Assembly (NCBI RefSeq): GCF_000620785.1
Contig: NZ_JIAI01000007.1
Coordinates: 186,001-250,000 of the forward strand
Direction: 5' to 3'
Length of the DNA stretch: 64,000 bases
DNA from: Actinospineispora acaciae DSM 45401
GTDB lineage: Bacteria > Actinomycetota > Actinomycetes > Mycobacteriales > Pseudonocardiaceae
Shown: in pieces, positions 1-64,000 of the stretch
Position numbering within the stretch: the stretch's first letter is position 1
Layout of the letters: every line of letters starts with the position of its first letter
Position numbers and translations under genes: made by a program
The notes under the pieces: model-generated
Told to the model about the DNA's origin: nothing
Databases searched by the model: none
What the model saw: the letters and a program-made list of their open reading frames with translations, nothing else

Positions 1-287
1 ACGCTCACCGCCACCAGCTCAACCCCGTCCGGCGCGGCCAACTCCACCGCCACCGTCGTCGTCTCCCCCTCGAACACCCCCGTCACCTCGATGCGCGCCC
101 GCACCCCCAGCACCGTCCCCGGCCGCGCGCTCCACCACACCCCGGCCAGCGCCCCAACCAGCGGCGCCCCGAACACCACCAGGTCGAACCGCCCCGCCAG
201 CACCGCCGCTCCCGCCGCCGCCACCCCGCCCGCGACCGCCCAGCCCAGCCACCCCGCCGGCCGCCACACGATCCGCTCCTCCGCCAT
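1..287 (-). CDS. DUF58-family protein, N-terminal part (runs off the window)
   Basis: Reading from an ATG at 287 gives an uninterrupted frame to the window edge, starting MAEERIVWRPAGW. A hydrophobic stretch at about residues 13-50 would form two membrane segments, followed by a WWSARPG turn and the beginning of a beta-rich domain. This is the usual start of DUF58 proteins, which sit next to moxR and DUF4129 genes as they do here. The operon order MoxR then DUF58 supports the call. The diagnostic C-terminal vWA-like part is outside the window, so the family assignment rests on context and the N-terminal shape. A 46-bp palindrome separates it from moxR, so it may be transcribed separately. Confidence 0.6.
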   Translation of the reverse strand, partial: MAEERIVWRPAGWLGWAVAGGVAAAGAAVLAGRFDLVVFGAPLVGALAGVWWSARPGTVLGVRARIEVTGVFEGETTTVAVELAAPDGVELVAVS

Positions 288-314
288 GGCTCCACTCGTT
301 TCCGCTGGTCAGAA

Positions 315-353
315 CCCGTGAGTGGCTAGGGGTGCCATAGCACCCCTAGCCAC

Positions 354-360
<7 letters not shown>
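315..360. terminator. 46-bp perfect palindrome, copy 1 (repeat family, probable terminator and six-frame stop)
   Basis: Two 20-nt arms beginning CCCGTGAGTGGCTAG pair perfectly around a 6-nt loop (CCATAG). Copies of identical length lie at 14504-14549 and 18391-18436. The TGA in the arm is the stop codon of moxR (354-356). Every one of the six frames meets a stop inside the element. There is no T-tract, so if it terminates transcription it is a U-less stem-loop, as is common in actinomycetes. Confidence 0.85.
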
Positions 361-1306
<946 letters not shown>

Positions 1307-1310
<4 letters not shown>

Positions 1311-1612
1311 GGCCGGTCCAGTTCGCGCAGGATCCGGAGCAGGGCGTCGCGGCCGGGTCCGGGGGCGGAGCGGTCGGGCGAGCGGGGCGCGTCCGGGTCG
1401 ACCAGCGCCCACAGCTCGGGGTCGAGCCGGCGGGCGGCGGCCGCGAGGTCGACCAGTTCGGCGAGGACGGGGCGCACGCTGTGGTCCCAGTCCCGGGCCG
1501 AGCCGCCCGACCAGGCCGCGGCGGCGAGGTAGCGGCGGTAGGTCGGGGAGGCCGAGACGGTGTCGGGCTCGACGTCCGGGGTACGGGCGGTGGCACGCCA
1601 CCAGCGGCTCAT
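1307..1612 (-). CDS. Small hypothetical protein between MoxR and DUF4129 genes
   Basis: A 101-aa protein starting MSRWWRATARTPD, coupled on both sides by 4-bp ATGA overlaps (1609-1612 with the DUF4129 gene, 1307-1310 with moxR). It is rich in Trp, Arg and Ala, has no predicted membrane segment, and contains a helical central part (YRRYLAAAAWSGG, then LAELVDLAAAARRLDPELW). I do not recognise a domain. Its position inside a tightly coupled operon argues strongly that it is translated and works with the MoxR/DUF58/DUF4129 set at the membrane. Confidence 0.7.
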
Positions 1613-2544
1613 CGGGGGCCGTCCAGGGCGGTCAGGATCGCGGACAGGGCGTCGGCGGCGGCGTCCCGGTCGGCGGGGTGCATCGGGTGCGCGCTGAACC
1701 GCGCCTCGCGGAACAGTTCGAGCAGCGCGCGGGCGGGCGCTTCGGGGATGCGTGCGTCGCCGGTCAGGCCGCGGCGGAGCACCTCGTCGGGGGTGTCGGC
1801 GGCCCTCGGCGCCACCGCGCCGCCGAGACGAGCCAGCGCGCCCTCCATCGCGGCGAAGCAGGCCACGATGGCCCGCCTCGGGTCGGTGATCGCGCGGTCC
1901 CGCACGGCCGCGAGCCCTCGACCGGCCGCCTCCCGCGCCACAGCGTCGGCCGGCTCGGCCTCGGGAGCGTCGACGATCGCCCGGCGCCGACGTAACAGCA
2001 GCACCGCCAGCGCGAGCACCGAGGCCAACATCGCGAAGACGATCAAGTATCCGACGGGCCCAGGTTGACCCGCGTCGGATGCCGGCGCCGGCACGCCGCC
2101 GGGAGCCGGCGCATCGGTCGGCGTCACCGTCGGCGGCGAGGCCCCTGGCTCGCGCGGCGGTCGGTCCGACGGCGGCGGTACGGCGTACGGCCTGGTCAAC
2201 AGCAGCACGCCGAGCCCGGCCAGCGCGCCGACCAACACCGCGACCAGCACCCGCCGGCGCCCGGCCGGCGGAGGCGGCGGCCGGCGCCGGACCACCGACA
2301 CCGTCGGAAGCCGCCGCGCCCACCCCGCCCAGGCCAGCAGCACCAGCCCGGCCACCAGCACCCCGACGCAGACCACGCCCAGGACGTCGACCACCACGGC
2401 CCCGACCGCCCCGGGCACGCGTGGCATCTGTGGCACCCCGCCGGCCCGCTCCCGAGCCGCCACCACGACCAGGACGACCAACACGGCCACCGCACCGACG
2501 CGCACCGACGAACCGCCGTGCGTCCCGTTCGGTGGGTTGTCCAT
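1609..2544 (-). CDS. DUF4129 domain membrane protein
   Basis: A 311-aa integral membrane protein with hydrophobic segments at about residues 17-30, 47-72, 97-115 and 160-182. The last is followed by a basic stop (LLLRRRR) and a cytoplasmic C-terminal domain (about 195-311). That domain carries the DUF4129 signature: AIVACFAAMEGALARLGG, then TPDEVLRRGLTG and LLELFREARFSAHPM. A Pro-rich loop lies between segments 3 and 4. DUF4129 proteins are regularly encoded with MoxR and DUF58 proteins. ATG at 2544; the stop overlaps the next gene by 4 bp. No function is established for the family beyond its association with envelope processes. Confidence 0.85.
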   Translation of the reverse strand: MDNPPNGTHGGSSVRVGAVAVLVVLVVVAARERAGGVPQMPRVPGAVGAVVVDVLGVVCVGVLVAGLVLLAWAGWARRLPTVSVVRRRPPPPPAGRRRVLVAVLVGALAGLGVLLLTRPYAVPPPSDRPPREPGASPPTVTPTDAPAPGGVPAPASDAGQPGPVGYLIVFAMLASVLALAVLLLRRRRAIVDAPEAEPADAVAREAAGRGLAAVRDRAITDPRRAIVACFAAMEGALARLGGAVAPRAADTPDEVLRRGLTGDARIPEAPARALLELFREARFSAHPMHPADRDAAADALSAILTALDGPR

Positions 2545-2579
2545 GAACCGCCTCCGGCGATGAACCCGCCCGAAGAAGG

Positions 2580-3005
2580 TTACTCACCCACCCGCAGCTC
2601 ACGCAGCGGCCGACCGCCGTCGACGAACACCCGCCCACCGGGCGCCAACGCCGCCGCGATCCGTCTCAACGCCGCCCGCCCGGCCTCCGGATGACGCCCG
2701 TCCAACGCCCCGACCCGGATCGCGAACACGAGATCGAACGGCCCCTCCCCCGGTTCCGGCGTGAACGACTCCGCCGCGACCCGCCGAACGCTCATCCGCC
2801 CCGACGTGATCTCCTCCGCACACGCCGCCCGCGCCTGCGCAACCGCCGCGGCCGACCGGTCGACGGCGAGGATGTGCCCGGACGTCAGCCGGGCCGCCAC
2901 CGCCCGTGCGGCGGCCCCCGGCCCGCACCCGATCTCCAGCACGCGCGCCCCCGGCGTCAGCGGCAGGGCGTCCACGATCTCCCGCAGCCGCGGCGACAGC
3001 GTCAC
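2580..3005 (-). CDS. Small class I SAM-dependent methyltransferase
   Basis: A 141-aa protein starting at a GTG that overlaps the stop of the upstream GNAT gene (GTGA, 3002-3005). Motif I (ARVLEIGCGPGAAARAVA) is complete, as is the acidic post-I position (ILAVDRS), and a FDLVFAIRVGALDGRHP segment corresponds to motif II. The protein is short for the family and lacks an obvious C-terminal substrate-binding region. Being the last gene of the putative aromatic catabolic operon, it may have a housekeeping or detoxifying role; the substrate cannot be read from sequence. Confidence 0.8.
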   Translation of the reverse strand: MTLSPRLREIVDALPLTPGARVLEIGCGPGAAARAVAARLTSGHILAVDRSAAAVAQARAACAEEITSGRMSVRRVAAESFTPEPGEGPFDLVFAIRVGALDGRHPEAGRAALRRIAAALAPGGRVFVDGGRPLRELRVGE

Positions 3006-3520
3006 CGCACGGCACCGGCCGCACGCACCATGGCCAGCCTCGGCCACCTGTCCAGCCCGGCCCCGCGCTCCATCTCCCGGATCGCCCGCAGCCCCGGCCC
3101 CAGCTCGCCCTCGGCCAGCTCGACGAACCCCAGCCTGCGGTAGTACGGCGCGTTCCACGGCACCTCGAGGTACGTGGTCAGGCTCAGCTCGGCGGTGCCG
3201 GCCGCGAGCGCCTCACCGCCGGCGTGCTCGATCAGCTCCCGCCCGAGCCCGCGCCTGGCCGCGTCCGGATGCACCGAGACCTGCGCGATGTGCAGCCGTT
3301 CGTCCACCGGATGCGCCAGCAGGAAGCCGAGGGCCGGCCCACCGTCCGTGATCACCCACGCCCGCCCGGCGCGCTGGTAGTGCGACAGGTCCGCCAGCGA
3401 CGTCGGGTCCTCGTCGGCGATCATCGCCATGCCGATGTCCCGGAACGGCTCGCCGGAGGCCTGTTCCAGGGCCCGCAGCCCGGGCAGCTCGTCCTGCCGC
3501 GCCACCCTGATCGTGCTCAA
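3002..3520 (-). CDS. GNAT-family N-acetyltransferase
   Basis: A 172-aa acyl-CoA-dependent N-acetyltransferase. Motif A (QVSVHPDAARRGLGREL) and the terminal YYRRLGFVEL segment are clear. I place the start at a TTG (3520), read as M-S-T-I-R-V, because it overlaps the TGA of the preceding gene as TTGA and has a GAGG-like ribosome site just upstream; a longer version from an ATG at 3550 is possible. It is sixth in the operon that starts with the aryl-CoA ligase. An aminated aromatic intermediate would be a reasonable substrate, but that is inference. Confidence 0.8.
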   Translation of the reverse strand: MSTIRVARQDELPGLRALEQASGEPFRDIGMAMIADEDPTSLADLSHYQRAGRAWVITDGGPALGFLLAHPVDERLHIAQVSVHPDAARRGLGRELIEHAGGEALAAGTAELSLTTYLEVPWNAPYYRRLGFVELAEGELGPGLRAIREMERGAGLDRWPRLAMVRAAGAVR

Positions 3521-5160
3521 TGTCCTCGGAACGCCTCCGCCAGCCACCACGACCCGCCATCATCGGCGATCTTCGCGTCGATCACCAGCGGTTTGTCCCT
3601 CGGACCGTCCAGCCAGCCGGTGACCGCGTCCAGGTCCTCGACGGTACGGACGGTCACCCCTTCGCAGCCGAAGCCCCGTCCGACCGAGGCCAGGTCGGTG
3701 TCGGCGAACCGCACGATGTCCTGGTCCTCGCCCACGAAGTGGTGCACCTCGGCGCCGTACCCGGCGTCGTTGTACACGACCACCACCAGGGGAAGGCCGA
3801 GCCGGACGACGGTGTCCAGCTCGACCAGGCTCATCTGGAAGCCACCGTCGCCGACCGCGGCGACCGGCAGCCGGTCGGGGCGCGCCAGGGCCGCGCCGAC
3901 GGCGGTGGCCAGGCCCAGCCCGATGGACTGGAACGACTGCGTGAAGCAGAACCCGAACTCGTCGGGCACCGACAGGTACGCGCTCGGGTAGCCCATGAAG
4001 TTGCCCGAGTCCACCGCCACCACCCGCTCGGCGGGCAGCAGCTCGTCCAGCCGTTTCGACAGCGTGCGCGGGTCGATCGCGTTCGCGGTGGAGATGTCGT
4101 CGTGCTTGACGTCGTTCCAGCGCCGCTGCTCGGCGATCCGGGTCCGCAGCTCCTCCGTGCGACAGCCCGCGCGGGCGGCCCCGAGCGCGGAACGGACGTC
4201 CGCCGCGGTCAGGCCCACGTCGCCGACCACGCCGAGGTCGACGGGACGGTTCGCGCCGAGCGCTGCCTGTTCGACGTCCACCTGTGCGACCTTGGCGTCC
4301 GCGCCGATCAGGGCGCCGTGCCGCATGGTCCACATGTTCAGCGCGCAGCCCCAGCCGACGACCAGGTCGGCGGCGGTGATGAGCTCGGCGGCCAGCGGCG
4401 AGGCGAACCCGCCGGAGATGCCCAGCGACCACGGGTCGTCGTGGAACAGCCCGTGCGCCACCGCCGAGGTTGCCAGCAGCGCCCCGGACGCCTCGGCCAG
4501 CTCCCGCAGCGGCCCGGCCGCCGCGCGCGCCCCCCGCCCGGCCACGAACACCGGCCGGCGCGCGTCCGCGATCATCGCGGCCAGCGCGTCCACCGCCCCG
4601 GGATCGGCCCGCACCGCCGCCGGCGCCCCCACCGCCGCCACCGACGCAGCGCCCTCCGGAACGGGAAGGTCCTGCACGTCCAGCGGCAGGTTCAACACCA
4701 CCGTGCGCCGCTGCTGCACGGCCGTGCGGTACGCGCGCACCGTGTCCGCGACCGCGCTGCGCGCCGAGTGCACCCGCTCCGGCACCGCGCCCACCGCCCG
4801 CACCAGGTTGTCCTGGTCGATCCGGAAGTTGGACAGCACCGCCGCGCCCGCCGTGTCCGCGGTGAGCACCAGCAGCGGCGTCCGGCTCTTCGCCGCCTCG
4901 CCGATGCCGGTCATGGCGTTGGTCAGCCCGCAGCCCTGGTGCAGCGACACCACCGCGACCTCGCCGCTCATCCGGGCGTAGGCGTCGGCCATGGTGGCCG
5001 CCCCCGCCTCGTGCCGGGTGGCGATGTACCGCGCCCCGGCCGCCCGCAACGCGTTCGTCACCCGGAAGTTGCCACTGCCCACCACCCCGAACACCGGCCC
5101 CACCCCGAGCCGCCCGAGCGTCCCCCCGACCGCCTCGGCCACCGTCACTGTCGATGTCAT
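3517..5160 (-). CDS. ThDP-dependent decarboxylase of the acetolactate synthase / benzoylformate decarboxylase superfamily
   Basis: 547 aa with the three-domain layout of the family: N-terminal PYR domain (1-170), central domain (185-320) and C-terminal PP domain with GDGGFQM...YND for Mg-ThDP. Glu51 (RHEAG) is the conserved residue that activates the cofactor. Compared from memory with benzoylformate decarboxylase, Ser29 (VVGSGN), Glu51, His74 (SLHQGCG) and His281 (MRHGAL) fall where that enzyme has its catalytic Ser, Glu and two His. This favours a 2-oxo-acid decarboxylase over a true acetolactate synthase. The gene overlaps the cyclase upstream by ATGA (5157-5160). If the cyclase makes isatinate (2-aminobenzoylformate), this enzyme would give 2-aminobenzaldehyde. 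That reaction is inferred. Confidence 0.75.
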   Translation of the reverse strand: MTSTVTVAEAVGGTLGRLGVGPVFGVVGSGNFRVTNALRAAGARYIATRHEAGAATMADAYARMSGEVAVVSLHQGCGLTNAMTGIGEAAKSRTPLLVLTADTAGAAVLSNFRIDQDNLVRAVGAVPERVHSARSAVADTVRAYRTAVQQRRTVVLNLPLDVQDLPVPEGAASVAAVGAPAAVRADPGAVDALAAMIADARRPVFVAGRGARAAAGPLRELAEASGALLATSAVAHGLFHDDPWSLGISGGFASPLAAELITAADLVVGWGCALNMWTMRHGALIGADAKVAQVDVEQAALGANRPVDLGVVGDVGLTAADVRSALGAARAGCRTEELRTRIAEQRRWNDVKHDDISTANAIDPRTLSKRLDELLPAERVVAVDSGNFMGYPSAYLSVPDEFGFCFTQSFQSIGLGLATAVGAALARPDRLPVAAVGDGGFQMSLVELDTVVRLGLPLVVVVYNDAGYGAEVHHFVGEDQDIVRFADTDLASVGRGFGCEGVTVRTVEDLDAVTGWLDGPRDKPLVIDAKIADDGGSWWLAEAFRGH

Positions 5161-5933
5161 GAACGCTCCACCAGCGCATACACCCGCGCCGGGCTGCCCG
5201 AGCCGCCCACGATCGGCAGCGGCGACACCACCAGCATCGCCCCGGTGGCCGGCAGCCGGTCCAGGTTGCGCAGCTGGGTCAGCCCGCACTTGCCCGCACC
5301 CAGGATCAGCTCGTGACACGGGAACGCCGGGTCCAGCTCCATCGCCCGGCCCGCGTCGGTACCCACCGTCTCCACCCCGAACCCGGCGATCGGCGACTCC
5401 TCGGCCAGCCACTTCGCGCACTCCGCCGCCACCCCCGGCGTGTGCGACCCCGCGTCGTCCACGTTCAGAAAGCTCTCGGAGTCGTTCGACCGCACGTCCC
5501 ACCCCGTCCGGTAGAGCAACCAGCCGCCGTCGGGCAGCGCGCCGTGCTCGGCCTCCCACTTGCGCACGTCCTCGATCTGGAGCAGGAAGTCCGGGTCGGC
5601 GGCCACCCGGTCCGAGACGTCCAGCACCACGGCCGGCGCGACCAGCGTGCGCAGCGGGATCTGGGACACGTCGTTGCCGTCCTTGCCGGACAGCCAGTGG
5701 TTCGGCGCGTCCACGTGGGTGCCGGTGTGCTCGCCGGTGTGGATGTTGTTCCAGTACCAGCGCGGGCCGCGCTCGTCGTAGCGGCTGATCTCCTCGAGCT
5801 GGAAGTTGATCGTGTTGGCGAACGGCTCCGGCAGCCGCAGCACCGGCGTGGAGTCGCGCAGCGGCGCCGTCAGGTCGACGACCTCGATGCGGTTGGCGCT
5901 CAATGCGGACTGCAGCTCGGACAACACGGACAT
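5157..5933 (-). CDS. Cyclase-family metal-dependent amidohydrolase (isatin hydrolase / kynurenine formamidase type)
   Basis: 258 aa of the cyclase family (Pfam PF04199), which includes kynurenine formamidase and isatin hydrolase. The metal-binding signature is present as HTGTHVDAPNH, with His69, His73, Asp75 and His79. The start ATG at 5933 has AAGGAG seven bases upstream; an in-frame ATG at 5948 lacks that spacing. The gene begins 1 bp after the upstream stop and overlaps the ThDP enzyme gene by ATGA. Both known activities feed anthranilate: isatin to isatinate, or N-formylkynurenine to kynurenine. Pairing with a benzoylformate-decarboxylase-like enzyme and no kynureninase favours isatin hydrolysis. 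Confidence 0.75.
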   Translation of the reverse strand: MSVLSELQSALSANRIEVVDLTAPLRDSTPVLRLPEPFANTINFQLEEISRYDERGPRWYWNNIHTGEHTGTHVDAPNHWLSGKDGNDVSQIPLRTLVAPAVVLDVSDRVAADPDFLLQIEDVRKWEAEHGALPDGGWLLYRTGWDVRSNDSESFLNVDDAGSHTPGVAAECAKWLAEESPIAGFGVETVGTDAGRAMELDPAFPCHELILGAGKCGLTQLRNLDRLPATGAMLVVSPLPIVGGSGSPARVYALVERS

Positions 5934-5934
5934 G

Positions 5935-7050
5935 TCAGGCTCCTTCAAGGGACTGGCGGGGGATGCGGATGCCTCTGGCTTCCAACCGGGGAATGACCTC
6001 GGCGGCGAAGTGCTCCAGCTCGCCGACGTAGTCCACGAACGACAATGTCATGCCGGCCAGCCCGGCCTTGGCGTAGCGCTCGATCTCGTCGGCGACGTCG
6101 TCCGGGCTGCCGATCAGCGGGCAGGTGCCGTGCCCGGCGGCGAACCGGGACCGGAAGGTGGCCAGCATCTCCTTGGTGAACGACTGCGCGTGCATGCCCT
6201 GCAGCCGCATCAGGTTGTCCACCGCGTCCCAGTCGGCGTTCTCCTCGGCGTAGTAGCGCAGGTACTCCTCGGCCTCCGCGCGGGTGGCCCGGCAGACCAC
6301 GTGCGCCGGCGACATCACGCCCACCGACCGCTCGTACACGTTGCGGGCCGTCTCGGTGAGCTGCGTGACCACCTTCGCGCCCTCGTCGGCGTCGCCGATG
6401 ATGGTGAACACGAAGTTGGCGTTGCGGGCGGCGAAGTCCCGGCCCTGCGGGCTGGAGCCGGCGTTGAGCACCGGCAGCGCGCCGTGCACCGGCTTGGGCA
6501 TCGACTCCACGCCCCGCAGCGAGAAGAACCGCCCGTCCAGGTCGTACCGTCCCTCCCTGGTCCACAGCGTGCGGACGTGGTCGAACCACTCCTGCGCCAG
6601 CGCGTACCTGTCGTCGTGGCTGGACGGCAGCTCGACGCCCATCGCCTCGTACTCCGGCTGGTTCCAGCCCGCGACGATGTTCACCCCGGCCCGCCCGTCC
6701 GCCACCTGGTCGATGGTGGCGAGCTGTTTCGCACTGACCACCGGGTGGTTGAACGCGGTGTGCACGGTGGCGAACACGACCACGCGGCGGGTGCTGGCCA
6801 GCAGCGCGGCGGCCCACGGGATCGGCTCCAGCACGCCCTCGTGGAAGTTGGTCTCGCCGCCGTAGCCGATCCACCGGGCGATCGGCAGGATGAAGTCGAT
6901 CCCGACCTCGTCGGCCAGCCGGCCCAGCGCCAGGTTGTCCGCCCAGCTCGCGCTCCACCGCTCCGGGACCCTGGTCACCGCCAGCCCGCCGGAGCAGTTC
7001 GGCGAGAACAGCCCGAGCTTGAAGTCCCTGCCGTCGGTCAGTGTGTTCAC
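5935..7050 (-). CDS. LLM-class flavin-dependent monooxygenase (RutA/SfnG-like)
   Basis: 371 aa, single-domain luciferase-like TIM barrel. It has the N-terminal LGLFSPN strand, an IDFILPIARWIGYGG substrate loop and NIVAGWNQPEY, the hallmark of the alkanesulfonate/dimethylsulfone/RutA group of FMNH2- or NADH/FMN-dependent oxygenases. The GTG start at 7050 has AGGAGG upstream and overlaps the previous stop (GTGA). RutA itself opens a heterocyclic ring at an amide carbon, so a role in oxidising an N-heterocycle before the isatin step is attractive but not shown. Confidence 0.8.
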   Translation of the reverse strand: MNTLTDGRDFKLGLFSPNCSGGLAVTRVPERWSASWADNLALGRLADEVGIDFILPIARWIGYGGETNFHEGVLEPIPWAAALLASTRRVVVFATVHTAFNHPVVSAKQLATIDQVADGRAGVNIVAGWNQPEYEAMGVELPSSHDDRYALAQEWFDHVRTLWTREGRYDLDGRFFSLRGVESMPKPVHGALPVLNAGSSPQGRDFAARNANFVFTIIGDADEGAKVVTQLTETARNVYERSVGVMSPAHVVCRATRAEAEEYLRYYAEENADWDAVDNLMRLQGMHAQSFTKEMLATFRSRFAAGHGTCPLIGSPDDVADEIERYAKAGLAGMTLSFVDYVGELEHFAAEVIPRLEARGIRIPRQSLEGA

Positions 7051-8630
7051 CGGCGCCTCCTGGAGCTTCGGGTCAGGGTGGCGGCGACGATGTGGCCGGA
7101 CCCGCCGCCGAGCCCGGCGCCGGGGTGGGTGGACGCGCCGATGTGCCACAGCCCGGGCACCGCCGTCCGGTGCGACGCCGCCGCCGGGAACGGCCGCCAC
7201 CACAGGTTCTGGTCCAGCTCGGACGAGCCGCCGTACGGGTCGCCGCCGACCGCGTTCGGGTTCGCCGCCGCCAGGTCCGCCGGGGTGATGACGTCCACCG
7301 CCCGCACCTTGGCCAGCAGGTCGGGCGCGTGCTCGGCGACCCTGGCCAGCACCCGGTCCGCGTACGCCCGCCCGACCGACGCGGACCACTGCCCTCCGGT
7401 CGCGATCTCGCCGCCCGCGTCCCCGACCGGCCGGGACGGCACCTCCTGCAGCTGCAGCCACAGCGCGGCCGCGCCGTCCGGCACCCGGGACGGGTCGAGC
7501 ACGAACTGCTGGCCCACCGCCACCGTCGGGCGGGACGGCAGCAGCCCGGCCTCGGCCTGCGCGCACGCGATGCCGGTGCTGCCCGAGCCGTCCGAGACGT
7601 GGATCAGCGGCACCTGTGACAGCTGAGGCTCGCGCCAGGCCGGCGGCCCGGACAGCGCCACGTGCACCTGCATCGCGCCCCGGCCGTAGCGGTACCGCCC
7701 GGCCGCCTCGACCACGCGGGCCGGAACGCCGCCCCCGAGCAACCGCCCGTACAGCGCCGTCGGGGTCACCGAGGCGATCACCGCCCGTTCGGCGCGCAGC
7801 TCGCGCCCCGAGGCCAGCCGGACGCCGACCGCCCGGCCACCCTCGACCAGGATCTCGGTGACCGTCGAGTACGGCTCCACCTGCACCTTCAGCTCGTCCA
7901 GCAGCGCCGCGAAGGCCGCCACGAACCGGCCCGCCCCGCCGGCCACCACCGGCAGGCCGAACCCGTGCATGGTGGCCGCCAGCACCGGCAGCATGAACCC
8001 GCCGCCCGCCTGGTCCGGCGCCAGCCCGGCGTGCAGCAGCCACGGCGCCCAGAGCTGGTCGAACTCCCAGCCGTCGAACTCCCGCCGCCCGTACCCCCGC
8101 CCGCTGGTGGCCAGGTCGACCAGCATCCGCTCCGCGCCGCGCGCCCGCACCTTCCGCAGCAGCCCCAGCGCGGCCCTCATACCGCGCGGCGAGCGCGGCT
8201 CGGTGCCCATCAGCGCCCCGACCTGCCCGGCGGTACGGCCGAACGCGTCGAGCATGGCCAGGTACCGCGACCGGTCCCGCTCGTGCGCGAACCCGGCGAC
8301 TGTCGCGGCCGGGTCGCGGTGCGCGATCACGCACCGGCCGTCGTCGGCGACGCTGGCGGTGACCATGCCGTCGGTGTTGCGGTACTCCAGCCCGTGCCGG
8401 TGCAGGTCCGGGCCGAGCGCGGCGTAGGCCGGCCCGGAGGTGAACAGCGGGTGCCAGGACGAGAACGTGTCGTGCAGGTACCCCGGCAGGGTGCGCTCCT
8501 CGGTGGCGATGAACCCGCCGAGCCGGTCGCCGCCCTCCACCAGCGCGACCGACCACCCCGCCTTCGCCAGCTCCGCCGATGCGACGAGCCCGTTGATGCC
8601 CGCGCCTATCACCACCGCATCGACGGTCAT
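7047..8630 (-). CDS. FAD-dependent oxidoreductase of the phytoene desaturase-like family
   Basis: 527 aa with an N-terminal dinucleotide-binding motif (VVIGAGINGLVASAELAKAG), a GGDRLGG FAD motif and a C-terminal FAD signature (GLWHIGASTHPGAGLGGGSG). This is the layout of carotenoid desaturase/amine-oxidase-like flavoproteins (COG1233). It is the second gene of the operon, 10 bp after the ligase's frame begins downstream, and overlaps the monooxygenase gene by GTGA (7047-7050). No phytoene synthase or other carotenoid gene is nearby, so carotenoid work is unlikely; oxidation of a small cyclic substrate in the catabolic route is more plausible. Substrate unknown. Confidence 0.8.
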   Translation of the reverse strand: MTVDAVVIGAGINGLVASAELAKAGWSVALVEGGDRLGGFIATEERTLPGYLHDTFSSWHPLFTSGPAYAALGPDLHRHGLEYRNTDGMVTASVADDGRCVIAHRDPAATVAGFAHERDRSRYLAMLDAFGRTAGQVGALMGTEPRSPRGMRAALGLLRKVRARGAERMLVDLATSGRGYGRREFDGWEFDQLWAPWLLHAGLAPDQAGGGFMLPVLAATMHGFGLPVVAGGAGRFVAAFAALLDELKVQVEPYSTVTEILVEGGRAVGVRLASGRELRAERAVIASVTPTALYGRLLGGGVPARVVEAAGRYRYGRGAMQVHVALSGPPAWREPQLSQVPLIHVSDGSGSTGIACAQAEAGLLPSRPTVAVGQQFVLDPSRVPDGAAALWLQLQEVPSRPVGDAGGEIATGGQWSASVGRAYADRVLARVAEHAPDLLAKVRAVDVITPADLAAANPNAVGGDPYGGSSELDQNLWWRPFPAAASHRTAVPGLWHIGASTHPGAGLGGGSGHIVAATLTRSSRRRR

Positions 8631-8640
8631 CCGCTACCTC

Positions 8641-10278
8641 TCAGGCCACTGGCGGGTGCGTGACGGCCCTCGGCCGCCGCCGGAGCACGTAGCGCATCAC
8701 CTTGCCATTACTCGTCCTCGGCAGCGCGTCAATGAACTCGATCTCTCGCGGATATTTGTACGGCGCGATCGCCTGCTTGCAGAACGACTGCAGCTCGGCG
8801 GCCTTCGCCGGGTCGGGGCTCGCGGCGTCGGCCAGCACCACGAACGCCTTGACGATCATGCCGCGCTCCTCGTCGGGGGCGCCGACGACCGCCGCCTCGG
8901 CCACGTCCGGGTGCCCCAGCAGCGCCTCCTCCACCTCGGGGCCGGCGATGTTGTAGCCGGAGGAGATGATCATGTCGTCGCTGCGGGCCTGGTACCAGAA
9001 GTAGCCGTCGGCGTCCCGCACGTAGGTGTCGCCGGTGATGTTCCAGCCGCCGTCGACGTAGACCAGCTGGCGCTCGTCGTCCAGGTACCGGCAGCCGGTC
9101 GGCCCCCTGACGGCGAGCCGGCCGGGGGTGCCGTCCGGCAGCTCGTTGCCGTCGTGGTCCAGGATCGCGGCCCGGTAGCCGGGGACGGCGATGCCGGTCG
9201 AGCCCGGGCGGATGTCCCCGTCGGCGGCGGAGATGAACACGTGCAGCATCTCGGTGCCGCCGATGCCGTCGATGATCCGCACGCCGGTCTGGCGCCGGAA
9301 GTCCTCCCACACCGCCTTCGGCAGGTGCTCGCCGGCGGACACGCACCGGCGCAGCCCGGTCAGCTCCTTCGCCTTGCCCGCGGCCAGCATCGCCTTGTAC
9401 GCCGTCGGCGCGGTGGACAGCACGGTCACCCCGTGCTCGGCGATCGCGTCGGCCAGCTCGGTCGGGCTCGCGCGCTCCAGCAGCAGGGTGGACGCCCCGC
9501 ACCGCAGCGGGAACACCACCAGCCCGCCGAGCCCGAAGGTGAACCCGATCGGCGGGGTGCCGGTGAAGACGTCGTCGGCGTTGCCCTTGACCACGTACTT
9601 GCCGAACGTGTCCGCGATGGCCAGCACGTCGCGGTGGAAGTGCATCGTGATCTTCGGCGTGCCCGTCGTGCCGGACGTGGGGGCGAGCATCGCCACGTCG
9701 TCGGCGGCGGTGGCCACCGCGTCGAACTCACCGTCCTTGCCCGCGCACAGGTTGACCAGGTCGTCCGGGTCCGACCCGCCGTAGAGCACGGTGGCCATCG
9801 TGGTGCGCTCGACGGCGTCCAGCTCCTCGGCGAACCGCTCGTCGCAGATGGCGAGCACCGGGTCGGTCGCCTCGGCGATCACGGCGATCTCGTTGCGGCG
9901 CAGCAGCGGCATCGTGGTGACCACCACCCCGCCCGCCTTGAGCACCCCGAACCAGGCGGCCACCAGCCACGGGTTGTTCGGCCCGCGCAGCAGCACCCGG
10001 TTGCCCGCCACCAGCCCGAAGTCCTCGGTGAGCACCCGCGCCACCCGGTTCGACGCCCGCGACAGCTCGCGGTAGGTCCAGGTCTCGCCGGGCGCGCGCA
10101 GGCACGGGCGGTCGGGCCCGTGTACGCCCATCGTGTCCTCGAGCAGCGCGACGGCGCAGTTGACCGTCGTCGGGTAGCGCAGCTCGGGGAGGTCGAAGCT
10201 GATCTCGGGCCACTGCCCGGACGGCGGGAGGCGATCCCGGCAGAACGTGTCCAGATGCACCGAGGGGGACAGCTGCAT
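8641..10278 (-). CDS. Aryl-CoA ligase (benzoate / 2-aminobenzoate-CoA ligase type)
   Basis: 545-aa ANL-superfamily acid:CoA ligase, forming an acyl-AMP and then the CoA thioester. The P-loop-like motif is TSGTTGTPK, the GYNIAGPEVEEAL segment is the A8 hinge region, and the catalytic lysine lies in RTSNGKVMR. The closest known architecture is benzoate/anthranilate:CoA ligase. It starts at ATG 10278. A longer frame reaches a TTG at 10362, but that stretch carries a promoter (TTGACT, 16 bp, GATACT) and reads poorly as protein. It leads the operon extending to 2580. With the monooxygenase-reductase fusion next door, anthranilate is the likeliest substrate, salicylate or benzoate the alternatives. 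Confidence 0.85.
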   Translation of the reverse strand: MQLSPSVHLDTFCRDRLPPSGQWPEISFDLPELRYPTTVNCAVALLEDTMGVHGPDRPCLRAPGETWTYRELSRASNRVARVLTEDFGLVAGNRVLLRGPNNPWLVAAWFGVLKAGGVVVTTMPLLRRNEIAVIAEATDPVLAICDERFAEELDAVERTTMATVLYGGSDPDDLVNLCAGKDGEFDAVATAADDVAMLAPTSGTTGTPKITMHFHRDVLAIADTFGKYVVKGNADDVFTGTPPIGFTFGLGGLVVFPLRCGASTLLLERASPTELADAIAEHGVTVLSTAPTAYKAMLAAGKAKELTGLRRCVSAGEHLPKAVWEDFRRQTGVRIIDGIGGTEMLHVFISAADGDIRPGSTGIAVPGYRAAILDHDGNELPDGTPGRLAVRGPTGCRYLDDERQLVYVDGGWNITGDTYVRDADGYFWYQARSDDMIISSGYNIAGPEVEEALLGHPDVAEAAVVGAPDEERGMIVKAFVVLADAASPDPAKAAELQSFCKQAIAPYKYPREIEFIDALPRTSNGKVMRYVLRRRPRAVTHPPVA

Positions 10279-10334
10279 CACCAGCACCTGCCTGTGGTCG
10301 ACGTGGGGTGCCGCCGGCGCGGCGGAGCCGACCC

Positions 10335-10362
10335 AGTATCCCTCATTCGTGACGACAGTCAA
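10335..10362 (-). promoter_or_regulatory. Probable promoter of the ligase-to-methyltransferase operon
   Basis: On the minus strand TTGACT (10362-10357) is followed by a 16-bp spacer and GATACT (10340-10335). This is close to the sigma-70-type consensus in otherwise GC-rich DNA. It would give a leader of about 50 nt before the ATG at 10278. Confidence 0.5.
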
Positions 10363-10369
10363 CAGATCG

Positions 10370-10912
10370 CTATATGGGCCTCGTGGGACCGAGGGCCAGT
10401 TCGTAGCGGCTGAGCCTGATCAGGCGGGCGTCGCGGGCGGGGAACTCGACGTCGCCGCGGTAGCTGAACCCGATTCGTTCGTAGTAGGCGCGCAGCCGGT
10501 GGTTGGTGGTGACGCAGTCCAGCCGCAGGAACTCGCGGGCATGGCGGAGGGACTGCTCGCCGGCCCAGGCGAGCAGGCGCGCGCCGAGGCCTCGGGCGTC
10601 GCGGCGGCCGGCGAGCCGGTGCACGTAGCCGGCGCGGCCGTCGGCCGTCCAGAGGGGGTCGGTCCAGGTCAGCGTGAGGGTGCCGAGCGGTTCGTCGCCG
10701 CGCTCGGCCAGCCAGGTGTGGCCGGCGGCGATGCCGGGGAGCACCTTGTGCGGTTCGAAGCGTTCGGGCCACTGAAGGATCTGGCGCTCGTGCAACCACC
10801 GGGCCGCGTCGTTGAGGACGGCGAGAACCTTGTCGACGTCGTGTTCGTCCGCGCGGCGGAAATGGAGTTCGTCCCCCGGAACGGTCACGTCGTCGATGTT
10901 AGGTGTGATCAC
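10370..10912 (-). CDS. GNAT-family N-acetyltransferase
   Basis: 180 aa starting at GTG 10912 (or GTG 10888, which a TAACAT box seven bases upstream would make a leaderless start). The fold is recognisable from HFRRADEHDVDKVL, the motif A region GYVHRLAGRRDARGLGARLLAWAG, and a C-terminal NHRLRAYYERIGFSYRG. It resembles single-domain GNATs annotated as tRNA or small-molecule acetyltransferases; substrate unknown. It lies between the two minus-strand catabolic units, 6 bp after the end of the monooxygenase-reductase gene, so it may be co-transcribed with it. Confidence 0.8.
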   Translation of the reverse strand: MITPNIDDVTVPGDELHFRRADEHDVDKVLAVLNDAARWLHERQILQWPERFEPHKVLPGIAAGHTWLAERGDEPLGTLTLTWTDPLWTADGRAGYVHRLAGRRDARGLGARLLAWAGEQSLRHAREFLRLDCVTTNHRLRAYYERIGFSYRGDVEFPARDARLIRLSRYELALGPTRPI

Positions 10913-10918
10913 GCGGTG

Positions 10919-13270
10919 TCACGGGCGCCAGCGGGCGTGGGCGGTGCCGTGGTCGCGCGAGCGGATCAGTTCGAGCCGGGGGCGGGGTTCCTCGGCGCGG
11001 CCGGCCTGGGGCTTGCGGCTGCCGGCGGCGAACTGCTTGGGCCAGGTCACGCCGGGGCCGGTGTAGCCCTGGTCGGCGGCGGCGTGCAGCGTCCACTGCG
11101 GGTCGTAGAGGTGGGTGCGGCCGACGGCGCACAGGTCGGCGCGGCCGGCCAGGACTATCGAGTTGAGGTCGTCGTAGGACGAGATCGCGCCGACGGCGAT
11201 CACCGCGACGCCGTACTTGCGGCCGACCTCGTTGCGGATCCGGTCGGCGTACGGGGTTTGGTAACTGCGGCCGTACGCCGGGCGCTCCTCGGAGACCACC
11301 TGGCCGGTGGAGACGTCGACGCCGGCCGCACCGTGCTCGGCGAACGCCCGCGCCACCTCCACCGCCTCGTCCGCGTCCAGGCCGCCGGGGTACCAGTCGG
11401 TGGCCGAGATCCGCACGGTCATGGGGCGCTCGGACGGCCACGCCTCGCGGACCGCGTCGAAGACCTCCAGCGGGAACCGCAGCCGGTTGGCCAGCGAGCC
11501 ACCGTAGGAGTCGGTGCGGCGGTTGGTCAGCGGGGAGATGAACGAGGACAGCAGGTAGCCGTGCGCGCAGTGCAGTTCGAGGACGTCGAAGCCGGCGCGG
11601 GCGGCGGCGCGCGCGGACTCCACGAACTGCGCCTTGATCTCAGCCAGCTCGGTGACGCTCAGCTCGCGCGGGGTCTGGTTCTCCGGGGCGTACGGCAGCG
11701 GCGACGGGGCGACGACCTCCCAGTTGCCGGCCGGCAGCGGCTGGTCGATGCCCTCCCACATGAGCTTCGTCGAGCCCTTGCGCCCGGAGTGGCCGAGCTG
11801 GATGCCGATCTTCGCGGCGCTGTGCTCGTGCACGAAGTCGACCACCCGCCGCCAGGCCGCCTCCTGCTCGGGGGTGTCGATGCAGGCGCAGCCGGGCGTG
11901 ATGCGCCCGGACAGGGAGACGCAGACCATCTCGGTCATCACCAGGCCGGCGCCGCCGAGCGCCTTGCCGCCCAGGTGCACCAGGTGGAAGTCGGTGGGCA
12001 CGCCCTCGCGCGCGGAGTACATGTCCATCGCGGACACCACCACCCGGTTCGGCAGCTCCAGCTCACCCAGCCGGAACGGGTGGAACATCGGCGGGGTCGG
12101 CTGTTCGGCACCGCCGGAGAACCACGAGTCGGTGGCCGCGACGAACTCCGGGTCGCGCAGCCGCAGGTTGTCGTAGGTGACCCGGCGGCTGCGGGTGAGC
12201 AGGTTGAACGCGAACTGCTCGGGCTCCTGGTGCACGTAGTGGCCGATGTTCTCGAACCACTCCAGGCTGGCCTGCGCCGCCCGCTGGGTGGACGCCACCA
12301 CCGGCCGCCGCTCGGCCTCGTACTCCTCCAGCGCGGTCGGCACGTCCGGATGCTCGTGCAGGCACGCGGCCAGCGCCAGCGCGTCCTCCATCGCCAGCTT
12401 CGTGCCCGAGCCGATGGAGAAGTGCGCGGTGTGCGCCGCGTCCCCGAGCAGCACCACGTTGCCATGCCGCCAGCGCTCGCACCGCACCGTGCCGAAGCTC
12501 AGCCACTTCGAGTTGTTCGCCATCACCCGGTAGCCGTCCAGGACCTCGGGAAACAGCTCCTTGATCATCTCGATGGACCGCTCGTCGCTGGCCCCCGGCG
12601 GCAGCTCCTTCGTGGTGAACCCCGCGCGGCGCCACACGTCCTCGTGCAGCTCCACGATGAAGGTGCTCTCGGTGCGGCTGTACGGGTAGCCGTGGATCTG
12701 CATGATCCCGTGCGGGGTCTGCGCGATGTGGAAGGTGAACGCGTCGAACACCCGGTCGGTGGACAGCCAGATGTACTTGCAGCGGCGGGTCTCCACGCTC
12801 GCGCCCAGCTCGTCCGCATACCGCGCCCGGGTCGGCGAGTTCGCCCCGTCCGCGGCCACCACCAGGTCGTACTCGCGCGAGAGCGTCGCCGCGTCGGGCG
12901 CCTCGGTGCTCACGTGCACCCCGGCGCCGACCCGCCCGCACCGCGCCCGCAGGATGTCCAGCAGCCGCACCCGGCTCAGCGCCGCGAAACCGTGCCCGCC
13001 GGAGGTGAACGTGGTCCCGGCGAAGTGCACGTCGATGTCGTCCCAGCGGGCGAACTCGCGGCGCATCGCGCGGTACACCTCGACGTCCGCGTGCTCGATG
13101 CCGCCGAGCGTCTCGTCGGAGAACACCACGCCGAAGCCGAACGTGTCCCCCGCCGCGTTGCGCTCCCACACGGTCACGTCGTGTCGCGCCCCGTCAATAG
13201 CCCCGAGCTGCTTGACCAACGCCGCGAAGTACAACCCCGCCGGCCCGCCCCCGATGACAGCAATCCGCAT
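10919..13270 (-). CDS. Bifunctional aryl-CoA monooxygenase/reductase (2-aminobenzoyl-CoA monooxygenase/reductase or salicylyl-CoA 5-hydroxylase type)
   Basis: 783-aa two-domain flavoprotein. Residues 1-385 form a class A flavin hydroxylase: IAVIGGGPAGLYFA at the N-terminus and GDAAHTAHFSIGSGTKLAMEDA around 290. Residues about 400-760 form an Old Yellow Enzyme barrel starting FHPFRLGELELPNRVV, with LHCAHGYLLSSFISPLTN. This fusion is the hallmark of 2-aminobenzoyl-CoA monooxygenase/reductase (aerobic anthranilate breakdown) and of salicylyl-CoA 5-hydroxylase homologues. The first domain hydroxylates and the second reduces the dearomatised ring. ATG 13270 is preceded by GGGGAGG. It is transcribed from the divergent promoter shared with the SDR-RidA pair. 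A nearby aryl-CoA ligase and RidA favour the aminobenzoyl-CoA role. Confidence 0.9.
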   Translation of the reverse strand: MRIAVIGGGPAGLYFAALVKQLGAIDGARHDVTVWERNAAGDTFGFGVVFSDETLGGIEHADVEVYRAMRREFARWDDIDVHFAGTTFTSGGHGFAALSRVRLLDILRARCGRVGAGVHVSTEAPDAATLSREYDLVVAADGANSPTRARYADELGASVETRRCKYIWLSTDRVFDAFTFHIAQTPHGIMQIHGYPYSRTESTFIVELHEDVWRRAGFTTKELPPGASDERSIEMIKELFPEVLDGYRVMANNSKWLSFGTVRCERWRHGNVVLLGDAAHTAHFSIGSGTKLAMEDALALAACLHEHPDVPTALEEYEAERRPVVASTQRAAQASLEWFENIGHYVHQEPEQFAFNLLTRSRRVTYDNLRLRDPEFVAATDSWFSGGAEQPTPPMFHPFRLGELELPNRVVVSAMDMYSAREGVPTDFHLVHLGGKALGGAGLVMTEMVCVSLSGRITPGCACIDTPEQEAAWRRVVDFVHEHSAAKIGIQLGHSGRKGSTKLMWEGIDQPLPAGNWEVVAPSPLPYAPENQTPRELSVTELAEIKAQFVESARAAARAGFDVLELHCAHGYLLSSFISPLTNRRTDSYGGSLANRLRFPLEVFDAVREAWPSERPMTVRISATDWYPGGLDADEAVEVARAFAEHGAAGVDVSTGQVVSEERPAYGRSYQTPYADRIRNEVGRKYGVAVIAVGAISSYDDLNSIVLAGRADLCAVGRTHLYDPQWTLHAAADQGYTGPGVTWPKQFAAGSRKPQAGRAEEPRPRLELIRSRDHGTAHARWRP

Positions 13271-13296
13271 GTCGACAGCACCTCCCCGCCACGCCG

Positions 13297-13339
13297 AGGA
13301 TATGTTGTGTTTGCTACGACCGTCAAGAATCCGTAAGAT
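13297..13339. promoter_or_regulatory. Overlapping divergent promoters for the monooxygenase-reductase (minus) and SDR-RidA (plus)
   Basis: Minus strand: TTGACG (13326-13321), 18 bp, TATCCT (13302-13297). Plus strand: TTGCTA (13311-13316), exactly 17 bp, TAAGAT (13334-13339). The -35 of one lies in the spacer of the other, so the two cannot be occupied freely at once. The plus -10 ends 7 bases before the SDR GTG at 13347, predicting a leaderless transcript. Confidence 0.6.
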
Positions 13340-13346
13340 CGCCGGG

Positions 13347-14108
13347 GTGGCGCCAACATCCCGGACCTGTCTGGTCACCGGCGCCGGGCGTGGCATCGGC
13401 AGGGCGATCGCCGTCCGGTTGTCCTCGGCCGGACACCGCGTCGCCGTGACCGCCCGCACCGAGACCGACCTGGCCGCCACGGCGGCCGAGCTGCCGGGGG
13501 CGACGCTCGTCGTCCCCGCCGACGTCACCGCACCCGCCGCCGAGGACGCCGTCTTCGAGCGGGTCGAGCGCGAGTGGGGGCCGGTCGAGGTGCTGGTGCT
13601 CGCCGCCGGGGTCGGTACGTCCGCGCCGGTCGCCAGGACCACGGACGAGCAGTGGCGCGACGCGATCGAGGTGAACCTGACCGCGCCGTTCCGGTTCCTG
13701 CGCCGGGCGGTGCCCGCGATGGTCGAGCGCGGCTGGGGGCGGGTCGTGGTGGTGGCCTCGATGGCGGCCAAGCGCGGCGACCCGTACGTCTGCGCGTACA
13801 CCGCGAGCAAGCACGGCGTGCTCGGCCTGGTCCGGTCGGCCGCTGCGGAGCTGGCCACCACCGGCGTGACCGTCAACGCGGTCTGCCCCGGCTACGTCGA
13901 CACGCCGATGACCGCCGCGACCATCGCCACCATCACCGCCAGCACCGGCCGCTCGGAGTCCGAAGCGCGTTCGGCGCTCGAACGCCGCCAGCCGATCCGC
14001 CGGCTCATCACGCCCGGCGAGGTCGCGGACGCCGTGGAGCTCTGCCTGGCCAGCGCGGCGGTGACCGGCCAGGGCATCAACGTCGACGGAGGGGCAGTCC
14101 AGTCATGA
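13347..14108 (+). CDS. Short-chain dehydrogenase/reductase
   Basis: 253-aa classical SDR with the Rossmann signature VTGAGRGIG at residues 10-18, a central LAAG motif (LVLAAGVG), catalytic Ser in VVVASMAA and the YTASK catalytic Tyr-Lys pair, and a C-terminal GQGINVDGG. The GTG at 13347 is chosen because the glycine motif then starts at the usual distance; a -10 box 7 bases upstream predicts a leaderless mRNA. It is coupled to the ridA-like gene by ATGA. A 3-oxo or 3-hydroxyacyl-CoA intermediate of the aromatic pathway is a reasonable substrate. Confidence 0.88.
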   Translation: MAPTSRTCLVTGAGRGIGRAIAVRLSSAGHRVAVTARTETDLAATAAELPGATLVVPADVTAPAAEDAVFERVEREWGPVEVLVLAAGVGTSAPVARTTDEQWRDAIEVNLTAPFRFLRRAVPAMVERGWGRVVVVASMAAKRGDPYVCAYTASKHGVLGLVRSAAAELATTGVTVNAVCPGYVDTPMTAATIATITASTGRSESEARSALERRQPIRRLITPGEVADAVELCLASAAVTGQGINVDGGAVQS

Positions 14109-14518
14109 CGCTCGAACGGATCAACCCGGCCGCGCTGGCCCGGCCGTCCGGCTTCTCGCACGCGATCACCGCGACCGGCCCCGGCCGGGTCATATTCCTC
14201 GCCGGCCAGACCGCCCTGGACCGGGACGGGAAGATCATCACCGGCGGCATAGTCGAACAGTTCGAACGCGCCCTGTCCAACCTGCTCACCGCTCTCACCG
14301 AGGCCGGCGGCCGCCCCTCCGACCTGGCCCAGCTCACCGTCTACATCGTCGACATGGACGACTACCGCCGCCACGCCCGCGAGATCGGCGCCGTGTGGCG
14401 CACCCTGGTCGGCACCGACTACCCCGCCATGGCCGGCATCGGCGTGGCCCGCCTCTGGGACGCCGAGGCCCTGGTCGAAGTCCAAGGAATCGCCTGGTCA
14501 GAACCCGTGAGTGGTTAG
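14105..14518 (+). CDS. RidA (YjgF/UK114) family enamine/imine deaminase
   Basis: 137-aa RidA-fold protein with FLAGQTALDRDGKIITGG, VYIVDMDDY and GVARLWDAEALVEVQGIA; Arg116 and Glu125 are the residues that bind the carboxylate and water in the family. RidA proteins hydrolyse enamines/imines to ketones and ammonia. The reduced product of 2-aminobenzoyl-CoA monooxygenase/reductase is itself a cyclic enamine, so release of ammonium from it is an attractive role (inference). ATG overlaps the SDR stop. The last codons (PVSG) and the TAG stop are supplied by the 46-bp palindrome. Confidence 0.88.
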   Translation: MTLERINPAALARPSGFSHAITATGPGRVIFLAGQTALDRDGKIITGGIVEQFERALSNLLTALTEAGGRPSDLAQLTVYIVDMDDYRRHAREIGAVWRTLVGTDYPAMAGIGVARLWDAEALVEVQGIAWSEPVSG

Positions 14519-14549
14519 CGTTGCTATGACAACGCTAACCACTCACGGG
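14504..14549. terminator. 46-bp perfect palindrome, copy 2 (between convergent genes)
   Basis: Perfect 20-nt arms around the loop CTATGA. The arms differ from copy 1 at several inner positions, but each change is matched on the other arm (for example GGTTAG with CTAACC), so pairing is conserved. The ridA-like gene ends at its TAG (14516-14518) and the paaX-like gene ends at its TGA (14545-14543), both inside the stem. Stops occur in all six frames. Confidence 0.88.
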
Positions 14550-15400
14550 CGGTGACCTGCGGAAACGTAAGCGTGGGCGCGGGCTTCGAGGCGGGTCTTG
14601 AGCGAGAAGAACAGGTCGGCGGCGCGGGCGCCGGCCCAGTCGGGCGGAAGTAGTTCGGCGGGCAGGCCGGGGTCGCAGTAGGGCAGCCGGCGCCAGTCGG
14701 TGAGGACGCGGACGTAGTCGACGAAGGCGTCACGTTCGTCCGGGCGTTCGTCCGGCCTGGTCCATCTGGTCAGCTTGGCGCGGTGTTCGCCCAGGAACTC
14801 CTCGTAGAGCCGGTGCAGCTCGTCGAGGTCCCACCAACGGGCGATCTTGTCGGTGAGGTCGCCGAACGCGAGGTGCTCGGCGTGGAACACCTCGGCGTAG
14901 GCGTCCAGGTCGTAGCGGCGCAGCATGCTGGTGGTGGCCGCGCGCAGGTGCGCGGGCGCCACCCAGACCCCGGGCGCGGCGGTGCCGAAGCCGAGCGCGG
15001 TGAGCTGGGTGCGCAGCACGTGCCGGCGGTGCCGCTCGGACTCCGGCACCGAGAACACCGCGAGCACCCAGCCGTCGCCGAGCGTCGCGCGCTCCCGCCG
15101 GAAGATCCGCTCGTCGCCCTCGCGCAGGATCTCCACCGCCTCGGCGGACAGCTCGTAGCCGGCCGCGCCGCCCTCCTTGCGCGCCTGGAGTATGCCGCGC
15201 CGCTTGATCCGGGAGATGGACGAGCGGACGGCGGGCTCGTCCACCCCGAGCTCGGCCAGCAGGCTGACCAGGGAGGCCACCGACAGCCAGCCGCCGCTCT
15301 CCCGAGAGTACAGCCCGTACACGGTCACGATCAGCTGGCGCGGCTGGGTGCTGCGCCGGGCGGTGTCCGCCTCGTCACCACTGACCGTTTCGGTCGTCAC
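14543..15400 (-). CDS. PaaX-family transcriptional repressor
   Basis: 285 aa with the N-terminal winged-helix region RQLIVTVYGLYSRESGGWLSVASLVSLLAELGVDEPAVRSSISRIKRRG, then the PaaX central region (WVLAVFSVPESERHRRHVLRTQLTALGFG) and C-terminal domain. PaaX-type regulators are released by aryl-CoA thioesters, usually phenylacetyl-CoA. Lying beside an aryl-CoA ligase and monooxygenase, this one probably senses 2-aminobenzoyl-CoA or a related thioester. GTG start at 15400, with a TATCGT box 6 bases upstream suggesting a leaderless message. Stop codon inside the 46-bp palindrome. Confidence 0.88.
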   Translation of the reverse strand: MTTETVSGDEADTARRSTQPRQLIVTVYGLYSRESGGWLSVASLVSLLAELGVDEPAVRSSISRIKRRGILQARKEGGAAGYELSAEAVEILREGDERIFRRERATLGDGWVLAVFSVPESERHRRHVLRTQLTALGFGTAAPGVWVAPAHLRAATTSMLRRYDLDAYAEVFHAEHLAFGDLTDKIARWWDLDELHRLYEEFLGEHRAKLTRWTRPDERPDERDAFVDYVRVLTDWRRLPYCDPGLPAELLPPDWAGARAADLFFSLKTRLEARAHAYVSAGHRP

Positions 15401-15469
15401 GCCGCCACGATATCGGGCCGGCCGGCGGCGGCCGGGAATACCGCCGCGCACGGGCGCTTTGACCCGGAC

Positions 15470-16404
15470 ATGCGCATCGGGATCTTCGTCGTCACCGAGG
15501 GGACGACGCTGCGGGCGATGACCGACCAGGTGGACGGGGCGGCGCGGGCCGGGCTGGACAGCGCGTACTTCGCCCAGCTCACCGCGTGGGACGCGCTCAC
15601 GGTGCTCACCCTGGTCGGGCAGCGGGTGCCGGACATCGAGCTGGGCACCTCGGTGGTGCAGACCTACCCGAGGCATCCGCTGGCACTGGCCGGGCAGGCG
15701 CTGACCGCGCAGGCGGCCATCGGGAACCGGCTGGTGCTGGGCGTCGGCCCGAGCCATCCGTCGATCATCGAGGGCGGGTTCGGTTACTCGTACGAGCGGC
15801 CGGCCAGACACGTGCGGGAGTACCTCGGCGCGCTGCGGCCGCTGCTGCGGGGCGAGCAGGTCGACTACCGGGGCGAGACGCTGGCCGCCTCGGGCCGGGT
15901 CGAGGTGCCCGGTGCCGCCCCGCCGCCGGTGCTGATCTCCGCGCTCGGGCCGGTCATGCTGCGGCTGGCCGGGGAGCTGGCGGACGGCACGGTGACGGTC
16001 TGGGCCACGCCCGAGACGATCGGCGAGCACGTGGTGCCGGCGATCACGAAGGCGGCGCGGGCGGCCGGGCGGCCGGCGCCACGGGTCGTCGCCTCGCTGC
16101 TGGCCGGTGTCACGGCCCGGCCGGAGGAGCTGCGCGGCGAGCTGGCGGCCCGGCTGGGCGCGGCCGGCGAGCAGCCCAGCTACCGGGCGCTGCTGGACCG
16201 GCAGGGCACCCCCGGGGTGGCGGACACGATCGCGGTGGGCGACGAGGACGCGGTCGCCGGCGTGGTGCGCCGCTACGCCGAGGCGGCGCCACCGAGCTGC
16301 TGGTCAACGCGCTCGGCGACGACGCGGAACGGGCCAGGACGCTCGACCTGATGGCCACGCTGCGCCGCGAGTCGGTCCGGACGGGCGGCGCGAGGCCGGC
16401 GTAG
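15470..16404 (+). pseudogene. LLM-class F420-dependent oxidoreductase, frameshifted near its 3' end
   Basis: From ATG 15470 the protein reads as a luciferase-like F420-dependent oxidoreductase (MRIGIFVVTEG, LVLGVGPSHP, PVLISALGP) for 272 residues. Near 16281-16290 the frame is lost: the original frame runs into APPSCWSTRS and stops at 16351. The +1 register continues with the expected family ending (ATELLVNALGDDAERARTLDL) to a TAG at 16404. One missing G in GAGGCGG(G)CGCC would explain it. Either a recent inactivation or a sequencing error in a GC-rich run; the rest of the gene shows no decay. Related enzymes occur in F420-dependent redox pathways; role here unknown. Confidence 0.75.
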
Positions 16405-16430
16405 GGTCCGCAAGCGTGAGGAGGGCGGAC

Positions 16431-17522
16431 ATGGGCGGCGGTGCGCGGGCGCGGGTGCGGGAGTTCTGCGAGCGGTTCGGGCTGGAGGTTCCGATCCTGC
16501 AGGCCCCGATGGCCGGGGCGTGCCCGCCCGAGCTGGCCATCGCCGTCGCGTCCGCCGGCGGCATGGGCGGCGACGGGGCGCTGCTGGACGGCCCGGAGCG
16601 CATCGCGGACTGGGTCGCGCGGTTCCGTGCCGGATCGTCGGGCGCGTTTCAGCTGAACATCTGGATCCCGGACCCGCCGAACGAGGACCAGGCCCGGATC
16701 GACGCGGCCCGCGACTTCCTGGGTCGGTTCGGCGAGCCGGGCACCGAGACCAGCACCGAGGCCGGCGCCGGGCCGGTGTTCGACCAGCAGTGCGAGGCCA
16801 TGCTGGAGGCCCGGCCCACCGTCATCTCGTCGATCATGGGCCTGTTCGACGCCGACTACGTGCGGCGGATACATGAACACGGCATCTCCTGGTTCGCCTG
16901 CGCCACCACGTTGGACGAGGCGCTCGCCGCGCAGGAGGCCGGCGCGGACGCCGTGGTCGCGCAGGGCATGGAGGCCGGCGGGCACCGGGGCACGTTCGAC
17001 CCGGACGCCGCCGAGCGCACCCAGGTCGGGCTGTTCGCACTGCTGCCCCGGCTGGTCGACGGGCTGCGGGTGCCGGTGGTCGCGGCCGGCGGGATCGCCG
17101 ACGGGCGGGGCGTGGCCGCCGCGCTCACCCTGGGCGCGAGCGCCGTGCAGGTCGGCACCGCACTGTTGCGCTGCCCGGAGACCGGGATCAGCAAGGGCTG
17201 GTCGGCGTCCCTGGACGGGCTCGCGCCGGAGGCCACGGTGACCACCCGCGCCTACTCCGGCCGGCTGGGCCGCGCGGCGCCGACGCCGTACGTGCTGGCC
17301 TGGTCCGAGCCCGGCGCGCCGACGCCCGCGCCGTACCCGCAGCAGCGCCGGCTGCTCACCCAGTGGCGCCGGGGCCTGCCCGACGAGCCCGCCGGCCAGG
17401 CCGGTCTGGACCGCTCGAACCACTGGGCCGGCCAGGGCGCCGCGCTGGCCACCGAGGAGCCGGCCGCCCAGGTGATCACCCGGATGTGGCGCGACGCCTC
17501 CGCCCTCCTCCCCCCGACGTAG
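16431..17522 (+). CDS. Nitronate monooxygenase / 2-nitropropane dioxygenase-like flavoprotein
   Basis: 363 aa, FMN-dependent TIM barrel. Features include FGLEVPILQAPMAGACPPELAIAVASAGGMG at the N-terminus, the VVAQGMEAGGHRG phosphate-proximal motif (with the His typical of class I nitronate monooxygenases) and VVAAGGIADGRGVAAALTLGASAVQVGTALL. ATG 16431 has AGGAGG upstream; it begins 26 bp after the frameshifted oxidoreductase and is probably co-transcribed. Such enzymes oxidise nitronates such as propionate 3-nitronate, but many homologues act on other substrates, so the reaction is not certain. Confidence 0.85.
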   Translation: MGGGARARVREFCERFGLEVPILQAPMAGACPPELAIAVASAGGMGGDGALLDGPERIADWVARFRAGSSGAFQLNIWIPDPPNEDQARIDAARDFLGRFGEPGTETSTEAGAGPVFDQQCEAMLEARPTVISSIMGLFDADYVRRIHEHGISWFACATTLDEALAAQEAGADAVVAQGMEAGGHRGTFDPDAAERTQVGLFALLPRLVDGLRVPVVAAGGIADGRGVAAALTLGASAVQVGTALLRCPETGISKGWSASLDGLAPEATVTTRAYSGRLGRAAPTPYVLAWSEPGAPTPAPYPQQRRLLTQWRRGLPDEPAGQAGLDRSNHWAGQGAALATEEPAAQVITRMWRDASALLPPT

Positions 17523-17565
17523 ATCGGCTACGCTCCGGCGGATCTCGGAGGGGTGTGATCACACA

Positions 17566-18384
17566 GTGGCCTACACAGCGCGCGACAACCCACGTCGTGC
17601 CGCCGCCAAGATCAACGGTGTCCCACACTCGGCCCGGATCTGGAACTACTGGCTGGGCGGCAGGGACCACTACCCCGCGGACCGGGAGGCCGGCGAGGCC
17701 TGGATCACCGTCGACCCCGGGATCGTCCCGCTGGCCAGGCAGTCCCGGCGGTTCCTGATCCGCGTGGTGCGGTTCCTGGCCGGCGAGTGCGGCATCCGCC
17801 AGTTCCTGGACATCGGCACCGGCCTGCCGACCATGCAGAACACCCACGAGGTCGCCCAGGGCGTCACCCCCGGCTCGAAGATCGTCTACGTGGACAACGA
17901 CCCGATGGTGCTCGCGCACGCCCGCGCGCTGCTCACCAGCACCACCCCGGAGGGCGCCACCGCCTACGTCGACGCCGACTTCCACGACCCCGATGTGATC
18001 ATCGCGGGGGCCCGGGGCGTGCTGGACTTCGCCGAACCGATCGCCGTCATGTTCATGGGCGTGCTCGGGCACGTGGCCGACTACCGGGAGATGCTGTCCA
18101 TCGTCTCCCGGGTGGTCGACGCGGTCCCGTCCGGCAGCTACCTGGCGCTCTGGGACGGCACCAACACCAGCCGGGAGATCGTGCGGGCCGGCGAGGCGTA
18201 CGCCAACACCGGCGCGGTCCGCTACGTCCTGCGCAGCCCCAACGAGCTGACCCGGTGCTTCGAGGGCCTGCGGATACTCGACCCCGGGCTGGTCACGCTG
18301 ACCCGGTGGCGCCCCGAGCCGGACGGGAACGGCGCGGCCCCGGAACCGGTGCACGGCTACGGCGCCGTGGCACGTAAGCCCTAG
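17566..18384 (+). CDS. SAM-dependent methyltransferase, DUF574 (methyltransf_19) family
   Basis: 272 aa with the family's typical opening (ARIWNYWLGGRDHYPADREAGE), a SAM motif FLDIGTGLPTMQNTHEVAQ, VYVDNDPMVLAHARALL, and a C-terminal FEGLRILDPGLVTLTRWRP. These proteins are abundant in actinomycetes, often next to XRE/DUF397 genes; the methyl acceptor is unknown. GTG 17566, with GGAGG somewhat far upstream. It ends just before copy 3 of the 46-bp palindrome, which separates it from the cobalamin riboswitch. Confidence 0.9.
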   Translation: MAYTARDNPRRAAAKINGVPHSARIWNYWLGGRDHYPADREAGEAWITVDPGIVPLARQSRRFLIRVVRFLAGECGIRQFLDIGTGLPTMQNTHEVAQGVTPGSKIVYVDNDPMVLAHARALLTSTTPEGATAYVDADFHDPDVIIAGARGVLDFAEPIAVMFMGVLGHVADYREMLSIVSRVVDAVPSGSYLALWDGTNTSREIVRAGEAYANTGAVRYVLRSPNELTRCFEGLRILDPGLVTLTRWRPEPDGNGAAPEPVHGYGAVARKP

Positions 18385-18390
18385 TCGCGA

Positions 18391-18436
18391 CCCGTGAGTG
18401 GCTAGGGCCGTCATAGCGGCCCTAGCCACTCACGGG
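18391..18436. terminator. 46-bp perfect palindrome, copy 3 (upstream of the cobalamin riboswitch)
   Basis: Perfect 20-nt arms starting CCCGTGAGTGGCTAG around the loop TCATAG; stops in all six frames. It lies 6 bp after the methyltransferase stop and about 14 bp before the riboswitch, so it would insulate the riboswitch-controlled operon from read-through. Confidence 0.85.
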
Positions 18437-18449
18437 TTAGGCTGCGCTG

Positions 18450-18550
18450 GTCCGACGGCGGGCGAGGGAACCCGGTGAGAGTCCGGGGCGGTCGCGCCAC
18501 TGTGACCGGGCCGAACACGGCCCGGCAGCCAGTCCTCTCCCCGCCGTGCC
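18450..18550 (+). promoter_or_regulatory. Cobalamin (B12) riboswitch
   Basis: The conserved core is present in order: GAGGGAA, then GGTGAGAGTCCGGGGCGG, CGCCACTGTGA, and the B12-box-like GGCAGCCAG. A closing P1 stem joins GACGGCGGG (18454-18462) to CCCGCCGT (about 18539-18546). It precedes a B12-type ABC importer, so it should lower importer expression when adenosylcobalamin is abundant. The expression platform probably acts on the ribosome site at 18575-18581 (inference). Confidence 0.9.
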
Positions 18551-18590
18551 ACCGCCGCTGGGCCGCGCCAGCCCGAGGAGGTACCGCGCC

Positions 18591-18635
18591 ATGACGTCAC
18601 CGCTCGTTCTTCTCCCGCGTACCACCAGGGCCTGA
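18591..18635 (+). CDS. 14-aa leader peptide between the riboswitch and the importer
   Basis: ATG 18591 begins a 14-codon frame, MTSPLVLLPRTTRA, ending at TGA 18633-18635. It has the best ribosome site of the region (GAGGAGG, 9 bases upstream), whereas the permease GTG at 18640, only 4 bases after the stop, has none of its own. Translation of the permease is therefore probably coupled to this small ORF, which would be the direct target of riboswitch control. Its peptide may have no function beyond coupling. Confidence 0.55.
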   Translation: MTSPLVLLPRTTRA

Positions 18636-18639
18636 CCCG

Positions 18640-19671
18640 GTGGCGCGTCGCGCGCCAACCCCGCTCGTCCTGCTGCTGCTCGTCGCCCTGCTGGCGGTCA
18701 GCGTGGTGCTCTCCACGGGGTTCGGCGCCGAGCAGCTCGCGCCCGGGGTGGTGCTGGACGTCCTGCGCGCCCAGCTCACCGGCGGCCCCGTCGACCTGGC
18801 GTACCACACGATCGTCTGGGACCTGCGGATCCCGCGCACGCTGCTGGCGGTGATCGTCGGGGCCGGGCTGGCCGTGGCGGGCGCCGGCATCCAGACCCTG
18901 GTGCGCAACCCGCTGGCGGACCCGTACCTGCTCGGGGTGTCCTCCGGGGCCAGCGTCGGCGCGGTCGCGGTGATCACCACCGGGGTGTTCGCGGGCGCGT
19001 TCGCGCTGTCGGCGGGCGCGCTGGTCGGGGCGTTGGTGGGCGCGCTGCTGGTGTTCGCGGTGGCGCTCGGCCAGGGCGGGCTGACGCCGCTGCGGCTGGT
19101 GCTGACCGGCACCGTGCTGGCGTCGGCGTTCGCCTCGATCGCCAGCTTCCTGGTGTTCCGGGCGGCGGATCCGCGCGCGGCGGAGTCGGTGCTGTTCTGG
19201 CTGTTGGGCAGCCTGGCCGGGGCGCAGTGGGCGGGGCTGGCGCTGCCGGCGGTCACGGTGGCGGTGCTCGCTGTGCTGTTGTTCGCCGGCAGCGGGTGGC
19301 TGGACGCGCTGGCCGCGGGGCCGGACACGGCGGCCGCGCTGGGGATCCCGGTGCGGGCGGTGCGCGGCGCGCTGTTCGCGGTGTTCGCGGTGCTGGTCGG
19401 GGTGTTGGTAGCGGTGGCCGGAGGGATCGGTTTCGTCGGGCTGATCCTGCCGCACGTGGCCCGGTTGCTGGTGGGCGGACGGCACCGGCGGATGCTCCCG
19501 GTGGCCGGGTGCGCGGGCGCGGTGTTCCTGGTCTGGGTGGACGTGGCGGCGCGGGTCTCGGTGCGGCCGGTGGAGATCCCGCTGAGCGTGGTCACCGGGC
19601 TGGTGGGGGCGCCGGTGTTCCTGCTGCTGATGGGACGGCGCCGGTACCGCTTCAGCGGCGGCGGCGCATGA
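18640..19671 (+). CDS. FecCD-type ABC transporter permease, probable cobalamin importer
   Basis: 343 aa, about ten hydrophobic segments. Family landmarks are RIPRTLLAVIVGAGLAVAGAGIQTLVRNPLADPYLLGVSSGAS, then GGIGFVGLILPHVARLLVGG and RRRMLPVAG-like loops that contact the ATPase. BtuC/FecCD permeases carry B12 or iron siderophores; the upstream cobalamin riboswitch points to B12 or cobinamide. GTG start at 18640, directly after the leader peptide. It overlaps the ATPase gene by ATGA (19668-19671). Confidence 0.88.
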   Translation: MARRAPTPLVLLLLVALLAVSVVLSTGFGAEQLAPGVVLDVLRAQLTGGPVDLAYHTIVWDLRIPRTLLAVIVGAGLAVAGAGIQTLVRNPLADPYLLGVSSGASVGAVAVITTGVFAGAFALSAGALVGALVGALLVFAVALGQGGLTPLRLVLTGTVLASAFASIASFLVFRAADPRAAESVLFWLLGSLAGAQWAGLALPAVTVAVLAVLLFAGSGWLDALAAGPDTAAALGIPVRAVRGALFAVFAVLVGVLVAVAGGIGFVGLILPHVARLLVGGRHRRMLPVAGCAGAVFLVWVDVAARVSVRPVEIPLSVVTGLVGAPVFLLLMGRRRYRFSGGGA

Positions 19672-20462
19672 CGGCGGACACGCCGCACCTGAGCGCGAGC
19701 GGGCTGGACTGCGCGATCGGCGGGCGCACCGTCCTGCGCGGGGTGGAGCTGAGCGTCGGGCGCGGCGAGACGGTCGGGATCGTGGGGCCGAACGGGTCCG
19801 GCAAGTCCACCCTGCTGCGGGTGCTGGCGGGCATCCTGCGCCCGGCCGCCGGTCAGGTGCGGCTGGACGGGGTGGCGCTGGACCGGCTGCCGGGACGCCG
19901 CCGGGCCCGGCTGATCGCGCTGGTCGGCCAGGAGGAGCAGCTGCCCGCCGAGCTGCGGGTGGGCGAGCTGGTGGCGCTCGGCCGGGTGCCGCACCAGCCG
20001 CCGTGGGCCGCCGAGTCGCGCGAGGACCGGGACGCGGTGATCCGCGCGCTGGACCTGGTCGACATGGCCGACGCGGTGGACCGCCCGGTGGACCAGCTCT
20101 CCGGCGGCGAGCGGCGGCGCGCGCTGCTGGCCAGGGGGCTCGCGCAGCAGGCCCCGCTGCTGATGCTGGACGAACCCACGAACCACCTGGACGTGCGCCA
20201 CCAGCTCGCGCTGCTGGAGCTGGCCAGGGGCCTCGGCCGGACGGTGCTGATGGCCATGCACGACCTGAACCTGGCCGCCAGCGCGTGCGACCGGCTGGTG
20301 GTGCTGCACGACGGGCGCGCGCGGCCGGCCGTGGCGCCGGAGCGCGCGCTCGCCCCGGACGCGGTGCTGGAGGTGTTCGGCGTGGACGCCGTCCCGGTCG
20401 CGCACCCGTTCACCGGCGAGACCCACCTGCTGTTCACAACTCGAGGACGGAGGCGCCCATGA
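19668..20462 (+). CDS. ABC transporter ATP-binding protein, probable cobalamin importer
   Basis: 264 aa. Walker A GPNGSGKST (about 40-48), Q-loop LVGQEEQL, signature LSGGERRRALLARGLAQ, Walker B LLMLDEPTNHLD and switch His in AMHDLNLAA. This is the BtuD/FecE class serving FecCD permeases. ATG overlaps the permease stop, and its own stop overlaps the binding-protein start (ATGA, 20459-20462), so the three genes form one coupled unit downstream of the cobalamin riboswitch. Confidence 0.92.
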   Translation: MTADTPHLSASGLDCAIGGRTVLRGVELSVGRGETVGIVGPNGSGKSTLLRVLAGILRPAAGQVRLDGVALDRLPGRRRARLIALVGQEEQLPAELRVGELVALGRVPHQPPWAAESREDRDAVIRALDLVDMADAVDRPVDQLSGGERRRALLARGLAQQAPLLMLDEPTNHLDVRHQLALLELARGLGRTVLMAMHDLNLAASACDRLVVLHDGRARPAVAPERALAPDAVLEVFGVDAVPVAHPFTGETHLLFTTRGRRRP

Positions 20463-21499
20463 CACGCCGCTCGCTCACGGCGCTGGTACTGAGCGGCGTG
20501 CTGGCCGGCGTCACCGCGTGCGCCGCCCCCCAGGCCGCACCGCCCACCACCGGCAACACGGTGACGATCACGAACTGCGGCGCGCCCGCGCAGTTTCCCA
20601 GCCCGGCGCGGCGGATGTTCGTCAACGACGGGAACATGATCTCGCTCGCGCTGGCCCTCGGCGCCGCCGACCAGGTGGCCGCGATCTCCAGCCTGGAGGC
20701 GGACGCCCCGATGCTGCGCCGCCATTACGGCGACGCGCTGGACCGACTGCACATCGCCGCCCCCCGTCAGCCCGCGCGAGAGACGGTGCTCGCCAGGCAC
20801 CCGGACGTGATGCTGGCCGGCTGGAGCTACGGCTACGCCGAGGCCACCGGCCTGACCCCGGACACCCTGCGCGCGGCCGGCATCGCGCCGTACATCCTGA
20901 CCGAAAGCTGCCGACAACGCGCCGGAGAAAAGGCCAGGGGCACTGTCGAACCCTGGACGGCGGTGCGCGAGGACCTGACCAACGTCGGCGCCATCACCGG
21001 CCGCCAGGCCCGCGCCGCCGAGCTGGTAGCGGACATCGACCGCCGCCGCGACGCGCTCGCCAAAGCCCCCGCCCCACCCCGCCCGATCACCGTGTTCCTG
21101 TTCGACAGCGCCACCGACACCGTGTTCACCAGCGGCCGGTTCGGCGGCCCGGAGGCGATCATCACCGCCGCCGGCGCCCGCAACGCCGCCGGGGACGTGT
21201 CCGACACCTGGACCCGAGTGTCCTGGGAGCGCGTGGTCGCCAGCAAACCTGACGCGTTCGCGTTCGTCGACTACCCCAGCCAGACCTTCGCCGACAAGGT
21301 GGCGCTGCTGCGGGCCAGGCCCGGGGTGGCCGAGCTGCCCGCCGTCGCCCAGGGCCGTTTCCTGAACCTGCCGTACTCCATGTGGACCTCCGGCCCCCTC
21401 AACATCGACGCCGCCGAGACCCTGCGCCAGTCCCTGGAAGGCTGGGGCCTGGCACCCCCGTCCGGCATCCGCCCGCCCATCGACGACCGACTCGACTGA
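20459..21499 (+). CDS. Substrate-binding lipoprotein, probable cobalamin importer
   Basis: 346 aa with a lipoprotein signal (LVLSGVLAGVTAC, lipidated Cys about residue 21) and the two-lobed periplasmic-binding fold of class III: RMFVNDGNMISLALALGAADQVAAISS, a helical backbone around residue 200, and TVFTSGRFGGPEAIITAAG. BtuF-like by context (cobalamin riboswitch and BtuCD partners), though iron-siderophore binding proteins look alike. ATG overlaps the ATPase stop. The MITE-like element follows 29 bp after the stop. Confidence 0.88.
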   Translation: MTRRSLTALVLSGVLAGVTACAAPQAAPPTTGNTVTITNCGAPAQFPSPARRMFVNDGNMISLALALGAADQVAAISSLEADAPMLRRHYGDALDRLHIAAPRQPARETVLARHPDVMLAGWSYGYAEATGLTPDTLRAAGIAPYILTESCRQRAGEKARGTVEPWTAVREDLTNVGAITGRQARAAELVADIDRRRDALAKAPAPPRPITVFLFDSATDTVFTSGRFGGPEAIITAAGARNAAGDVSDTWTRVSWERVVASKPDAFAFVDYPSQTFADKVALLRARPGVAELPAVAQGRFLNLPYSMWTSGPLNIDAAETLRQSLEGWGLAPPSGIRPPIDDRLD

Positions 21500-21528
21500 G
21501 CCCGCCACTCCCCGGCCGCCCCCGTTCA

Positions 21529-21775
21529 CTAGTGCTGCGGAAACGAGGTTCCTTGCCCGGATTCGGTGATCCAGGTGCTGTGTCCCCGCGGGACACCCGC
21601 ACCCGGGCAACCGCAAGGCTGTGTCTGATTCGGAGCCCCCGATACCGGGTTTGTATCGGGGACGACGACCTTCGGTCGACGACGCTGTGCCTTGCGGGGA
21701 CACCCCGCATCCCGGGGGCGGGGCGCCGCCTGGGCGCCGAAGGCGGGTAAGACGACCTCGTTTCCGTGGCACTAG
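21529..21775. mobile_element. MITE-like element, 247 bp, with CTAG-ended inverted repeats
   Basis: The ends CTAGTGC..CGGAAACGAGGT match in inverted orientation at 19 of 21 positions (21529-21549 against 21775-21755). Inside are strong hairpins, including GATAC..GTATC flanked by C and G runs. The reverse complement of this core matches the core of a second element at 53004-53172. No convincing coding sequence fits inside. The next gene's ATG (21785) is 10 bp outside, so the element probably contributes its 5' region. Confidence 0.7.
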
Positions 21776-21784
21776 GGTGCCCGC

Positions 21785-23572
21785 ATGGCGAAGCGCACGC
21801 GCCCGGGGGCCGGCAGGCCACGGCGCGTCACACCCGCATCAGGCCACGTCCCGAACGCCCCGCACGCCGAGCGCGAGCCCGACCTCCTCGACGACGTCCG
21901 CAACGCGCTGGCCGACGAGGATCCGCTGAGCTTCCTGAGCCTGGCCAGCACCCTGTTCGAGGCCATCGACCCGCGCAACCAGGACCCGTTCGCCTCCGAC
22001 CACGACGACCTCCCCGCCTCGCACGACCAGCTGGTCAGGTCGTTCCTGGACGTCAGGCTCCCGGAGACCTCGGCGCTGCTGGCCGCGATCGCCGAGCTCA
22101 CCACCGACGAGCTGCTGCGCGCCCGGATCGGCCGCGAGCTGGCCACCCGCGCCCACCCGCTGCCCCGGTGGCTGGCCACGCTGCACGACGCCGAGGTCGG
22201 CCCGACCAGCGAGGTCGCCCACGTGCTCGGCGACGGCGACGACATCGTGCTCGGCGTGCGGCTGGCCACCGGGCACGAGCTGTCCGTGCTGGTGTACGTC
22301 GACCACAACCTGGGCACCGTGGTGAAGGACGCGTTCGTCGTCTCCGAACCGTTCGCCGAGTTCCTCGACCTGATGATGACCGCGGCCGACGACCCGGACA
22401 CCACCTGCACCCCGCTCGACCCGGCGGACGCCAGGGCCCGGGTCACCGAGGCGGTCGAGCAGGGCATCCGGATCTACCCGCCGCTGGAGTCGGACACCTG
22501 GCCGGCGTGCCGCCCGCTGGTCGAGTGGGCGGTGCGCCGGCTGCCCACCGGGGGCACCGGGTACGTCCGTCCCGACTGGAGCGACCGGGAGCTGGCGGGG
22601 CTGGCCGGGCGGTTCTTCGGCTCGGAGTACGGCCGGGGCCTCGACGACCGCGACCACCGCGCGCTGCTCGACTCGCTGCTCTGGTTCGGCATCGGCTACG
22701 GGCCGGGCGACCCGCTGCGCTGGAGCCCGGTCGCGGTGGAGATCCTGCTGGTGGACTGGATCCCGCGCAAGATCGTCGCCACCACCGAGTACCTGGCCAA
22801 GGCGCCCGAGCTGCTGCGCGCGTTCATCCGGTTCTGCCACCGCGAGCGGGACATCCGCGCCGAGCTCACCGAGGAGACCCTGGCCGCCGTCGACGACTAC
22901 GAGCCGGACTACCTGGAGATCATCCGGATGTCCCGGCCGCGGGGTCCGGCCGCGCTGCTGGAGGCGATGGGGACCTTGTACCCGCCGGGCTCGGAGCCGG
23001 GCGTGCGGCGCCCGGACGAGGAGTTCGAGCTGGCCAGGGCGATGCTGGAGTGGGTCCGCATCGAGGTCGGCGGCCAGGACGCGATGGAGTCGCTGGACGA
23101 CGCGCCGCTGCCCGACGAGCCGTTCGACTGGACGGGCGTGCCCGGCGACATCGCCGAGCGGGTGGGCGAGGTGCTGGGGCTGCTCGACGAGGGCTGCGAG
23201 GCGCTGTTCGGCATGGAGGCGCGCACCGCGGCGCGGCGGGTGCTGGCGCGGGCCGTGGCCGGTGACCCCGCGGTGTTCCGCCGGCGGGCTCGGGCCGCCA
23301 CGGCCGCCGCCGCGGTGTGCTGGATCGTGGCGAAGGCCAACCACCTGTTCTCGATGGCCCGGCCCGGTCGGATGGCCAAGGACCTGCACGCGCATTTCGG
23401 GCTCAGGCAGAGCTCGTCGCAGCGCGCGCACACGCTGTTGCGGGCGGCGGGGTTCGACGACGACTTCGCCGGCGACATCGTGCTCGGCTCGCCGGAGTAC
23501 CTGACGTCGGAGCGCCGCCGGGTGCTGATCGAGCTGCGCGACACCTACCGTGAGCGGGCCGGGGTCACCTGA
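21785..23572 (+). CDS. Large hypothetical protein (C-terminus resembling DUF6398)
   Basis: 595 aa, mostly acidic and helical, no membrane segment. The N-terminal 30 residues are basic and disordered (MAKRTRPGAGRPRRV). The C-terminal 100 residues contain AAVCWIVAKANHLFSMARPGRMAKDLHAHFGLRQSSSQRAHTLL, reminiscent of the DUF6398 family (moderate confidence, from memory). The rest I do not recognise. The ATG lies 10 bp from a MITE-like element, with no obvious ribosome site. The 3' end overlaps the convergent esterase gene by 8 bp. Confidence 0.75.
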   Translation: MAKRTRPGAGRPRRVTPASGHVPNAPHAEREPDLLDDVRNALADEDPLSFLSLASTLFEAIDPRNQDPFASDHDDLPASHDQLVRSFLDVRLPETSALLAAIAELTTDELLRARIGRELATRAHPLPRWLATLHDAEVGPTSEVAHVLGDGDDIVLGVRLATGHELSVLVYVDHNLGTVVKDAFVVSEPFAEFLDLMMTAADDPDTTCTPLDPADARARVTEAVEQGIRIYPPLESDTWPACRPLVEWAVRRLPTGGTGYVRPDWSDRELAGLAGRFFGSEYGRGLDDRDHRALLDSLLWFGIGYGPGDPLRWSPVAVEILLVDWIPRKIVATTEYLAKAPELLRAFIRFCHRERDIRAELTEETLAAVDDYEPDYLEIIRMSRPRGPAALLEAMGTLYPPGSEPGVRRPDEEFELARAMLEWVRIEVGGQDAMESLDDAPLPDEPFDWTGVPGDIAERVGEVLGLLDEGCEALFGMEARTAARRVLARAVAGDPAVFRRRARAATAAAAVCWIVAKANHLFSMARPGRMAKDLHAHFGLRQSSSQRAHTLLRAAGFDDDFAGDIVLGSPEYLTSERRRVLIELRDTYRERAGVT

Positions 23573-25199
23573 GGGAGACCAGCGGGACGTCGCGCCAGAG
23601 CTCGCGCTCGTTCCCGCGCGGGTCGTTCAGGACGTGGGGGTCGAGGTCCCAGGTCATGGTGGCCCGGTTCGGTGGGTGGTACGGCGGCCAGTCGGGGCGC
23701 GGCGTCAGCTTGCGCGCGTTCGGGTCGCCGGTGCGGGCGAAGGACGTCCAGGCGTCCACCATCCGCGCGGACAGCTCGGCCAGCCGGTCCCGGTCGGTGC
23801 GCAGCGCCTCGGCGCCGCCGGCGATCCCGGTGAAGCGCAGGGTGCCGAACACGAACGGCAGCTCGGCGGTGTGCACGGCGCCCACCCCGGCGGCGGGCCG
23901 CCAGGCGAACTCGTAGAGGTACGTGGGCCGCCAGCGGGCCTGCGCCTCGGCCAGCCGGATCGCCGGCACCCGCATCGCCTGGTCGGTGAACATGGCCAGC
24001 TCGGCGTCGGTGGGCGAGCGGCCGGCCCGGTAGGCCGCGGCCATCCGCTCCCGCGCCGGCGCGAGCGAGCGGGGGAAGAACGTCGGGCCGTACGCCTGCG
24101 CCAGCGCCCGCATCCGCTCCGGCCCCTCCTGGCCGAAGAAGTTCACCTCGTCGCGGTTGGTGCCGAGCAGGATGTCCACGCCCTTGGCGTTTCCCTCGGT
24201 GACGCGCGCGATCGTCGAGTCCCGCACCAGCGTGCCGTCCACCGAGGGCCCGAAGTAGACGGCACCGGCGGCACCCGGCGCCGTTCGCGCGAGGGCCTTC
24301 TCCTGCCGTTCGACCAGCTCGCCGGCCGGCATCGTCTTGAGCACGGCCATGTCCTCGACCGGCGGGCGGGCCGGTCGCGCCGCCGCCGAGTGCACCAGGT
24401 ACCCGGTGCCGCTCTGCAGGATGACCCGCCGGAACAGCCGCTCGGGGTGGTCGGTGGCCAGCATCGCGGACAGGCCGAACGCGCCCTCGGACTCGCCGAA
24501 CGCGGTGACGTTGGCCGGGTCGCCGCCGAAGTCCGCGATGTGCTCGCGCACCCAGGCCAGCGCGGCCATCTGGTCGCGCAGCCCGTTGTTGGCCGAGCCC
24601 CGGTACGCCGGGTCCAGGCCGCCGAGCTCCGCCCAGCCGAGCGCCCCGAGCCGGTAGTTGATCGAGACGACCACCGCGTCCCCCTTGGTCGCGAGCGCGG
24701 CGCCGTCGTAGCGCGGCTCGTTGGCGGTGCCGAACCGGGCGGCGCCGCCGTGGACGAACACCAGCACCGGTCGGGCCGACGACCGGTCCGGCCTCGGTGT
24801 CCACACGTTCAGCCGCAGGCAGTCCTCGTCGCCGAACACCTCACGGTCGTCCGGGTACTCCTCGGACAGGCTGTCGCGCACCTGCGGGCAGACCCGCGAC
24901 CCGTCGGTGGCGCGCAGCGTCCCCTGCCACGGCGCGACCGGTTGCGGCGGCCGGAACCGCAGCTCGCCGGTGGGCGGCGCGGCGTACGGGATGCCCCGGA
25001 ACACGCACAGCCCGTCCCGTGCCGCGGCGCCCTCGACAGCGCCCTCCACGGCACCTTCCACGGCACCTTCGACGGCGCCGAGCGTGGTCCGCGCCGCGCA
25101 GCCGCTCGCGTCCGTACCGCCCTGCTCGTCCGCGTCGTCGCCGCACCCGGCCGCCGCCAGCCCACACACCGCGAGCGCCGCGGCCATCCGTCTCCACAT
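23565..25199 (-). CDS. Type B carboxylesterase, predicted lipoprotein
   Basis: 544 aa, alpha/beta hydrolase of the carboxylesterase B family. It has a lipobox (CGLAAAGC) after MWRRMAAALAV, the family's CVFRGIPYAAPPTGELRF and EDCLRLNVWTP signatures, the oxyanion HGGA, and the nucleophile elbow GESEG (usually GESAG). The acid and His follow in the C-terminal half. After the signal is a short repeat of four GAVE units that looks like a spacer between lipid anchor and catalytic domain. Start taken at ATG 25199; GTG 25220 would add seven residues. Surface-exposed ester hydrolysis; substrate unknown. Confidence 0.88.
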   Translation of the reverse strand: MWRRMAAALAVCGLAAAGCGDDADEQGGTDASGCAARTTLGAVEGAVEGAVEGAVEGAAARDGLCVFRGIPYAAPPTGELRFRPPQPVAPWQGTLRATDGSRVCPQVRDSLSEEYPDDREVFGDEDCLRLNVWTPRPDRSSARPVLVFVHGGAARFGTANEPRYDGAALATKGDAVVVSINYRLGALGWAELGGLDPAYRGSANNGLRDQMAALAWVREHIADFGGDPANVTAFGESEGAFGLSAMLATDHPERLFRRVILQSGTGYLVHSAAARPARPPVEDMAVLKTMPAGELVERQEKALARTAPGAAGAVYFGPSVDGTLVRDSTIARVTEGNAKGVDILLGTNRDEVNFFGQEGPERMRALAQAYGPTFFPRSLAPARERMAAAYRAGRSPTDAELAMFTDQAMRVPAIRLAEAQARWRPTYLYEFAWRPAAGVGAVHTAELPFVFGTLRFTGIAGGAEALRTDRDRLAELSARMVDAWTSFARTGDPNARKLTPRPDWPPYHPPNRATMTWDLDPHVLNDPRGNERELWRDVPLVSLR

Positions 25200-25265
25200 G
25201 AGCCCATGCTCACCGCGCACCGGCCCCCGGCGGATCGCCGACGCGACCGAACCCGTCCTCGCTCC

Positions 25266-25934
25266 TCAGCGGGAGTCCTGGCCCGGGGTGACGAACCCCG
25301 CCTCGTAGGCGAACACCACCGCCTGCGCCCGGTCGCGCAGGCCCAGCTTCATCAGCACGTTGCTGACGTGCGTCTTCACCGTGTGCTCGCTGACCACCAG
25401 CTCGGCGGCGATCTCCGCGTTGGACAGCCCGCGCGCGACCTGCCGCAGGGTGGCGGACTCCCGCTCGGTCAGCTCGTCCAGCTGCCGCCGCAGCACCGGC
25501 CGCGCGGCGCCCCTGCGCACCACGTCGTCGATCAGCCGCCGGGTGACGGACGGGGCCAGCAGCGCCTCGCCCTTCGCCACCACCCGGACCGCGTCCGCCA
25601 GGTCGTCGCGCCGCACGTCCTTGAGCAGGAACCCGCTCGCCCCCGCGCGCAGCGCCTGGTAGACGTACTCGTCGACGTCGTACATGGTCAGCACCAGCAC
25701 CCGCGCGCTGGTCCGCCGGCAGATCTCGGCGGTGGCCTCCACCCCGTCCATGGTCGGCATCCGGACGTCCATCAGCACCACGTCCGGCTCCAGCTCGACG
25801 GCCCTGCGCACCGCCTCGGCACCGTCCGCGGCCTCCCCGACCACCGTCAGGTCGTCCTGCGCGTTCAGGATCATCGCGAACCCGCCCCGGAACAGGTCCT
25901 GGTCGTCCACCACGAGCACCCGAACCGGCGTCAC
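25266..25934 (-). CDS. NarL/LuxR-family response regulator
   Basis: 222 aa. Receiver domain 1-120 with the acidic pair in VVDDQDLF, phospho-acceptor Asp in VVLMDVRMPTMDG, Thr in VLVLTMYD and Lys in FLLKDV. C-terminal LuxR-type helix-turn-helix (LTERESATLRQVARGLSNAEIAAELVVSEHTVKTHVSNVLMKLGLRDRAQAV). GTG overlaps the histidine kinase stop (GTGA, 25931-25934), so the two are a cognate pair. Target genes are not evident; the esterase follows 66 bp downstream in the same direction. Confidence 0.95.
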   Translation of the reverse strand: MTPVRVLVVDDQDLFRGGFAMILNAQDDLTVVGEAADGAEAVRRAVELEPDVVLMDVRMPTMDGVEATAEICRRTSARVLVLTMYDVDEYVYQALRAGASGFLLKDVRRDDLADAVRVVAKGEALLAPSVTRRLIDDVVRRGAARPVLRRQLDELTERESATLRQVARGLSNAEIAAELVVSEHTVKTHVSNVLMKLGLRDRAQAVVFAYEAGFVTPGQDSR

Positions 25935-27040
25935 GACGCCCCTCCGACCGGCAGCGTCGCGGTCACCGTGAAACCGCGAGGGTCGATCTCCAGCGTCCCC
26001 CCACAGTCCCTGGCGCGCTCGCGCATGCCGAGGATGCCGTGCCCCTCCTCACCGCCCGTACCCCCACCCCCGGTGTCCGCCACCCGCACGACCAGCGCGT
26101 CCCCCGCCCAGTCCAGCAGCACCCGCACCGCGCTGCCCTTCGGGGCGTGGCGCAGCGCGTTGGTCAGCGACTCCTGCACGATCCGGTACGCCGCCGCGTC
26201 CACCCCGACCGGCGACTCCCTCGGCGTCCCCCGCCGCTCCAACGCCACGTCCAGGCCGGCCCTTCGGGCCCGCTCCACCAGCCCGGGCACCGCGTCGATG
26301 CCCGGCCGGGGCTCGCGGTTGCGGTCCGCCGCCTCCTCCTGCCGCCCGTGCAGCGCGCCGAGCACGTGCCGGAGCTGGCCGATCGCGTCCCGGCCGGTGG
26401 ACGCGATGGTGTCGAACACCGCCTCGGCCCTGGCCGGGTCGCTGCGCACCACCAGCGGCCCGGCCTCGGCCTGCACCACCATCAGCCCGACCGAGTGGGT
26501 CACCACGTCGTGCATGTCGCGGGCGATCCGGGTCCGCTCCCTACGCACCGCCGACGCCCGTTCCTCGGCCAGCCGCCGGGCCCGTTCCTCCTCCGCCCAC
26601 CGCTGCGTCCGGCGAGCCCGCTGGCCCACCCCCAGCGCGTACGCGGCGATCGTCGCGCTGATCACGTAGCGGTAGGTCTCGAAGTCCTCCCCGGGCAGCG
26701 CCAGCGACACGATCAGCCCGACCGCCAGCGCGATGCTCGCGCCCACCCGCCACGCCGTCGACATCGTCGCCGCCGCGAACGTGTACACGCACACCAGCGA
26801 GCCGTACGGGAGCAGCAGCAACGGCACGTGCGCCAGCAGCTTGTAGGTCAGCGCGAACGCGATCGTCGCCCCGCCCACCAGCACGCAGACCGGCAGCAGC
26901 GCCACCCGCCGCCACACGACCGGCACCGAGGCGAGCACCGTCAGCGCCAGCGCCCACCACGGCCGAGGGTACGGCACCAGCGCGGGGCCGACGGTGAGCA
27001 GCGTGACGGCGGCACCGAGCGCCGCATCCCCCCGGCTCAC
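25931..27040 (-). CDS. DesK/NarX-type sensor histidine kinase
   Basis: About 369 aa from GTG 27040. Alternative in-frame starts are GTG 27055 and GTG 27046, and one farther upstream is possible. The N-terminal 150 residues hold five or six membrane segments with very short loops, so the signal is probably sensed in or at the membrane. The HisKA_3 dimerisation helix contains RTRIARDMHDVVTHSVG with the phospho-His, followed by the ATPase domain (ESLTNALRHAPKG, VADTGGGGTG, GHGILGMRERA). Coupled to the response regulator by GTGA. Confidence 0.88.
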   Translation of the reverse strand: MSRGDAALGAAVTLLTVGPALVPYPRPWWALALTVLASVPVVWRRVALLPVCVLVGGATIAFALTYKLLAHVPLLLLPYGSLVCVYTFAAATMSTAWRVGASIALAVGLIVSLALPGEDFETYRYVISATIAAYALGVGQRARRTQRWAEEERARRLAEERASAVRRERTRIARDMHDVVTHSVGLMVVQAEAGPLVVRSDPARAEAVFDTIASTGRDAIGQLRHVLGALHGRQEEAADRNREPRPGIDAVPGLVERARRAGLDVALERRGTPRESPVGVDAAAYRIVQESLTNALRHAPKGSAVRVLLDWAGDALVVRVADTGGGGTGGEEGHGILGMRERARDCGGTLEIDPRGFTVTATLPVGGAS

Positions 27041-27131
27041 CCGCACAGCGCCCACCCGCAGACGGTATGCGCCCGCCGCCGTCGCCGCCTCCCCCCGGGG
27101 AGGGAGCCGCGCCTCGCTCACACGGCCGACG

Positions 27132-27596
27132 TCAGTGACCGCCGGCGAGCCCCTTCGGGAAACGGTCCCCGACGGCGCCGAGCTCGACGCCGTGTTCGAG
27201 CAGCGCCTTGAGCGCACACAGGGCGATGGTGAACCCGCCCGTCGAGTCGCCGACATGGCGGGCCACCTCGTCCTCGGTGCCGCCGAACCCGGTCTCGGTG
27301 ACGTCGACGTAGGTGCCGTCCGGCAGCGCCTCGAAACGCAGCTCGACGGTCATGCCGTCGTTCCACTCGAAGACGATGCGGCTGTCCGGCTCGACCTCTT
27401 TCACCGCGATCCGCGCGGAGGCGCCGTACATCTCCCATTCCCAGGTCAGGTCCGCACCGGCGACCATTTTCCCGCTACTCTTGGTGTACCAGAACTTCGT
27501 GGTGATGGCCGGGTCGGCGAACGCCTGGAACACCTCACTTTGCGGCCGGCGGACAAGCATTCCCGCCTTGACCTTGCGAACATCGGTCACTGTCAT
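27132..27596 (-). CDS. SRPBCC (AHSA1-like) domain protein
   Basis: 154 aa with the helix-grip pattern of AHSA1/START-like proteins: MLVRRPQSEVFQAFADPAITTKFWYT, WEWEMYGASARIAVKEVEPDSRIVFEW, and a C-terminal amphipathic helix region TGGFTIALCALKALLEHG. The ATG overlaps the stop of the upstream ArsR-SRPBCC gene (ATGA, 27593-27596), so both are made from the same autoregulated transcript. Such proteins bind hydrophobic ligands; no catalytic residues can be assigned. Confidence 0.85.
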   Translation of the reverse strand: MTVTDVRKVKAGMLVRRPQSEVFQAFADPAITTKFWYTKSSGKMVAGADLTWEWEMYGASARIAVKEVEPDSRIVFEWNDGMTVELRFEALPDGTYVDVTETGFGGTEDEVARHVGDSTGGFTIALCALKALLEHGVELGAVGDRFPKGLAGGH

Positions 27597-28417
27597 GAGC
27601 CTTTCTGTTCCGTTGTGACGGGCAGCGTGTCGCCGGTCTCCAGCAGGGTCTTCAGGTCCGACAGCAGGTGCGGCCACCCGCCGCTGACCAGCTCCAACAC
27701 CGTGCTGCCCGGCTCGAACCCCTCGTGGACGACCGTCAGCTTGACGGTCTCGCCGAGCGGTTCGATGTCGAAGCTCACCCGTGAGCGGGGCTCGGCGGCC
27801 GCCTTGGCGAGCACCTCGTCGCTCATTCCGACGGCGGCCGCGAACTCCGGCGTGAACGTGTGCCAGGTGTACGCCAGCCGGCGGTAGGGCTCGGACTCCA
27901 GGATGACCTGCTCCGGGTCGCTCATCCGCACGCCGTTCTGCGTCCAGACCATCGTCGAGCCCTTCTCCCAGTCCGACTCGAAGGTGGCCTGCCAATAGCG
28001 TCGGGTGAAGGCCGGATCGGTCAGCGCTCGCCACAGCCGTTCCGGTGTTGTCTTGATGTACGTGGTGTAGACGAACTCCGTACTACCCATCGGTTCCTGC
28101 TCCAATGCGGTCTTCAGGTCGGCGAGCGCACGGGCGCGCTCGCGGTCGTAGCGGTTGATCCAGCGGTCGGCGATGGCGTTGATCGGCGCGGCGTTGAGGT
28201 AGTGCAGCTTTTCCCGGCCTCGGCGCACGGTGGTCACCAGGTTCGCGGCCTCCAGCACCGCCAGGTGCTTGCTGACCGACTGCCGCGCCATGTCCAGCCC
28301 GGTGCACAGCTCGCGCAGGTTCTGCCCGTTGCGGGCGTTCAGGCCGTCCAGCAGCCGGCGCCGGCTGGGGTCGGCCAGCGCCTTGAACACCTCGTCCACC
28401 CGCACCGCCTCCGACAT
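27593..28417 (-). CDS. ArsR-type repressor fused to an SRPBCC ligand domain
   Basis: 274 aa. Residues 1-100 are an ArsR winged helix (VFKALADPSRRRLLDGLNARNGQNLRELCTGLDMARQSVSKHLAVLEAANLV) without the Cys/His metal site of ArsR/SmtB. Residues about 110-274 are an AHSA1/SRPBCC domain (STEFVYTTYIKTTPERLWRALTDPAFTRRYW). The fusion suggests a repressor that senses a hydrophobic ligand through its own C-terminal domain. ATG at 28417; two identical palindromic operators lie in its promoter, implying self-repression. Co-transcribed with a second SRPBCC protein. Confidence 0.88.
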   Translation of the reverse strand: MSEAVRVDEVFKALADPSRRRLLDGLNARNGQNLRELCTGLDMARQSVSKHLAVLEAANLVTTVRRGREKLHYLNAAPINAIADRWINRYDRERARALADLKTALEQEPMGSTEFVYTTYIKTTPERLWRALTDPAFTRRYWQATFESDWEKGSTMVWTQNGVRMSDPEQVILESEPYRRLAYTWHTFTPEFAAAVGMSDEVLAKAAAEPRSRVSFDIEPLGETVKLTVVHEGFEPGSTVLELVSGGWPHLLSDLKTLLETGDTLPVTTEQKGS

Positions 28418-28467
28418 GCAGCCTTTTGGCTGCCTGAACAATAGGCAGCCGTCTGGCTGCATGTCAA
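28418..28467 (-). promoter_or_regulatory. ArsR promoter with two GCAGCC-N4-GGCTGC operators
   Basis: Minus-strand promoter TTGACA (28467-28462), 18-bp spacer, TATTGT (28443-28438). One palindrome GCAGCC-N4-GGCTGC (28445-28460) fills the spacer. A second (28418-28433) covers the predicted start site and abuts the ATG. Two identical operators 27 bp apart, both in blocking positions, fit tight autorepression by the ArsR-type gene. Confidence 0.75.
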
Positions 28468-28520
28468 TCGCGGGTCGCCGCCCTGCCGCCGCCCTGCCGC
28501 GTGCTCGATACCGTGCCGGC

Positions 28521-28943
28521 ATGCCACCTCCGTCGACCCGGCCGTCGCTGCGCGTGACGTCCGTGACGATCGCCGCGCCCGACCCGCGCGAGCTCGCCGC
28601 GTTCTACAGCGCCCTGCTCGGCTGGCCGGTGACCACCTCCGAGCCGCCGCGCCCCGGCATGCCGCCGTCGGACGGATGGGCGCAGCTGCGACCGCCCGAG
28701 GGCGCCGTCGGCCCGACGCTGAACTTCGAGTACGAGGCCGGCTACGTGGCGCCGGTGTGGCCGTCCGTCGAGGGCGAACAGCAGCTCCAGACCCACCTCG
28801 ACATCGCCGTCGACGACCTGCCCGCCGCCGTCGCCTGGGCGCGACAAGCCGGCGCGACGCTCGCGCGGTACCAGCCCCAGGACGGCGTGCGGGTCATGCT
28901 CGACCCGGCGGGCCACCCGTTCTGCCTGTTCCTGTCTGGCTGA
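28521..28943 (+). CDS. VOC (glyoxalase-like) family protein
   Basis: 140 aa with the betaalphabetabetabeta layout of the vicinal oxygen chelate family: VTIAAPDPRELAAFYSALLGWPV at the N-terminus, THLDIAVDDLPAAVAWARQAGATLA in the middle and VMLDPAGHPFCLFL at the C-terminus. This subtype is usually annotated as glyoxalase/bleomycin resistance-like with unknown substrate. It is divergent from the ArsR-SRPBCC gene and may share its operator region. ATG 28521. Confidence 0.85.
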   Translation: MPPPSTRPSLRVTSVTIAAPDPRELAAFYSALLGWPVTTSEPPRPGMPPSDGWAQLRPPEGAVGPTLNFEYEAGYVAPVWPSVEGEQQLQTHLDIAVDDLPAAVAWARQAGATLARYQPQDGVRVMLDPAGHPFCLFLSG

Positions 28944-29019
28944 TCCGCGCGCGGTCACCTTTGCTCGCCCTAGCCCGTCGCTGTGGGTAGATCGCCCGAC
29001 AACGACCGAACAGGACGCC

Positions 29020-30240
29020 ATGCCCGACTCGGAAGTACTGACCACCCCGTTTGTTGGCCGGCCCCCCAGGTTTCCGCGCCCGGTCGCCTTTGCCGTGGCC
29101 ACCGTGATCCTGGTGTTGTTCCAGGCGGCGTCGAGCGCACCGGCACCTTTGTACGTCGTGTACCAACGAATGTGGGGATTCTCCTCGGCGACGCTCACGC
29201 TGGTCTTCGCGGTGTTCGCGTTCGGCCTGCTCGGCTCGCTGCTGGTGCTGGGCCCGCTGTCCGACCGGATCGGGCGCCGGCCTGTGCTGGCGGGCTCGAT
29301 CGCGCTGGTCGCGGCCGCCCTGCTGCTGTTCCTGACCGCCCGCGACGTGACGACGCTGCTGATCGCCCGGGTGGTGCAGGGGGTGGCGACGGGAATGGTG
29401 CTGCCCGCGCTCGGCGCCACCCTGGTCGATTTCGATCCGCCGCGCGCGCCGGGCCGGGCCGCGGTTGTCAACGGCGTCGTCCCGATTGCCGGGCTCGCCA
29501 TCGGCGCGCTCGCGTGCGGCGCCCTGGCCCAGTACGCCCCCGACCCGACCCACCTGGTCTGGGCATTGCTGCTCGGCGCGATGCTGCTCGCGTTTCTCGC
29601 CGTCCTCGGGTTGCCATCGTCGTCGGCGCCGCGCCGCCGGGTCCCGTTGTCGCTGCCGCCCCGGTTGTCCGTTCCGCACGGGCTGCGCGCCGACGTCTAT
29701 CCGTTGTTTCCCGTCATCGCTTCCGGCTGGGCACTCGGGGGCCTGTACCTCTCGCTCGGCCCGTCCGTCGCGGCCACCGTCTTCGGCATTTCCGACCATT
29801 TCCTCGGCGGCCTGGTGGTGACCCTGCTCTGCGGCACCGGCGCGGTGACCGCGTTCGCCCTCCGCAACCGTTCGAGCACAATGGCATTGCGCACCAGCCT
29901 GACCCTGCTCACCGCCGGGACCACGTTGACGCTGGTCGGCCTGCTCGCCCATTCCCTCGCGGCCGCGGTCGCCGGCACGGTGGTCTCCGGAATCGGCTAC
30001 GGTGCCTCCGGGCTCGCCACCTTCGGCGCGCTCTCCAAGCTCGCCGGCCCCACCCAGCGCGGCGAACTGTTCGCGGTGGCCTACACGGTTGCCTTTCTCA
30101 CGTTCAGCCTGCCCGCCATCGCCGCCGGCTGTGCCGCCACAATGGTGGGACTGTGGGCCACGGTCGTGGCCTATTCGCTCCTGGTGATACTCACCGGAAT
30201 CGTCGCGTTCGTCCTCGTCCTGAAACCGACTCGGTCATGA
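29020..30240 (+). CDS. MFS transporter, probable drug/metabolite exporter
   Basis: 406 aa, twelve predicted membrane helices. The loop 2-3 motif is GPLSDRIGRRPVL and motif C-like sequence (GVVPIAGLAIGALACG) occurs in helix 5, which is typical of drug:H+ antiporters. ATG 29020 with AGGA upstream. Its codon usage is slightly less GC-biased than its neighbours (several TTT and ATT codons). No regulator is directly attached, and the substrate cannot be predicted. Confidence 0.88.
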   Translation: MPDSEVLTTPFVGRPPRFPRPVAFAVATVILVLFQAASSAPAPLYVVYQRMWGFSSATLTLVFAVFAFGLLGSLLVLGPLSDRIGRRPVLAGSIALVAAALLLFLTARDVTTLLIARVVQGVATGMVLPALGATLVDFDPPRAPGRAAVVNGVVPIAGLAIGALACGALAQYAPDPTHLVWALLLGAMLLAFLAVLGLPSSSAPRRRVPLSLPPRLSVPHGLRADVYPLFPVIASGWALGGLYLSLGPSVAATVFGISDHFLGGLVVTLLCGTGAVTAFALRNRSSTMALRTSLTLLTAGTTLTLVGLLAHSLAAAVAGTVVSGIGYGASGLATFGALSKLAGPTQRGELFAVAYTVAFLTFSLPAIAAGCAATMVGLWATVVAYSLLVILTGIVAFVLVLKPTRS

Positions 30241-30331
30241 CCGCCTCCCTCGCCTCGACGAGGCGGACGACCGCCACACCCTGTGGAGCGCTGGACTCAT
30301 TGCCACGGGGAGCGCCCGAGTGGTGGTAGTA

Positions 30332-30347
30332 TCGAACATATGTTCGA
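30332..30347. promoter_or_regulatory. LexA (SOS) box over the HNH gene start
   Basis: A perfect palindrome TCGAAC-ATAT-GTTCGA, matching the actinobacterial/Gram-positive LexA consensus TCGAACnnnnGTTCGA. It contains the ATG (30340-30342) of the HNH gene, and a TAGTAT -10 box (30327-30332) directly adjoins it. LexA binding would block both transcription and the start region. Confidence 0.85.
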
Positions 30348-31722
30348 GTCATGGCCCACCGTCGAGCCTCCGGGCGGCCCCGGAGCGGGGTGGTCCGCGT
30401 GCGCACCCGACGGGTTGCTGGCCGAGGCGCTGTCCGGGCAGTCCGGTGGTTCCTGCGCCGAGCGGCTGGAGCGCGTGGCGGCCTGGGAGCGCGTGATCGC
30501 ATGGGCTCAGGCCGCACAGCTTCGTGAGATCGCCGGCTTCGTGACGGAGGCCGGCTCGGATCCCGAGTTCGGAGACGACGCCGAGCAGGCACACCGCTCG
30601 GCGTGCGCCTCGATCGGGCTGGTGACGCGCGTCGCCGCGGGGACCGCCGCCAACCGGGTGCACGACGCATCGGTGCTGGTCGAGCGGCTACCCGCGATCT
30701 GGGATGCGCTCTCGTCGGGCCGGATCACACTGCCGTCGGCGCGCGCGGTCGCGGAGGAGACCCTGGGGCTGGACGCCCGGCACCTCGACGAGGCACAGAC
30801 CCGGATCCTGGAACGTGCCGCCGGCCAGACGACGGGCCAGGTGCGCGCGCACGCGAAACGGGTGGTGGCCCGGCTGGACGCCGAGGCTGTCCGCCGCCGG
30901 GCCGAGCAGGCCCGCCGCGAACGATCCGTCAGCCTCGACCCGGAGCCCGACGGCATGGCCACCCTTCGGGCCTATCTGCCCGCGCACGAGGCGGTCGCCG
31001 CCTACGAGGTGCTCGGCGACTACGCCCGCCGCGCCGGCTGCCCCGACAACGCACGAACGATGGACGCGCGGCGCGCCGACGCCCTGGTCGACCTCATCCT
31101 CCGCCCGGGCACGCCCGACCCCGACGAGCCACCGACCGCCGGCCGCAACAGGGCGTCAGCGCAGATCCTGGTCACCGTCTCACTGACAACGCTGCTCGGC
31201 CTCGATCAGCTCCCCGCCGAGCTGGCCGGCTATGGCCCGATCCCGGCCGACGTCGCCCGCGAGCTCGCCGCCGAGGGCACCTGGCGACGGTTGATCACCG
31301 ACCCGGTGACCGGGAGCCTGCTCGACTTCGGCACCGCCCGCTACCGCCCGCCGCCCAACCTGGCCGAGTTCGTGATCACCCGGGACCAGACCTGCGGCTT
31401 CCCCGGTTGCCGCGTGCCCGCGCATCGCTGCCGCCTCGACCACACGGTCCCCTTCGACCCACAGACGCGCGCCGGCCCCACCAACGCCGACGACCTCCGG
31501 CCGCTCAGCCGGGCACACCACCTGCTCAAGCACAGCCCGGGCTGGAGCCTCGTCCGCAACAGCGACGACAGCCTCACCTGGACCGCGCCCACCGGCCACC
31601 GGTTCACCCGGCACCCGCCCCGGATCGGCGAGCCGGACCGAGCCCCCGCACCGGTCACACCAAGCCCGCGCGAGTCACCGCCCGAGCAGGCCACCACCCC
31701 GGGTGCAGGCCCGGAGCCCTGA
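30340..31722 (+). CDS. HNH endonuclease with DUF222 (13E12-repeat family), SOS-regulated
   Basis: 460 aa. Residues about 20-330 form the DUF222 helical domain. It is followed by an HNH nuclease module (CGFPGCRVPAHRCRLDHTVPFD, then NADDLRPLSRAHHLLKH), including the Cys pair of a zinc-stabilised HNH and the catalytic His. The C-terminal 50 residues are Pro-rich. This family is the actinobacterial 13E12-repeat type, some members of which are LexA-controlled in mycobacteria. The ATG at 30340 lies inside a perfect LexA box and 7 bases after a TAGTAT box, so the message should be leaderless and DNA-damage induced. Confidence 0.9.
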   Translation: MFESWPTVEPPGGPGAGWSACAPDGLLAEALSGQSGGSCAERLERVAAWERVIAWAQAAQLREIAGFVTEAGSDPEFGDDAEQAHRSACASIGLVTRVAAGTAANRVHDASVLVERLPAIWDALSSGRITLPSARAVAEETLGLDARHLDEAQTRILERAAGQTTGQVRAHAKRVVARLDAEAVRRRAEQARRERSVSLDPEPDGMATLRAYLPAHEAVAAYEVLGDYARRAGCPDNARTMDARRADALVDLILRPGTPDPDEPPTAGRNRASAQILVTVSLTTLLGLDQLPAELAGYGPIPADVARELAAEGTWRRLITDPVTGSLLDFGTARYRPPPNLAEFVITRDQTCGFPGCRVPAHRCRLDHTVPFDPQTRAGPTNADDLRPLSRAHHLLKHSPGWSLVRNSDDSLTWTAPTGHRFTRHPPRIGEPDRAPAPVTPSPRESPPEQATTPGAGPEP

Positions 31723-31741
31723 CCTCGGCGATGATGGCCCG

Positions 31742-32482
31742 GTGACCGTGTACTTCATCGGCGCCGGCCCAGGCGCCGCCGACCTGATCACCGTCCGAGG
31801 TCGCGACCTCCTCGCCGCCTGCACGGTGTGCCTGTACGCCGGCAGCCTGGTACCGCCCGCGCTGTTGGACGAATGCCCGCCGGGGGCGCGCCTGGTGGAC
31901 ACCAAGGACCTGACGCTGGACCAGATCGTCGACGAGCTGGTCGCCCGGCATCGGGAGGGGCACGAGATCGCCCGCCTGTGCTCGGGCGACCCGTCGGTGT
32001 TCAGCGCGGTGGCCGAGCAGGCCCGCCGACTGGAGGCGGCCGGGGTGCCCTACGACATCGTCCCCGGGGTGCCGGCGTTCGCGGCGGCGGCGGCCACGCT
32101 GCGCCAGGAGCTCACCGCGCCCGGCGTCGGGCAGACGGTGGTGCTCACCCGGACCGCCGCCCGCGCCACGCCGATGCCGCCGGGTGAGGACCTGGCCACG
32201 CTGGGGGCGTCTCGGGCCACGCTGGTGCTGCACCTGGCCGTGCAGCGCATCGACGCGGTGGTCGCCGAGCTGGTGCCGAACTACGGCGACGACTGCCCGG
32301 TTGCGGTGGTGGCGCGGGCCAGCCGGGACGACGAGCTGGTGCTGCGCGGCACTCTCAGTGACATCGCCGGTCAGGTCCACGAGGCCGGGGTGCGGCGGAC
32401 CGCCGTGATCATCGTCGGCCGGGTGCTCGGGGTGCCGGGCGGCGACAGCCACCTGTACTCGGCCGCGCGCGTGCGGAGCTGA
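31742..32482 (+). CDS. cobM: Precorrin-4 C11-methyltransferase (CobM)
   Basis: 246 aa, SAM-dependent tetrapyrrole methylase. N-terminal VYFIGAGPGAADLITVRG, then CLYAGSLVPPALL, ARLCSGDPSVFSAVAEQ and a C-terminal TAVIIVGRVLG. The YAGSLV element and LCSGDPS are diagnostic of CobM/CbiF. It methylates C-11 of precorrin-4 in the aerobic cobalamin route. GTG 31742. It stands alone, separated by the IclR sugar operon from cobIJ, cobG and cobN at 42-48.7 kb; no riboswitch precedes it. Confidence 0.93.
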   Translation: MTVYFIGAGPGAADLITVRGRDLLAACTVCLYAGSLVPPALLDECPPGARLVDTKDLTLDQIVDELVARHREGHEIARLCSGDPSVFSAVAEQARRLEAAGVPYDIVPGVPAFAAAAATLRQELTAPGVGQTVVLTRTAARATPMPPGEDLATLGASRATLVLHLAVQRIDAVVAELVPNYGDDCPVAVVARASRDDELVLRGTLSDIAGQVHEAGVRRTAVIIVGRVLGVPGGDSHLYSAARVRS

Positions 32483-32549
32483 CGCGCGCATCCGGGCACT
32501 AGCCCGCTCATCAACATCATGTGTCACTCATGGCTCGTTGCGTCTCTTG

Positions 32550-32588
32550 TTCCACAGGGAGGCTTGCGAGCGTCATCGTTCTGTGGAA
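32550..32588. promoter_or_regulatory. Inverted repeat upstream of the IclR gene (probable operator)
   Basis: TTCCACAG (32550-32557) and CTGTGGAA (32581-32588) form a perfect 8-bp inverted repeat with a 23-bp gap, the right arm ending one base before the iclR-type ATG. Position and symmetry suggest autoregulation. Confidence 0.45.
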
Positions 32589-32589
32589 A

Positions 32590-33435
32590 ATGAGCGACGT
32601 GTCCAATGCCAAACTGGACCTGGCGTCCAATCCCGATGCGGCGCCCGCCACGGCGGGGGCGGCGAAGGCGCTGGTGAAGGGGTTGGCCTTGGTCGACCTG
32701 GTGGCGGCGCACGACGGGCCGACGCGGCTGGTCGACCTCGTCGCCGACAGTGGGCTCCCCCGGCCGACCGCGCTGCGGCTGCTCGAGGCGCTCTGCCGGT
32801 CCGGGGTGCTGCGCACCGACGACGCCGGGCACTATCGGCTCGGGCCCCGTGTCGCGGCGTGGGGGCACGCGTTCGTGAACGAGCTGGACCTGCCCGCGAT
32901 GGCCGCCGAGCCGATGGCCGGGCTGGTCGAGGCGTCCGGCGAGACGTGCTTCCTGGGCGTGCGTGACGAGGCGAGCGTGGTCTACCTGGTCGCGGTGAAC
33001 AGCCCGCAGGCTGTCCGGCCGGCCGCCAGGGTGGGCTCGCGCAACCCGTTGCACTGCACGGCGATCGGCAAGGTGCTGCTGGCCTGGCTGCCCGAACCGG
33101 AGATCCGCGGCGCGCTGGTCGCCCCGCTGGAGCGGCGCACCGCGAACACGCTGGCCGACCCCGACGCGGTGGTTGCCGAGCTGGCAGCGGTGCGCGAACG
33201 GGGCTTCGCCACCGACGACGTGGAGAACGAGGACGGCGTGCGGTGCGTGGCGGCGCCGATCCGCGACCACGCCGGCGCGGTGGCCGCGGGGCTGTCGGTG
33301 TCCGCGCCGGCCTACCGGTTCTCCCGGGACGACCTGTTCCGGCTCGCGCCGGAGGTGCTGCGGGTGGCGGCCACGGTGTCCGAGCGGCTCGGTCACAGCG
33401 CGACCCGCACCGACACCCAAGCAACCCCGCAATGA
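32590..33435 (+). CDS. IclR-family transcriptional regulator
   Basis: 281 aa. Winged helix at about 20-80 (KALVKGLALVDLVAAHDGPTRLVDLVADSGLPRPTALRLLEALCRSGVL) and the IclR effector domain (ETCFLGVRDEASVVYLVAVNS, NPLHCTAIGKVLLAWL, VRCVAAPIRDHAGAVAAGLSVSAPAYRF). ATG 32590; a GTG at 32521 would add a poorly supported extension. It heads the sugar uptake and degradation operon that runs to 41280, and its ligand is probably a sugar acid such as 2-keto-3-deoxygluconate (inference). Confidence 0.88.
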   Translation: MSDVSNAKLDLASNPDAAPATAGAAKALVKGLALVDLVAAHDGPTRLVDLVADSGLPRPTALRLLEALCRSGVLRTDDAGHYRLGPRVAAWGHAFVNELDLPAMAAEPMAGLVEASGETCFLGVRDEASVVYLVAVNSPQAVRPAARVGSRNPLHCTAIGKVLLAWLPEPEIRGALVAPLERRTANTLADPDAVVAELAAVRERGFATDDVENEDGVRCVAAPIRDHAGAVAAGLSVSAPAYRFSRDDLFRLAPEVLRVAATVSERLGHSATRTDTQATPQ

Positions 33436-33500
33436 GCGCTGTTCCAGCCTCGCCAGCGAATGAGGCGACAACACAGTCCGACACGACACGGAGGCGGCCG

Positions 33501-33980
33501 GTGAACAGCCCGAACGACGAGAGCTGGCGGGGCAGGGTCGGCCGGCTGGAGCGCGACGAGCTGGCCGCGTTCCTGGCCGAGCCGGTCATCGCGCGGCTGG
33601 CCTGCCTGGACGGGGACGGCTGGCCGTACGTGGTGCCGTGCTGGCAGGAGTGGGACGGGGAGGCGTTCTGGGTGATCCCGAGGGAGCGGTCGGAGTGGGC
33701 CGGCTACCTGGCCGCCGAGCCGCGCTGCGCGATCACCGTCGACGAGGACGGCGCCCAGCGCAAGGTGGTCGCCCGCTGCCTGGCGCACCTGGAGGAGCGG
33801 CCGAACGTGGGCGGGCGGTGGGTGCCGATCGCGGAACGGATGAGCACCCGCTACCTGGGCGAGAACGGCCCGAGGTACCTGGCGCCGACGCTGGACCGGC
33901 CGCGCTGGCTGTTCCGGCTGCAGCCCAGGACGATGCGGACCTGGCAGGGCCAGGACTGGGCGCGGCGGTACCGGTCGTGA
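33501..33980 (+). CDS. Pyridoxamine 5'-phosphate oxidase-like (flavin-binding split barrel) protein
   Basis: 159 aa from GTG 33501, which has GGAGG six bases upstream; an earlier ATG at 33432 overlaps the iclR-type stop as ATGA but has no ribosome site and adds a disordered segment. The split-barrel pattern is clear (LAAFLAEPVIARLACLDGDGWPYVVPCWQEWDGEAFWVIPRERSEWAGYLAAEPRCAITVDED). Members bind FMN or F420 or act as haem/antibiotic-modifying proteins; the substrate is unknown. It is coupled to the permease by GTGA, an unusual partner for a sugar operon. Confidence 0.8.
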   Translation: MNSPNDESWRGRVGRLERDELAAFLAEPVIARLACLDGDGWPYVVPCWQEWDGEAFWVIPRERSEWAGYLAAEPRCAITVDEDGAQRKVVARCLAHLEERPNVGGRWVPIAERMSTRYLGENGPRYLAPTLDRPRWLFRLQPRTMRTWQGQDWARRYRS

Positions 33981-34984
33981 CGGTGGGTACGGGCGGTGAC
34001 AGGTCCGGCGGCGGGGCCGGCGGCGGTCGTGCCACGGCGCTGGCCGGGCTGGTGGCTCCCGCGTCGGGGTTGGTGCTGGTGCTGGCGCTCGCGGCGGTCA
34101 CCACGCCGGGGTTCTTCCGGGCGGAGGTGCTCGCCCTGGTGCTGTTCCAGGTCGGGCTGATCGGCATCACGGCGCTGGGCCAGACCGCCGTGCTGCTGGT
34201 CGGCGGCATCGACCTGTCGGTGGGCGCCGTGGTCGGGCTGACCACCGTGATCGTGGCGTCCTACGCCGGGGGCGCGGACGCTCGCCTTGCCGTCGCGGCC
34301 GGGCTGGCGCTGGCGGCTGGGCTGCTGGTCGGGTCCGTGAACGCCGGGCTGGTGCTGCTGCGGCGGGTGCCGCCGTTCGTGGCCACGTTCGCCACGTTCG
34401 TGCTGGTGCAGGGCGCGATCACGGCGTGGACCAGGGGCGCCCCGGCCGGCGCCATCCCGCCCCGGCTCGCGCCGCTGGGCACCGGCCGGCTCTACGAGGT
34501 GCCGGTGCCGGCGTGGCTGTTCGCCGGGCTCGCGCTGGCGCTGGGCGTGCTGCTGGCCAGGACGGGGTTCGGACGGCGGGTGTACGCCACCGGCGCGAAC
34601 CGGACCGCCACCGCGATGGCCGGGGTGCGCACCGGCTGGGTGATCGCCACCTGCTACCTGGGCTGCGCCGCGCTGGCCGTGCTGGCCGGGCTGGTCAACG
34701 CCGGCTACCTCGGCTACGTGGACGCGCGGCTGTCCCGCAACCTGGACCTCAACTCGATCGCCGCCTCGGTGATCGGCGGCGTCGCGCTGGCTGGCGGGCG
34801 GGGCCGGATCGGCCAGACGGTGGCCGGCGTGCTGCTGCTGGCCACGCTGTTGACCTGGCTGGTGCGGCTCGGCGCCGGGCCGGGCGCGCAGCTGGTCGTC
34901 GAGGGCGCGGTGATCCTGGCGGCGGTGTGGTTGCGTAGCACGGGCTGGCGCCGCCGGCGCATGACCGAACAGGGAGCGTCGTGA
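33977..34984 (+). CDS. Ribose/xylose-type ABC transporter permease (RbsC-like)
   Basis: 335 aa, eight to ten membrane segments. The BPD_transp_2 family signature is visible in LGQTAVLLVGGIDLSVGAVVGLTTVI, SVNAGLVLLRRVPPFVATFATFVLVQG, TGFGRRVYATGAN and SIAASVIGGVALAGGRGRI. GTG overlaps the previous stop (GTGA, 33977-33980). It forms one half of a two-permease importer with the gene at 37735. Sugar specificity cannot be read, but the downstream genes imply a sugar acid, its lactone or the parent sugar. Confidence 0.9.
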   Translation: MTVGTGGDRSGGGAGGGRATALAGLVAPASGLVLVLALAAVTTPGFFRAEVLALVLFQVGLIGITALGQTAVLLVGGIDLSVGAVVGLTTVIVASYAGGADARLAVAAGLALAAGLLVGSVNAGLVLLRRVPPFVATFATFVLVQGAITAWTRGAPAGAIPPRLAPLGTGRLYEVPVPAWLFAGLALALGVLLARTGFGRRVYATGANRTATAMAGVRTGWVIATCYLGCAALAVLAGLVNAGYLGYVDARLSRNLDLNSIAASVIGGVALAGGRGRIGQTVAGVLLLATLLTWLVRLGAGPGAQLVVEGAVILAAVWLRSTGWRRRRMTEQGAS

Positions 34985-34985
34985 C

Positions 34986-36160
34986 ATGGGCGTGATCACG
35001 AGGACGCGGGCCGCGGCGCTGGCGGTGTTGCTGGGCGCGGCGCTGGTCGCGGGCTGCAGCAGCCAGCGGGAACCGGTCGGCGGGGCCGGCGGCGCGGGCG
35101 AGGGCGGGTGTCGCAACGCGGCGGAGGCGCAGGCGAAGTACCAGCAGGCCTGGGCGACCGCCCGTACCCAGCTGGGCATTCCGGAGCTGGCCGCCGTCAG
35201 CGAGCAGGTGTGCGAGGTCGACACCGCCCGCTACGCGAAGCCGCCCAAGACCGGCGACGGCTACCGGATCGCCTTCGCGGCGCAGGGGCCGACCAACTCC
35301 TGGGGCCTGACCAGCGAGGAGGCGTTCAAGCGACACGCGGCCGGGATCGGCGTGCAGACGCTGTACGCCTCGGCGAACGGCGACGCCGCCACCCAGGTGG
35401 ACAACATCACGCAGCTCGCCTCGCGGGACCCGGACGCGATGGTGGTGGTCCCGATGGGCGACAGCATCACCGGTCAGGTCCAGGCGGCCGCCGCGCAGGG
35501 CATCCCGGTGGTGCTGTGCTCCGGGCGGCTCGGCGCGGGCAGCGGTGCGGTGTCCACGGTGACCCGCCAGTACGAGCTGCTCGGCGGCATGTACGCCGAG
35601 TGGCTGGCGCAGCGGCTCGGCGGCCAGGGCAAGGTGGCGATGCTCTCCGGGCTGGCCGGCGTGCCGACCGCCGAGTACCAGCGCACGGCCGCGAAGAAGG
35701 TGTTCGCCAAGTACCCGGGCATCACCGTGGTCACCGAGCAGTACACCCAGTGGTCGCCCACGGTGGCCAAGACAGTCGCGGCGAACCTGCTCACCCAGTA
35801 CCCCGACCTGAACGGGATCTGGTCCGACTCCGGGTACGGCGACATGGGCGTGGTGCAGGCCTACCGCGACGCCGGCAAGCCGGTCCCGCCGCTGACCGGC
35901 GACGCGGTGAACGGCTTCCTCAAGGCCGTCCAGGGCACCGACACGGCGTTCGCGGTGTCCTCGTTCCCGCCGGAACAGAGCATCCAGTGCCTGGACACGG
36001 CAATGGCCGTGTTGAAGGGCCAGCCGGTTCTCGACAAGATCTACATTGACTCGCCGAGCTTTACGAACTCCCGGCTCGCCGAGTACGTCAGGCCCGACTG
36101 CGGGGACAACCTGCTGGTGCCGTCCTCCCTGCCGCGCGAGCAGCTGACCGAGCTGAAGCT

Positions 36161-36167
<7 letters not shown>
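34986..36167 (+). CDS. Sugar ABC transporter substrate-binding lipoprotein
   Basis: 393 aa. Lipoprotein signal LLGAALVAGC with Cys near residue 24, then a peripla_BP_4-type binding domain (YRIAFAAQGPTNSWGLTSEEAFKRHAAGIGVQTLYASANGDAATQVDNITQL, MVVVPMGDSITGQVQ, GKVAMLSGLAGVPTAEYQR, GDAVNGFLKAV). ATG 34986, 2 bp after the permease stop. Ribose/rhamnose-class binding protein for the RbsABC-type importer. Confidence 0.9.
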
Positions 36168-37734
<1,567 letters not shown>

Positions 37735-37738
<4 letters not shown>

Positions 37739-38742
37739 CGGGCGCGGGCGTGACCACCGTCGAGCCGGCGGCCCCGGCGCCGGTGAGGCGGTTCGGTTTC
37801 GGCCGCTTTGGATTTGGCACCGCGGTGCGGGGCGGTGCCGCCGTGTGGGTTGTGGTCGCGGCCGCGCTGGTCGGGCTGACGATCGCCGACGGGCCCGGCT
37901 TCTGGTCGGCGGCGAACCTGGCCACCGTGCTCTCCGGCACCGTGGTGCTCGGGCTGGTGGCGCTGGGTCAGCACCTGGTGGTGCTCGGCGGCGGGATCGA
38001 CCTCGCGGTCGGTTCGACGGCGACGCTGGCCGCGCTGCTCACCGCGATGCTGATCGACGGCTACCCGATACGGACGGTGCCGGTGGTGCTCGGCATGGTG
38101 GTGCTCGGGGTGCTGGTCGGGCTGGGGCACGGGCTGCTGGTCTCGCGGGCGAAGTTGCCGCCGTTCATCGTCACGCTGGCCACCCTGTACCTGCTGCAGG
38201 GGGTGGCGTTCACGGTCAGCACCGCGCCGGTGGGACGGGTCAGCTCGGCGCTGTCCGGGTTCGCGCTGGGCCGGTTCGGTCCGCTGCCGTACGCGCTGGC
38301 CGTGCTGGTGGTCGCGGTCGCGGCGGTGGCGTACCTGCTGCGGCGCACCACGTTCGGCCGGCACCTGCGCGCGGTGGGCGGGGACGCGCGGGCGGCGCGG
38401 TCGGTGGGCATCCGGGTGCCCCGGGTGCTGGTCACGAGCTACGTGCTGGCCGGCGTGCTGGCCGGGCTGGCCGGGGTGCTGCTCGCGGCGCGCGCGACCG
38501 TCGGCTCGCCGACCGCCGGGCAGGGGCTGGAGCTGTCCGCGATCACGGTGGTGGTGCTGGGCGGGACGTCGCTGCTGGGCGGGCGGGGCAGCCTGGTCGG
38601 CACCATGGGCGGCGTGGCGCTGCTGGCGCTGGTGGCCAGCTCGATGACGCTGCTGCAGCTCCCGGCCACCCTGACCGAGCTGGTCAGGGGCATCGTGATC
38701 ATCATCGCGGCCGCGGTGTTCGTCACGAAGGTCAGGCGGTGA
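37735..38742 (+). CDS. Sugar ABC transporter permease (RbsC-like), second subunit
   Basis: 335 aa, hydrophobic throughout after a cytoplasmic N-terminus of about 35 residues that contains a short GFGRFGFG repeat. BPD_transp_2 signature: LVALGQHLVVLGGGIDLAVGSTATLAALL, RAKLPPFIVTLATLYLLQGVAF, TTFGRHLRAVGGDARAARSVGI and SAITVVVLGGTSLLGGRGS. ATG overlaps the ATPase stop (ATGA). Pairs with the permease at 33977. Confidence 0.92.
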
Positions 38743-39650
38743 ACGTGCTGTCGGTTGTGGACGGGCATGCGCACGTGTTCGGCGCGGCGGGTGAGACCGG
38801 GCGGTCGGTGCACCCGCTGACGCCGCCCGAGCGGACCGCGCCCGTCGAGGAGCTGCTCGGGCTGATGGCCGGCGCGGGGGTGACGGCGGCGGTGCTGGTC
38901 CCCGTCGACACCGCCGACGACGTCGTCGCGGACGCGCTGGCCCGCTATCCCGGCCGGTTCGCCGGCGTCGCGGTGGCCACCGACGCCGAGCTGGGCCGTT
39001 CCGGCGCCGACCCGGTGCGGGCGCTGTACGCGCGGCGGGCCCGGTGGCCGTTCGGCGCGGTACGGACCGGCTGGCTGGGCGACCCGGCCCGCCCGATCAC
39101 CGACTCCCCCGCGCTGCCGATGCTGCGGGCGATGGCCGCCGACGGGCTGGTGCTGTGGAGCTACCTGCCGCCCGAGCAGCTCGGCCTGCTCGAACAGCTG
39201 GTCCGCGCGCTGCCCGAGCTGCGGGTGGTGCTCAACCACCTCGGGTTCTGCCCGCACGACATGCGGGTGGACGAACACCTGCGGCCGCGCTTCGACGACC
39301 CGTTCCCCGGCGAGCTGGTGCGGCGGCTGGCGCGGCTGGCCGACGCGCCCGGCGTGCACGTGCTGGTCTCCGGCCAGTACGCGCTGTCGGCGGCCGCTGC
39401 CCCGTACGCCGACCTGTTCGCCGTGATCAGGCGGCTGGCGGCGGTGTACGGGCCGGAGCGGCTCATGTGGGGTTCGGACCATCCGTGGCCGAGCCGGGTT
39501 CCCGGCTACGGCGCGCTGCCCGGGCTGGTGGACGCCGCCCTGCCGGACCTGGACGCGGCCGGCCGTGCCCGGGTGCTCGGCGGCACGGCGCGCGCCCTTT
39601 TCCCCGACCTGAACCGAGAGGACATACACCGAATGGGAGCTTTGACATGA
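38739..39650 (+). CDS. Amidohydrolase-family TIM-barrel hydrolase, probable sugar-acid lactonase
   Basis: 303 aa of the amidohydrolase 2 group. The metal pair His10/His12 lies in DGHAHVFG; later elements are VVLNHLGFCPHDMR and MWGSDHPWP with the conserved Asp. Known members include L-rhamnono- and L-fucono-lactonases and pyrone dicarboxylate hydrolase. Placed between a sugar importer and KDPG-type aldolase/KDG kinase, a lactonase opening a sugar-acid lactone fits best (inference). GTG overlaps the permease stop, and its own stop overlaps the aldolase start. Confidence 0.82.
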   Translation: MNVLSVVDGHAHVFGAAGETGRSVHPLTPPERTAPVEELLGLMAGAGVTAAVLVPVDTADDVVADALARYPGRFAGVAVATDAELGRSGADPVRALYARRARWPFGAVRTGWLGDPARPITDSPALPMLRAMAADGLVLWSYLPPEQLGLLEQLVRALPELRVVLNHLGFCPHDMRVDEHLRPRFDDPFPGELVRRLARLADAPGVHVLVSGQYALSAAAAPYADLFAVIRRLAAVYGPERLMWGSDHPWPSRVPGYGALPGLVDAALPDLDAAGRARVLGGTARALFPDLNREDIHRMGALT

Positions 39651-40297
39651 CCGGGCGGATCGGCATTGGCACAGCGCTGGAGGCGACCCGCGTCGTGGCC
39701 ATCCTGCGGGCGGCCCGGGGTGATCGGCTGGAGGCGGTCTGCGAGGCGCTGCTCGGCGCCGGGGTCCGCTGCCTGGAGATCACCACCAACACCCCGAGCG
39801 GGCTGGACGCCGTGCGCAAGCTCGCCGCCGCCGGCACGGACGCCGAGGTGGGCGTGGGCACCGTGCGCACCGTCGAGCAGGTGGACCGGGCCGCCGAGGC
39901 GGGCGCGAGCTTCGTCGTCGCCCCCGGCACCAACGCGGCGGTCGGCCGCCGGGCGGGCGAGCTCGGGCTGGCCTGGTACCCGGGCGCGCTGAGCCCGACC
40001 GAGATCGAGCACGCCTGGTCGCTAGGTGCGGCCGCGGTCAAGGTGTTCCCGGCGGCGTCTGCGGGCGGCCCCGGCTACCTGCGCGAGGTGCGCGCCCCGC
40101 TGGACGACATCCCGCTGGTGCCGACCGGCGGGGTGCGCATCGACGACGTCGCCGCCTACCTCGACGCCGGGGCGTTCGCGGTGGGCCTGGGCGGCCAGCT
40201 GATCGGCGACGCGCTGGTGTCCGACGACGCCGACCTCGCGGCGCTGCGCCAGCGGGCCGAGCGGGCGCTCGCCGCCGCCGGGACGGCCGGCCGGTGA
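39647..40297 (+). CDS. KDPG/KHG-family aldolase
   Basis: 216 aa class I aldolase. Glu44 in CLEITTNTP is the general acid/base and Lys132 in AAVKVFPA the Schiff-base lysine; VPTGGVRIDDVAAYLDAGAFAVGLGG is the phosphate-binding C-terminus. It cleaves 2-keto-3-deoxy-6-phosphogluconate (or the galactonate isomer) to pyruvate and glyceraldehyde 3-phosphate. ATGA overlap with the amidohydrolase and GTGA overlap with the kinase (40294-40297), the enzyme that would make its substrate. Confidence 0.9.
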   Translation: MTGRIGIGTALEATRVVAILRAARGDRLEAVCEALLGAGVRCLEITTNTPSGLDAVRKLAAAGTDAEVGVGTVRTVEQVDRAAEAGASFVVAPGTNAAVGRRAGELGLAWYPGALSPTEIEHAWSLGAAAVKVFPAASAGGPGYLREVRAPLDDIPLVPTGGVRIDDVAAYLDAGAFAVGLGGQLIGDALVSDDADLAALRQRAERALAAAGTAGR

Positions 40298-41280
40298 CCG
40301 GTGCGGGACGTATGGCCGGTGCGGGACAGGTGACCGGCGCGGGAGTCGTCACGCTCGGCGAGACCATGGCGTTGATGACCGCCGAGCAGGTCGGGCCGCT
40401 GCGGCACGCGCGCTCGCTGCGCCTGACCATCGCGGGCGCGGAGTCCAACCTGGCCATCGGGGTGCGCCGGCTCGGCGTCCCGGCGGCCTGGCTGGGGCGC
40501 GTCGGGGACGACGAGTTCGGCGAGCTGATCCGGGGCACGGTGGCCGGCCAGCGGGTGGTGACCTCGGCGATCGTGGACCCGGACGCGCCGACCGGACTGA
40601 TGATCAAAGAACGGCGGACGGGGACCCGGACCAGGGTGCGGTACTACCGCTCGGGCAGCGCCGGCTCCCGGCTGGCGCCCGCCGACCTGGATCACGCGCC
40701 GATCGCCGACGCCCAGGTCCTGCACGTCACCGGCATCACCCCGGCGCTGAGCCCGACCGCCCGCGACACCGTGTTCGCGGCCATCGAGCTGGCCCGCGAG
40801 CACCACGTCCCGGTATCGGTGGACCTGAACTACCGGCAGGCGCTCTGGGCTCCCGACCAGGCCAGGGCCGTGTTCCGCGACCTGGCCGGCCGCGCGGACA
40901 TCCTGCTGGCCACCGAGGACGAGGGCCGCCTGGTCGCGGACGCCGAGGAGCCCGCGCGCCTGGCCGCCGACCTCGCCGCGCTCGGACCCGCCGAGGTGCT
41001 GGTCAAGCTCGGCGAGCGGGGCGCCGCCGCGCACATCGACGGCCGTCCGTACCCGGTGCCGCCCCGGCCGGTCGCGGTGCTCGACCCGGTCGGCGCCGGC
41101 GACGCGTTCGCCGCCGGCTACCTGGCCAGCCGCTGCCGGGGCGCCGACGCACCGGCTCGACTCGACGCCGCCGCGACCACCGGAGCGTTCGCGGTCACCG
41201 TCGCCGGCGACTGGGAGGGCGCGCCGACCATGGCCGAGCTGGACCTGCTCGACGGCGCGGGCGACGCCGTCAGCCGCTGA
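40294..41280 (+). CDS. PfkB-family sugar kinase, probable 2-keto-3-deoxygluconate kinase
   Basis: 328 aa ribokinase fold. GETMALMTAEQVGPLRHARSLRLTIAGAESNLAIGVRRLGV matches KDG kinases (substrate lid and GGAxxN-like motif). PfkB signature 2 is DPVGAGDAFAAGYLA with the catalytic Asp. GTG 40294 gives a Gly/Ala-rich 15-residue lead; an internal ATG follows at residue 7. Coupled to the KDPG-type aldolase, which gives a phosphorylative route from 2-keto-3-deoxy sugar acid to pyruvate and triose phosphate. Its 3' end overlaps the convergent hydrolase gene by 11 bp. Confidence 0.88.
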   Translation: MTGAGRMAGAGQVTGAGVVTLGETMALMTAEQVGPLRHARSLRLTIAGAESNLAIGVRRLGVPAAWLGRVGDDEFGELIRGTVAGQRVVTSAIVDPDAPTGLMIKERRTGTRTRVRYYRSGSAGSRLAPADLDHAPIADAQVLHVTGITPALSPTARDTVFAAIELAREHHVPVSVDLNYRQALWAPDQARAVFRDLAGRADILLATEDEGRLVADAEEPARLAADLAALGPAEVLVKLGERGAAAHIDGRPYPVPPRPVAVLDPVGAGDAFAAGYLASRCRGADAPARLDAAATTGAFAVTVAGDWEGAPTMAELDLLDGAGDAVSR

Positions 41281-42025
41281 CGGCCGTCTTCAGGTGCGCG
41301 GCGTAGAAGCCGGTGACCGCCGCCCAATGGCGCTCGTCCGCGGCGGCGTCGTAGGTCGGGTTGTCCGGCACCGCGAACCCGTGCGCGGCCGGATACACCT
41401 CGACCGTGTGCTCGACGCGAGCGTCGGTGAGCGCCCGCTCCAGCCGCTCGACCTGCTCGGCCGGGCAGAACGGATCGTTCTCCGCCACCGCCGCGTACAC
41501 CGCCGCGCGCATCCGCCCGGCCAGCCGATGCGGGCTGTGCGGGTCGTCCTCGCCACCCAGCCCGCCGCCGTGGAACGACGCCGCCGCGGCGACCCGCTCC
41601 GGGTAGTGCGCGGCCATGACCAGCGCGAGCCGCCCGCCCATGCAGTACCCGGTGGTCCCGACCCTGTCGCCGGACACCCGAGGGTCGCTCTCCAGGAACC
41701 CGAGGAAAGCGCCCGCGTCCCGCACATGCATCTCGGCGCTCACGCTGTGCGCCAGCTCCGTCAGCCGCCGCATCTCGTCCGGATCGTCGGCCACCGTCGC
41801 CGCATCGAACGGCTCGTACCCGCCGGCGCGGTAGTACACGTCCGGCAACAGCACGGCGTACCCCGCCGCCGCGAGCCGATCCGCCGTCACCCGAAACGTC
41901 TCCCGCACCCCGCCCGCGTCCGGGTACAGGATCACCCCGGGCCAGCCGCCCGTACCACCCGGCGTGTGCAGGGTTCCCTCACAGGTGCCGTCCTCGGTGT
42001 CGATGACGACGTCGTTGCGCGGCAT
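41270..42025 (-). CDS. Dienelactone hydrolase-family protein
   Basis: 251 aa alpha/beta hydrolase with the family's cysteine nucleophile: Cys128 in TTGYCMGGR, acid Asp184 in ENDPF, and His215 in YPAAHGF. VILYPDAGGVRETF forms the oxyanion region. Dienelactone hydrolases convert dienelactone to maleylacetate, but many actinobacterial paralogues have other ester or lactone substrates. ATG 42025 has AGGAGG upstream; an extension to 42064 is unlikely. Convergent with, and unrelated in direction to, the sugar operon. Confidence 0.88.
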   Translation of the reverse strand: MPRNDVVIDTEDGTCEGTLHTPGGTGGWPGVILYPDAGGVRETFRVTADRLAAAGYAVLLPDVYYRAGGYEPFDAATVADDPDEMRRLTELAHSVSAEMHVRDAGAFLGFLESDPRVSGDRVGTTGYCMGGRLALVMAAHYPERVAAAASFHGGGLGGEDDPHSPHRLAGRMRAAVYAAVAENDPFCPAEQVERLERALTDARVEHTVEVYPAAHGFAVPDNPTYDAAADERHWAAVTGFYAAHLKTAVSG

Positions 42026-42088
42026 GCAGCCTCCTGATCTCTCCGTGACTAGTGGCCCCGCCATTCCTACTCCCCGCCGGGTCGAGCG

Positions 42089-43618
42089 TCAGGAGTAGCG
42101 GCGTGGGGTGTAGACGACCTGGTCGCCGTCGCCGCGCTCGGCCACCTTGGTCCGCGAGGAGCCGATGAGCAGCATGGTGCGCATGTCGACGGTCGACGGG
42201 TCGAGGTCGGCGAGGCGGGTCACGGTGACGCGCTCGTCAGGGCCGCCGACGTCGCGGCCGACCACGACGGGGGTGTCCGGGGAGCGGTGTTCGAGCAACA
42301 GGTCGCGGGCGGCGCCGACCTGCCAGGTGCGGCTGTGCGAGCCGGGGTTGTAGACGGCGATCACCAGGTCGGCGGCGGCGGCCGCGGCCAGTCGCGAGGC
42401 GATCACGTCCCACGGCTTGAGCCGGTCGGACAGCGAGAGCACGCAGTAGTCGTGGCCCAGCGGCGCGCCGACCCGACTGGCCACCGCCTGGGCGGCGGTC
42501 AGCCCGGGCAGCACGCGCACCGGTATGTCCTTCCACCGCGGCTCGCAGGCGACCTCGAGCACGGCGCTGGCCATCGCGAACACCCCGGGATCGCCGGAGG
42601 AGACCACCGCGACCCGGGCGCCGGCGCGGGCCAGGTCCAGGGCGAACTCCGCGCGCTCGGACTCCACCCGGTTGCCGGACGGATGGCGGCGCTGGCGGGG
42701 GTTCGGCGGCACCCGCTTCAGGTACGTGCGGTAGCCGACCAGGTCGCTGGCCTCGGACAGCGCGGCCTGCACCTCCGGGGTCAGCCACGGGCGGCCGGCC
42801 GGGCCAAGGCCGACGACCGTGACCGACCCCATCGCGGGCGCCTCGGGTACGGCCGTCTCGGACACCGAGGTCATGGTCGCGGCGGCGAGCGGGCTGGGCA
42901 GCAGCGCCAGCGAGAAGTACGGCACGGTCTCCGGCTCCACCTCGGTGAGGCGGGCGACGCGCTGTTCGGCGGTGCTGGCGCGCTCCACGTAGTGCAGGTC
43001 GGCGAGCACGTCCGCGTCCGCCGCGGCGGCGCTGACGGTCTCGAAGGTGCGGCCGAGCTTGAGCACGGCGGCGGCGTCGGTCCCGGCGAGGCGGCGGGCC
43101 AGCTCCGCGCGGGGCAGCGTGCCGGGCAGCACGGTGAGCACCTCGTCGCGCTCGACCAGCGGGCGGCCCAGCGCGGCGGCCGCGGCGCTCATCGACGTCA
43201 CCCCGGGCACCACCTCGGCGCGGTAGCGGTGCGCCAGCCGCTCGTGCAGGTGCATGTAGGAGCCGTAGAAGAACGGGTCGCCCTCGGCCAGCACCACCAC
43301 GTCGCGCCCGGCGTCCAGGTGCGCGGCCAGCCGCTCGGTCACCTCGGCGTAGAAGTCGTCCAGCGCGCCCCGGTAGCCGCCCGGGTGGTCGGTCGTCTCC
43401 ACGGTGACCGGGTAGACCAGCGGCTCCTCCACCTGCGAGCCGGTCAGGTACGGCTCGGCGATGCGGCGCGCGGTGCTGCGGCCGTGCCGGGCCGAGTGGT
43501 AGGCGATGACGTCCGCCGCGCCGATCAGCCGGGCCGCCTTGACGGTGACCAGCTCGGGGTCGCCGGGACCCACGCCGACACCCCACAGCCGGCCGGCGCG
43601 CGGCCGAGGTTCGGTCAC
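42089..43618 (-). CDS. cobIJ: CobI-CobJ fusion: precorrin-2 C20- and precorrin-3B C17-methyltransferase
   Basis: 509 aa with two tetrapyrrole methylase domains. Residues 1-245 are CobI (LWGVGVGPGDPELVTVKAARLIGAADVIAYHSA, VLAEGDPFFYGSYMHL). Residues 262-509 are CobJ (VTVVGLGPAGRPWLTPEVQAAL, VVSSGDPGVFAMASAVLE, VVGRDVGGPDERVTVTRL). The fusion is common in actinobacteria. CobI makes precorrin-3A, CobG oxidises it to 3B, and CobJ contracts the ring. GTG 43618 overlaps the cobG stop (GTGA), so the intermediates are made by co-translated enzymes. Confidence 0.95.
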   Translation of the reverse strand: MTEPRPRAGRLWGVGVGPGDPELVTVKAARLIGAADVIAYHSARHGRSTARRIAEPYLTGSQVEEPLVYPVTVETTDHPGGYRGALDDFYAEVTERLAAHLDAGRDVVVLAEGDPFFYGSYMHLHERLAHRYRAEVVPGVTSMSAAAAALGRPLVERDEVLTVLPGTLPRAELARRLAGTDAAAVLKLGRTFETVSAAAADADVLADLHYVERASTAEQRVARLTEVEPETVPYFSLALLPSPLAAATMTSVSETAVPEAPAMGSVTVVGLGPAGRPWLTPEVQAALSEASDLVGYRTYLKRVPPNPRQRRHPSGNRVESERAEFALDLARAGARVAVVSSGDPGVFAMASAVLEVACEPRWKDIPVRVLPGLTAAQAVASRVGAPLGHDYCVLSLSDRLKPWDVIASRLAAAAAADLVIAVYNPGSHSRTWQVGAARDLLLEHRSPDTPVVVGRDVGGPDERVTVTRLADLDPSTVDMRTMLLIGSSRTKVAERGDGDQVVYTPRRYS

Positions 43619-44901
43619 GGGCGGGACCTGGCCCTGGTGGCGGCCGCGCGCACCGAGGCCAGCTCGGCGCCGGTGTAGTGGCATTCGCCGTCGGACTCCA
43701 CGCGGTAGCCGTCCGCGTCGGCGACGACGTCGACGACCGGGCCGACCGGCCGCCCGCAGCGCCGCTCGCAGCCCGACCAGTGCACCGGCAGCTGCACCTC
43801 GCCGGACGCCGACGGCGGCACCGCGGTCCCGGCCGGGCGGTCGGCGGCCACCGAGGCGTCGGCCCGCACGTCGGCCAGCGCCAGCGCGCAGCCGGGTCGG
43901 CCGATGCACGCGGACACCCCCAGCGCGGGCGAGGTCGGGTCGAGCACCAGGCCCGCCCCGGCCAGCCGCCGGGTGGCCGGGGCGATCGCCGGCGGCGGCA
44001 GGTCGGGCACCACCACGCCGCGCCACGGGGTGAGCACCAGCTCGCGCTCGGCCACCGCGGCCAGCACCTCGCAGCGCGCCAGCGTCAGCTCGCCGAGCGG
44101 CACCGACACCGCGAGCGCGACCCTGCCGTCGGTCTGCTCGATCCGTCCGACCGGGCCGATCGGATCCCGCTCGGGCACCCCCACCGGCGGGCCGGTCTCC
44201 GCTTCCGGCAGCGCCGCCGAGACGTCCTCGACAAGCGCCATCGGGCCGTCGGGCAGCTCGGACACCCGCCACACCCGCTCGTCGGCGCGGCGCCGCAGGA
44301 ACGCCGACGCCGCAACGAGCAGCCCGGTCACCGCGGCCCGTACCGGCAGCCGAAGCCCGCTGTCCCGACCGCCGAACAGCACCGCCACCCGCTGCCCCGG
44401 CAACGCCAGCACCGCCACGTCGGCCCGCAGCCCCGCCACGTCGCCCCGGCCGTCGTCCAGCGCGAACTGGAACCGCCCCGGCAGCGCGGCCAGCTCCGGC
44501 GACGCACACAGCCGCCGGTCCAGCTCCGCGACCAGCGGTCGCACGTCCAGCACGCCCAGCCCGTCCCGCCCGGACAGCGTCGAGGCCAGCACGTTGCGCG
44601 CCCGGTCGTGCGCGGGCGAGGGCAGCAGACCGCACTCGGCCAGCCGGGCCGACAGCTCGACCTCGGCGCCCGGGGCCAGCCCGCGCATCTGCAGGTTGCC
44701 CCGCGCGGTCAGCTCCAGCCGCCCGTTGCCCAGCTCGCGCGCCCACCTGGCCAGCGCGGCGAGCGCGTCCCGGGACAGCGTCCCGCCGGGCACCCGGATG
44801 CGGGCCAGCCCGCCGTCCTCGGCCTGGTGCAGCGCGACAGTGCCCGGGCAACGGTCCGCTCCGGAGCGAGCCGTGGGTGGGGAGACCAGCGACAGGACCA
44901 C
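43615..44901 (-). CDS. cobG: Precorrin-3B synthase (CobG)
   Basis: 428 aa of the nitrite/sulfite reductase ferredoxin-like family. RLELTARGNLQMRGL is in the first half, and the Fe4S4 cysteines in SACIGRPGC and HWSGCERRCG near the C-terminus. CobG uses O2 to hydroxylate precorrin-3A, which marks the aerobic cobalamin pathway. GTG 44901 is preceded 6 bases upstream by TACCCT, suggesting a leaderless transcript; the longer frame to 45072 runs through the intergenic region shared with cobN. Divergent from cobN. Confidence 0.9.
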   Translation of the reverse strand: MVLSLVSPPTARSGADRCPGTVALHQAEDGGLARIRVPGGTLSRDALAALARWARELGNGRLELTARGNLQMRGLAPGAEVELSARLAECGLLPSPAHDRARNVLASTLSGRDGLGVLDVRPLVAELDRRLCASPELAALPGRFQFALDDGRGDVAGLRADVAVLALPGQRVAVLFGGRDSGLRLPVRAAVTGLLVAASAFLRRRADERVWRVSELPDGPMALVEDVSAALPEAETGPPVGVPERDPIGPVGRIEQTDGRVALAVSVPLGELTLARCEVLAAVAERELVLTPWRGVVVPDLPPPAIAPATRRLAGAGLVLDPTSPALGVSACIGRPGCALALADVRADASVAADRPAGTAVPPSASGEVQLPVHWSGCERRCGRPVGPVVDVVADADGYRVESDGECHYTGAELASVRAAATRARSRP

Positions 44902-45043
44902 AGCCCAAGGGTAAACGGCCCGGCCGACCCGATCGCGGCGATCCGCCGCACACCGCCGGCGTGAGACGGACGACTCGAACGCTCTGTCCGCCGGCCTTGG
45001 TGCCATAGGGTTGCGGCAAGAGCGCCCACCCCCGGAGTAGCCC

Positions 45044-48667
<3,624 letters not shown>

Positions 48668-48689
48668 CCCCCGCCCACAAACCGCCCGC

Positions 48690-48733
48690 GAGTCGGGCGT
48701 CTCAGCACACTGAGTCGCGCGTTTCAGCACACC
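48690..48733. repeat. 2x22-bp tandem repeat, variant copy between cobN and the TetR gene
   Basis: Units of 22 bp, GAGTCGGGCGTCTCAGCACA.. and GAGTCGCGCGTTTCAGCACA.., in tandem. The GAGTCGSG head is shared with the copies at 47285 and 51884, and the second half has diverged. The stop codon of the tetR-type gene (48726-48724) lies inside it. Confidence 0.7.
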
Positions 48734-49371
48734 GCCCGGCGCAGCTTCGCGCGGACCAGGCCACGAGCGGCCGGCCCGAGGTCGTCGAACACCTCGACGA
48801 GCACGCCCAACCGCGCCAGCGCCGCCATCGCCCGGTCCGCGCCCTCCCCGTCCACCCCGTCATAAAGCTCGAACCCGACGAACGCCGCCGAGAACGCCCT
48901 GGCCAGACCAGAAACGTCGATTACATCGGCAAGCGGCGAGGACCCCAGTACACGGGAGAGCACCCGCTCGACCTGATCCGTCCACAGCCCCAGCGCGGCG
49001 GCGGTCGCGGGCGCCAGGCTCGGCTCGGACTGCGCGCCGGCCAGCATCTGGGCCAGCACGATCACATTGCCCTCGGCCCGCTCGCGCGCGTGCAGCCGCC
49101 TGCCCAGCTCCAGCAGCTCCGGCAGCGACCGCACGGCGTCGAACTCCGCCACGTAGCCGGCCACCCGTTCCCGCGCGCCGTGCACGCACGCCTCGGTGAG
49201 CAGCTCGTGCACGCTGCCGAAGTGGTAGAAGACCAGGGCCTGGTTGACGCCGGCCTCGGCGGCGATCGCGCGGGCCGAGGCGCCGGCGATGCCCTTCCCG
49301 CGCAGGGTCGCCACCGCCGCCTCCAGCAACCGGGCGCGGGTGCCAGGCCGATCAGGTTCGCGCCTGCTCAC
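48724..49371 (-). CDS. TetR-family transcriptional regulator
   Basis: 215 aa. N-terminal TetR helix-turn-helix (RARLLEAAVATLRGKGIAGASARAIAAEAGVNQALVFYHFGSVHELLTEA) followed by a helical ligand-binding domain of unknown specificity. GTG 49371 lies 20 bp inside the end of the DUF4166 gene, so it is translated from the same message as the two upstream genes. A near-perfect TetR-type palindrome in the promoter of that operon (50726-50741) suggests it represses its own operon. The 3' end is in a dispersed tandem repeat. Confidence 0.92.
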   Translation of the reverse strand: MSRREPDRPGTRARLLEAAVATLRGKGIAGASARAIAAEAGVNQALVFYHFGSVHELLTEACVHGARERVAGYVAEFDAVRSLPELLELGRRLHARERAEGNVIVLAQMLAGAQSEPSLAPATAAALGLWTDQVERVLSRVLGSSPLADVIDVSGLARAFSAAFVGFELYDGVDGEGADRAMAALARLGVLVEVFDDLGPAARGLVRAKLRRAVC

Positions 49372-50023
49372 GGACCGGCTTCACCCTCTCCGGCACGTCG
49401 CGGCACTCCGGGTAACGAGCGCTGAACGTACCGTGATACCCGAACAGCGGGCCGAAGCGGTGGTTGGTCACCGCGACCTCGATGCGGAACCGCCCGAGCT
49501 CGTCGTCGAACGACTCCCGCACCTCGGCGGTCCCGGTCACGATCCGGGGCACGCGGAAGGTCAGCGGCCCCTCGTGGAAGCGCTGCTGCCCGGAGCGGAT
49601 CAGCAGCCCGCCGCGCTCGTCCACGGACACCCGCAGGTCGACGGCGAGATGCTGGTGGCTGCCCAGGTAGTCCACGACGGTCCCCCGCTCCGGGCTGTAG
49701 ATCATGGTCGCGTTCCACCGGCGCGGCACCGCGAACCGGAACGTGCGCGCGAACGAGACGCTCTCCCTGCCGAAGGAGTCGAGATAGGCGTAGTTCTCGA
49801 TGGTGAACCCGACGTCGGTGCCCTCCTCGGGGACGAGGATGTTCCGGGTGGCGCCGAGCGCGAGGAACGGCCGGGTGAAGCCGCGACCGTGCCACACCCG
49901 GTCCATGGAGCCGGTCCCGATGCACGCCACGCCGTCCGCGCTGCCGATCCCGAACCGGCGCCGCAGCTCGGGGTGCAGCCGGTCGAAGTCACGGCCGAGC
50001 ACGCGCTGGAACAGCGAGGTCAT
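49352..50023 (-). CDS. DUF4166 domain protein
   Basis: 223 aa, soluble, beta-rich. The pattern [17 protein letters not shown] followed by [27 protein letters not shown] and [22 protein letters not shown] is typical of DUF4166, a domain found in bacterial proteins linked to membrane lipid or polyketide-like functions but without known activity. ATG 50023 overlaps the upstream stop (ATGA, 50020-50023). Co-transcribed with an SRPBCC-type protein and the TetR regulator, suggesting a small hydrophobic-ligand module. Confidence 0.78.
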
Positions 50024-50706
50024 GGGCGCTCCAGGGTTCGCAGGGTGGCCGGCGCGGTCGCCGACCGGGGGTCGGGTGGCCGGCGCAGGCACCGCCGGGC
50101 GGCCGGCGTGGACGGCAACGGCGGCAGCGCCACGGCCAGCACCGTCAGCGCGGCGGCGGCCACCGGCGGCGCGGCCAGCCAACCCGCCGCGCAGGCCGCC
50201 GCCCGGATGCCCGCCTCCGACAGCGCCCGCCGCAGCGAGGCCTCCGGCGGCGTGCCGTCCTCCAGCCACAGCCGCAGCCTGTCGAACGACCAGGCCGTCC
50301 CCCACCCCATGAGCGGACGGAACAGCAGGTCGACCAGCCGCCCCCAGCCGGGCGCGTAGTCGTATCCGGTGAGGAAACGGACGCCCGCGCCGGTCGGCAC
50401 GTAGCGCCAGTAACCCGAGCCCGAGCGGATCGGCGAGAGCGGATGCTCCGAGCGGAACCGCAGCGCGGACGTGCGCGAACCGCCCGGACCGAACCGCTCG
50501 CCCACGCTCACCCCGACCCCGTGCACGGCCAGACCCGGCAGCGGCCGCACGGCGTACCGGAACCGGCCGGGGTCGGCACCCGCCAGCCGCTCGATCCGGG
50601 TGAACCGCAGGTCCCAGCGCTGATGTACGTCCGGCTCCTGGGTCCGCCGCCACAGCTCGTCGAGGTCGCACCGGATCAGCGCCTCCACGTAGATCCGTCG
50701 CGCCAT
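50020..50706 (-). CDS. SRPBCC-like lipid/polyketide-binding domain protein with C-terminal membrane segment
   Basis: 228 aa. Residues 1-155 have the START/SRPBCC pattern ([62 protein letters not shown]). Residues about 165-195 are hydrophobic ([25 protein letters not shown]) and likely form a membrane anchor or hairpin, followed by a basic, Pro-rich tail. ATG 50706 with GGGAGG upstream. It leads the operon with DUF4166 and TetR genes. Confidence 0.7.
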
Positions 50707-50725
50707 ACGCCCTCCCTGACGAGAG

Positions 50726-50741
50726 TTAAGCGAACGCTCAA
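50726..50741. promoter_or_regulatory. TetR-type operator upstream of the SRPBCC-DUF4166-TetR operon
   Basis: TTAAGCG-AA-CGCTCAA is a 16-bp palindrome with one mismatch. It contains the presumed -10 box of the minus-strand operon (TTAACT, just after) and lies 20 bp upstream of the first ATG. Position and form fit autorepression by the TetR gene at 48724-49371. Confidence 0.55.
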
Positions 50742-50838
50742 ACGCAGGTTACAGCCGCCCGGCCCCGACGGACAGATCCAAGGGTGTGGAAACATCGGAT
50801 ACGGAACAGCGGGAAAACACAGAAAGAGCGGCGCAGAC

Positions 50839-51873
50839 GTGACGATCGTCCTGGGCATCGAGACCTCGTGCGACGAGACGGGCGTGGGGTTGGTGCGCGA
50901 CGGCGAGCTGCTCGGCGAGGCGCTGGCCTCGTCGATGGACGAGCACGTCCGGTTCGGCGGCGTGGTGCCCGAGATCGCGGCGCGCGCGCACGTGTCCGCG
51001 CTGGTCCCGACCGTGCGCGAGGCCATGCGCAAGGCCGGCGTCGGGCCGAAGGACATCGGCGCGGTGGCGGTCACCGCCGGGCCGGGGCTGGCCACCGCGC
51101 TGCACGTCGGGGTGGCGGCGGCCAAGGCGTACGCGACGGCCTGGGACGTGCCGCTCTACGGCGTGCACCACCTGGCCGGGCACGCGGCGGCCGACGCGCT
51201 GGAGCACGGGCCGCTGCCCGAGCGCAGTGTGATCCTGATCGTCTCCGGCGGGCACACCTCGCTGCTCGCGGTCGGCGACCTGGCCCGCGACGAGGTCGTG
51301 CACCTGTCCGACACCATCGACGACGCGGCCGGCGAGGCGTTCGACAAGGTGGCCAGGATCCTCGGCCTGCCCTACCCCGGCGGCCCGTCCATCGACCGCG
51401 CGGCCCGCGACGGCGACCCGGACGCCATCGCCTTCCCCCGCCCGCTGACCGGCCCGCGCGACCCGGAGCTGGGCTTCTCCTTCTCCGGCCTGAAGACCGC
51501 GGTGGCCCGCTGGGTGGAGCGGTGCGAGTCCGACGGCCGCCCGGTCCCGGTGCCGGACGTGGCGGCCAGCTTCCAGGAGGCGGTGGCCGACACCCTCACC
51601 GCCAAGGCCCTGCTGGCCTGCGAACGCCAGGACGTGCGCGAGCTGGTCATCGTCGGCGGCGTAGCGGCCAACAGCCGAGTCCGCTCCCTGGCCGAAAAGC
51701 GCGCCGCCGACGCCGGCATCACCCTCCGAATCCCCCCCATGCGCCTGTGCACCGACAACGGCGCCATGATCGCCGCCGTAGGCGACCTCCTGGTCCGCGC
51801 CCACGCCACCCCCACCCCCCTCACCGTCACCGCCCACCCCACGGTCCCCCTGACCCGCGCCCAACTCACGTAA
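50839..51873 (+). CDS. tsaD: tRNA N6-adenosine threonylcarbamoyltransferase TsaD
   Basis: 344 aa. [12 protein letters not shown] at the N-terminus, [10 protein letters not shown], metal-binding HHLAGH (about residues 110-115), [43 protein letters not shown] and NGAMIAAVG are all diagnostic. With TsaB/TsaE it transfers threonylcarbamoyl to A37 of ANN-decoding tRNAs. GTG 50839. It stands alone: the usual tsaB-rimI-groES neighbours of actinobacteria are missing. A copy of the 22-bp tandem repeat follows 10 bp after the stop. Confidence 0.95.
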
Positions 51874-51883
51874 ACGCATCCGC

Positions 51884-51927
51884 GAGTCGGGGATTCTGTC
51901 AGGGTGAGTCGGGATTTCTGTCAGGTT
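51884..51927. repeat. 2x22-bp tandem repeat, copy between tsaD and the LacI gene
   Basis: Units GAGTCGGGGATTCTGTCAGG.. (51884-51905) and GAGTCGGGATTTCTGTCAGG.. (51906-51927). The first unit differs from the cobN copy by two T/C changes. Located between tsaD and the promoter of the lacI-type gene. Confidence 0.75.
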
Positions 51928-51949
51928 CGGCGCGCCGCATGTGATCTAC

Positions 51950-51965
51950 GCTGAAGCGGTTAAGT
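51950..51965. promoter_or_regulatory. LacI-type operator, upstream of the regulator gene
   Basis: GCTGAAGCGGTTAAGT, matching the site in front of the binding-protein gene (GCTGAACCGGTTAACC, 53222-53237) at 13 of 16 positions. A TACGCT box at 51947-51952 immediately precedes it, so binding would block the promoter. Confidence 0.6.
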
Positions 51966-51983
51966 TCCCGACGACGGTGAGCC

Positions 51984-53015
51984 ATGCAGCGTCCCACGAT
52001 CCAGGACATCGCGCGCGCCGCCGGGGTGTCCAAGGGCGCCGTCTCGTACGCGCTGAACGGACGGCCGGGCGTCTCGACGGAGACCCGCGCGCGGATCCTG
52101 AGCATCGCCGAGGAGATCGGCTGGGTGCCCAGCAGCGCGGCCCGCGCGCTGTCCAGCGACCGCGCCGGCGTGGTCGGGCTGGTCGCGGTGCGCGAACCCG
52201 AACTGATCGCCACCGAGCCGTACTTCATCCGGATGGTGGCCGGCGTCGAGCGGACGCTGGCCGAGCACGGCGTGGCGCTGCTGCTCACCGTGGTCCCCGA
52301 TCCGGCGCGCGAGCTGGACATCTACCGGCGCTGGTGGGGCAGCCGGCAGGTGGACGGCATGCTGCTGTTCGACATGCGCGTGCGCGACCCGAGGCCGGCC
52401 TGGCTGCGCGCGTCCGGGGCGCCCGCGGTGATCATAGGGGCGCAGCGGGCGTACCGGGGCATCTCCGCCACCCGGGTCAGCTACCAGGACGCGATGGCGC
52501 AGGCGGTCAGCCACCTGGTCCAGCTCGGCCACCGCAGGCTGGCCCGCGTCTCCGGGCCGCGCGCGCTGGAGCACGTGCTGCGCCGCGAGCGACACTTCGC
52601 CGAGGTGACGAAGGAGCTGCTCGGCGAGGCGCAGCCGCAGCCGCAGGTGGAGACGGACTACACGGCCAGGGCGGGCGTCCAGGCCACCCGTGAGCTGCTG
52701 TCACGGCCGAAAGACCAGCGGCCGACCGCGATCATCTACGACAACGACGTGATGGCGGCCGCCTCGGTCTCCACGCTGGCCGGCGAGGGCGTCCGGGTGC
52801 CGGCCGACCTCGCGGTGCTGGCCTGGGACGACTCGCCGCTGTGCGAGCTGGTGCACCCGGCGGTCACCGCGTTCACCCACGACGTCATGGCCGAGGCGAG
52901 CCAGGCCGCCGACCTGCTGCTCACCCGGATCGAGCACGGCCCCACCCCGGACCGCTGGCTCGCCGCGCCCCGCCTGACCGTCCGTGCCAGCACCGCCGGC
53001 CACCTAGTGCCGTGA
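51984..53015 (+). CDS. LacI-family transcriptional regulator
   Basis: 343 aa. HTH PTIQDIARAAGVSKGAVSYALNGRPGVSTETRARILSIAEEIGWVPSSAARAL at the N-terminus and a sugar-binding periplasmic-like domain (GVVGLVAVREP, GMLLFDMRVRDPRPAWL, PTAIIYDNDVMAAASVSTL, LAVLAWDDSPLCELVHPAVTAF). It should control the adjacent oligosaccharide importer and glycosidases, with operators at 51950 and 53222. The last codons (LVP) and stop are inside the MITE-like element at 53004-53172, which may have replaced the original C-terminus. Confidence 0.93.
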   Translation: MQRPTIQDIARAAGVSKGAVSYALNGRPGVSTETRARILSIAEEIGWVPSSAARALSSDRAGVVGLVAVREPELIATEPYFIRMVAGVERTLAEHGVALLLTVVPDPARELDIYRRWWGSRQVDGMLLFDMRVRDPRPAWLRASGAPAVIIGAQRAYRGISATRVSYQDAMAQAVSHLVQLGHRRLARVSGPRALEHVLRRERHFAEVTKELLGEAQPQPQVETDYTARAGVQATRELLSRPKDQRPTAIIYDNDVMAAASVSTLAGEGVRVPADLAVLAWDDSPLCELVHPAVTAFTHDVMAEASQAADLLLTRIEHGPTPDRWLAAPRLTVRASTAGHLVP

Positions 53016-53172
53016 CACGAAAGGTTCGGCACGTTTCTCGGCGGCCCAGACGCCGCCTGGCGGCGTTGTCGTCGCCCCAGATACAACCCCGGTATCTGGG
53101 GCTCCTCCGCCTTGCCAGCCGACGCCTGGATCCACCGAATAAACGCACCAACCTTCCGCGTCACGGCACTAG
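53004..53172. mobile_element. MITE-like element, 169 bp, with CTAG-ended inverted repeats
   Basis: Ends CTAGTGCCGTGAC.CG.AAGGTT match in inverted orientation at 21 of 23 positions (53004-53026 against 53172-53150). The core holds CCCCAGATAC..GGTATCTGGGG preceded by GTCGTCG, closely like the reverse complement of the element at 21529-21775. No coding sequence fits. It sits between the lacI-type stop region and the promoter of the sugar operon. Confidence 0.75.
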
Positions 53173-53221
53173 CGGACGACCGGTTATGCGCGCCGCGATT
53201 TTGGGTTAGCATGCCGCACGA

Positions 53222-53237
53222 GCTGAACCGGTTAACC
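53222..53237. promoter_or_regulatory. LacI-type operator of the oligosaccharide importer operon
   Basis: GCTGAACCGGTTAACC has a near-perfect palindromic core GTTAACCGGTTCAG-type (AACCGGTT). It lies just downstream of a TAGCAT box (53207-53212) and 38 bp before the binding-protein GTG. Related to the site upstream of the regulator gene. Confidence 0.65.
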
Positions 53238-53274
53238 ACACCCGCCGGCGGGCACCGCGACGAAGGAGTCGATC

Positions 53275-54585
53275 GTGCGCTTCAGGACGCTCATGGCCGC
53301 GCTCGCGGTGCCCGTACTCACGGTGACCGGCCTGACCGGATGCTCCGGCACCAGCGGCTCGGACCCCAACACGATCACCTACTGGGCCAGCAACCAGGGC
53401 CCGAGCCTGCAGCGCGACAAGGAGATCCTCACCCCCGAGCTGGCCGAGTTCACCAAGCGGACCGGCATCAACGTCAAGCTCGAAGTGATCGACTGGACGC
53501 ACCTGCTGGACCGCATCACCACCGCGACCACCTCCGGCGACGGCCCCGACGTGGTCAACATAGGCAACACCTGGTCGGCATCGCTGCAGGCCACCGGCGC
53601 GTTCGTGGACTTCGACGGCCCGACCCTGGACAAGATCGGCGGCCGGGACAAGTTCCTGGCCACCAGCCAGAGCTCGACCGGCGCGGCGGGCAAGACCCCG
53701 GCCTCCGTACCGCTCTACGGACTCTCCTACGGCCTGTTCTACAACAAGAAGGCGTTCGCCGCCGCCGGCATCACCACCCCGCCGAAGACCTGGGCGGAGT
53801 TCGTCGCCGACGCCCAGAAGCTGACCAACCCGGCGGCGAACACCTACGGACTGACCCTGGCCGGCGGCAGCTACACCGAGAGCGCCCACTTCGCGTTCAT
53901 CCTGGGCAAGCAGCACGGCGGCAACTTCTTCGACCCGGCCGGCAAGGCGAGCTTCGCCACGCCCCAGAACGTGGCGGCCGTGAAGCAGTACCTGGACCTG
54001 ATCGGCGTGCACAAGGTGACCATCCCCAGCTCCGCCGAGCACGACACCACCCAGGACGCCACCGCCGACTTCGCCGCCGGCCGGGCCGCGATGATGATGG
54101 CCCAGACGAACACCACCGAGTACATCGCCGCCACCGGCATGCCGGCCGGCGACTACGGCGTGGCCCCGCTGCCGTTCGAGGTCCCGCCGCCGCCCGGCGC
54201 GGAACGGGTCAACAGCCACGTGGCCGGGATCAACATCGCGGCGTTCAAGGACAAGAACACCGAGGCGGCGCTGAAGTTCATCGACTTCATGACCGGCCGC
54301 GACGAGCAGGTCAAGCTGAACAAGGCGTACGGCTCCCTGCCGGTCACGAAGGACGCCGCCACCGACCCGGCCTTCCAGGGGCCCACCACCAAGATCTTCC
54401 TGGACGTGCTCGCGACCACCTCGGCGCCGATGCCGATGGTCACCAACGAGAGCCAGTTCGAGACCACCGTGGGCTCGGCGGTCAAGGACATGGTGGCGCG
54501 GATCGTGGGCGGCAAGCCCGTGTCCGAGGCCGACGTGCAGGCCGCGCTGGCCACCGCGCAGCAGAAACTGGTCAGCGGCGGCTGA
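53275..54585 (+). CDS. Oligosaccharide ABC transporter substrate-binding lipoprotein
   Basis: 436 aa of the family 1 extracellular solute-binding proteins. Lipobox VTGLTGC (Cys about 23), then NTITYWASNQGPSLQRDKEILTPELAEFTKRTGINVKLEVIDWTHLLDRITTA, YGLFYNKKAFAAAGITTPPKTWAEF and FAAGRAAMMMAQTNTTEY. GTG 53275 with GAAGGAG upstream. First gene of the LacI-controlled operon; the sugar is probably a beta-linked oligosaccharide judging by the two glycosidases downstream. Confidence 0.93.
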   Translation: MRFRTLMAALAVPVLTVTGLTGCSGTSGSDPNTITYWASNQGPSLQRDKEILTPELAEFTKRTGINVKLEVIDWTHLLDRITTATTSGDGPDVVNIGNTWSASLQATGAFVDFDGPTLDKIGGRDKFLATSQSSTGAAGKTPASVPLYGLSYGLFYNKKAFAAAGITTPPKTWAEFVADAQKLTNPAANTYGLTLAGGSYTESAHFAFILGKQHGGNFFDPAGKASFATPQNVAAVKQYLDLIGVHKVTIPSSAEHDTTQDATADFAAGRAAMMMAQTNTTEYIAATGMPAGDYGVAPLPFEVPPPPGAERVNSHVAGINIAAFKDKNTEAALKFIDFMTGRDEQVKLNKAYGSLPVTKDAATDPAFQGPTTKIFLDVLATTSAPMPMVTNESQFETTVGSAVKDMVARIVGGKPVSEADVQAALATAQQKLVSGG

Positions 54586-55532
54586 TGGCCCTGCCCACGG
54601 CACGAGGCGCACGAGGCCAGCGAGGCCGGTGGACGCCGAACGCGCGGACCCTGCCGTACCTGTTGCTCGCGCCCGCGCTCCTGTTCGAACTGCTGGTGCA
54701 CGTGGTCCCGATGCTCACCGGCGTGGCGATCAGCTTCCTCAAGCTCAACCAGTTCTACCTGCGGCACTGGCTGCAGGCGCCGCTGGCCGGGATCGAGAAC
54801 TACCGGGTCTCGGTGAACCTGAACAGCGAGATCGGGCTCGGGCTGCTGCGCTCGATCGGGATCAGCATGGGCTACAGCGCCGTGGTGGTGACGTTCAGCT
54901 GGTTGCTCGGCATCTTCGGCGCAACACTGCTGCAGCGCCCGATGCGCGGCCGGTCGGCGCTGCGCACGCTGTTCCTGATCCCGTACGCGCTGCCGATCTT
55001 CACGGCGGTGATCGTCTGGAAGTTCATGCTGAACCAGGACAGCGGCATGGTGAACCACGTGCTCGAACAGCTCGGCCTGGGCAGCGGGCGGCACTTCTGG
55101 CTGCTCGGCGACAGCGCGTTCGTCAGCATGGCGCTGGTCGGGATCTGGCGGTTCTGGCCGTTCGCCCTGCTCACGCTGATGGCGGGCATGCAGTCCATCC
55201 CGACCGAGGTGTACGAGGCCGCCGAGGTGGACGGGGCGAACCGCTGGCAGCAGTTCCGCACGCTCACGCTGCCGATGCTGCGCCCGGTGAACCAGGTGCT
55301 GGTGCTGGTGTTGTTCCTGTGGACGTTCAACGACTTCAACATCCCGTACACGCTGTTCGCCAGCTCGACGCCGGCCAGCGCGGACCTGGTGTCGGTGCAC
55401 GTCTACCAGAGCTCGTTCATCACCTGGAACTTCGGCCTGGGCTCGGCGATGTCCGTGTTGCTGCTGTTGTTCCTGCTGGTGGTCACGGCCGGCTACCTCG
55501 TGATGACGTCACGAAGGACCAGGCATGCGTGA
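54585..55532 (+). CDS. Sugar ABC transporter permease (MalF-like)
   Basis: 315 aa, six membrane segments, with the EAA loop EVYEAAEVDGANRWQQFRTLTLPMLRP that contacts the ATPase. ATG overlaps the binding-protein stop (TGATG, 54583-54587). No ATP-binding gene occurs in the operon, so a shared MsiK-type ATPase elsewhere in the genome is expected, as in other actinomycete oligosaccharide importers. Confidence 0.93.
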   Translation: MALPTARGARGQRGRWTPNARTLPYLLLAPALLFELLVHVVPMLTGVAISFLKLNQFYLRHWLQAPLAGIENYRVSVNLNSEIGLGLLRSIGISMGYSAVVVTFSWLLGIFGATLLQRPMRGRSALRTLFLIPYALPIFTAVIVWKFMLNQDSGMVNHVLEQLGLGSGRHFWLLGDSAFVSMALVGIWRFWPFALLTLMAGMQSIPTEVYEAAEVDGANRWQQFRTLTLPMLRPVNQVLVLVLFLWTFNDFNIPYTLFASSTPASADLVSVHVYQSSFITWNFGLGSAMSVLLLLFLLVVTAGYLVMTSRRTRHA

Positions 55533-56364
55533 GTCGCGGGCGTTCCGGGTGCTCAGGGCGGTCGGGCTGGGCGGGCTGCTGGTGTTCACCGTGCTGCCGC
55601 TGTACGTGATGCTGTCCACCTCGGTGAAGCCGCTCGGCGACGTGCGGGACGCGTTCCGGTGGTGGCCGTCCGAGCTCACCTACCGGCCGTTCGTGGACAT
55701 CTGGTCGACGGTCCCGCTGGCCCGCTACTTCGTGAACAGCGTGATCGTGGCGGGGTGCGCGAGTGCGGTGTCGGTGACGCTGGCGGTGTTCGCGGCGTAC
55801 GCGATCAGCCGGTACACGTTCCGGGGCCGGGAGATGTTCCGGATGGCGGTGCTGTCGACGCAGATGTTCCCCGGGATCCTGTTCCTGCTGCCGCTGTTCC
55901 TGATCTACGTCAACATCGGCCAGGTCACCGGCCTGAAGCTGAACGGCAACCTGTCCGGGCTGGTCATCACCTATTTGACGTTCTCGCTGCCGTTCTCCAT
56001 CTGGATGCTGGTCGGCTACTTCAACTCGATCCCGAGGGATCTGGACGAGGCCGGGCTGGTGGACGGGGCCGGGCCGGTGCGGGTGCTGCTGTCGATCGTG
56101 GTGCCGGCGGCCAAGCCGGGGATCGTGGCGGTCGGCGTCTACGCGTTCATGACGTCGTGGAGCGAGGCGCTGTTCGCTTCGGTGCTGACGGACGACAGCT
56201 CCAAGACGCTGGCGGTGGGCCTGGCGGAGTACTCCACCCAGAACGCCGTCTACTGGAACCAGATCATGGCGGCGTCGCTGGTGGTCAGCGTCCCGGTGGT
56301 GCTCGGGTTCCTGTTCATGCAGCGCTATCTCGTCCAAGGGTTGACCGCGGGGGCGGTCAGGTAA
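55525..56364 (+). CDS. Sugar ABC transporter permease (MalG-like)
   Basis: 279 aa, six membrane segments, EAA loop DLDEAGLVDGAGPVRVLLSIVVPAAKPG. N-terminal part LGGLLVFTVLPLYVMLSTSVKPLGD is typical of MalG. ATG 55525 overlaps the preceding permease gene by 8 bp. Completes the membrane channel with the gene at 54585. Confidence 0.93.
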   Translation: MRESRAFRVLRAVGLGGLLVFTVLPLYVMLSTSVKPLGDVRDAFRWWPSELTYRPFVDIWSTVPLARYFVNSVIVAGCASAVSVTLAVFAAYAISRYTFRGREMFRMAVLSTQMFPGILFLLPLFLIYVNIGQVTGLKLNGNLSGLVITYLTFSLPFSIWMLVGYFNSIPRDLDEAGLVDGAGPVRVLLSIVVPAAKPGIVAVGVYAFMTSWSEALFASVLTDDSSKTLAVGLAEYSTQNAVYWNQIMAASLVVSVPVVLGFLFMQRYLVQGLTAGAVR

Positions 56365-56373
56365 AGGAGGCAC

Positions 56374-58281
56374 GTGCCTGTTCGGCGGGGTTCAGGGAAG
56401 CTCACGGACGCCTGGCTCGGGGCGAACTTCTGGTCGCGGACCGGGGGGCCGTTGATGTGGCGCAACTACGACCCCGGCGTGGTCCGGGACGAGCTGCGGG
56501 TGCTGGCCGAGCACGGGCTGCGGCAGACCCGCTCGTTCTTCTACTGGCCGGACTTCCACCCGGAGCCGGGCCGGGTGGACACCGCGAAGGTCGAGCTGTT
56601 CCGGGACTTCCTGGACGCGCACCGCGAGCTGGGCATGGGTTCGATCCCGACGTTCATCGTCGGGCACATGTCGGGTGAGAACTGGGATCCACAGTGGCGG
56701 GCGGACAAGGACCTGTACGCGGACGTCTGGCTGGTCGGACGGCAGGCCTGGTTCATCGAGAAGATGGTGCGCGCGCTGCACGAGCACCCGGCGGTGGCCG
56801 GCTGGCTGATCAGCAACGAGATGCCGATCTACGGGCGGCGGCGCGGCGAGCCGGAGGCCCCGACGGCGCAGGTCACGGCGTGGGCGACGCTGATGGTCCA
56901 GGCGGTGCGGGCCGGCGGCGGGCACCAGCCGGTGTCCCTGGGCGACGGCGCCTGGGGCATCGAGGTGACCGGCGAGGACAACGGATACTCCATCAGGGAG
57001 ACGGCCGAGCTGGTGGACTTCGTGGGCCCGCACGTCTACCAGATGGAGACCGACCGGATCCGCCAGCACCTGGCCGCCGCGTTCGCCTGCGAGATGGCGG
57101 CGGTTGCCGGCAAGCCGGTGATCCTGGAGGAGTTCGGGCTGTCCAGCGACTTCGTGTCCGCGACCAACCAGGCCCACCACTACCGCCAGCAACTGCACAA
57201 CTCGCTGCTCGCCGGCGCCACCGGCTGGCTGGCCTGGAACAACACCGACTACGACAACCTCGCGCACCAGGACCCGTACCGCCACCACCCGTTCGAGATG
57301 CACTTCGGGATCACCACCAACACCGGCGAGCCCAAACCGCCGCTGCTGGAGCTGCGCGAGTTCGCCCGCATCCTGGACCGGGTGGACTTCGTCAACACCC
57401 GTAGGGAGGACGCCGACGCCGCGCTGGTGGTCACCTCGTACGCCGAGCGCGACTACCCCGTGTCCAACGCCGCCGACCGTGCCCTCGCCGTCCGCACCCT
57501 GCGCCAGGGTTATGTGGCCGCCCGCGAGGCCAGCCTGCCGGTGGCGTTCTCCCGCGAGGAGGACGGGCTGGACGGTGATGCGCGCCTTTACCTGCTGCCG
57601 TGCGTGCGACAACTCCTGGCCCCGACCTGGGAGCGGCTCGGCGAGTTCGCGGACGGCGGGGCGACGGTGTACCTGTCGTTCTGCTCCGGCGAGCACGGAC
57701 TGCACCGGGCGTTCTGGCACGCCGGGCTGAACGAGATGTTCGGGGTGGAGCACGAGCTGGCGTACGGGCTGGTCGACCCGATCGTCGAGGACGTCATCGA
57801 GCTGGAGTTCGTCGAGGACTTCGGCGGAATCGCGGCCGGGGAGGTGCTGCGGTTCGCGTCGGGCGGTAACGAGCACGGACGGGCGTTCTTGCCGGTGACT
57901 CCGAGGGGCGCGAAGGTGGTGGCGGTGGACGGGCACGGGCGGCCGGCTTTGTTGCGGCATCGTGCCGGCGACGGGGAGACGGTGTTGTGCACGTATCCGC
58001 TGGAGTACCTGGCGGCGACGCGGGCCGCGGTGAACCCGGAGCCGACGTACCGGATCTACGACGCCCTGGCCAGGGAGGCCGGGGTGCGGCGCCCGCTGGT
58101 GGTGGACGACCCACGGGTGTTCACCGACACGCTGGTGCACGCCGACGGGCGGCGGTTCGGCTGGCTGGTCAGCCAGCACGCTGAGGAGGTCACGGTGAGC
58201 CCGGTCGGTGACGCCGAGCGGACGGTGACGCTGGAGCCGTACGGGGTGCGGGTGTTCGAGCTGTTCGGGGAGGCGACATGA
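56374..58281 (+). CDS. Glycoside hydrolase with a GH5-like TIM barrel (beta-mannanase/cellulase type)
   Basis: 635 aa, no signal peptide, so cytoplasmic. The first 340 residues form a clan-A-type barrel: general acid Glu in WLISNEMP, later [11 protein letters not shown] with the nucleophile Glu, and a [11 protein letters not shown] substrate loop. Residues 360-635 look like the glutamine-amidotransferase-like and beta-sandwich domains seen behind some GH5/GH42 enzymes ([36 protein letters not shown]). GTG 56374 has AAAGGAGG 3 bases upstream. It probably trims oligosaccharides brought in by the importer; linkage not predictable with certainty. Confidence 0.8.
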
Positions 58282-59636
58282 GCGAGCTGAGGTTTCCTGA
58301 CGGGTTCCTGTGGGGTGCGGCGACGGCGTCGTACCAGATCGAGGGCGCCGTGCACGAGGACGGACGCGGCCGCTCCATCTGGGACACGTTCGCGCACACC
58401 CCCGGCAGGACGGCGCGCGGCGACACCGGCGACGTGGCCTGCGACCACTACCACCGCTACCGCGAGGACGTGGCGCTCATGCGCGAGCTCGGGCTCGGGG
58501 CGTACCGGTTCTCGGTGGCCTGGCCGAGGATCCAGCCGGACGGCAAGGGCCCGGCGAACCCCGCCGGCCTGGACTTCTACCAGCGCCTGGTGGACGAGCT
58601 GCTGGCGGGCGGCATCACCCCGTGCGTGACGCTCTACCACTGGGACCTGCCACAGGCGCTGGAGGACGCCGGCGGCTGGCGGGCGCGCGAGACCGCCGAG
58701 CGGTTCGCAGAGTACGCGACGCTGGTGCACGCCGCGCTGGCCGACCGGGTCCCGATGTGGATCACGCTGAACGAGCCGTACTGCTCGGCGTTCGTGGGCT
58801 ACGCCGAGGGCCGTCACGCCCCCGGCGCCCGGGAGGGGCACGGCGCACTGGCCGCCGCACACCACCTCCTGGTCGGGCACGGCCTGGCGCTGCGGGCGCT
58901 ACGGGAACAGCGGCGCGGCGACGAACGGCTCGGTCTCACGCTGAACCTCAACCACGTGCGGCCGGCCACCTCCGATCCGGCCGACGTCGCGGCGGCGGGA
59001 CGCGCCGAGCTGCTCTACAACCGGGTGTTCACCGACCCCGTTCTGGCCGCGCGCTGGCCGGACGGCGAACGCGAGCTGTGGTCGTCCATCACCGACTTCT
59101 CGTTCCGCCGCGACGGCGACCTGGATCTGATCGGCCAGCCGCTGGACTTCCTGGGCCTGAACAACTACTTCCCGTCCTACGCCAAGCACGCCCCCACCGC
59201 CGACGAGGACCCGGCGCACCGGGCGGCCACCGACATCGACATGCTGGAGAACCCGCCCGCCGAGCTGCCCCGCACCGCGATGGGCTGGCCGGTGGAGCCG
59301 GACGGCCTCGGCCGGCTGCTGCGCTGGCTGCGCGACGAGTACCCGGGGCTGCCGCCGATCCACATCACCGAGAACGGCAGCGCCTACCCGGACACTCCCG
59401 GCGTCGACGACACGGCCCGGGTGGCGTACCTGGACAGCCACCTGCGCGCGGTGCGGGCCGCGATCGAGGACGGGGTGGACGTGCGCGGCTACTTCTGCTG
59501 GACGCTCATGGACAACTTCGAGTGGGCATACGGTTACACAAAGCGATTCGGCCTGGTATACGTCGACTACCCGACGCAGCGGCGCATCCCCAAAGCTAGC
59601 TTCCGCTGGTATCGGGAGCTGATCGCCCGCTGCTAG
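58278..59636 (+). CDS. GH1-family beta-glucosidase
   Basis: 452 aa, classical GH1: N-terminal [31 protein letters not shown], acid/base Glu in [10 protein letters not shown], nucleophile Glu in ITENGSAY, and [20 protein letters not shown] at the C-terminus. Hydrolyses beta-glucosides (or related beta-glycosides) in the cytoplasm. ATG overlaps the preceding glycosidase stop (ATGA, 58278-58281), so both enzymes work on the same imported substrate. Confidence 0.95.
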
Positions 59637-59649
59637 AGAGGCGTATGCC

Positions 59650-61086
59650 GTGAGCCGAGAACGGATCGAGCGACGGTCCATCGACGTCATCCCCGACGAC
59701 GAACGGCACGGCTCGCCGCGCAACCAGTTCACCCTCTGGTTCGGGGCGAACATGCAGATCACGGCGATCGTGGACGGCGCGCTGGCGGTGGCGTTCGGCG
59801 CCGACGCGCTGTGGGCGATGATCGGGCTGCTGATCGGCAACCTGGCCGGCGGCGCGGTGATGGCGCTGCACTCCGCCCAGGGGCCGCGCCTCGGGCTGCC
59901 GCAGATGATCTCCAGCCGGGCCCAGTTCGGGGTGTACGGCGCGGTGGTGCCGCTGGTCATGGTGGTGCTCATGTACCTGGGCTTCGCCGCGACCGGCACC
60001 GTGCTCGGCGGCCAGGCCATCGTCGGCATCGTCGGCGGCGACACGCCCGCGGTCGGCATCGTGCTGTTCGGCCTGCTCACCGCGATCGTGGCCACCCTCG
60101 GCTACCGCTACATCCACGTGATGGGCCGGGTGGCCACCGTGGTCGGCATCCTCGGCTTCGCCTACCTGGCCGTCCGGTTGCTCACCGGCTACGACATGGG
60201 CTCGCTGATCGGCGTCAAGCCGTTCGAGGCGCCGACCTTCCTGCTCGCCATAGCGCTCGGCGCGGGCTGGCAGCTCACCTACGGCCCCTACGTCGCCGAC
60301 TACTCCCGCTACCTGCCCCGCGACACCCCCAAGCGCGCCACCTTCCACTGCACGCTGTGGGGCAGCGTGCTCGGCTCGCAGTGGTCGATGTGCTTCGGCG
60401 CGCTCATGGCGGCCATTCCCGCCTCCGCCGGCGGCAACTTCCTCAAGTCGCAGGTCCCGTTCCTGGGCCAGCTCGGCGGGGGCGGCGCCATCGCGGTGGC
60501 CATCTACCTCGTGATCATCATCGGCAAGCTCACGGTGAACTGCCTGAACGCCTACGGCGGGTTCATGTCCCTGCTGACCACCGTCACCGCCGTCACCCGC
60601 GCCACCCGCGTCTCCCAGGCCGGCCGGGTGGCGTTCATCGGCCTGTTCATCGTCGTCGCCGTCCTCATCGCGCTACTGTCCACCGAGCACTTCCTGACCA
60701 ACTTCCGCAACTTCGTGCTGGTCCTGCTCATGGTCTTCACCCCGTGGAGCGCGGTGAACCTGGTCGACTACTACCTGGTGTCCGCCGAGCGCGTGGACGT
60801 GCCCGCGCTCTACGACCCGGACGGCCGCTACGGCCGCTGGAACGCCCCGGCCCTGGTCTCGTACGCGATCGGCATCGGCATCCAGATCCCGTTCCTGGCC
60901 CAGAGCCTCTACACCGGCCCGATCACCGAACTGCTCGGCGGCGCCGACATCTCCTGGCTGGTCGGCCTGCTCGTGACCGCGGCCATCTACTACCCGTGGG
61001 CCAAACGCACGGCCAACCCACCGGCGGAGATGATCTACGCGGCGCCGGAGACGGCCGAGGTGGGTGAGGGCGCACGCAGCGATTGA
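59650..61086 (+). CDS. NCS1-family purine/cytosine permease
   Basis: 478 aa, twelve membrane segments. NQFTLWFGANMQITAIVDGALAVAFG and GPRLGLPQMISSRAQFGVYGAVVPLVMVVLMYLGF are the NCS1 signatures (first helices and substrate site), with YVADYSRYLP near helix 6. GTG 59650 lies 13 bp after the GH1 stop, so it could be read from the sugar operon although it transports nucleobases or related compounds. A second NCS1 gene starts at 63004. A strong hairpin follows its stop. Confidence 0.9.
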   Translation: MSRERIERRSIDVIPDDERHGSPRNQFTLWFGANMQITAIVDGALAVAFGADALWAMIGLLIGNLAGGAVMALHSAQGPRLGLPQMISSRAQFGVYGAVVPLVMVVLMYLGFAATGTVLGGQAIVGIVGGDTPAVGIVLFGLLTAIVATLGYRYIHVMGRVATVVGILGFAYLAVRLLTGYDMGSLIGVKPFEAPTFLLAIALGAGWQLTYGPYVADYSRYLPRDTPKRATFHCTLWGSVLGSQWSMCFGALMAAIPASAGGNFLKSQVPFLGQLGGGGAIAVAIYLVIIIGKLTVNCLNAYGGFMSLLTTVTAVTRATRVSQAGRVAFIGLFIVVAVLIALLSTEHFLTNFRNFVLVLLMVFTPWSAVNLVDYYLVSAERVDVPALYDPDGRYGRWNAPALVSYAIGIGIQIPFLAQSLYTGPITELLGGADISWLVGLLVTAAIYYPWAKRTANPPAEMIYAAPETAEVGEGARSD

Positions 61087-61088
61087 CG

Positions 61089-61124
61089 AAAATGTCATGA
61101 AACCGGCCCGGTCACGACATTTTT
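61089..61124 (+). terminator. Rho-independent terminator after the NCS1 gene
   Basis: AAAATGTC (61089-61096) pairs with GACATTTT (61116-61123), with an inner ACCGG/CCGGT stem, and the 3' arm ends in a run of five T. It closes the LacI-operon/NCS1 transcription unit. Confidence 0.8.
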
Positions 61125-61175
61125 GGCAATCGCGCGCGGGGGGCTTGCTGTACTCCCGGCTAGCACGATTGTCCG

Positions 61176-61418
61176 GTGACGGATTCGCGGAGCGCGGAGC
61201 TGGACCGGACGATCGCGGTGATCCACGATCTGTTGGCCGACTGGTCGGACGGGCCACCGGAGCACTGGGAGAACGCCTCGGTGCCGCGCTACCTGGAGGC
61301 ACTGGCCGCCCGGCTGGGGAGCTGTGATGGCTTCTACGCCAACCAGGGCGAACCCGTCCCTTGGAACGGCTGGGAGGTCCTGCGGGAGGCGATCCAGGCC
61401 GCCGCCATCTACGAGTAG
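61176..61418 (+). CDS. Small hypothetical protein (DUF7660-like)
   Basis: 80 aa from GTG 61176: acidic, with WSDGPPEHWENASVPRYLEALAARLG, a GFYANQGEPVPWNGWEVLREAIQAAAIYE ending and several conserved-looking Trp residues. The W..L..A...A..YE ending recalls DUF7660-type proteins (from memory, moderate). No ribosome site is evident. Its 3' end overlaps by 10 bp with the presumed minus-strand gene fragment at 61409. Confidence 0.6.
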   Translation: MTDSRSAELDRTIAVIHDLLADWSDGPPEHWENASVPRYLEALAARLGSCDGFYANQGEPVPWNGWEVLREAIQAAAIYE

Positions 61419-61600
61419 TCGCGGTGCCGTCGTCGCAGGCTCGGGTACTTGAGCCAGCCGTTCGCGGCGACCTGCCGGTCGTCGGACAGATGCGGCACCT
61501 CCTGGCGTTGGCCCTTGACGAACAGCGACTCGGGATGGCGCTCGCCGGGGGTGTCGAGCCGGTACCACTTCAGTCGCAGGTACGACCGGTCTGCTCTTTT
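61409..61600 (-). pseudogene. Probable 3' fragment of a minus-strand gene
   Basis: Reading from about 61600 down to a TAG at 61409-61411 gives 60 codons with a strongly coding pattern (nearly all third positions G or C) and a plausible protein: KWYRLDTPGERHPESLFVKG, then ANGWLKYPSLRRRHRDYS. No ATG, GTG or TTG lies at its upstream end, and coding bias fades near 61600, just before the XRE gene starts in the other direction. It looks like the tail of a gene whose front was lost when the XRE gene arrived. I do not recognise the family. Confidence 0.4.
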
Positions 61601-61614
61601 GGGAGACTTCTGGA

Positions 61615-62787
61615 ATGGCCTCAGGTAGCGCAGGCGGGGAACGGGTTGCGGTTCTTCGCAAGGCGCGTGGCTTGACGCAAACCGCGCTGGCGCGCCGGGC
61701 CGGAATCTCGACGTCGCTGCTGAGCAAGATCGAGGTCGGCGACCGCACGTTGTCCCCGGAGGTTGCAGCCGCGATCGCCCAGGCGCTGAGGATGACGCTC
61801 GGGGCGCTCTACGGAGAAGCCGAACTCTCCGAGGACCAGAGCGTGCGCCTCGAACACCTGCGCACCGCCGTGCGTCGCTTCGACATTCCCGACCAGACCG
61901 CCGTGCCCGAGGAGGCTGGACTGCGCGGCGAGCTGGACCGTGCGGTGAGCCTCCGGGAGCACGCCGCACTAGACGAGCTGCTACGAATGCTGCCCGGCCT
62001 GCTGACCCGCGCTACGACCTATGCGCATGCGGTCGTCAGCTCGACGGGATGGGCGATGCTTGCCGATGTGTACAGCGTCGTCTACGCCCTGGCGGCACGG
62101 CATCGCTGGATGGATCTGGTCGAGATCGCCCCCGCACGGCAAGCATGGGCGGCCGCCCAGCAACCGAATCCTTTGGTCGCCGTCTGCGCTGGGCGCGACC
62201 GCGCCGGCACATTTCTCAACTGCGGAGACTTCGACGGCGGGCTGACGGTGGTCGACAGGGCAATCATGGCCGCCGAGTCCACCCTGTCCGGGCCGGACAA
62301 GGCGTTCGCCGCCGGTACGTTGCACCTTCGCGGCATGACCCTCGCGGGACGGCTCAATGACCGACACTTGGCACAGCGGCACATCCGTGCGGCGTGGGCA
62401 GCCGCAACGGAGTTCCCGAACGACGTGCGGCTGCACAACCAGATCTTCGGACCAGCCAACACCGCCACCCATGTTCTGGCCACCGAGGGCGATCTCGGTC
62501 GACCGCGTGAGGTGGTCCGCCTGGCAGACGAGCTGGCGAGCGGAGAAATCCGGCTACTGCCCCCTACCCGGCTGGGGCCGGTGCACATCAACACCGCCCG
62601 TGCCCGGTTGGATCTCGGTGATCGTGACGGGGCGGAGGACTCGCTGCTCGATGCATGGGCTGTCGCCCCTCAGATGGCGCGCATCCATCCGATGAGCCTG
62701 GAGGTGCTACGCGTACTGATCTCGCTGCACCGTCGGAGCAGCCCTCGTCTGGTCAAGCTGGCCCGACAGGCCGGGATCAATCTCTAG
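61615..62787 (+). CDS. XRE-family regulator with C-terminal TPR-like domain
   Basis: 390 aa. Residues 10-70 are a Cro/CI-type helix-turn-helix (VAVLRKARGLTQTALARRAGISTSLLSKIEVGDRTLSPEVAAAIAQAL). The rest is helical, alternating short and long helices as in tetratricopeptide-like regulators of actinomycetes (DRAGTFLNCGDFDGGLTVVDRAI, ARLDLGDRDGAEDSLLDAW). Third codon positions are clearly less GC-rich than in the flanking permease genes (GTT, CTT, TCA, GGT are frequent), which suggests acquisition from outside. ATG 61615 with GGGAG upstream. Partner protein not evident. Confidence 0.82.
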   Translation: MASGSAGGERVAVLRKARGLTQTALARRAGISTSLLSKIEVGDRTLSPEVAAAIAQALRMTLGALYGEAELSEDQSVRLEHLRTAVRRFDIPDQTAVPEEAGLRGELDRAVSLREHAALDELLRMLPGLLTRATTYAHAVVSSTGWAMLADVYSVVYALAARHRWMDLVEIAPARQAWAAAQQPNPLVAVCAGRDRAGTFLNCGDFDGGLTVVDRAIMAAESTLSGPDKAFAAGTLHLRGMTLAGRLNDRHLAQRHIRAAWAAATEFPNDVRLHNQIFGPANTATHVLATEGDLGRPREVVRLADELASGEIRLLPPTRLGPVHINTARARLDLGDRDGAEDSLLDAWAVAPQMARIHPMSLEVLRVLISLHRRSSPRLVKLARQAGINL

Positions 62788-62973
62788 GCTCCCGCCTGTC
62801 TCTCAACGCCCATGAGTGACGCAGAGTAGGCGGCGCCACGGGGAGTGACCAGCTTGGCCGACCCGCGAGCGGCCATTCCGGCCCGCGATGCACATTGCAC
62901 TGTTCTACCGCGCGCACCTGACAGATTGCCTCGTGACCCGCGCCTCACCAGCGCCTACCGTTCAGCGTCAACG

Positions 62974-62989
62974 GTGACATCGGCGTCAC
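62974..62989. promoter_or_regulatory. Inverted repeat upstream of the second NCS1 gene
   Basis: GTGAC-ATCGGC-GTCAC lies 14 bp before the ATG at 63004 and ends just before its GAGGAGG ribosome site. It could be an operator or a small hairpin affecting initiation. The rest of the 216-bp gap 62788-63003 shows nothing I can interpret. Confidence 0.35.
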
Positions 62990-63003
62990 GAGGAGGTCGC
63001 GCC

Positions 63004-64000
63004 ATGGGCAGCGTCGGGCACGTGGGGGTCGACGACTACGCGCTGGCACGGGTGCCGGCGGAGCAGCGGTACTCCTGGTGGACGGTCGCTGTGCAGCGGT
63101 TCGGCCAGGTGTCGGCGTTGAGCCAGTTCCTGTTGGGCTCGACGGTCGGGTTCGGCATGACGTTCTGGGGTGCGTTCTGGGCGTTCACGCTGGGGTCGGT
63201 GGTGTTGGAGCTGGTGTCCATCGGGGTCGGGGTGATCGGCGCGCGCGAGGGGCTGCAGACCTCGGTGCTGACCCGGTGGACGGGGTTCGGGCAGGGCGGC
63301 AGCGCGCTGATCGGGGTGGCCATCGGGGTCAGCCTGATCGGCTGGTTCGGCGTGCAGTCCGCGGTGTCGGCGGAGGGCCTGGTCAGGCTGATCGGGGTGC
63401 TGCCGGTGTGGGCGTGGGCGCTGGTGTTCGGGCTGGCGGTGACGTTCATCGTGCTGTGGGGGTTCGCCTCCATGAAGTGGGTGGCGTACCTGACGGTGCC
63501 GGCGTTCCTGGTGCTGGTGGGCTGGTCCATGTCTCGCGGGCTGCTGTCACATCCGATCGGGCAGCTGGTGGCCTCCGCCCCGGCGGGTCCGTCCATGTCG
63601 CTGCTGGAGGGCACCACACTGGTGGCCGGCGGGTTCATCGTGGGCGCCGTGATCACCCCGGACATGACCAGGTTCAACCGCGGCGCCGCCGACGTGGTGA
63701 AGCAGACGGTGCTGGGCTTCACCGTCGGGGAGTACCTGATCGGGCTGTCCGGGGTGCTGCTGGCGCACGCCGTCAGGTCCGACGACGTGATCACGATCGT
63801 GACGTCGTCGGTGGGCTGGGTCGGCACGCTGGTGATCATCCTGGGCACGTTGAAGATCAACGACTGGAACCTCTACAGCTCCGGGCTGGGCGTGGTGAAC
63901 TTCGTGTCCACCGTGTTCGGCAGGCGGGTGGACCGGGCGCTGGCCACGCTGCTGCTCGGCGTGGTGGGCAGCCTGCTCGCCGCCGGCGGCATCCTGGAGC
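63004..64000 (+). CDS. NCS1-family cytosine/purine permease (CodB-like), N-terminal part
   Basis: An open frame from ATG 63004, preceded by GAGGAGG, runs to the window end (332 codons). It starts MGSVGHVGVDDYALARVPAEQRYSWW, followed by SQFLLGSTVGFGMTFWGAFWAFTLGSVVLE and eight or more further membrane segments, with GGFIVGAVITPDMTRFNR in the region of helix 6. The YSWW..AVQRFGQ..ALSQF opening and PDMTRF are typical of CodB-type cytosine permeases. It is a different subgroup from the NCS1 gene at 59650. C-terminus and neighbours are outside the window. Confidence 0.85.
   Translation, partial: MGSVGHVGVDDYALARVPAEQRYSWWTVAVQRFGQVSALSQFLLGSTVGFGMTFWGAFWAFTLGSVVLELVSIGVGVIGAREGLQTSVLTRWTGFGQGGSALIGVAIGVSLIGWFGVQSAVSAEGLVRLIGVLPVWAWALVFGLAVTFIVLWGFASMKWVAYLTVPAFLVLVGWSMSRGLLSHPIGQLVASAPAGPSMSLLEGTTLVAGGFIVGAVITPDMTRFNRGAADVVKQTVLGFTVGEYLIGLSGVLLAHAVRSDDVITIVTSSVGWVGTLVIILGTLKINDWNLYSSGLGVVNFVSTVFGRRVDRALATLLLGVVGSLLAAGGILE

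Follow-up and report, generated by a model that had tools for sequence, protein, structure and literature searches.

Organization of the Locus

The window analysed here is a 64,000-nucleotide stretch of the Actinospineispora acaciae DSM 45401 genome. The genes of interest form a minus-strand run encoding a ThDP enzyme, an isatin-hydrolase-type cyclase (IH), a luciferase-like monooxygenase (LLM), a CrtO-like FAD oxidoreductase (FADox), an aryl-CoA ligase and a monooxygenase-reductase fusion (ACMR), with SDR, RidA and PaaX genes adjoining, Table 1. A preliminary description of this DNA had proposed most of this arrangement, and Pfam and NCBIfam matches together with the reading frames establish that the PF04199 cyclase, ThDP enzyme, ligase, ACMR, PaaX, SDR and RidA genes all exist in the implied order and on the implied strands. 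The coupling that it reported is equally evident, with overlaps of the IH and ThDP genes in ATGA, of FADox and LLM in GTGA and of ThDP and GNAT1 in TTGA, and a spacing of 1 bp between LLM and IH. Its starting point, position 2580, lies inside a methyltransferase-like ORF that is followed by GNAT1. The latter was rejected as a pathway gene because it accompanies DUF4129 and MoxR genes in two stretches of Pseudonocardia DNA without any ligase or ACMR match; it is part of the conserved chromosomal flank.

Table 1. Features of the locus, with positions in the window
Feature	Position	Strand	Basis
ThDP enzyme, candidate isatinate (2-aminobenzoylformate) decarboxylase	3517..5160	-	TPP_enzyme_N/M/C, all three domains
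Isatin-hydrolase-type cyclase (IH)	5157..5933	-	PF04199; HTGTHVDAPNH
FMN-type luciferase-like monooxygenase (LLM), SfnG/RutA group	5935..7050	-	PDB and NCBIfam matches; GTG start
CrtO-like FAD oxidoreductase (FADox), candidate isatin-forming dehydrogenase	7047..8630	-	Pfam/NCBIfam
Anthranilate-CoA ligase (predicted)	8641..10278	-	PF00501/PF13193; best PDB match 4wv3, anthranilate-CoA ligase; ATG start
Promoter-like site 5' of ligase	10335..10362	-	Consensus match only
GNAT acetyltransferase (GNAT2) between ACMR and ligase	10370..10912	-	No relative in loci searched
Anthraniloyl/salicylyl-CoA monooxygenase-reductase fusion (ACMR)	10919..13270	-	FAD_binding_3 and OYE domain in one chain
Promoter-like site 5' of ACMR	13297..13326	-	Consensus match only
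SDR dehydrogenase of anthraniloyl-CoA module	13347..14108	+	Frame reading, NCBIfam subfamily match; GTG start
RidA-type enamine/imine deaminase	14105..14518	+	Frame reading; NCBIfam Rid family, below cut-off
20-bp hairpin, convergent ends of RidA/PaaX	14504..14549		-39.7 kcal/mol, z -7.8
PaaX-type regulator	14543..15400	-	PaaX, PaaX_M, PaaX_C above Pfam cut-offs; start from reading frame

The two promoter-like sites, which are consensus matches only, were found in 14.1 kb, compared with a mean of 0.3 in shuffled sequence, and a simple inverted-repeat scan 5' of ACMR yielded a single 8-base imperfect pair. The RidA/PaaX hairpin is likely a two-way terminator.

Assignment of the Gene Products

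The top four PDB matches of IH are isatin hydrolases, at 240-275 bits. The protein carries the metal motif HxG[T/A]HxDxPxH given in the available part of PMC6117287 as well as the aromatic motif WXW/FXW, in the form of WYW at residues 59-61, the latter being lost (WKH) in part of the orthologues. Residues named in the same source are kept except for Y204F, Q219T and C220Q, and in place of the GLQC/GLAS motif of isatin hydrolases the window protein has GLTQ, with GLQC/GLAS absent from all 75 IH rows compared. Assignment as a kynurenine formamidase was rejected (31.7 bits against a cut-off of 223, with KynB PDB matches only at E ~1e-4). Homology strongly suggests that IH opens isatin to isatinate.

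The ThDP enzyme had been credited with the Ser/Glu/His/His set of benzoylformate decarboxylase (BFD), which we take to be Ser26, Glu47, His70 and His281. Of 8 BFD rows 6 were used (L149 and L152 left out). The first three residues align with S28, E50 and H73, while the column of His281 is occupied by M278; the nearest His, H280, is at least 90% conserved among orthologues and not invariant, and a His pair at 472/473 is invariant across 33 of them. With the fourth His unaligned and only 143.5 bits against the BFD profile PRK07092 (cut-off 493), filing the enzyme as a BFD was rejected. Comparison of folds, based on a structure model with pLDDT 88, makes no choice among decarboxylase, oxidase, lyase and synthase. 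The best structural matches include pyruvate oxidases, and non-oxidising ThDP enzymes give equal fold scores; BFD is not among the 50 fold matches listed, an absence that carries no weight. The closest PDB chains are BbmA/CsmA, for which nothing relevant was found in the open-access literature searched, and in four annotated records examined the family is labelled 'thiamine pyrophosphate-binding protein' only. The enzyme is a good candidate for the step from isatinate to anthranilate.

Assignments of the ligase and ACMR draw on the pAL1 plasmid of Arthrobacter Rue61a. The pAL1 ligase, for which anthraniloyl-CoA formation was demonstrated by assay (PMC3534580, in the part available), shares 60.7% identity with that of the window. 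With 4wv3 as its best PDB match the window ligase lies nearest to assayed members, and homology strongly suggests that it produces anthraniloyl-CoA. ACMR scores 1202 bits against NF006101 (cut-off 1078), as a fusion of two flavoproteins; its gene neighbourhood and an identity of 65.3% with the pAL1 counterpart suggest anthraniloyl-CoA, rather than salicylyl-CoA, as its substrate. The SDR gene stays beside RidA in two relatives (L127, L128). What had been described as a flavin monooxygenase is indeed of the flavin (FMN) type and is more exactly an SfnG/RutA-like LLM, below the cut-offs of both SfnG (TIGR04021, 190 bits versus 383) and RutA (TIGR03612, 156 versus 498). Likewise, the FAD oxidoreductase is more exactly a CrtO-like protein (NCBIfam), with 159 bits against the CrtO beta-carotene ketolase model NF045689 (cut-off 1000).

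Distribution among Relatives

ThDP orthologues of 62-75% identity, with IH adjoining, were collected in 80 loci, IH lying at most 400 bp from the ThDP gene in 75 of these, a set that is not independent as some loci duplicate others (L044 and L128 are one contig). Loci in which IH or the ThDP gene adjoins the ACMR module occur in Actinomycetota, Deinococcota and Alphaproteobacteria. The ThDP family is common in Actinomycetota and present on two Deinococcus plasmids, and in Deinococcus psychrotolerans the same set is rebuilt as one directional run that includes ThDP and RidA and contains no aldehyde dehydrogenase (ALDH) gene. IH, ThDP and ligase genes are neighbours in L127. The preliminary description knew of no actinomycete locus with this exact set, which is not unique: the L044/L128 contig, from a Pseudonocardiaceae metagenome genome, carries the full window set except for both GNAT genes, together with ACAD and ECH.

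Within the window's family (200 genomes) an orthologue of the ThDP enzyme occurs in 61, the ACMR fusion in 63 and both in 33 (Fisher p 8e-6). The counts include ThDP rows with 60% identity or more (61 of 66 genomes) and ACMR rows that score 1038 bits or higher (63 of 80). The two genes are at most 20 kb apart in 7 of the 33, where random placement in 8 Mb, with relatedness ignored, would give 0.17; these seven are the genome of the window and three pairs from the same genus each, and they represent four genera. Against a functional connection, ThDP and ACMR genes are more than 20 kb apart or unlinked in the other 26, and 65 of the 80 loci have no ACMR within the stretch examined.

On Tsukamurella and Alloyangia plasmids no ThDP orthologue was found, and an indolepyruvate-oxidoreductase (IOR) pair is present in its place, as expected if the product of IH is a 2-oxo acid; co-occurrence of ThDP and IOR in L129 counts against such a replacement. 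The Alloyangia IH has the canonical GLAS signature and is accompanied by the ACMR module, FADox and IOR, and the Azospirillum IH has the canonical GLQC, with an indole monooxygenase, SDR and FADox. FADox was found in 12 of the 80 loci, namely all 11 with an indole-monooxygenase-type gene and L044. By itself it is no marker, because relatives of 41-50% identity in L166 and L168-L171 have other gene neighbourhoods. Arthrobacter-type relatives carry StyA-type oxygenases, one a reductase fusion, plus SDR. LLM (5 loci) and StyA-type oxygenase (11 loci) never occur together among the 80 loci, numbers that are too small to mean much.

Proposed Pathway and Alternatives

We consider this locus likely to be a catabolic operon channelling an indole-type compound via isatin into the aerobic anthraniloyl-CoA pathway. 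Isatin would be formed by an oxygenase (in this locus perhaps LLM) together with FADox, and IH would produce isatinate from it. Gene pairing and replacement point to decarboxylation of isatinate by the ThDP enzyme, probably to 2-aminobenzaldehyde that would then be oxidised by an unlinked enzyme (or LLM), or else to anthranilate directly. The ligase would convert anthranilate to anthraniloyl-CoA, as strongly suggested by homology to the assayed enzyme, and homology further suggests that ACMR hydroxylates and reduces the ring and that SDR and RidA act on its product, with PaaX probably the repressor of the system. This agrees with the central claim of the preliminary description, that hydrolase, ThDP enzyme, ligase and ACMR lead from isatin to 2-aminobenzoyl-CoA, and is supported by the pAL1 ligase identity, the Deinococcus run, the IOR replacement and the nearby indole-monooxygenase-type genes.

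The description had also noted that the window lacks an ALDH, and this held in a tblastn search with one query at E 1e-8. Neither a thiolase query nor the FAH, cupin and TesB genes of pAL1 gave a match in the window. Evidence against the proposed operon function includes the lack of any match within the window to a StyA-/FMO-type oxygenase or flavin reductase, and the failure to find a PRK08258-type ECH in the organism's own genome at E 1e-60. That genome has one StyA-like protein (35%), away from the locus, and the closest acyl-CoA dehydrogenase found in it is a partial match at 43%.

In a variant of this pathway the ThDP enzyme would oxidise isatinate directly to anthranilate, with O2 or the neighbouring FADox as acceptor, so that neither free aldehyde nor ALDH is needed. 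The rarity of ALDH-like stretches (just 3 of the 80 loci, at a weak 25-34% identity), the ALDH-free Deinococcus run and the pyruvate oxidases among the structural matches all favour such a reaction, to which we give a small but real chance; the equal fold scores of non-oxidising enzymes, the absence of FADox from most loci with the IH-ThDP pair, the ALDH gene of the R. erythropolis R138 locus and the detection of C7H7NO, which is the formula that 2-aminobenzaldehyde has, upon overexpression of iadC-K2 in Variovorax (PMC12633357, in the part available) argue the other way. It is improbable, in our view, that IH and ThDP are a separate module for some other cyclic amide or lactone and its 2-oxo acid, merely adjoining an ordinary anthranilate-CoA module. 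Such a separation could account for the missing GLQC/GLAS signature in all 75 rows, for pairs without ACMR in the stretch examined, such as that of Pseudonocardia spinosispora (L043) in the same chromosomal place, for the 45 of 61 family genomes with ThDP in which ACMR is absent or on a different contig, and for the promoter-like site between ACMR-GNAT2 and the ligase-to-ThDP genes. Yet the ligase shares a run with IH-ThDP in the window, L127 and Deinococcus, the ACMR link is scattered over the tree with at least 12 changes forced by its starred branches, and sister loci with the canonical signature carry the same partners. Finally, the NCBIfam name of the fusion, salicylyl-CoA 5-hydroxylase, would fit an oxygen analogue that leads from a benzofuran-type lactone through 2-hydroxybenzoylformate to salicylyl-CoA, with ACMR a true salicylyl-CoA 5-hydroxylase. 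We regard this as very improbable, as ligase and ACMR are closest to the anthranilate pair whose ligase was assayed (in a comparison set without characterised SdgC), RidA-like genes accompany the module in 16 of the 80 loci and indole-monooxygenase-type genes are near 11.

Beyond the isatin operon itself, we place at about even a broader proposal, in which this ThDP family decarboxylates isatinate and thereby completes the isatin route of aerobic indole catabolism. Alternative flavin oxygenases, of the StyA or FMO type or, in this locus, LLM, would feed isatin, in most cases together with a CrtO-like dehydrogenase, and carbon would reach anthraniloyl-CoA through the ThDP enzyme or an IOR-type isatinate:CoA oxidoreductase, a role that would also explain iadA/iadB of auxin degraders. 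In auxin loci running via isatin these are IorA/IorB homologues (PMC9613470, in the part available). An iadC-K2 fragment restored anthranilate in Variovorax (PMC12633357, likewise); because its name leaves out iadA/iadB, IOR need not be essential there, which counts against the pathway proposed for the locus.

The locus and its relatives give two candidates for isatinate turnover, the ThDP enzyme and the IOR pair, and connect IH with the anthraniloyl-CoA module in three phyla. The excerpts of PMC6221969 list isatin as a true intermediate of bacterial indole breakdown among open questions and call for functional identification of the isatin hydrolase gene, and no gene assignment for isatinate to anthranilate was found in the portions of open-access literature searched. 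If correct, the proposal would close a gap in the turnover of indole and auxin and provide an annotation rule for the ThDP family.

Comparison with Known Systems

With benzoylformate decarboxylase the window ThDP enzyme shares the fold and the aligned Ser, Glu and one active-site His, whereas the PRK07092 score, fourth His and invariant 472/473 pair set it apart. IndA1/IndA2B of Rhodococcus opacus 1CP and the iif/ipo pathway (PMC6165268, PMC13101518, PMC12538310) have counterpart StyA-type oxygenases in the Arthrobacter-type relatives and none in the window; in the excerpts of these sources, the iif pathway reaches anthranilate via IifB/IifA, with no isatin.

The iad auxin loci of Variovorax and Bradyrhizobium (PMC9613470, PMC12633357) also proceed from isatin through isatinate to anthranilate, but they use a Rieske oxygenase, ligase and thiolase to take off the acetate side chain, and the parts of these papers available describe no ThDP orthologue of the window type. 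IadI, annotated as a kynurenine formamidase, is taken to be the counterpart of IH. Formulas of isatinate and 2-aminobenzaldehyde were detected in such degraders, and the available part of PMC12633357 gives isatinate to anthranilate no gene.

Ligase, ACMR, RidA and PaaX are common to the window and the aerobic anthraniloyl-CoA (2-aminobenzoyl-CoA) pathway of Arthrobacter pAL1 (PMC3534580, where Azoarcus evansii is also named). The pAL1 plasmid has FAH, cupin and TesB genes that gave no match in the window, whereas the window adds IH, ThDP, FADox and LLM. The isatin hydrolases of Labrenzia aggregata and Ralstonia solanacearum (PDB 4j0n, 5nna, 5nnb, 5nmp; PMC6117287, in the part available) are the best full-length PDB matches of the window IH, which keeps their metal motif, WXW, H79, H207 and D193 and has T-Q at 219-220 rather than Q-C or A-S; it is paired with a ThDP gene, whereas the Labrenzia enzyme belongs to an iad-like auxin locus.

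Gene organization and enzyme assignments

The table lists the features of the locus in the window, which has a G+C content of 73%. The genes for the isatin-hydrolase-type cyclase (IH) and the ThDP enzyme, our candidate isatinate decarboxylase, overlap by ATGA, those for the CrtO-like FAD oxidoreductase (FADox) and the luciferase-like monooxygenase (LLM) by GTGA, and 1 bp separates LLM from IH. Minus-strand matches to the promoter consensus are found directly ahead of the anthraniloyl/salicylyl-CoA monooxygenase-reductase fusion (ACMR) and ahead of the predicted anthranilate-CoA ligase (two sites vs a mean of 0.3 in shuffles), suggesting two units, ACMR-GNAT2 and ligase-FADox-LLM-IH-ThDP-GNAT1. 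The hairpin is likely a two-way terminator.

Features of the candidate isatin degradation locus, in window coordinates
Feature	Coordinates	Strand	Remarks
ACMR, GNAT2, ligase, FADox, LLM, IH, ThDP, GNAT1	13270 to 3002	minus	in this order
SDR, RidA, PaaX		SDR (+), RidA (+), PaaX (-)	past ACMR, on its far side
Perfect 20-bp hairpin	14504-14549		spans the 3' ends of the convergent genes RidA and PaaX
Second luciferase-like gene (PF00296)	15521-16351		between PaaX and NMO
Nitronate-monooxygenase-like (NMO) gene	16470-17522		

The best matches of IH among solved structures are isatin hydrolases (four sequences, 240-275 bits), the next best scoring 123 bits. Counted along the alignment with LaIHA, W59, W61, H69, H73, D75, H79, W80, D193 and H207 are retained, while Y204 is replaced by F and Q219-C220 by T-Q; because of these kept residues and the T-Q pair at 219-220, IH has an intact catalytic set yet lacks the published GLQC/GLAS signature. 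The roles of the isatin hydrolase residues are described in PMC6117287, according to which LaIHB carries Ala at position 219, so that this position can do without a metal ligand.

The top solved match of the ligase is an anthranilate-CoA ligase, and its identity to the ligase of pAL1, the Arthrobacter Rue61a plasmid with an anthraniloyl-CoA pathway, is 60.7%. Anthraniloyl-CoA is reported to be formed in cell extracts by two Rue61a ligases, one of them pAL1-borne (PMC3534580); from its position before the ACMR gene we take the assayed plasmid ligase, ARUE_113p00220, to be the pAL1 gene compared here. ACMR scores above the SdgC-type fusion cut-off and shares 65.3% identity with its pAL1 counterpart. 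LLM is SfnG/RutA-like, with a flavin-reductase-like gene adjoining it in loci L076, L105 and L108, and FADox is CrtO-like, with a score far under the CrtO family cut-off. FADox relatives (41-50%) also occur in different neighbourhoods in L166 and L168-L171, in four of these with an FAH-like gene and an unidentified protein of 750-823 aa, and the wider CrtO-like family may act on other compounds.

The ThDP enzyme falls in the acetolactate synthase/pyruvate oxidase/lyase superfamily, where a close characterised member was not found. A model built from an alignment of 33 orthologues (mean pLDDT 88.1, pTM 0.90) superimposes in VIA-align on many ThDP families with similar scores (Z 35.9-38.7, 500-535 residues, 2.6-3.3 A), and the fold therefore does not pick an activity. 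In an alignment with six proteins of the benzoylformate decarboxylase (BFD) family S28, E50 and H73 match the Ser/Glu/His columns, and the last active-site His has no aligned counterpart; two histidines conserved in all 33 orthologues, H472 and H473, align near the C-terminal active-site stretch. With the fold undecided and the last His unaligned, the assignment as isatinate decarboxylase rests on gene context.

Conservation of the IH-ThDP pair and probable assembly of the locus

Of 361 ThDP relatives found by scanning genome contigs, the best 80 were used, with stretches of at most 10 kb per side and some shorter, so that counts of neighbours are lower bounds. IH is present in 77 of these best 80 loci, on the same strand within 300 bp of ThDP in 67, on the opposite strand within 400 bp in 8 and about 6 kb off in 2; in the loci without it (L061, L075, L083) ThDP and ACMR are 0.6-2.2 kb apart. 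ACMR and the ligase are each found in at least 15 loci, RidA in at least 16, PaaX in at least 13, FADox in at least 12, LLM in at least 5 and weakly matching ALDH-like stretches in at least 3; ACMR was not seen within the stretches of 65. A StyA-type oxygenase occurs in at least 11 of the 80, every time with FADox. The two of L115 have the styrene monooxygenase substrate domain, and one is fused to a flavin reductase, like the IndA1/IndA2B indole monooxygenases, for which this arrangement is reported (PMC6165268). In L119, on a plasmid of Rhodococcus erythropolis R138, genes for an ABC transporter, a thiolase, a zinc-ribbon protein, a CoA ligase and an ALDH come after IH-ThDP; the group resembles a set for auxin-type side-chain removal, here combined with a ThDP enzyme of the window type.

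A ThDP orthologue is present in 61 of 200 genomes of the window's family and the ACMR fusion in 63; 33 genomes have the two together (Fisher p 8e-6). In 7 of these 33, from four genera, they lie within 20 kb of each other, compared with 0.17 expected at random. L127 (ThDP-IH-ligase, then an ECH gene, ACMR, SDR-RidA and PaaX) has the window's order minus the LLM, FADox and GNAT genes, L128 reads PaaX, RidA, SDR, ACMR, ACAD, ECH, ligase, FADox, LLM, IH, ThDP, and L138 has FADox-LLM-IH-ThDP, the lower module being absent from its 19.5 kb. In a quick tree built from 99 ThDP proteins, 25 rows carry the ACMR label (two at 16-17 kb), and its distribution requires 20 changes, at least 12 of them forced by starred branches, and shuffled labels average 22.5, with 45 of 500 shuffles as low as 20; the linkage is thus scattered rather than a single inheritance.

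On the tree, the ThDP enzyme of the window has its closest rows in Pseudonocardia spinosispora (L043), where an NMO gene is followed by IH-ThDP-GNAT1-DUF4129-MoxR, and P. eucalypti (L039), where LLM sits between NMO and IH. In the window LLM, FADox, ligase, GNAT2, ACMR, SDR, RidA, PaaX and the second LLM all lie between IH and NMO, and the other flank is the same as in these two. This suggests an older core of IH-ThDP here, to which the remaining genes were added. The second LLM has a 67% relative in L043, located elsewhere and not between NMO and IH. In two Pseudonocardia stretches an orthologue of NMO lies next to IH or LLM in divergent orientation; NMO could be a long-standing neighbour of the pair or a partner that has been overlooked.

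Proposed pathway and comparison with known systems

Isatin would be supplied by an upstream oxygenase together with FADox, a StyA- or FMO-type oxygenase having found no match within the window. From homology IH would convert isatin to isatinate, which from context the ThDP enzyme would decarboxylate. Bacterial luciferase oxidises aldehydes to acids and, by analogy, LLM is one candidate for the enzyme that would oxidise the aldehyde, if one is formed. The ligase would then give anthraniloyl-CoA, as judged from homology to an assayed enzyme, and ACMR, SDR and RidA, also by homology, would start ring breakdown. ECH and ACAD genes occur in L128, L132 and Deinococcus; the window holds no counterparts, and searches of the strain's own genome turned up none that was close. 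Pathways of this kind are already known; what looks new is the gene set, together with the assignment of the ThDP enzyme. Our search of the open-access literature found no paper assigning the isatinate to anthranilate step to a gene or describing IH-ThDP pairs, and the prediction, based on gene context, is specific and touches an open question.

The association extends to other phyla. In Deinococcus psychrotolerans the series ACMR-SDR-MarR-ECH-ACAD-ligase-IH-ThDP-RidA all runs the same way, and Deinococcus KNUC1210 has the IH-ThDP pair, ACMR not being in the stretch examined; L165 has SDR-FMO-FADox-IH-ThDP adjoining ligase-ACMR, L167 FADox-RidA-ligase-ACAD-ECH-SDR-ACMR-IH, and Azospirillum thermophilum AraC, SDR, an indole-monooxygenase gene, flavin reductase, FADox (44%) and an IH with GLQC. 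Genes for both subunits of an indolepyruvate-oxidoreductase (IOR alpha/beta) are found on plasmids of Tsukamurella (L125: SDR, FMO-type enzyme, FADox (61%), IOR alpha/beta, IH, nitrilase, ACMR module) and Alloyangia pacifica (L174: ACMR module, IH with GLAS, FADox (40%), IOR alpha/beta), and neither is among the ten records matching ThDP at E 1e-50, a result that applies to the plasmids. IOR enzymes catalyse the CoA-dependent decarboxylation of aryl 2-oxo acids, so the presence of their genes beside IH suggests that IH forms a 2-oxo acid. The IOR alpha/beta of L125 and L174 are a candidate isatinate:CoA oxidoreductase in place of the ThDP enzyme, although L129 holds ThDP and IOR together, which counts against strict exchange.

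It is possible that this role extends to iadA/iadB of the auxin degradation (iad) loci, described as homologues of IorA/IorB in a route from indoleacetate via isatin and isatinate to anthranilate (PMC9613470). Overexpression of the nine-gene fragment iadC-K2 is reported to lead to a build-up of C8H7NO3 and C7H7NO (PMC12633357), which we infer to be isatinate and 2-aminobenzaldehyde, both awaiting IadAB. The same source reports that iadC-K2 restores anthranilate and terms it the complete pathway (PMC12633357), so that IadAB would be of help there but not indispensable.
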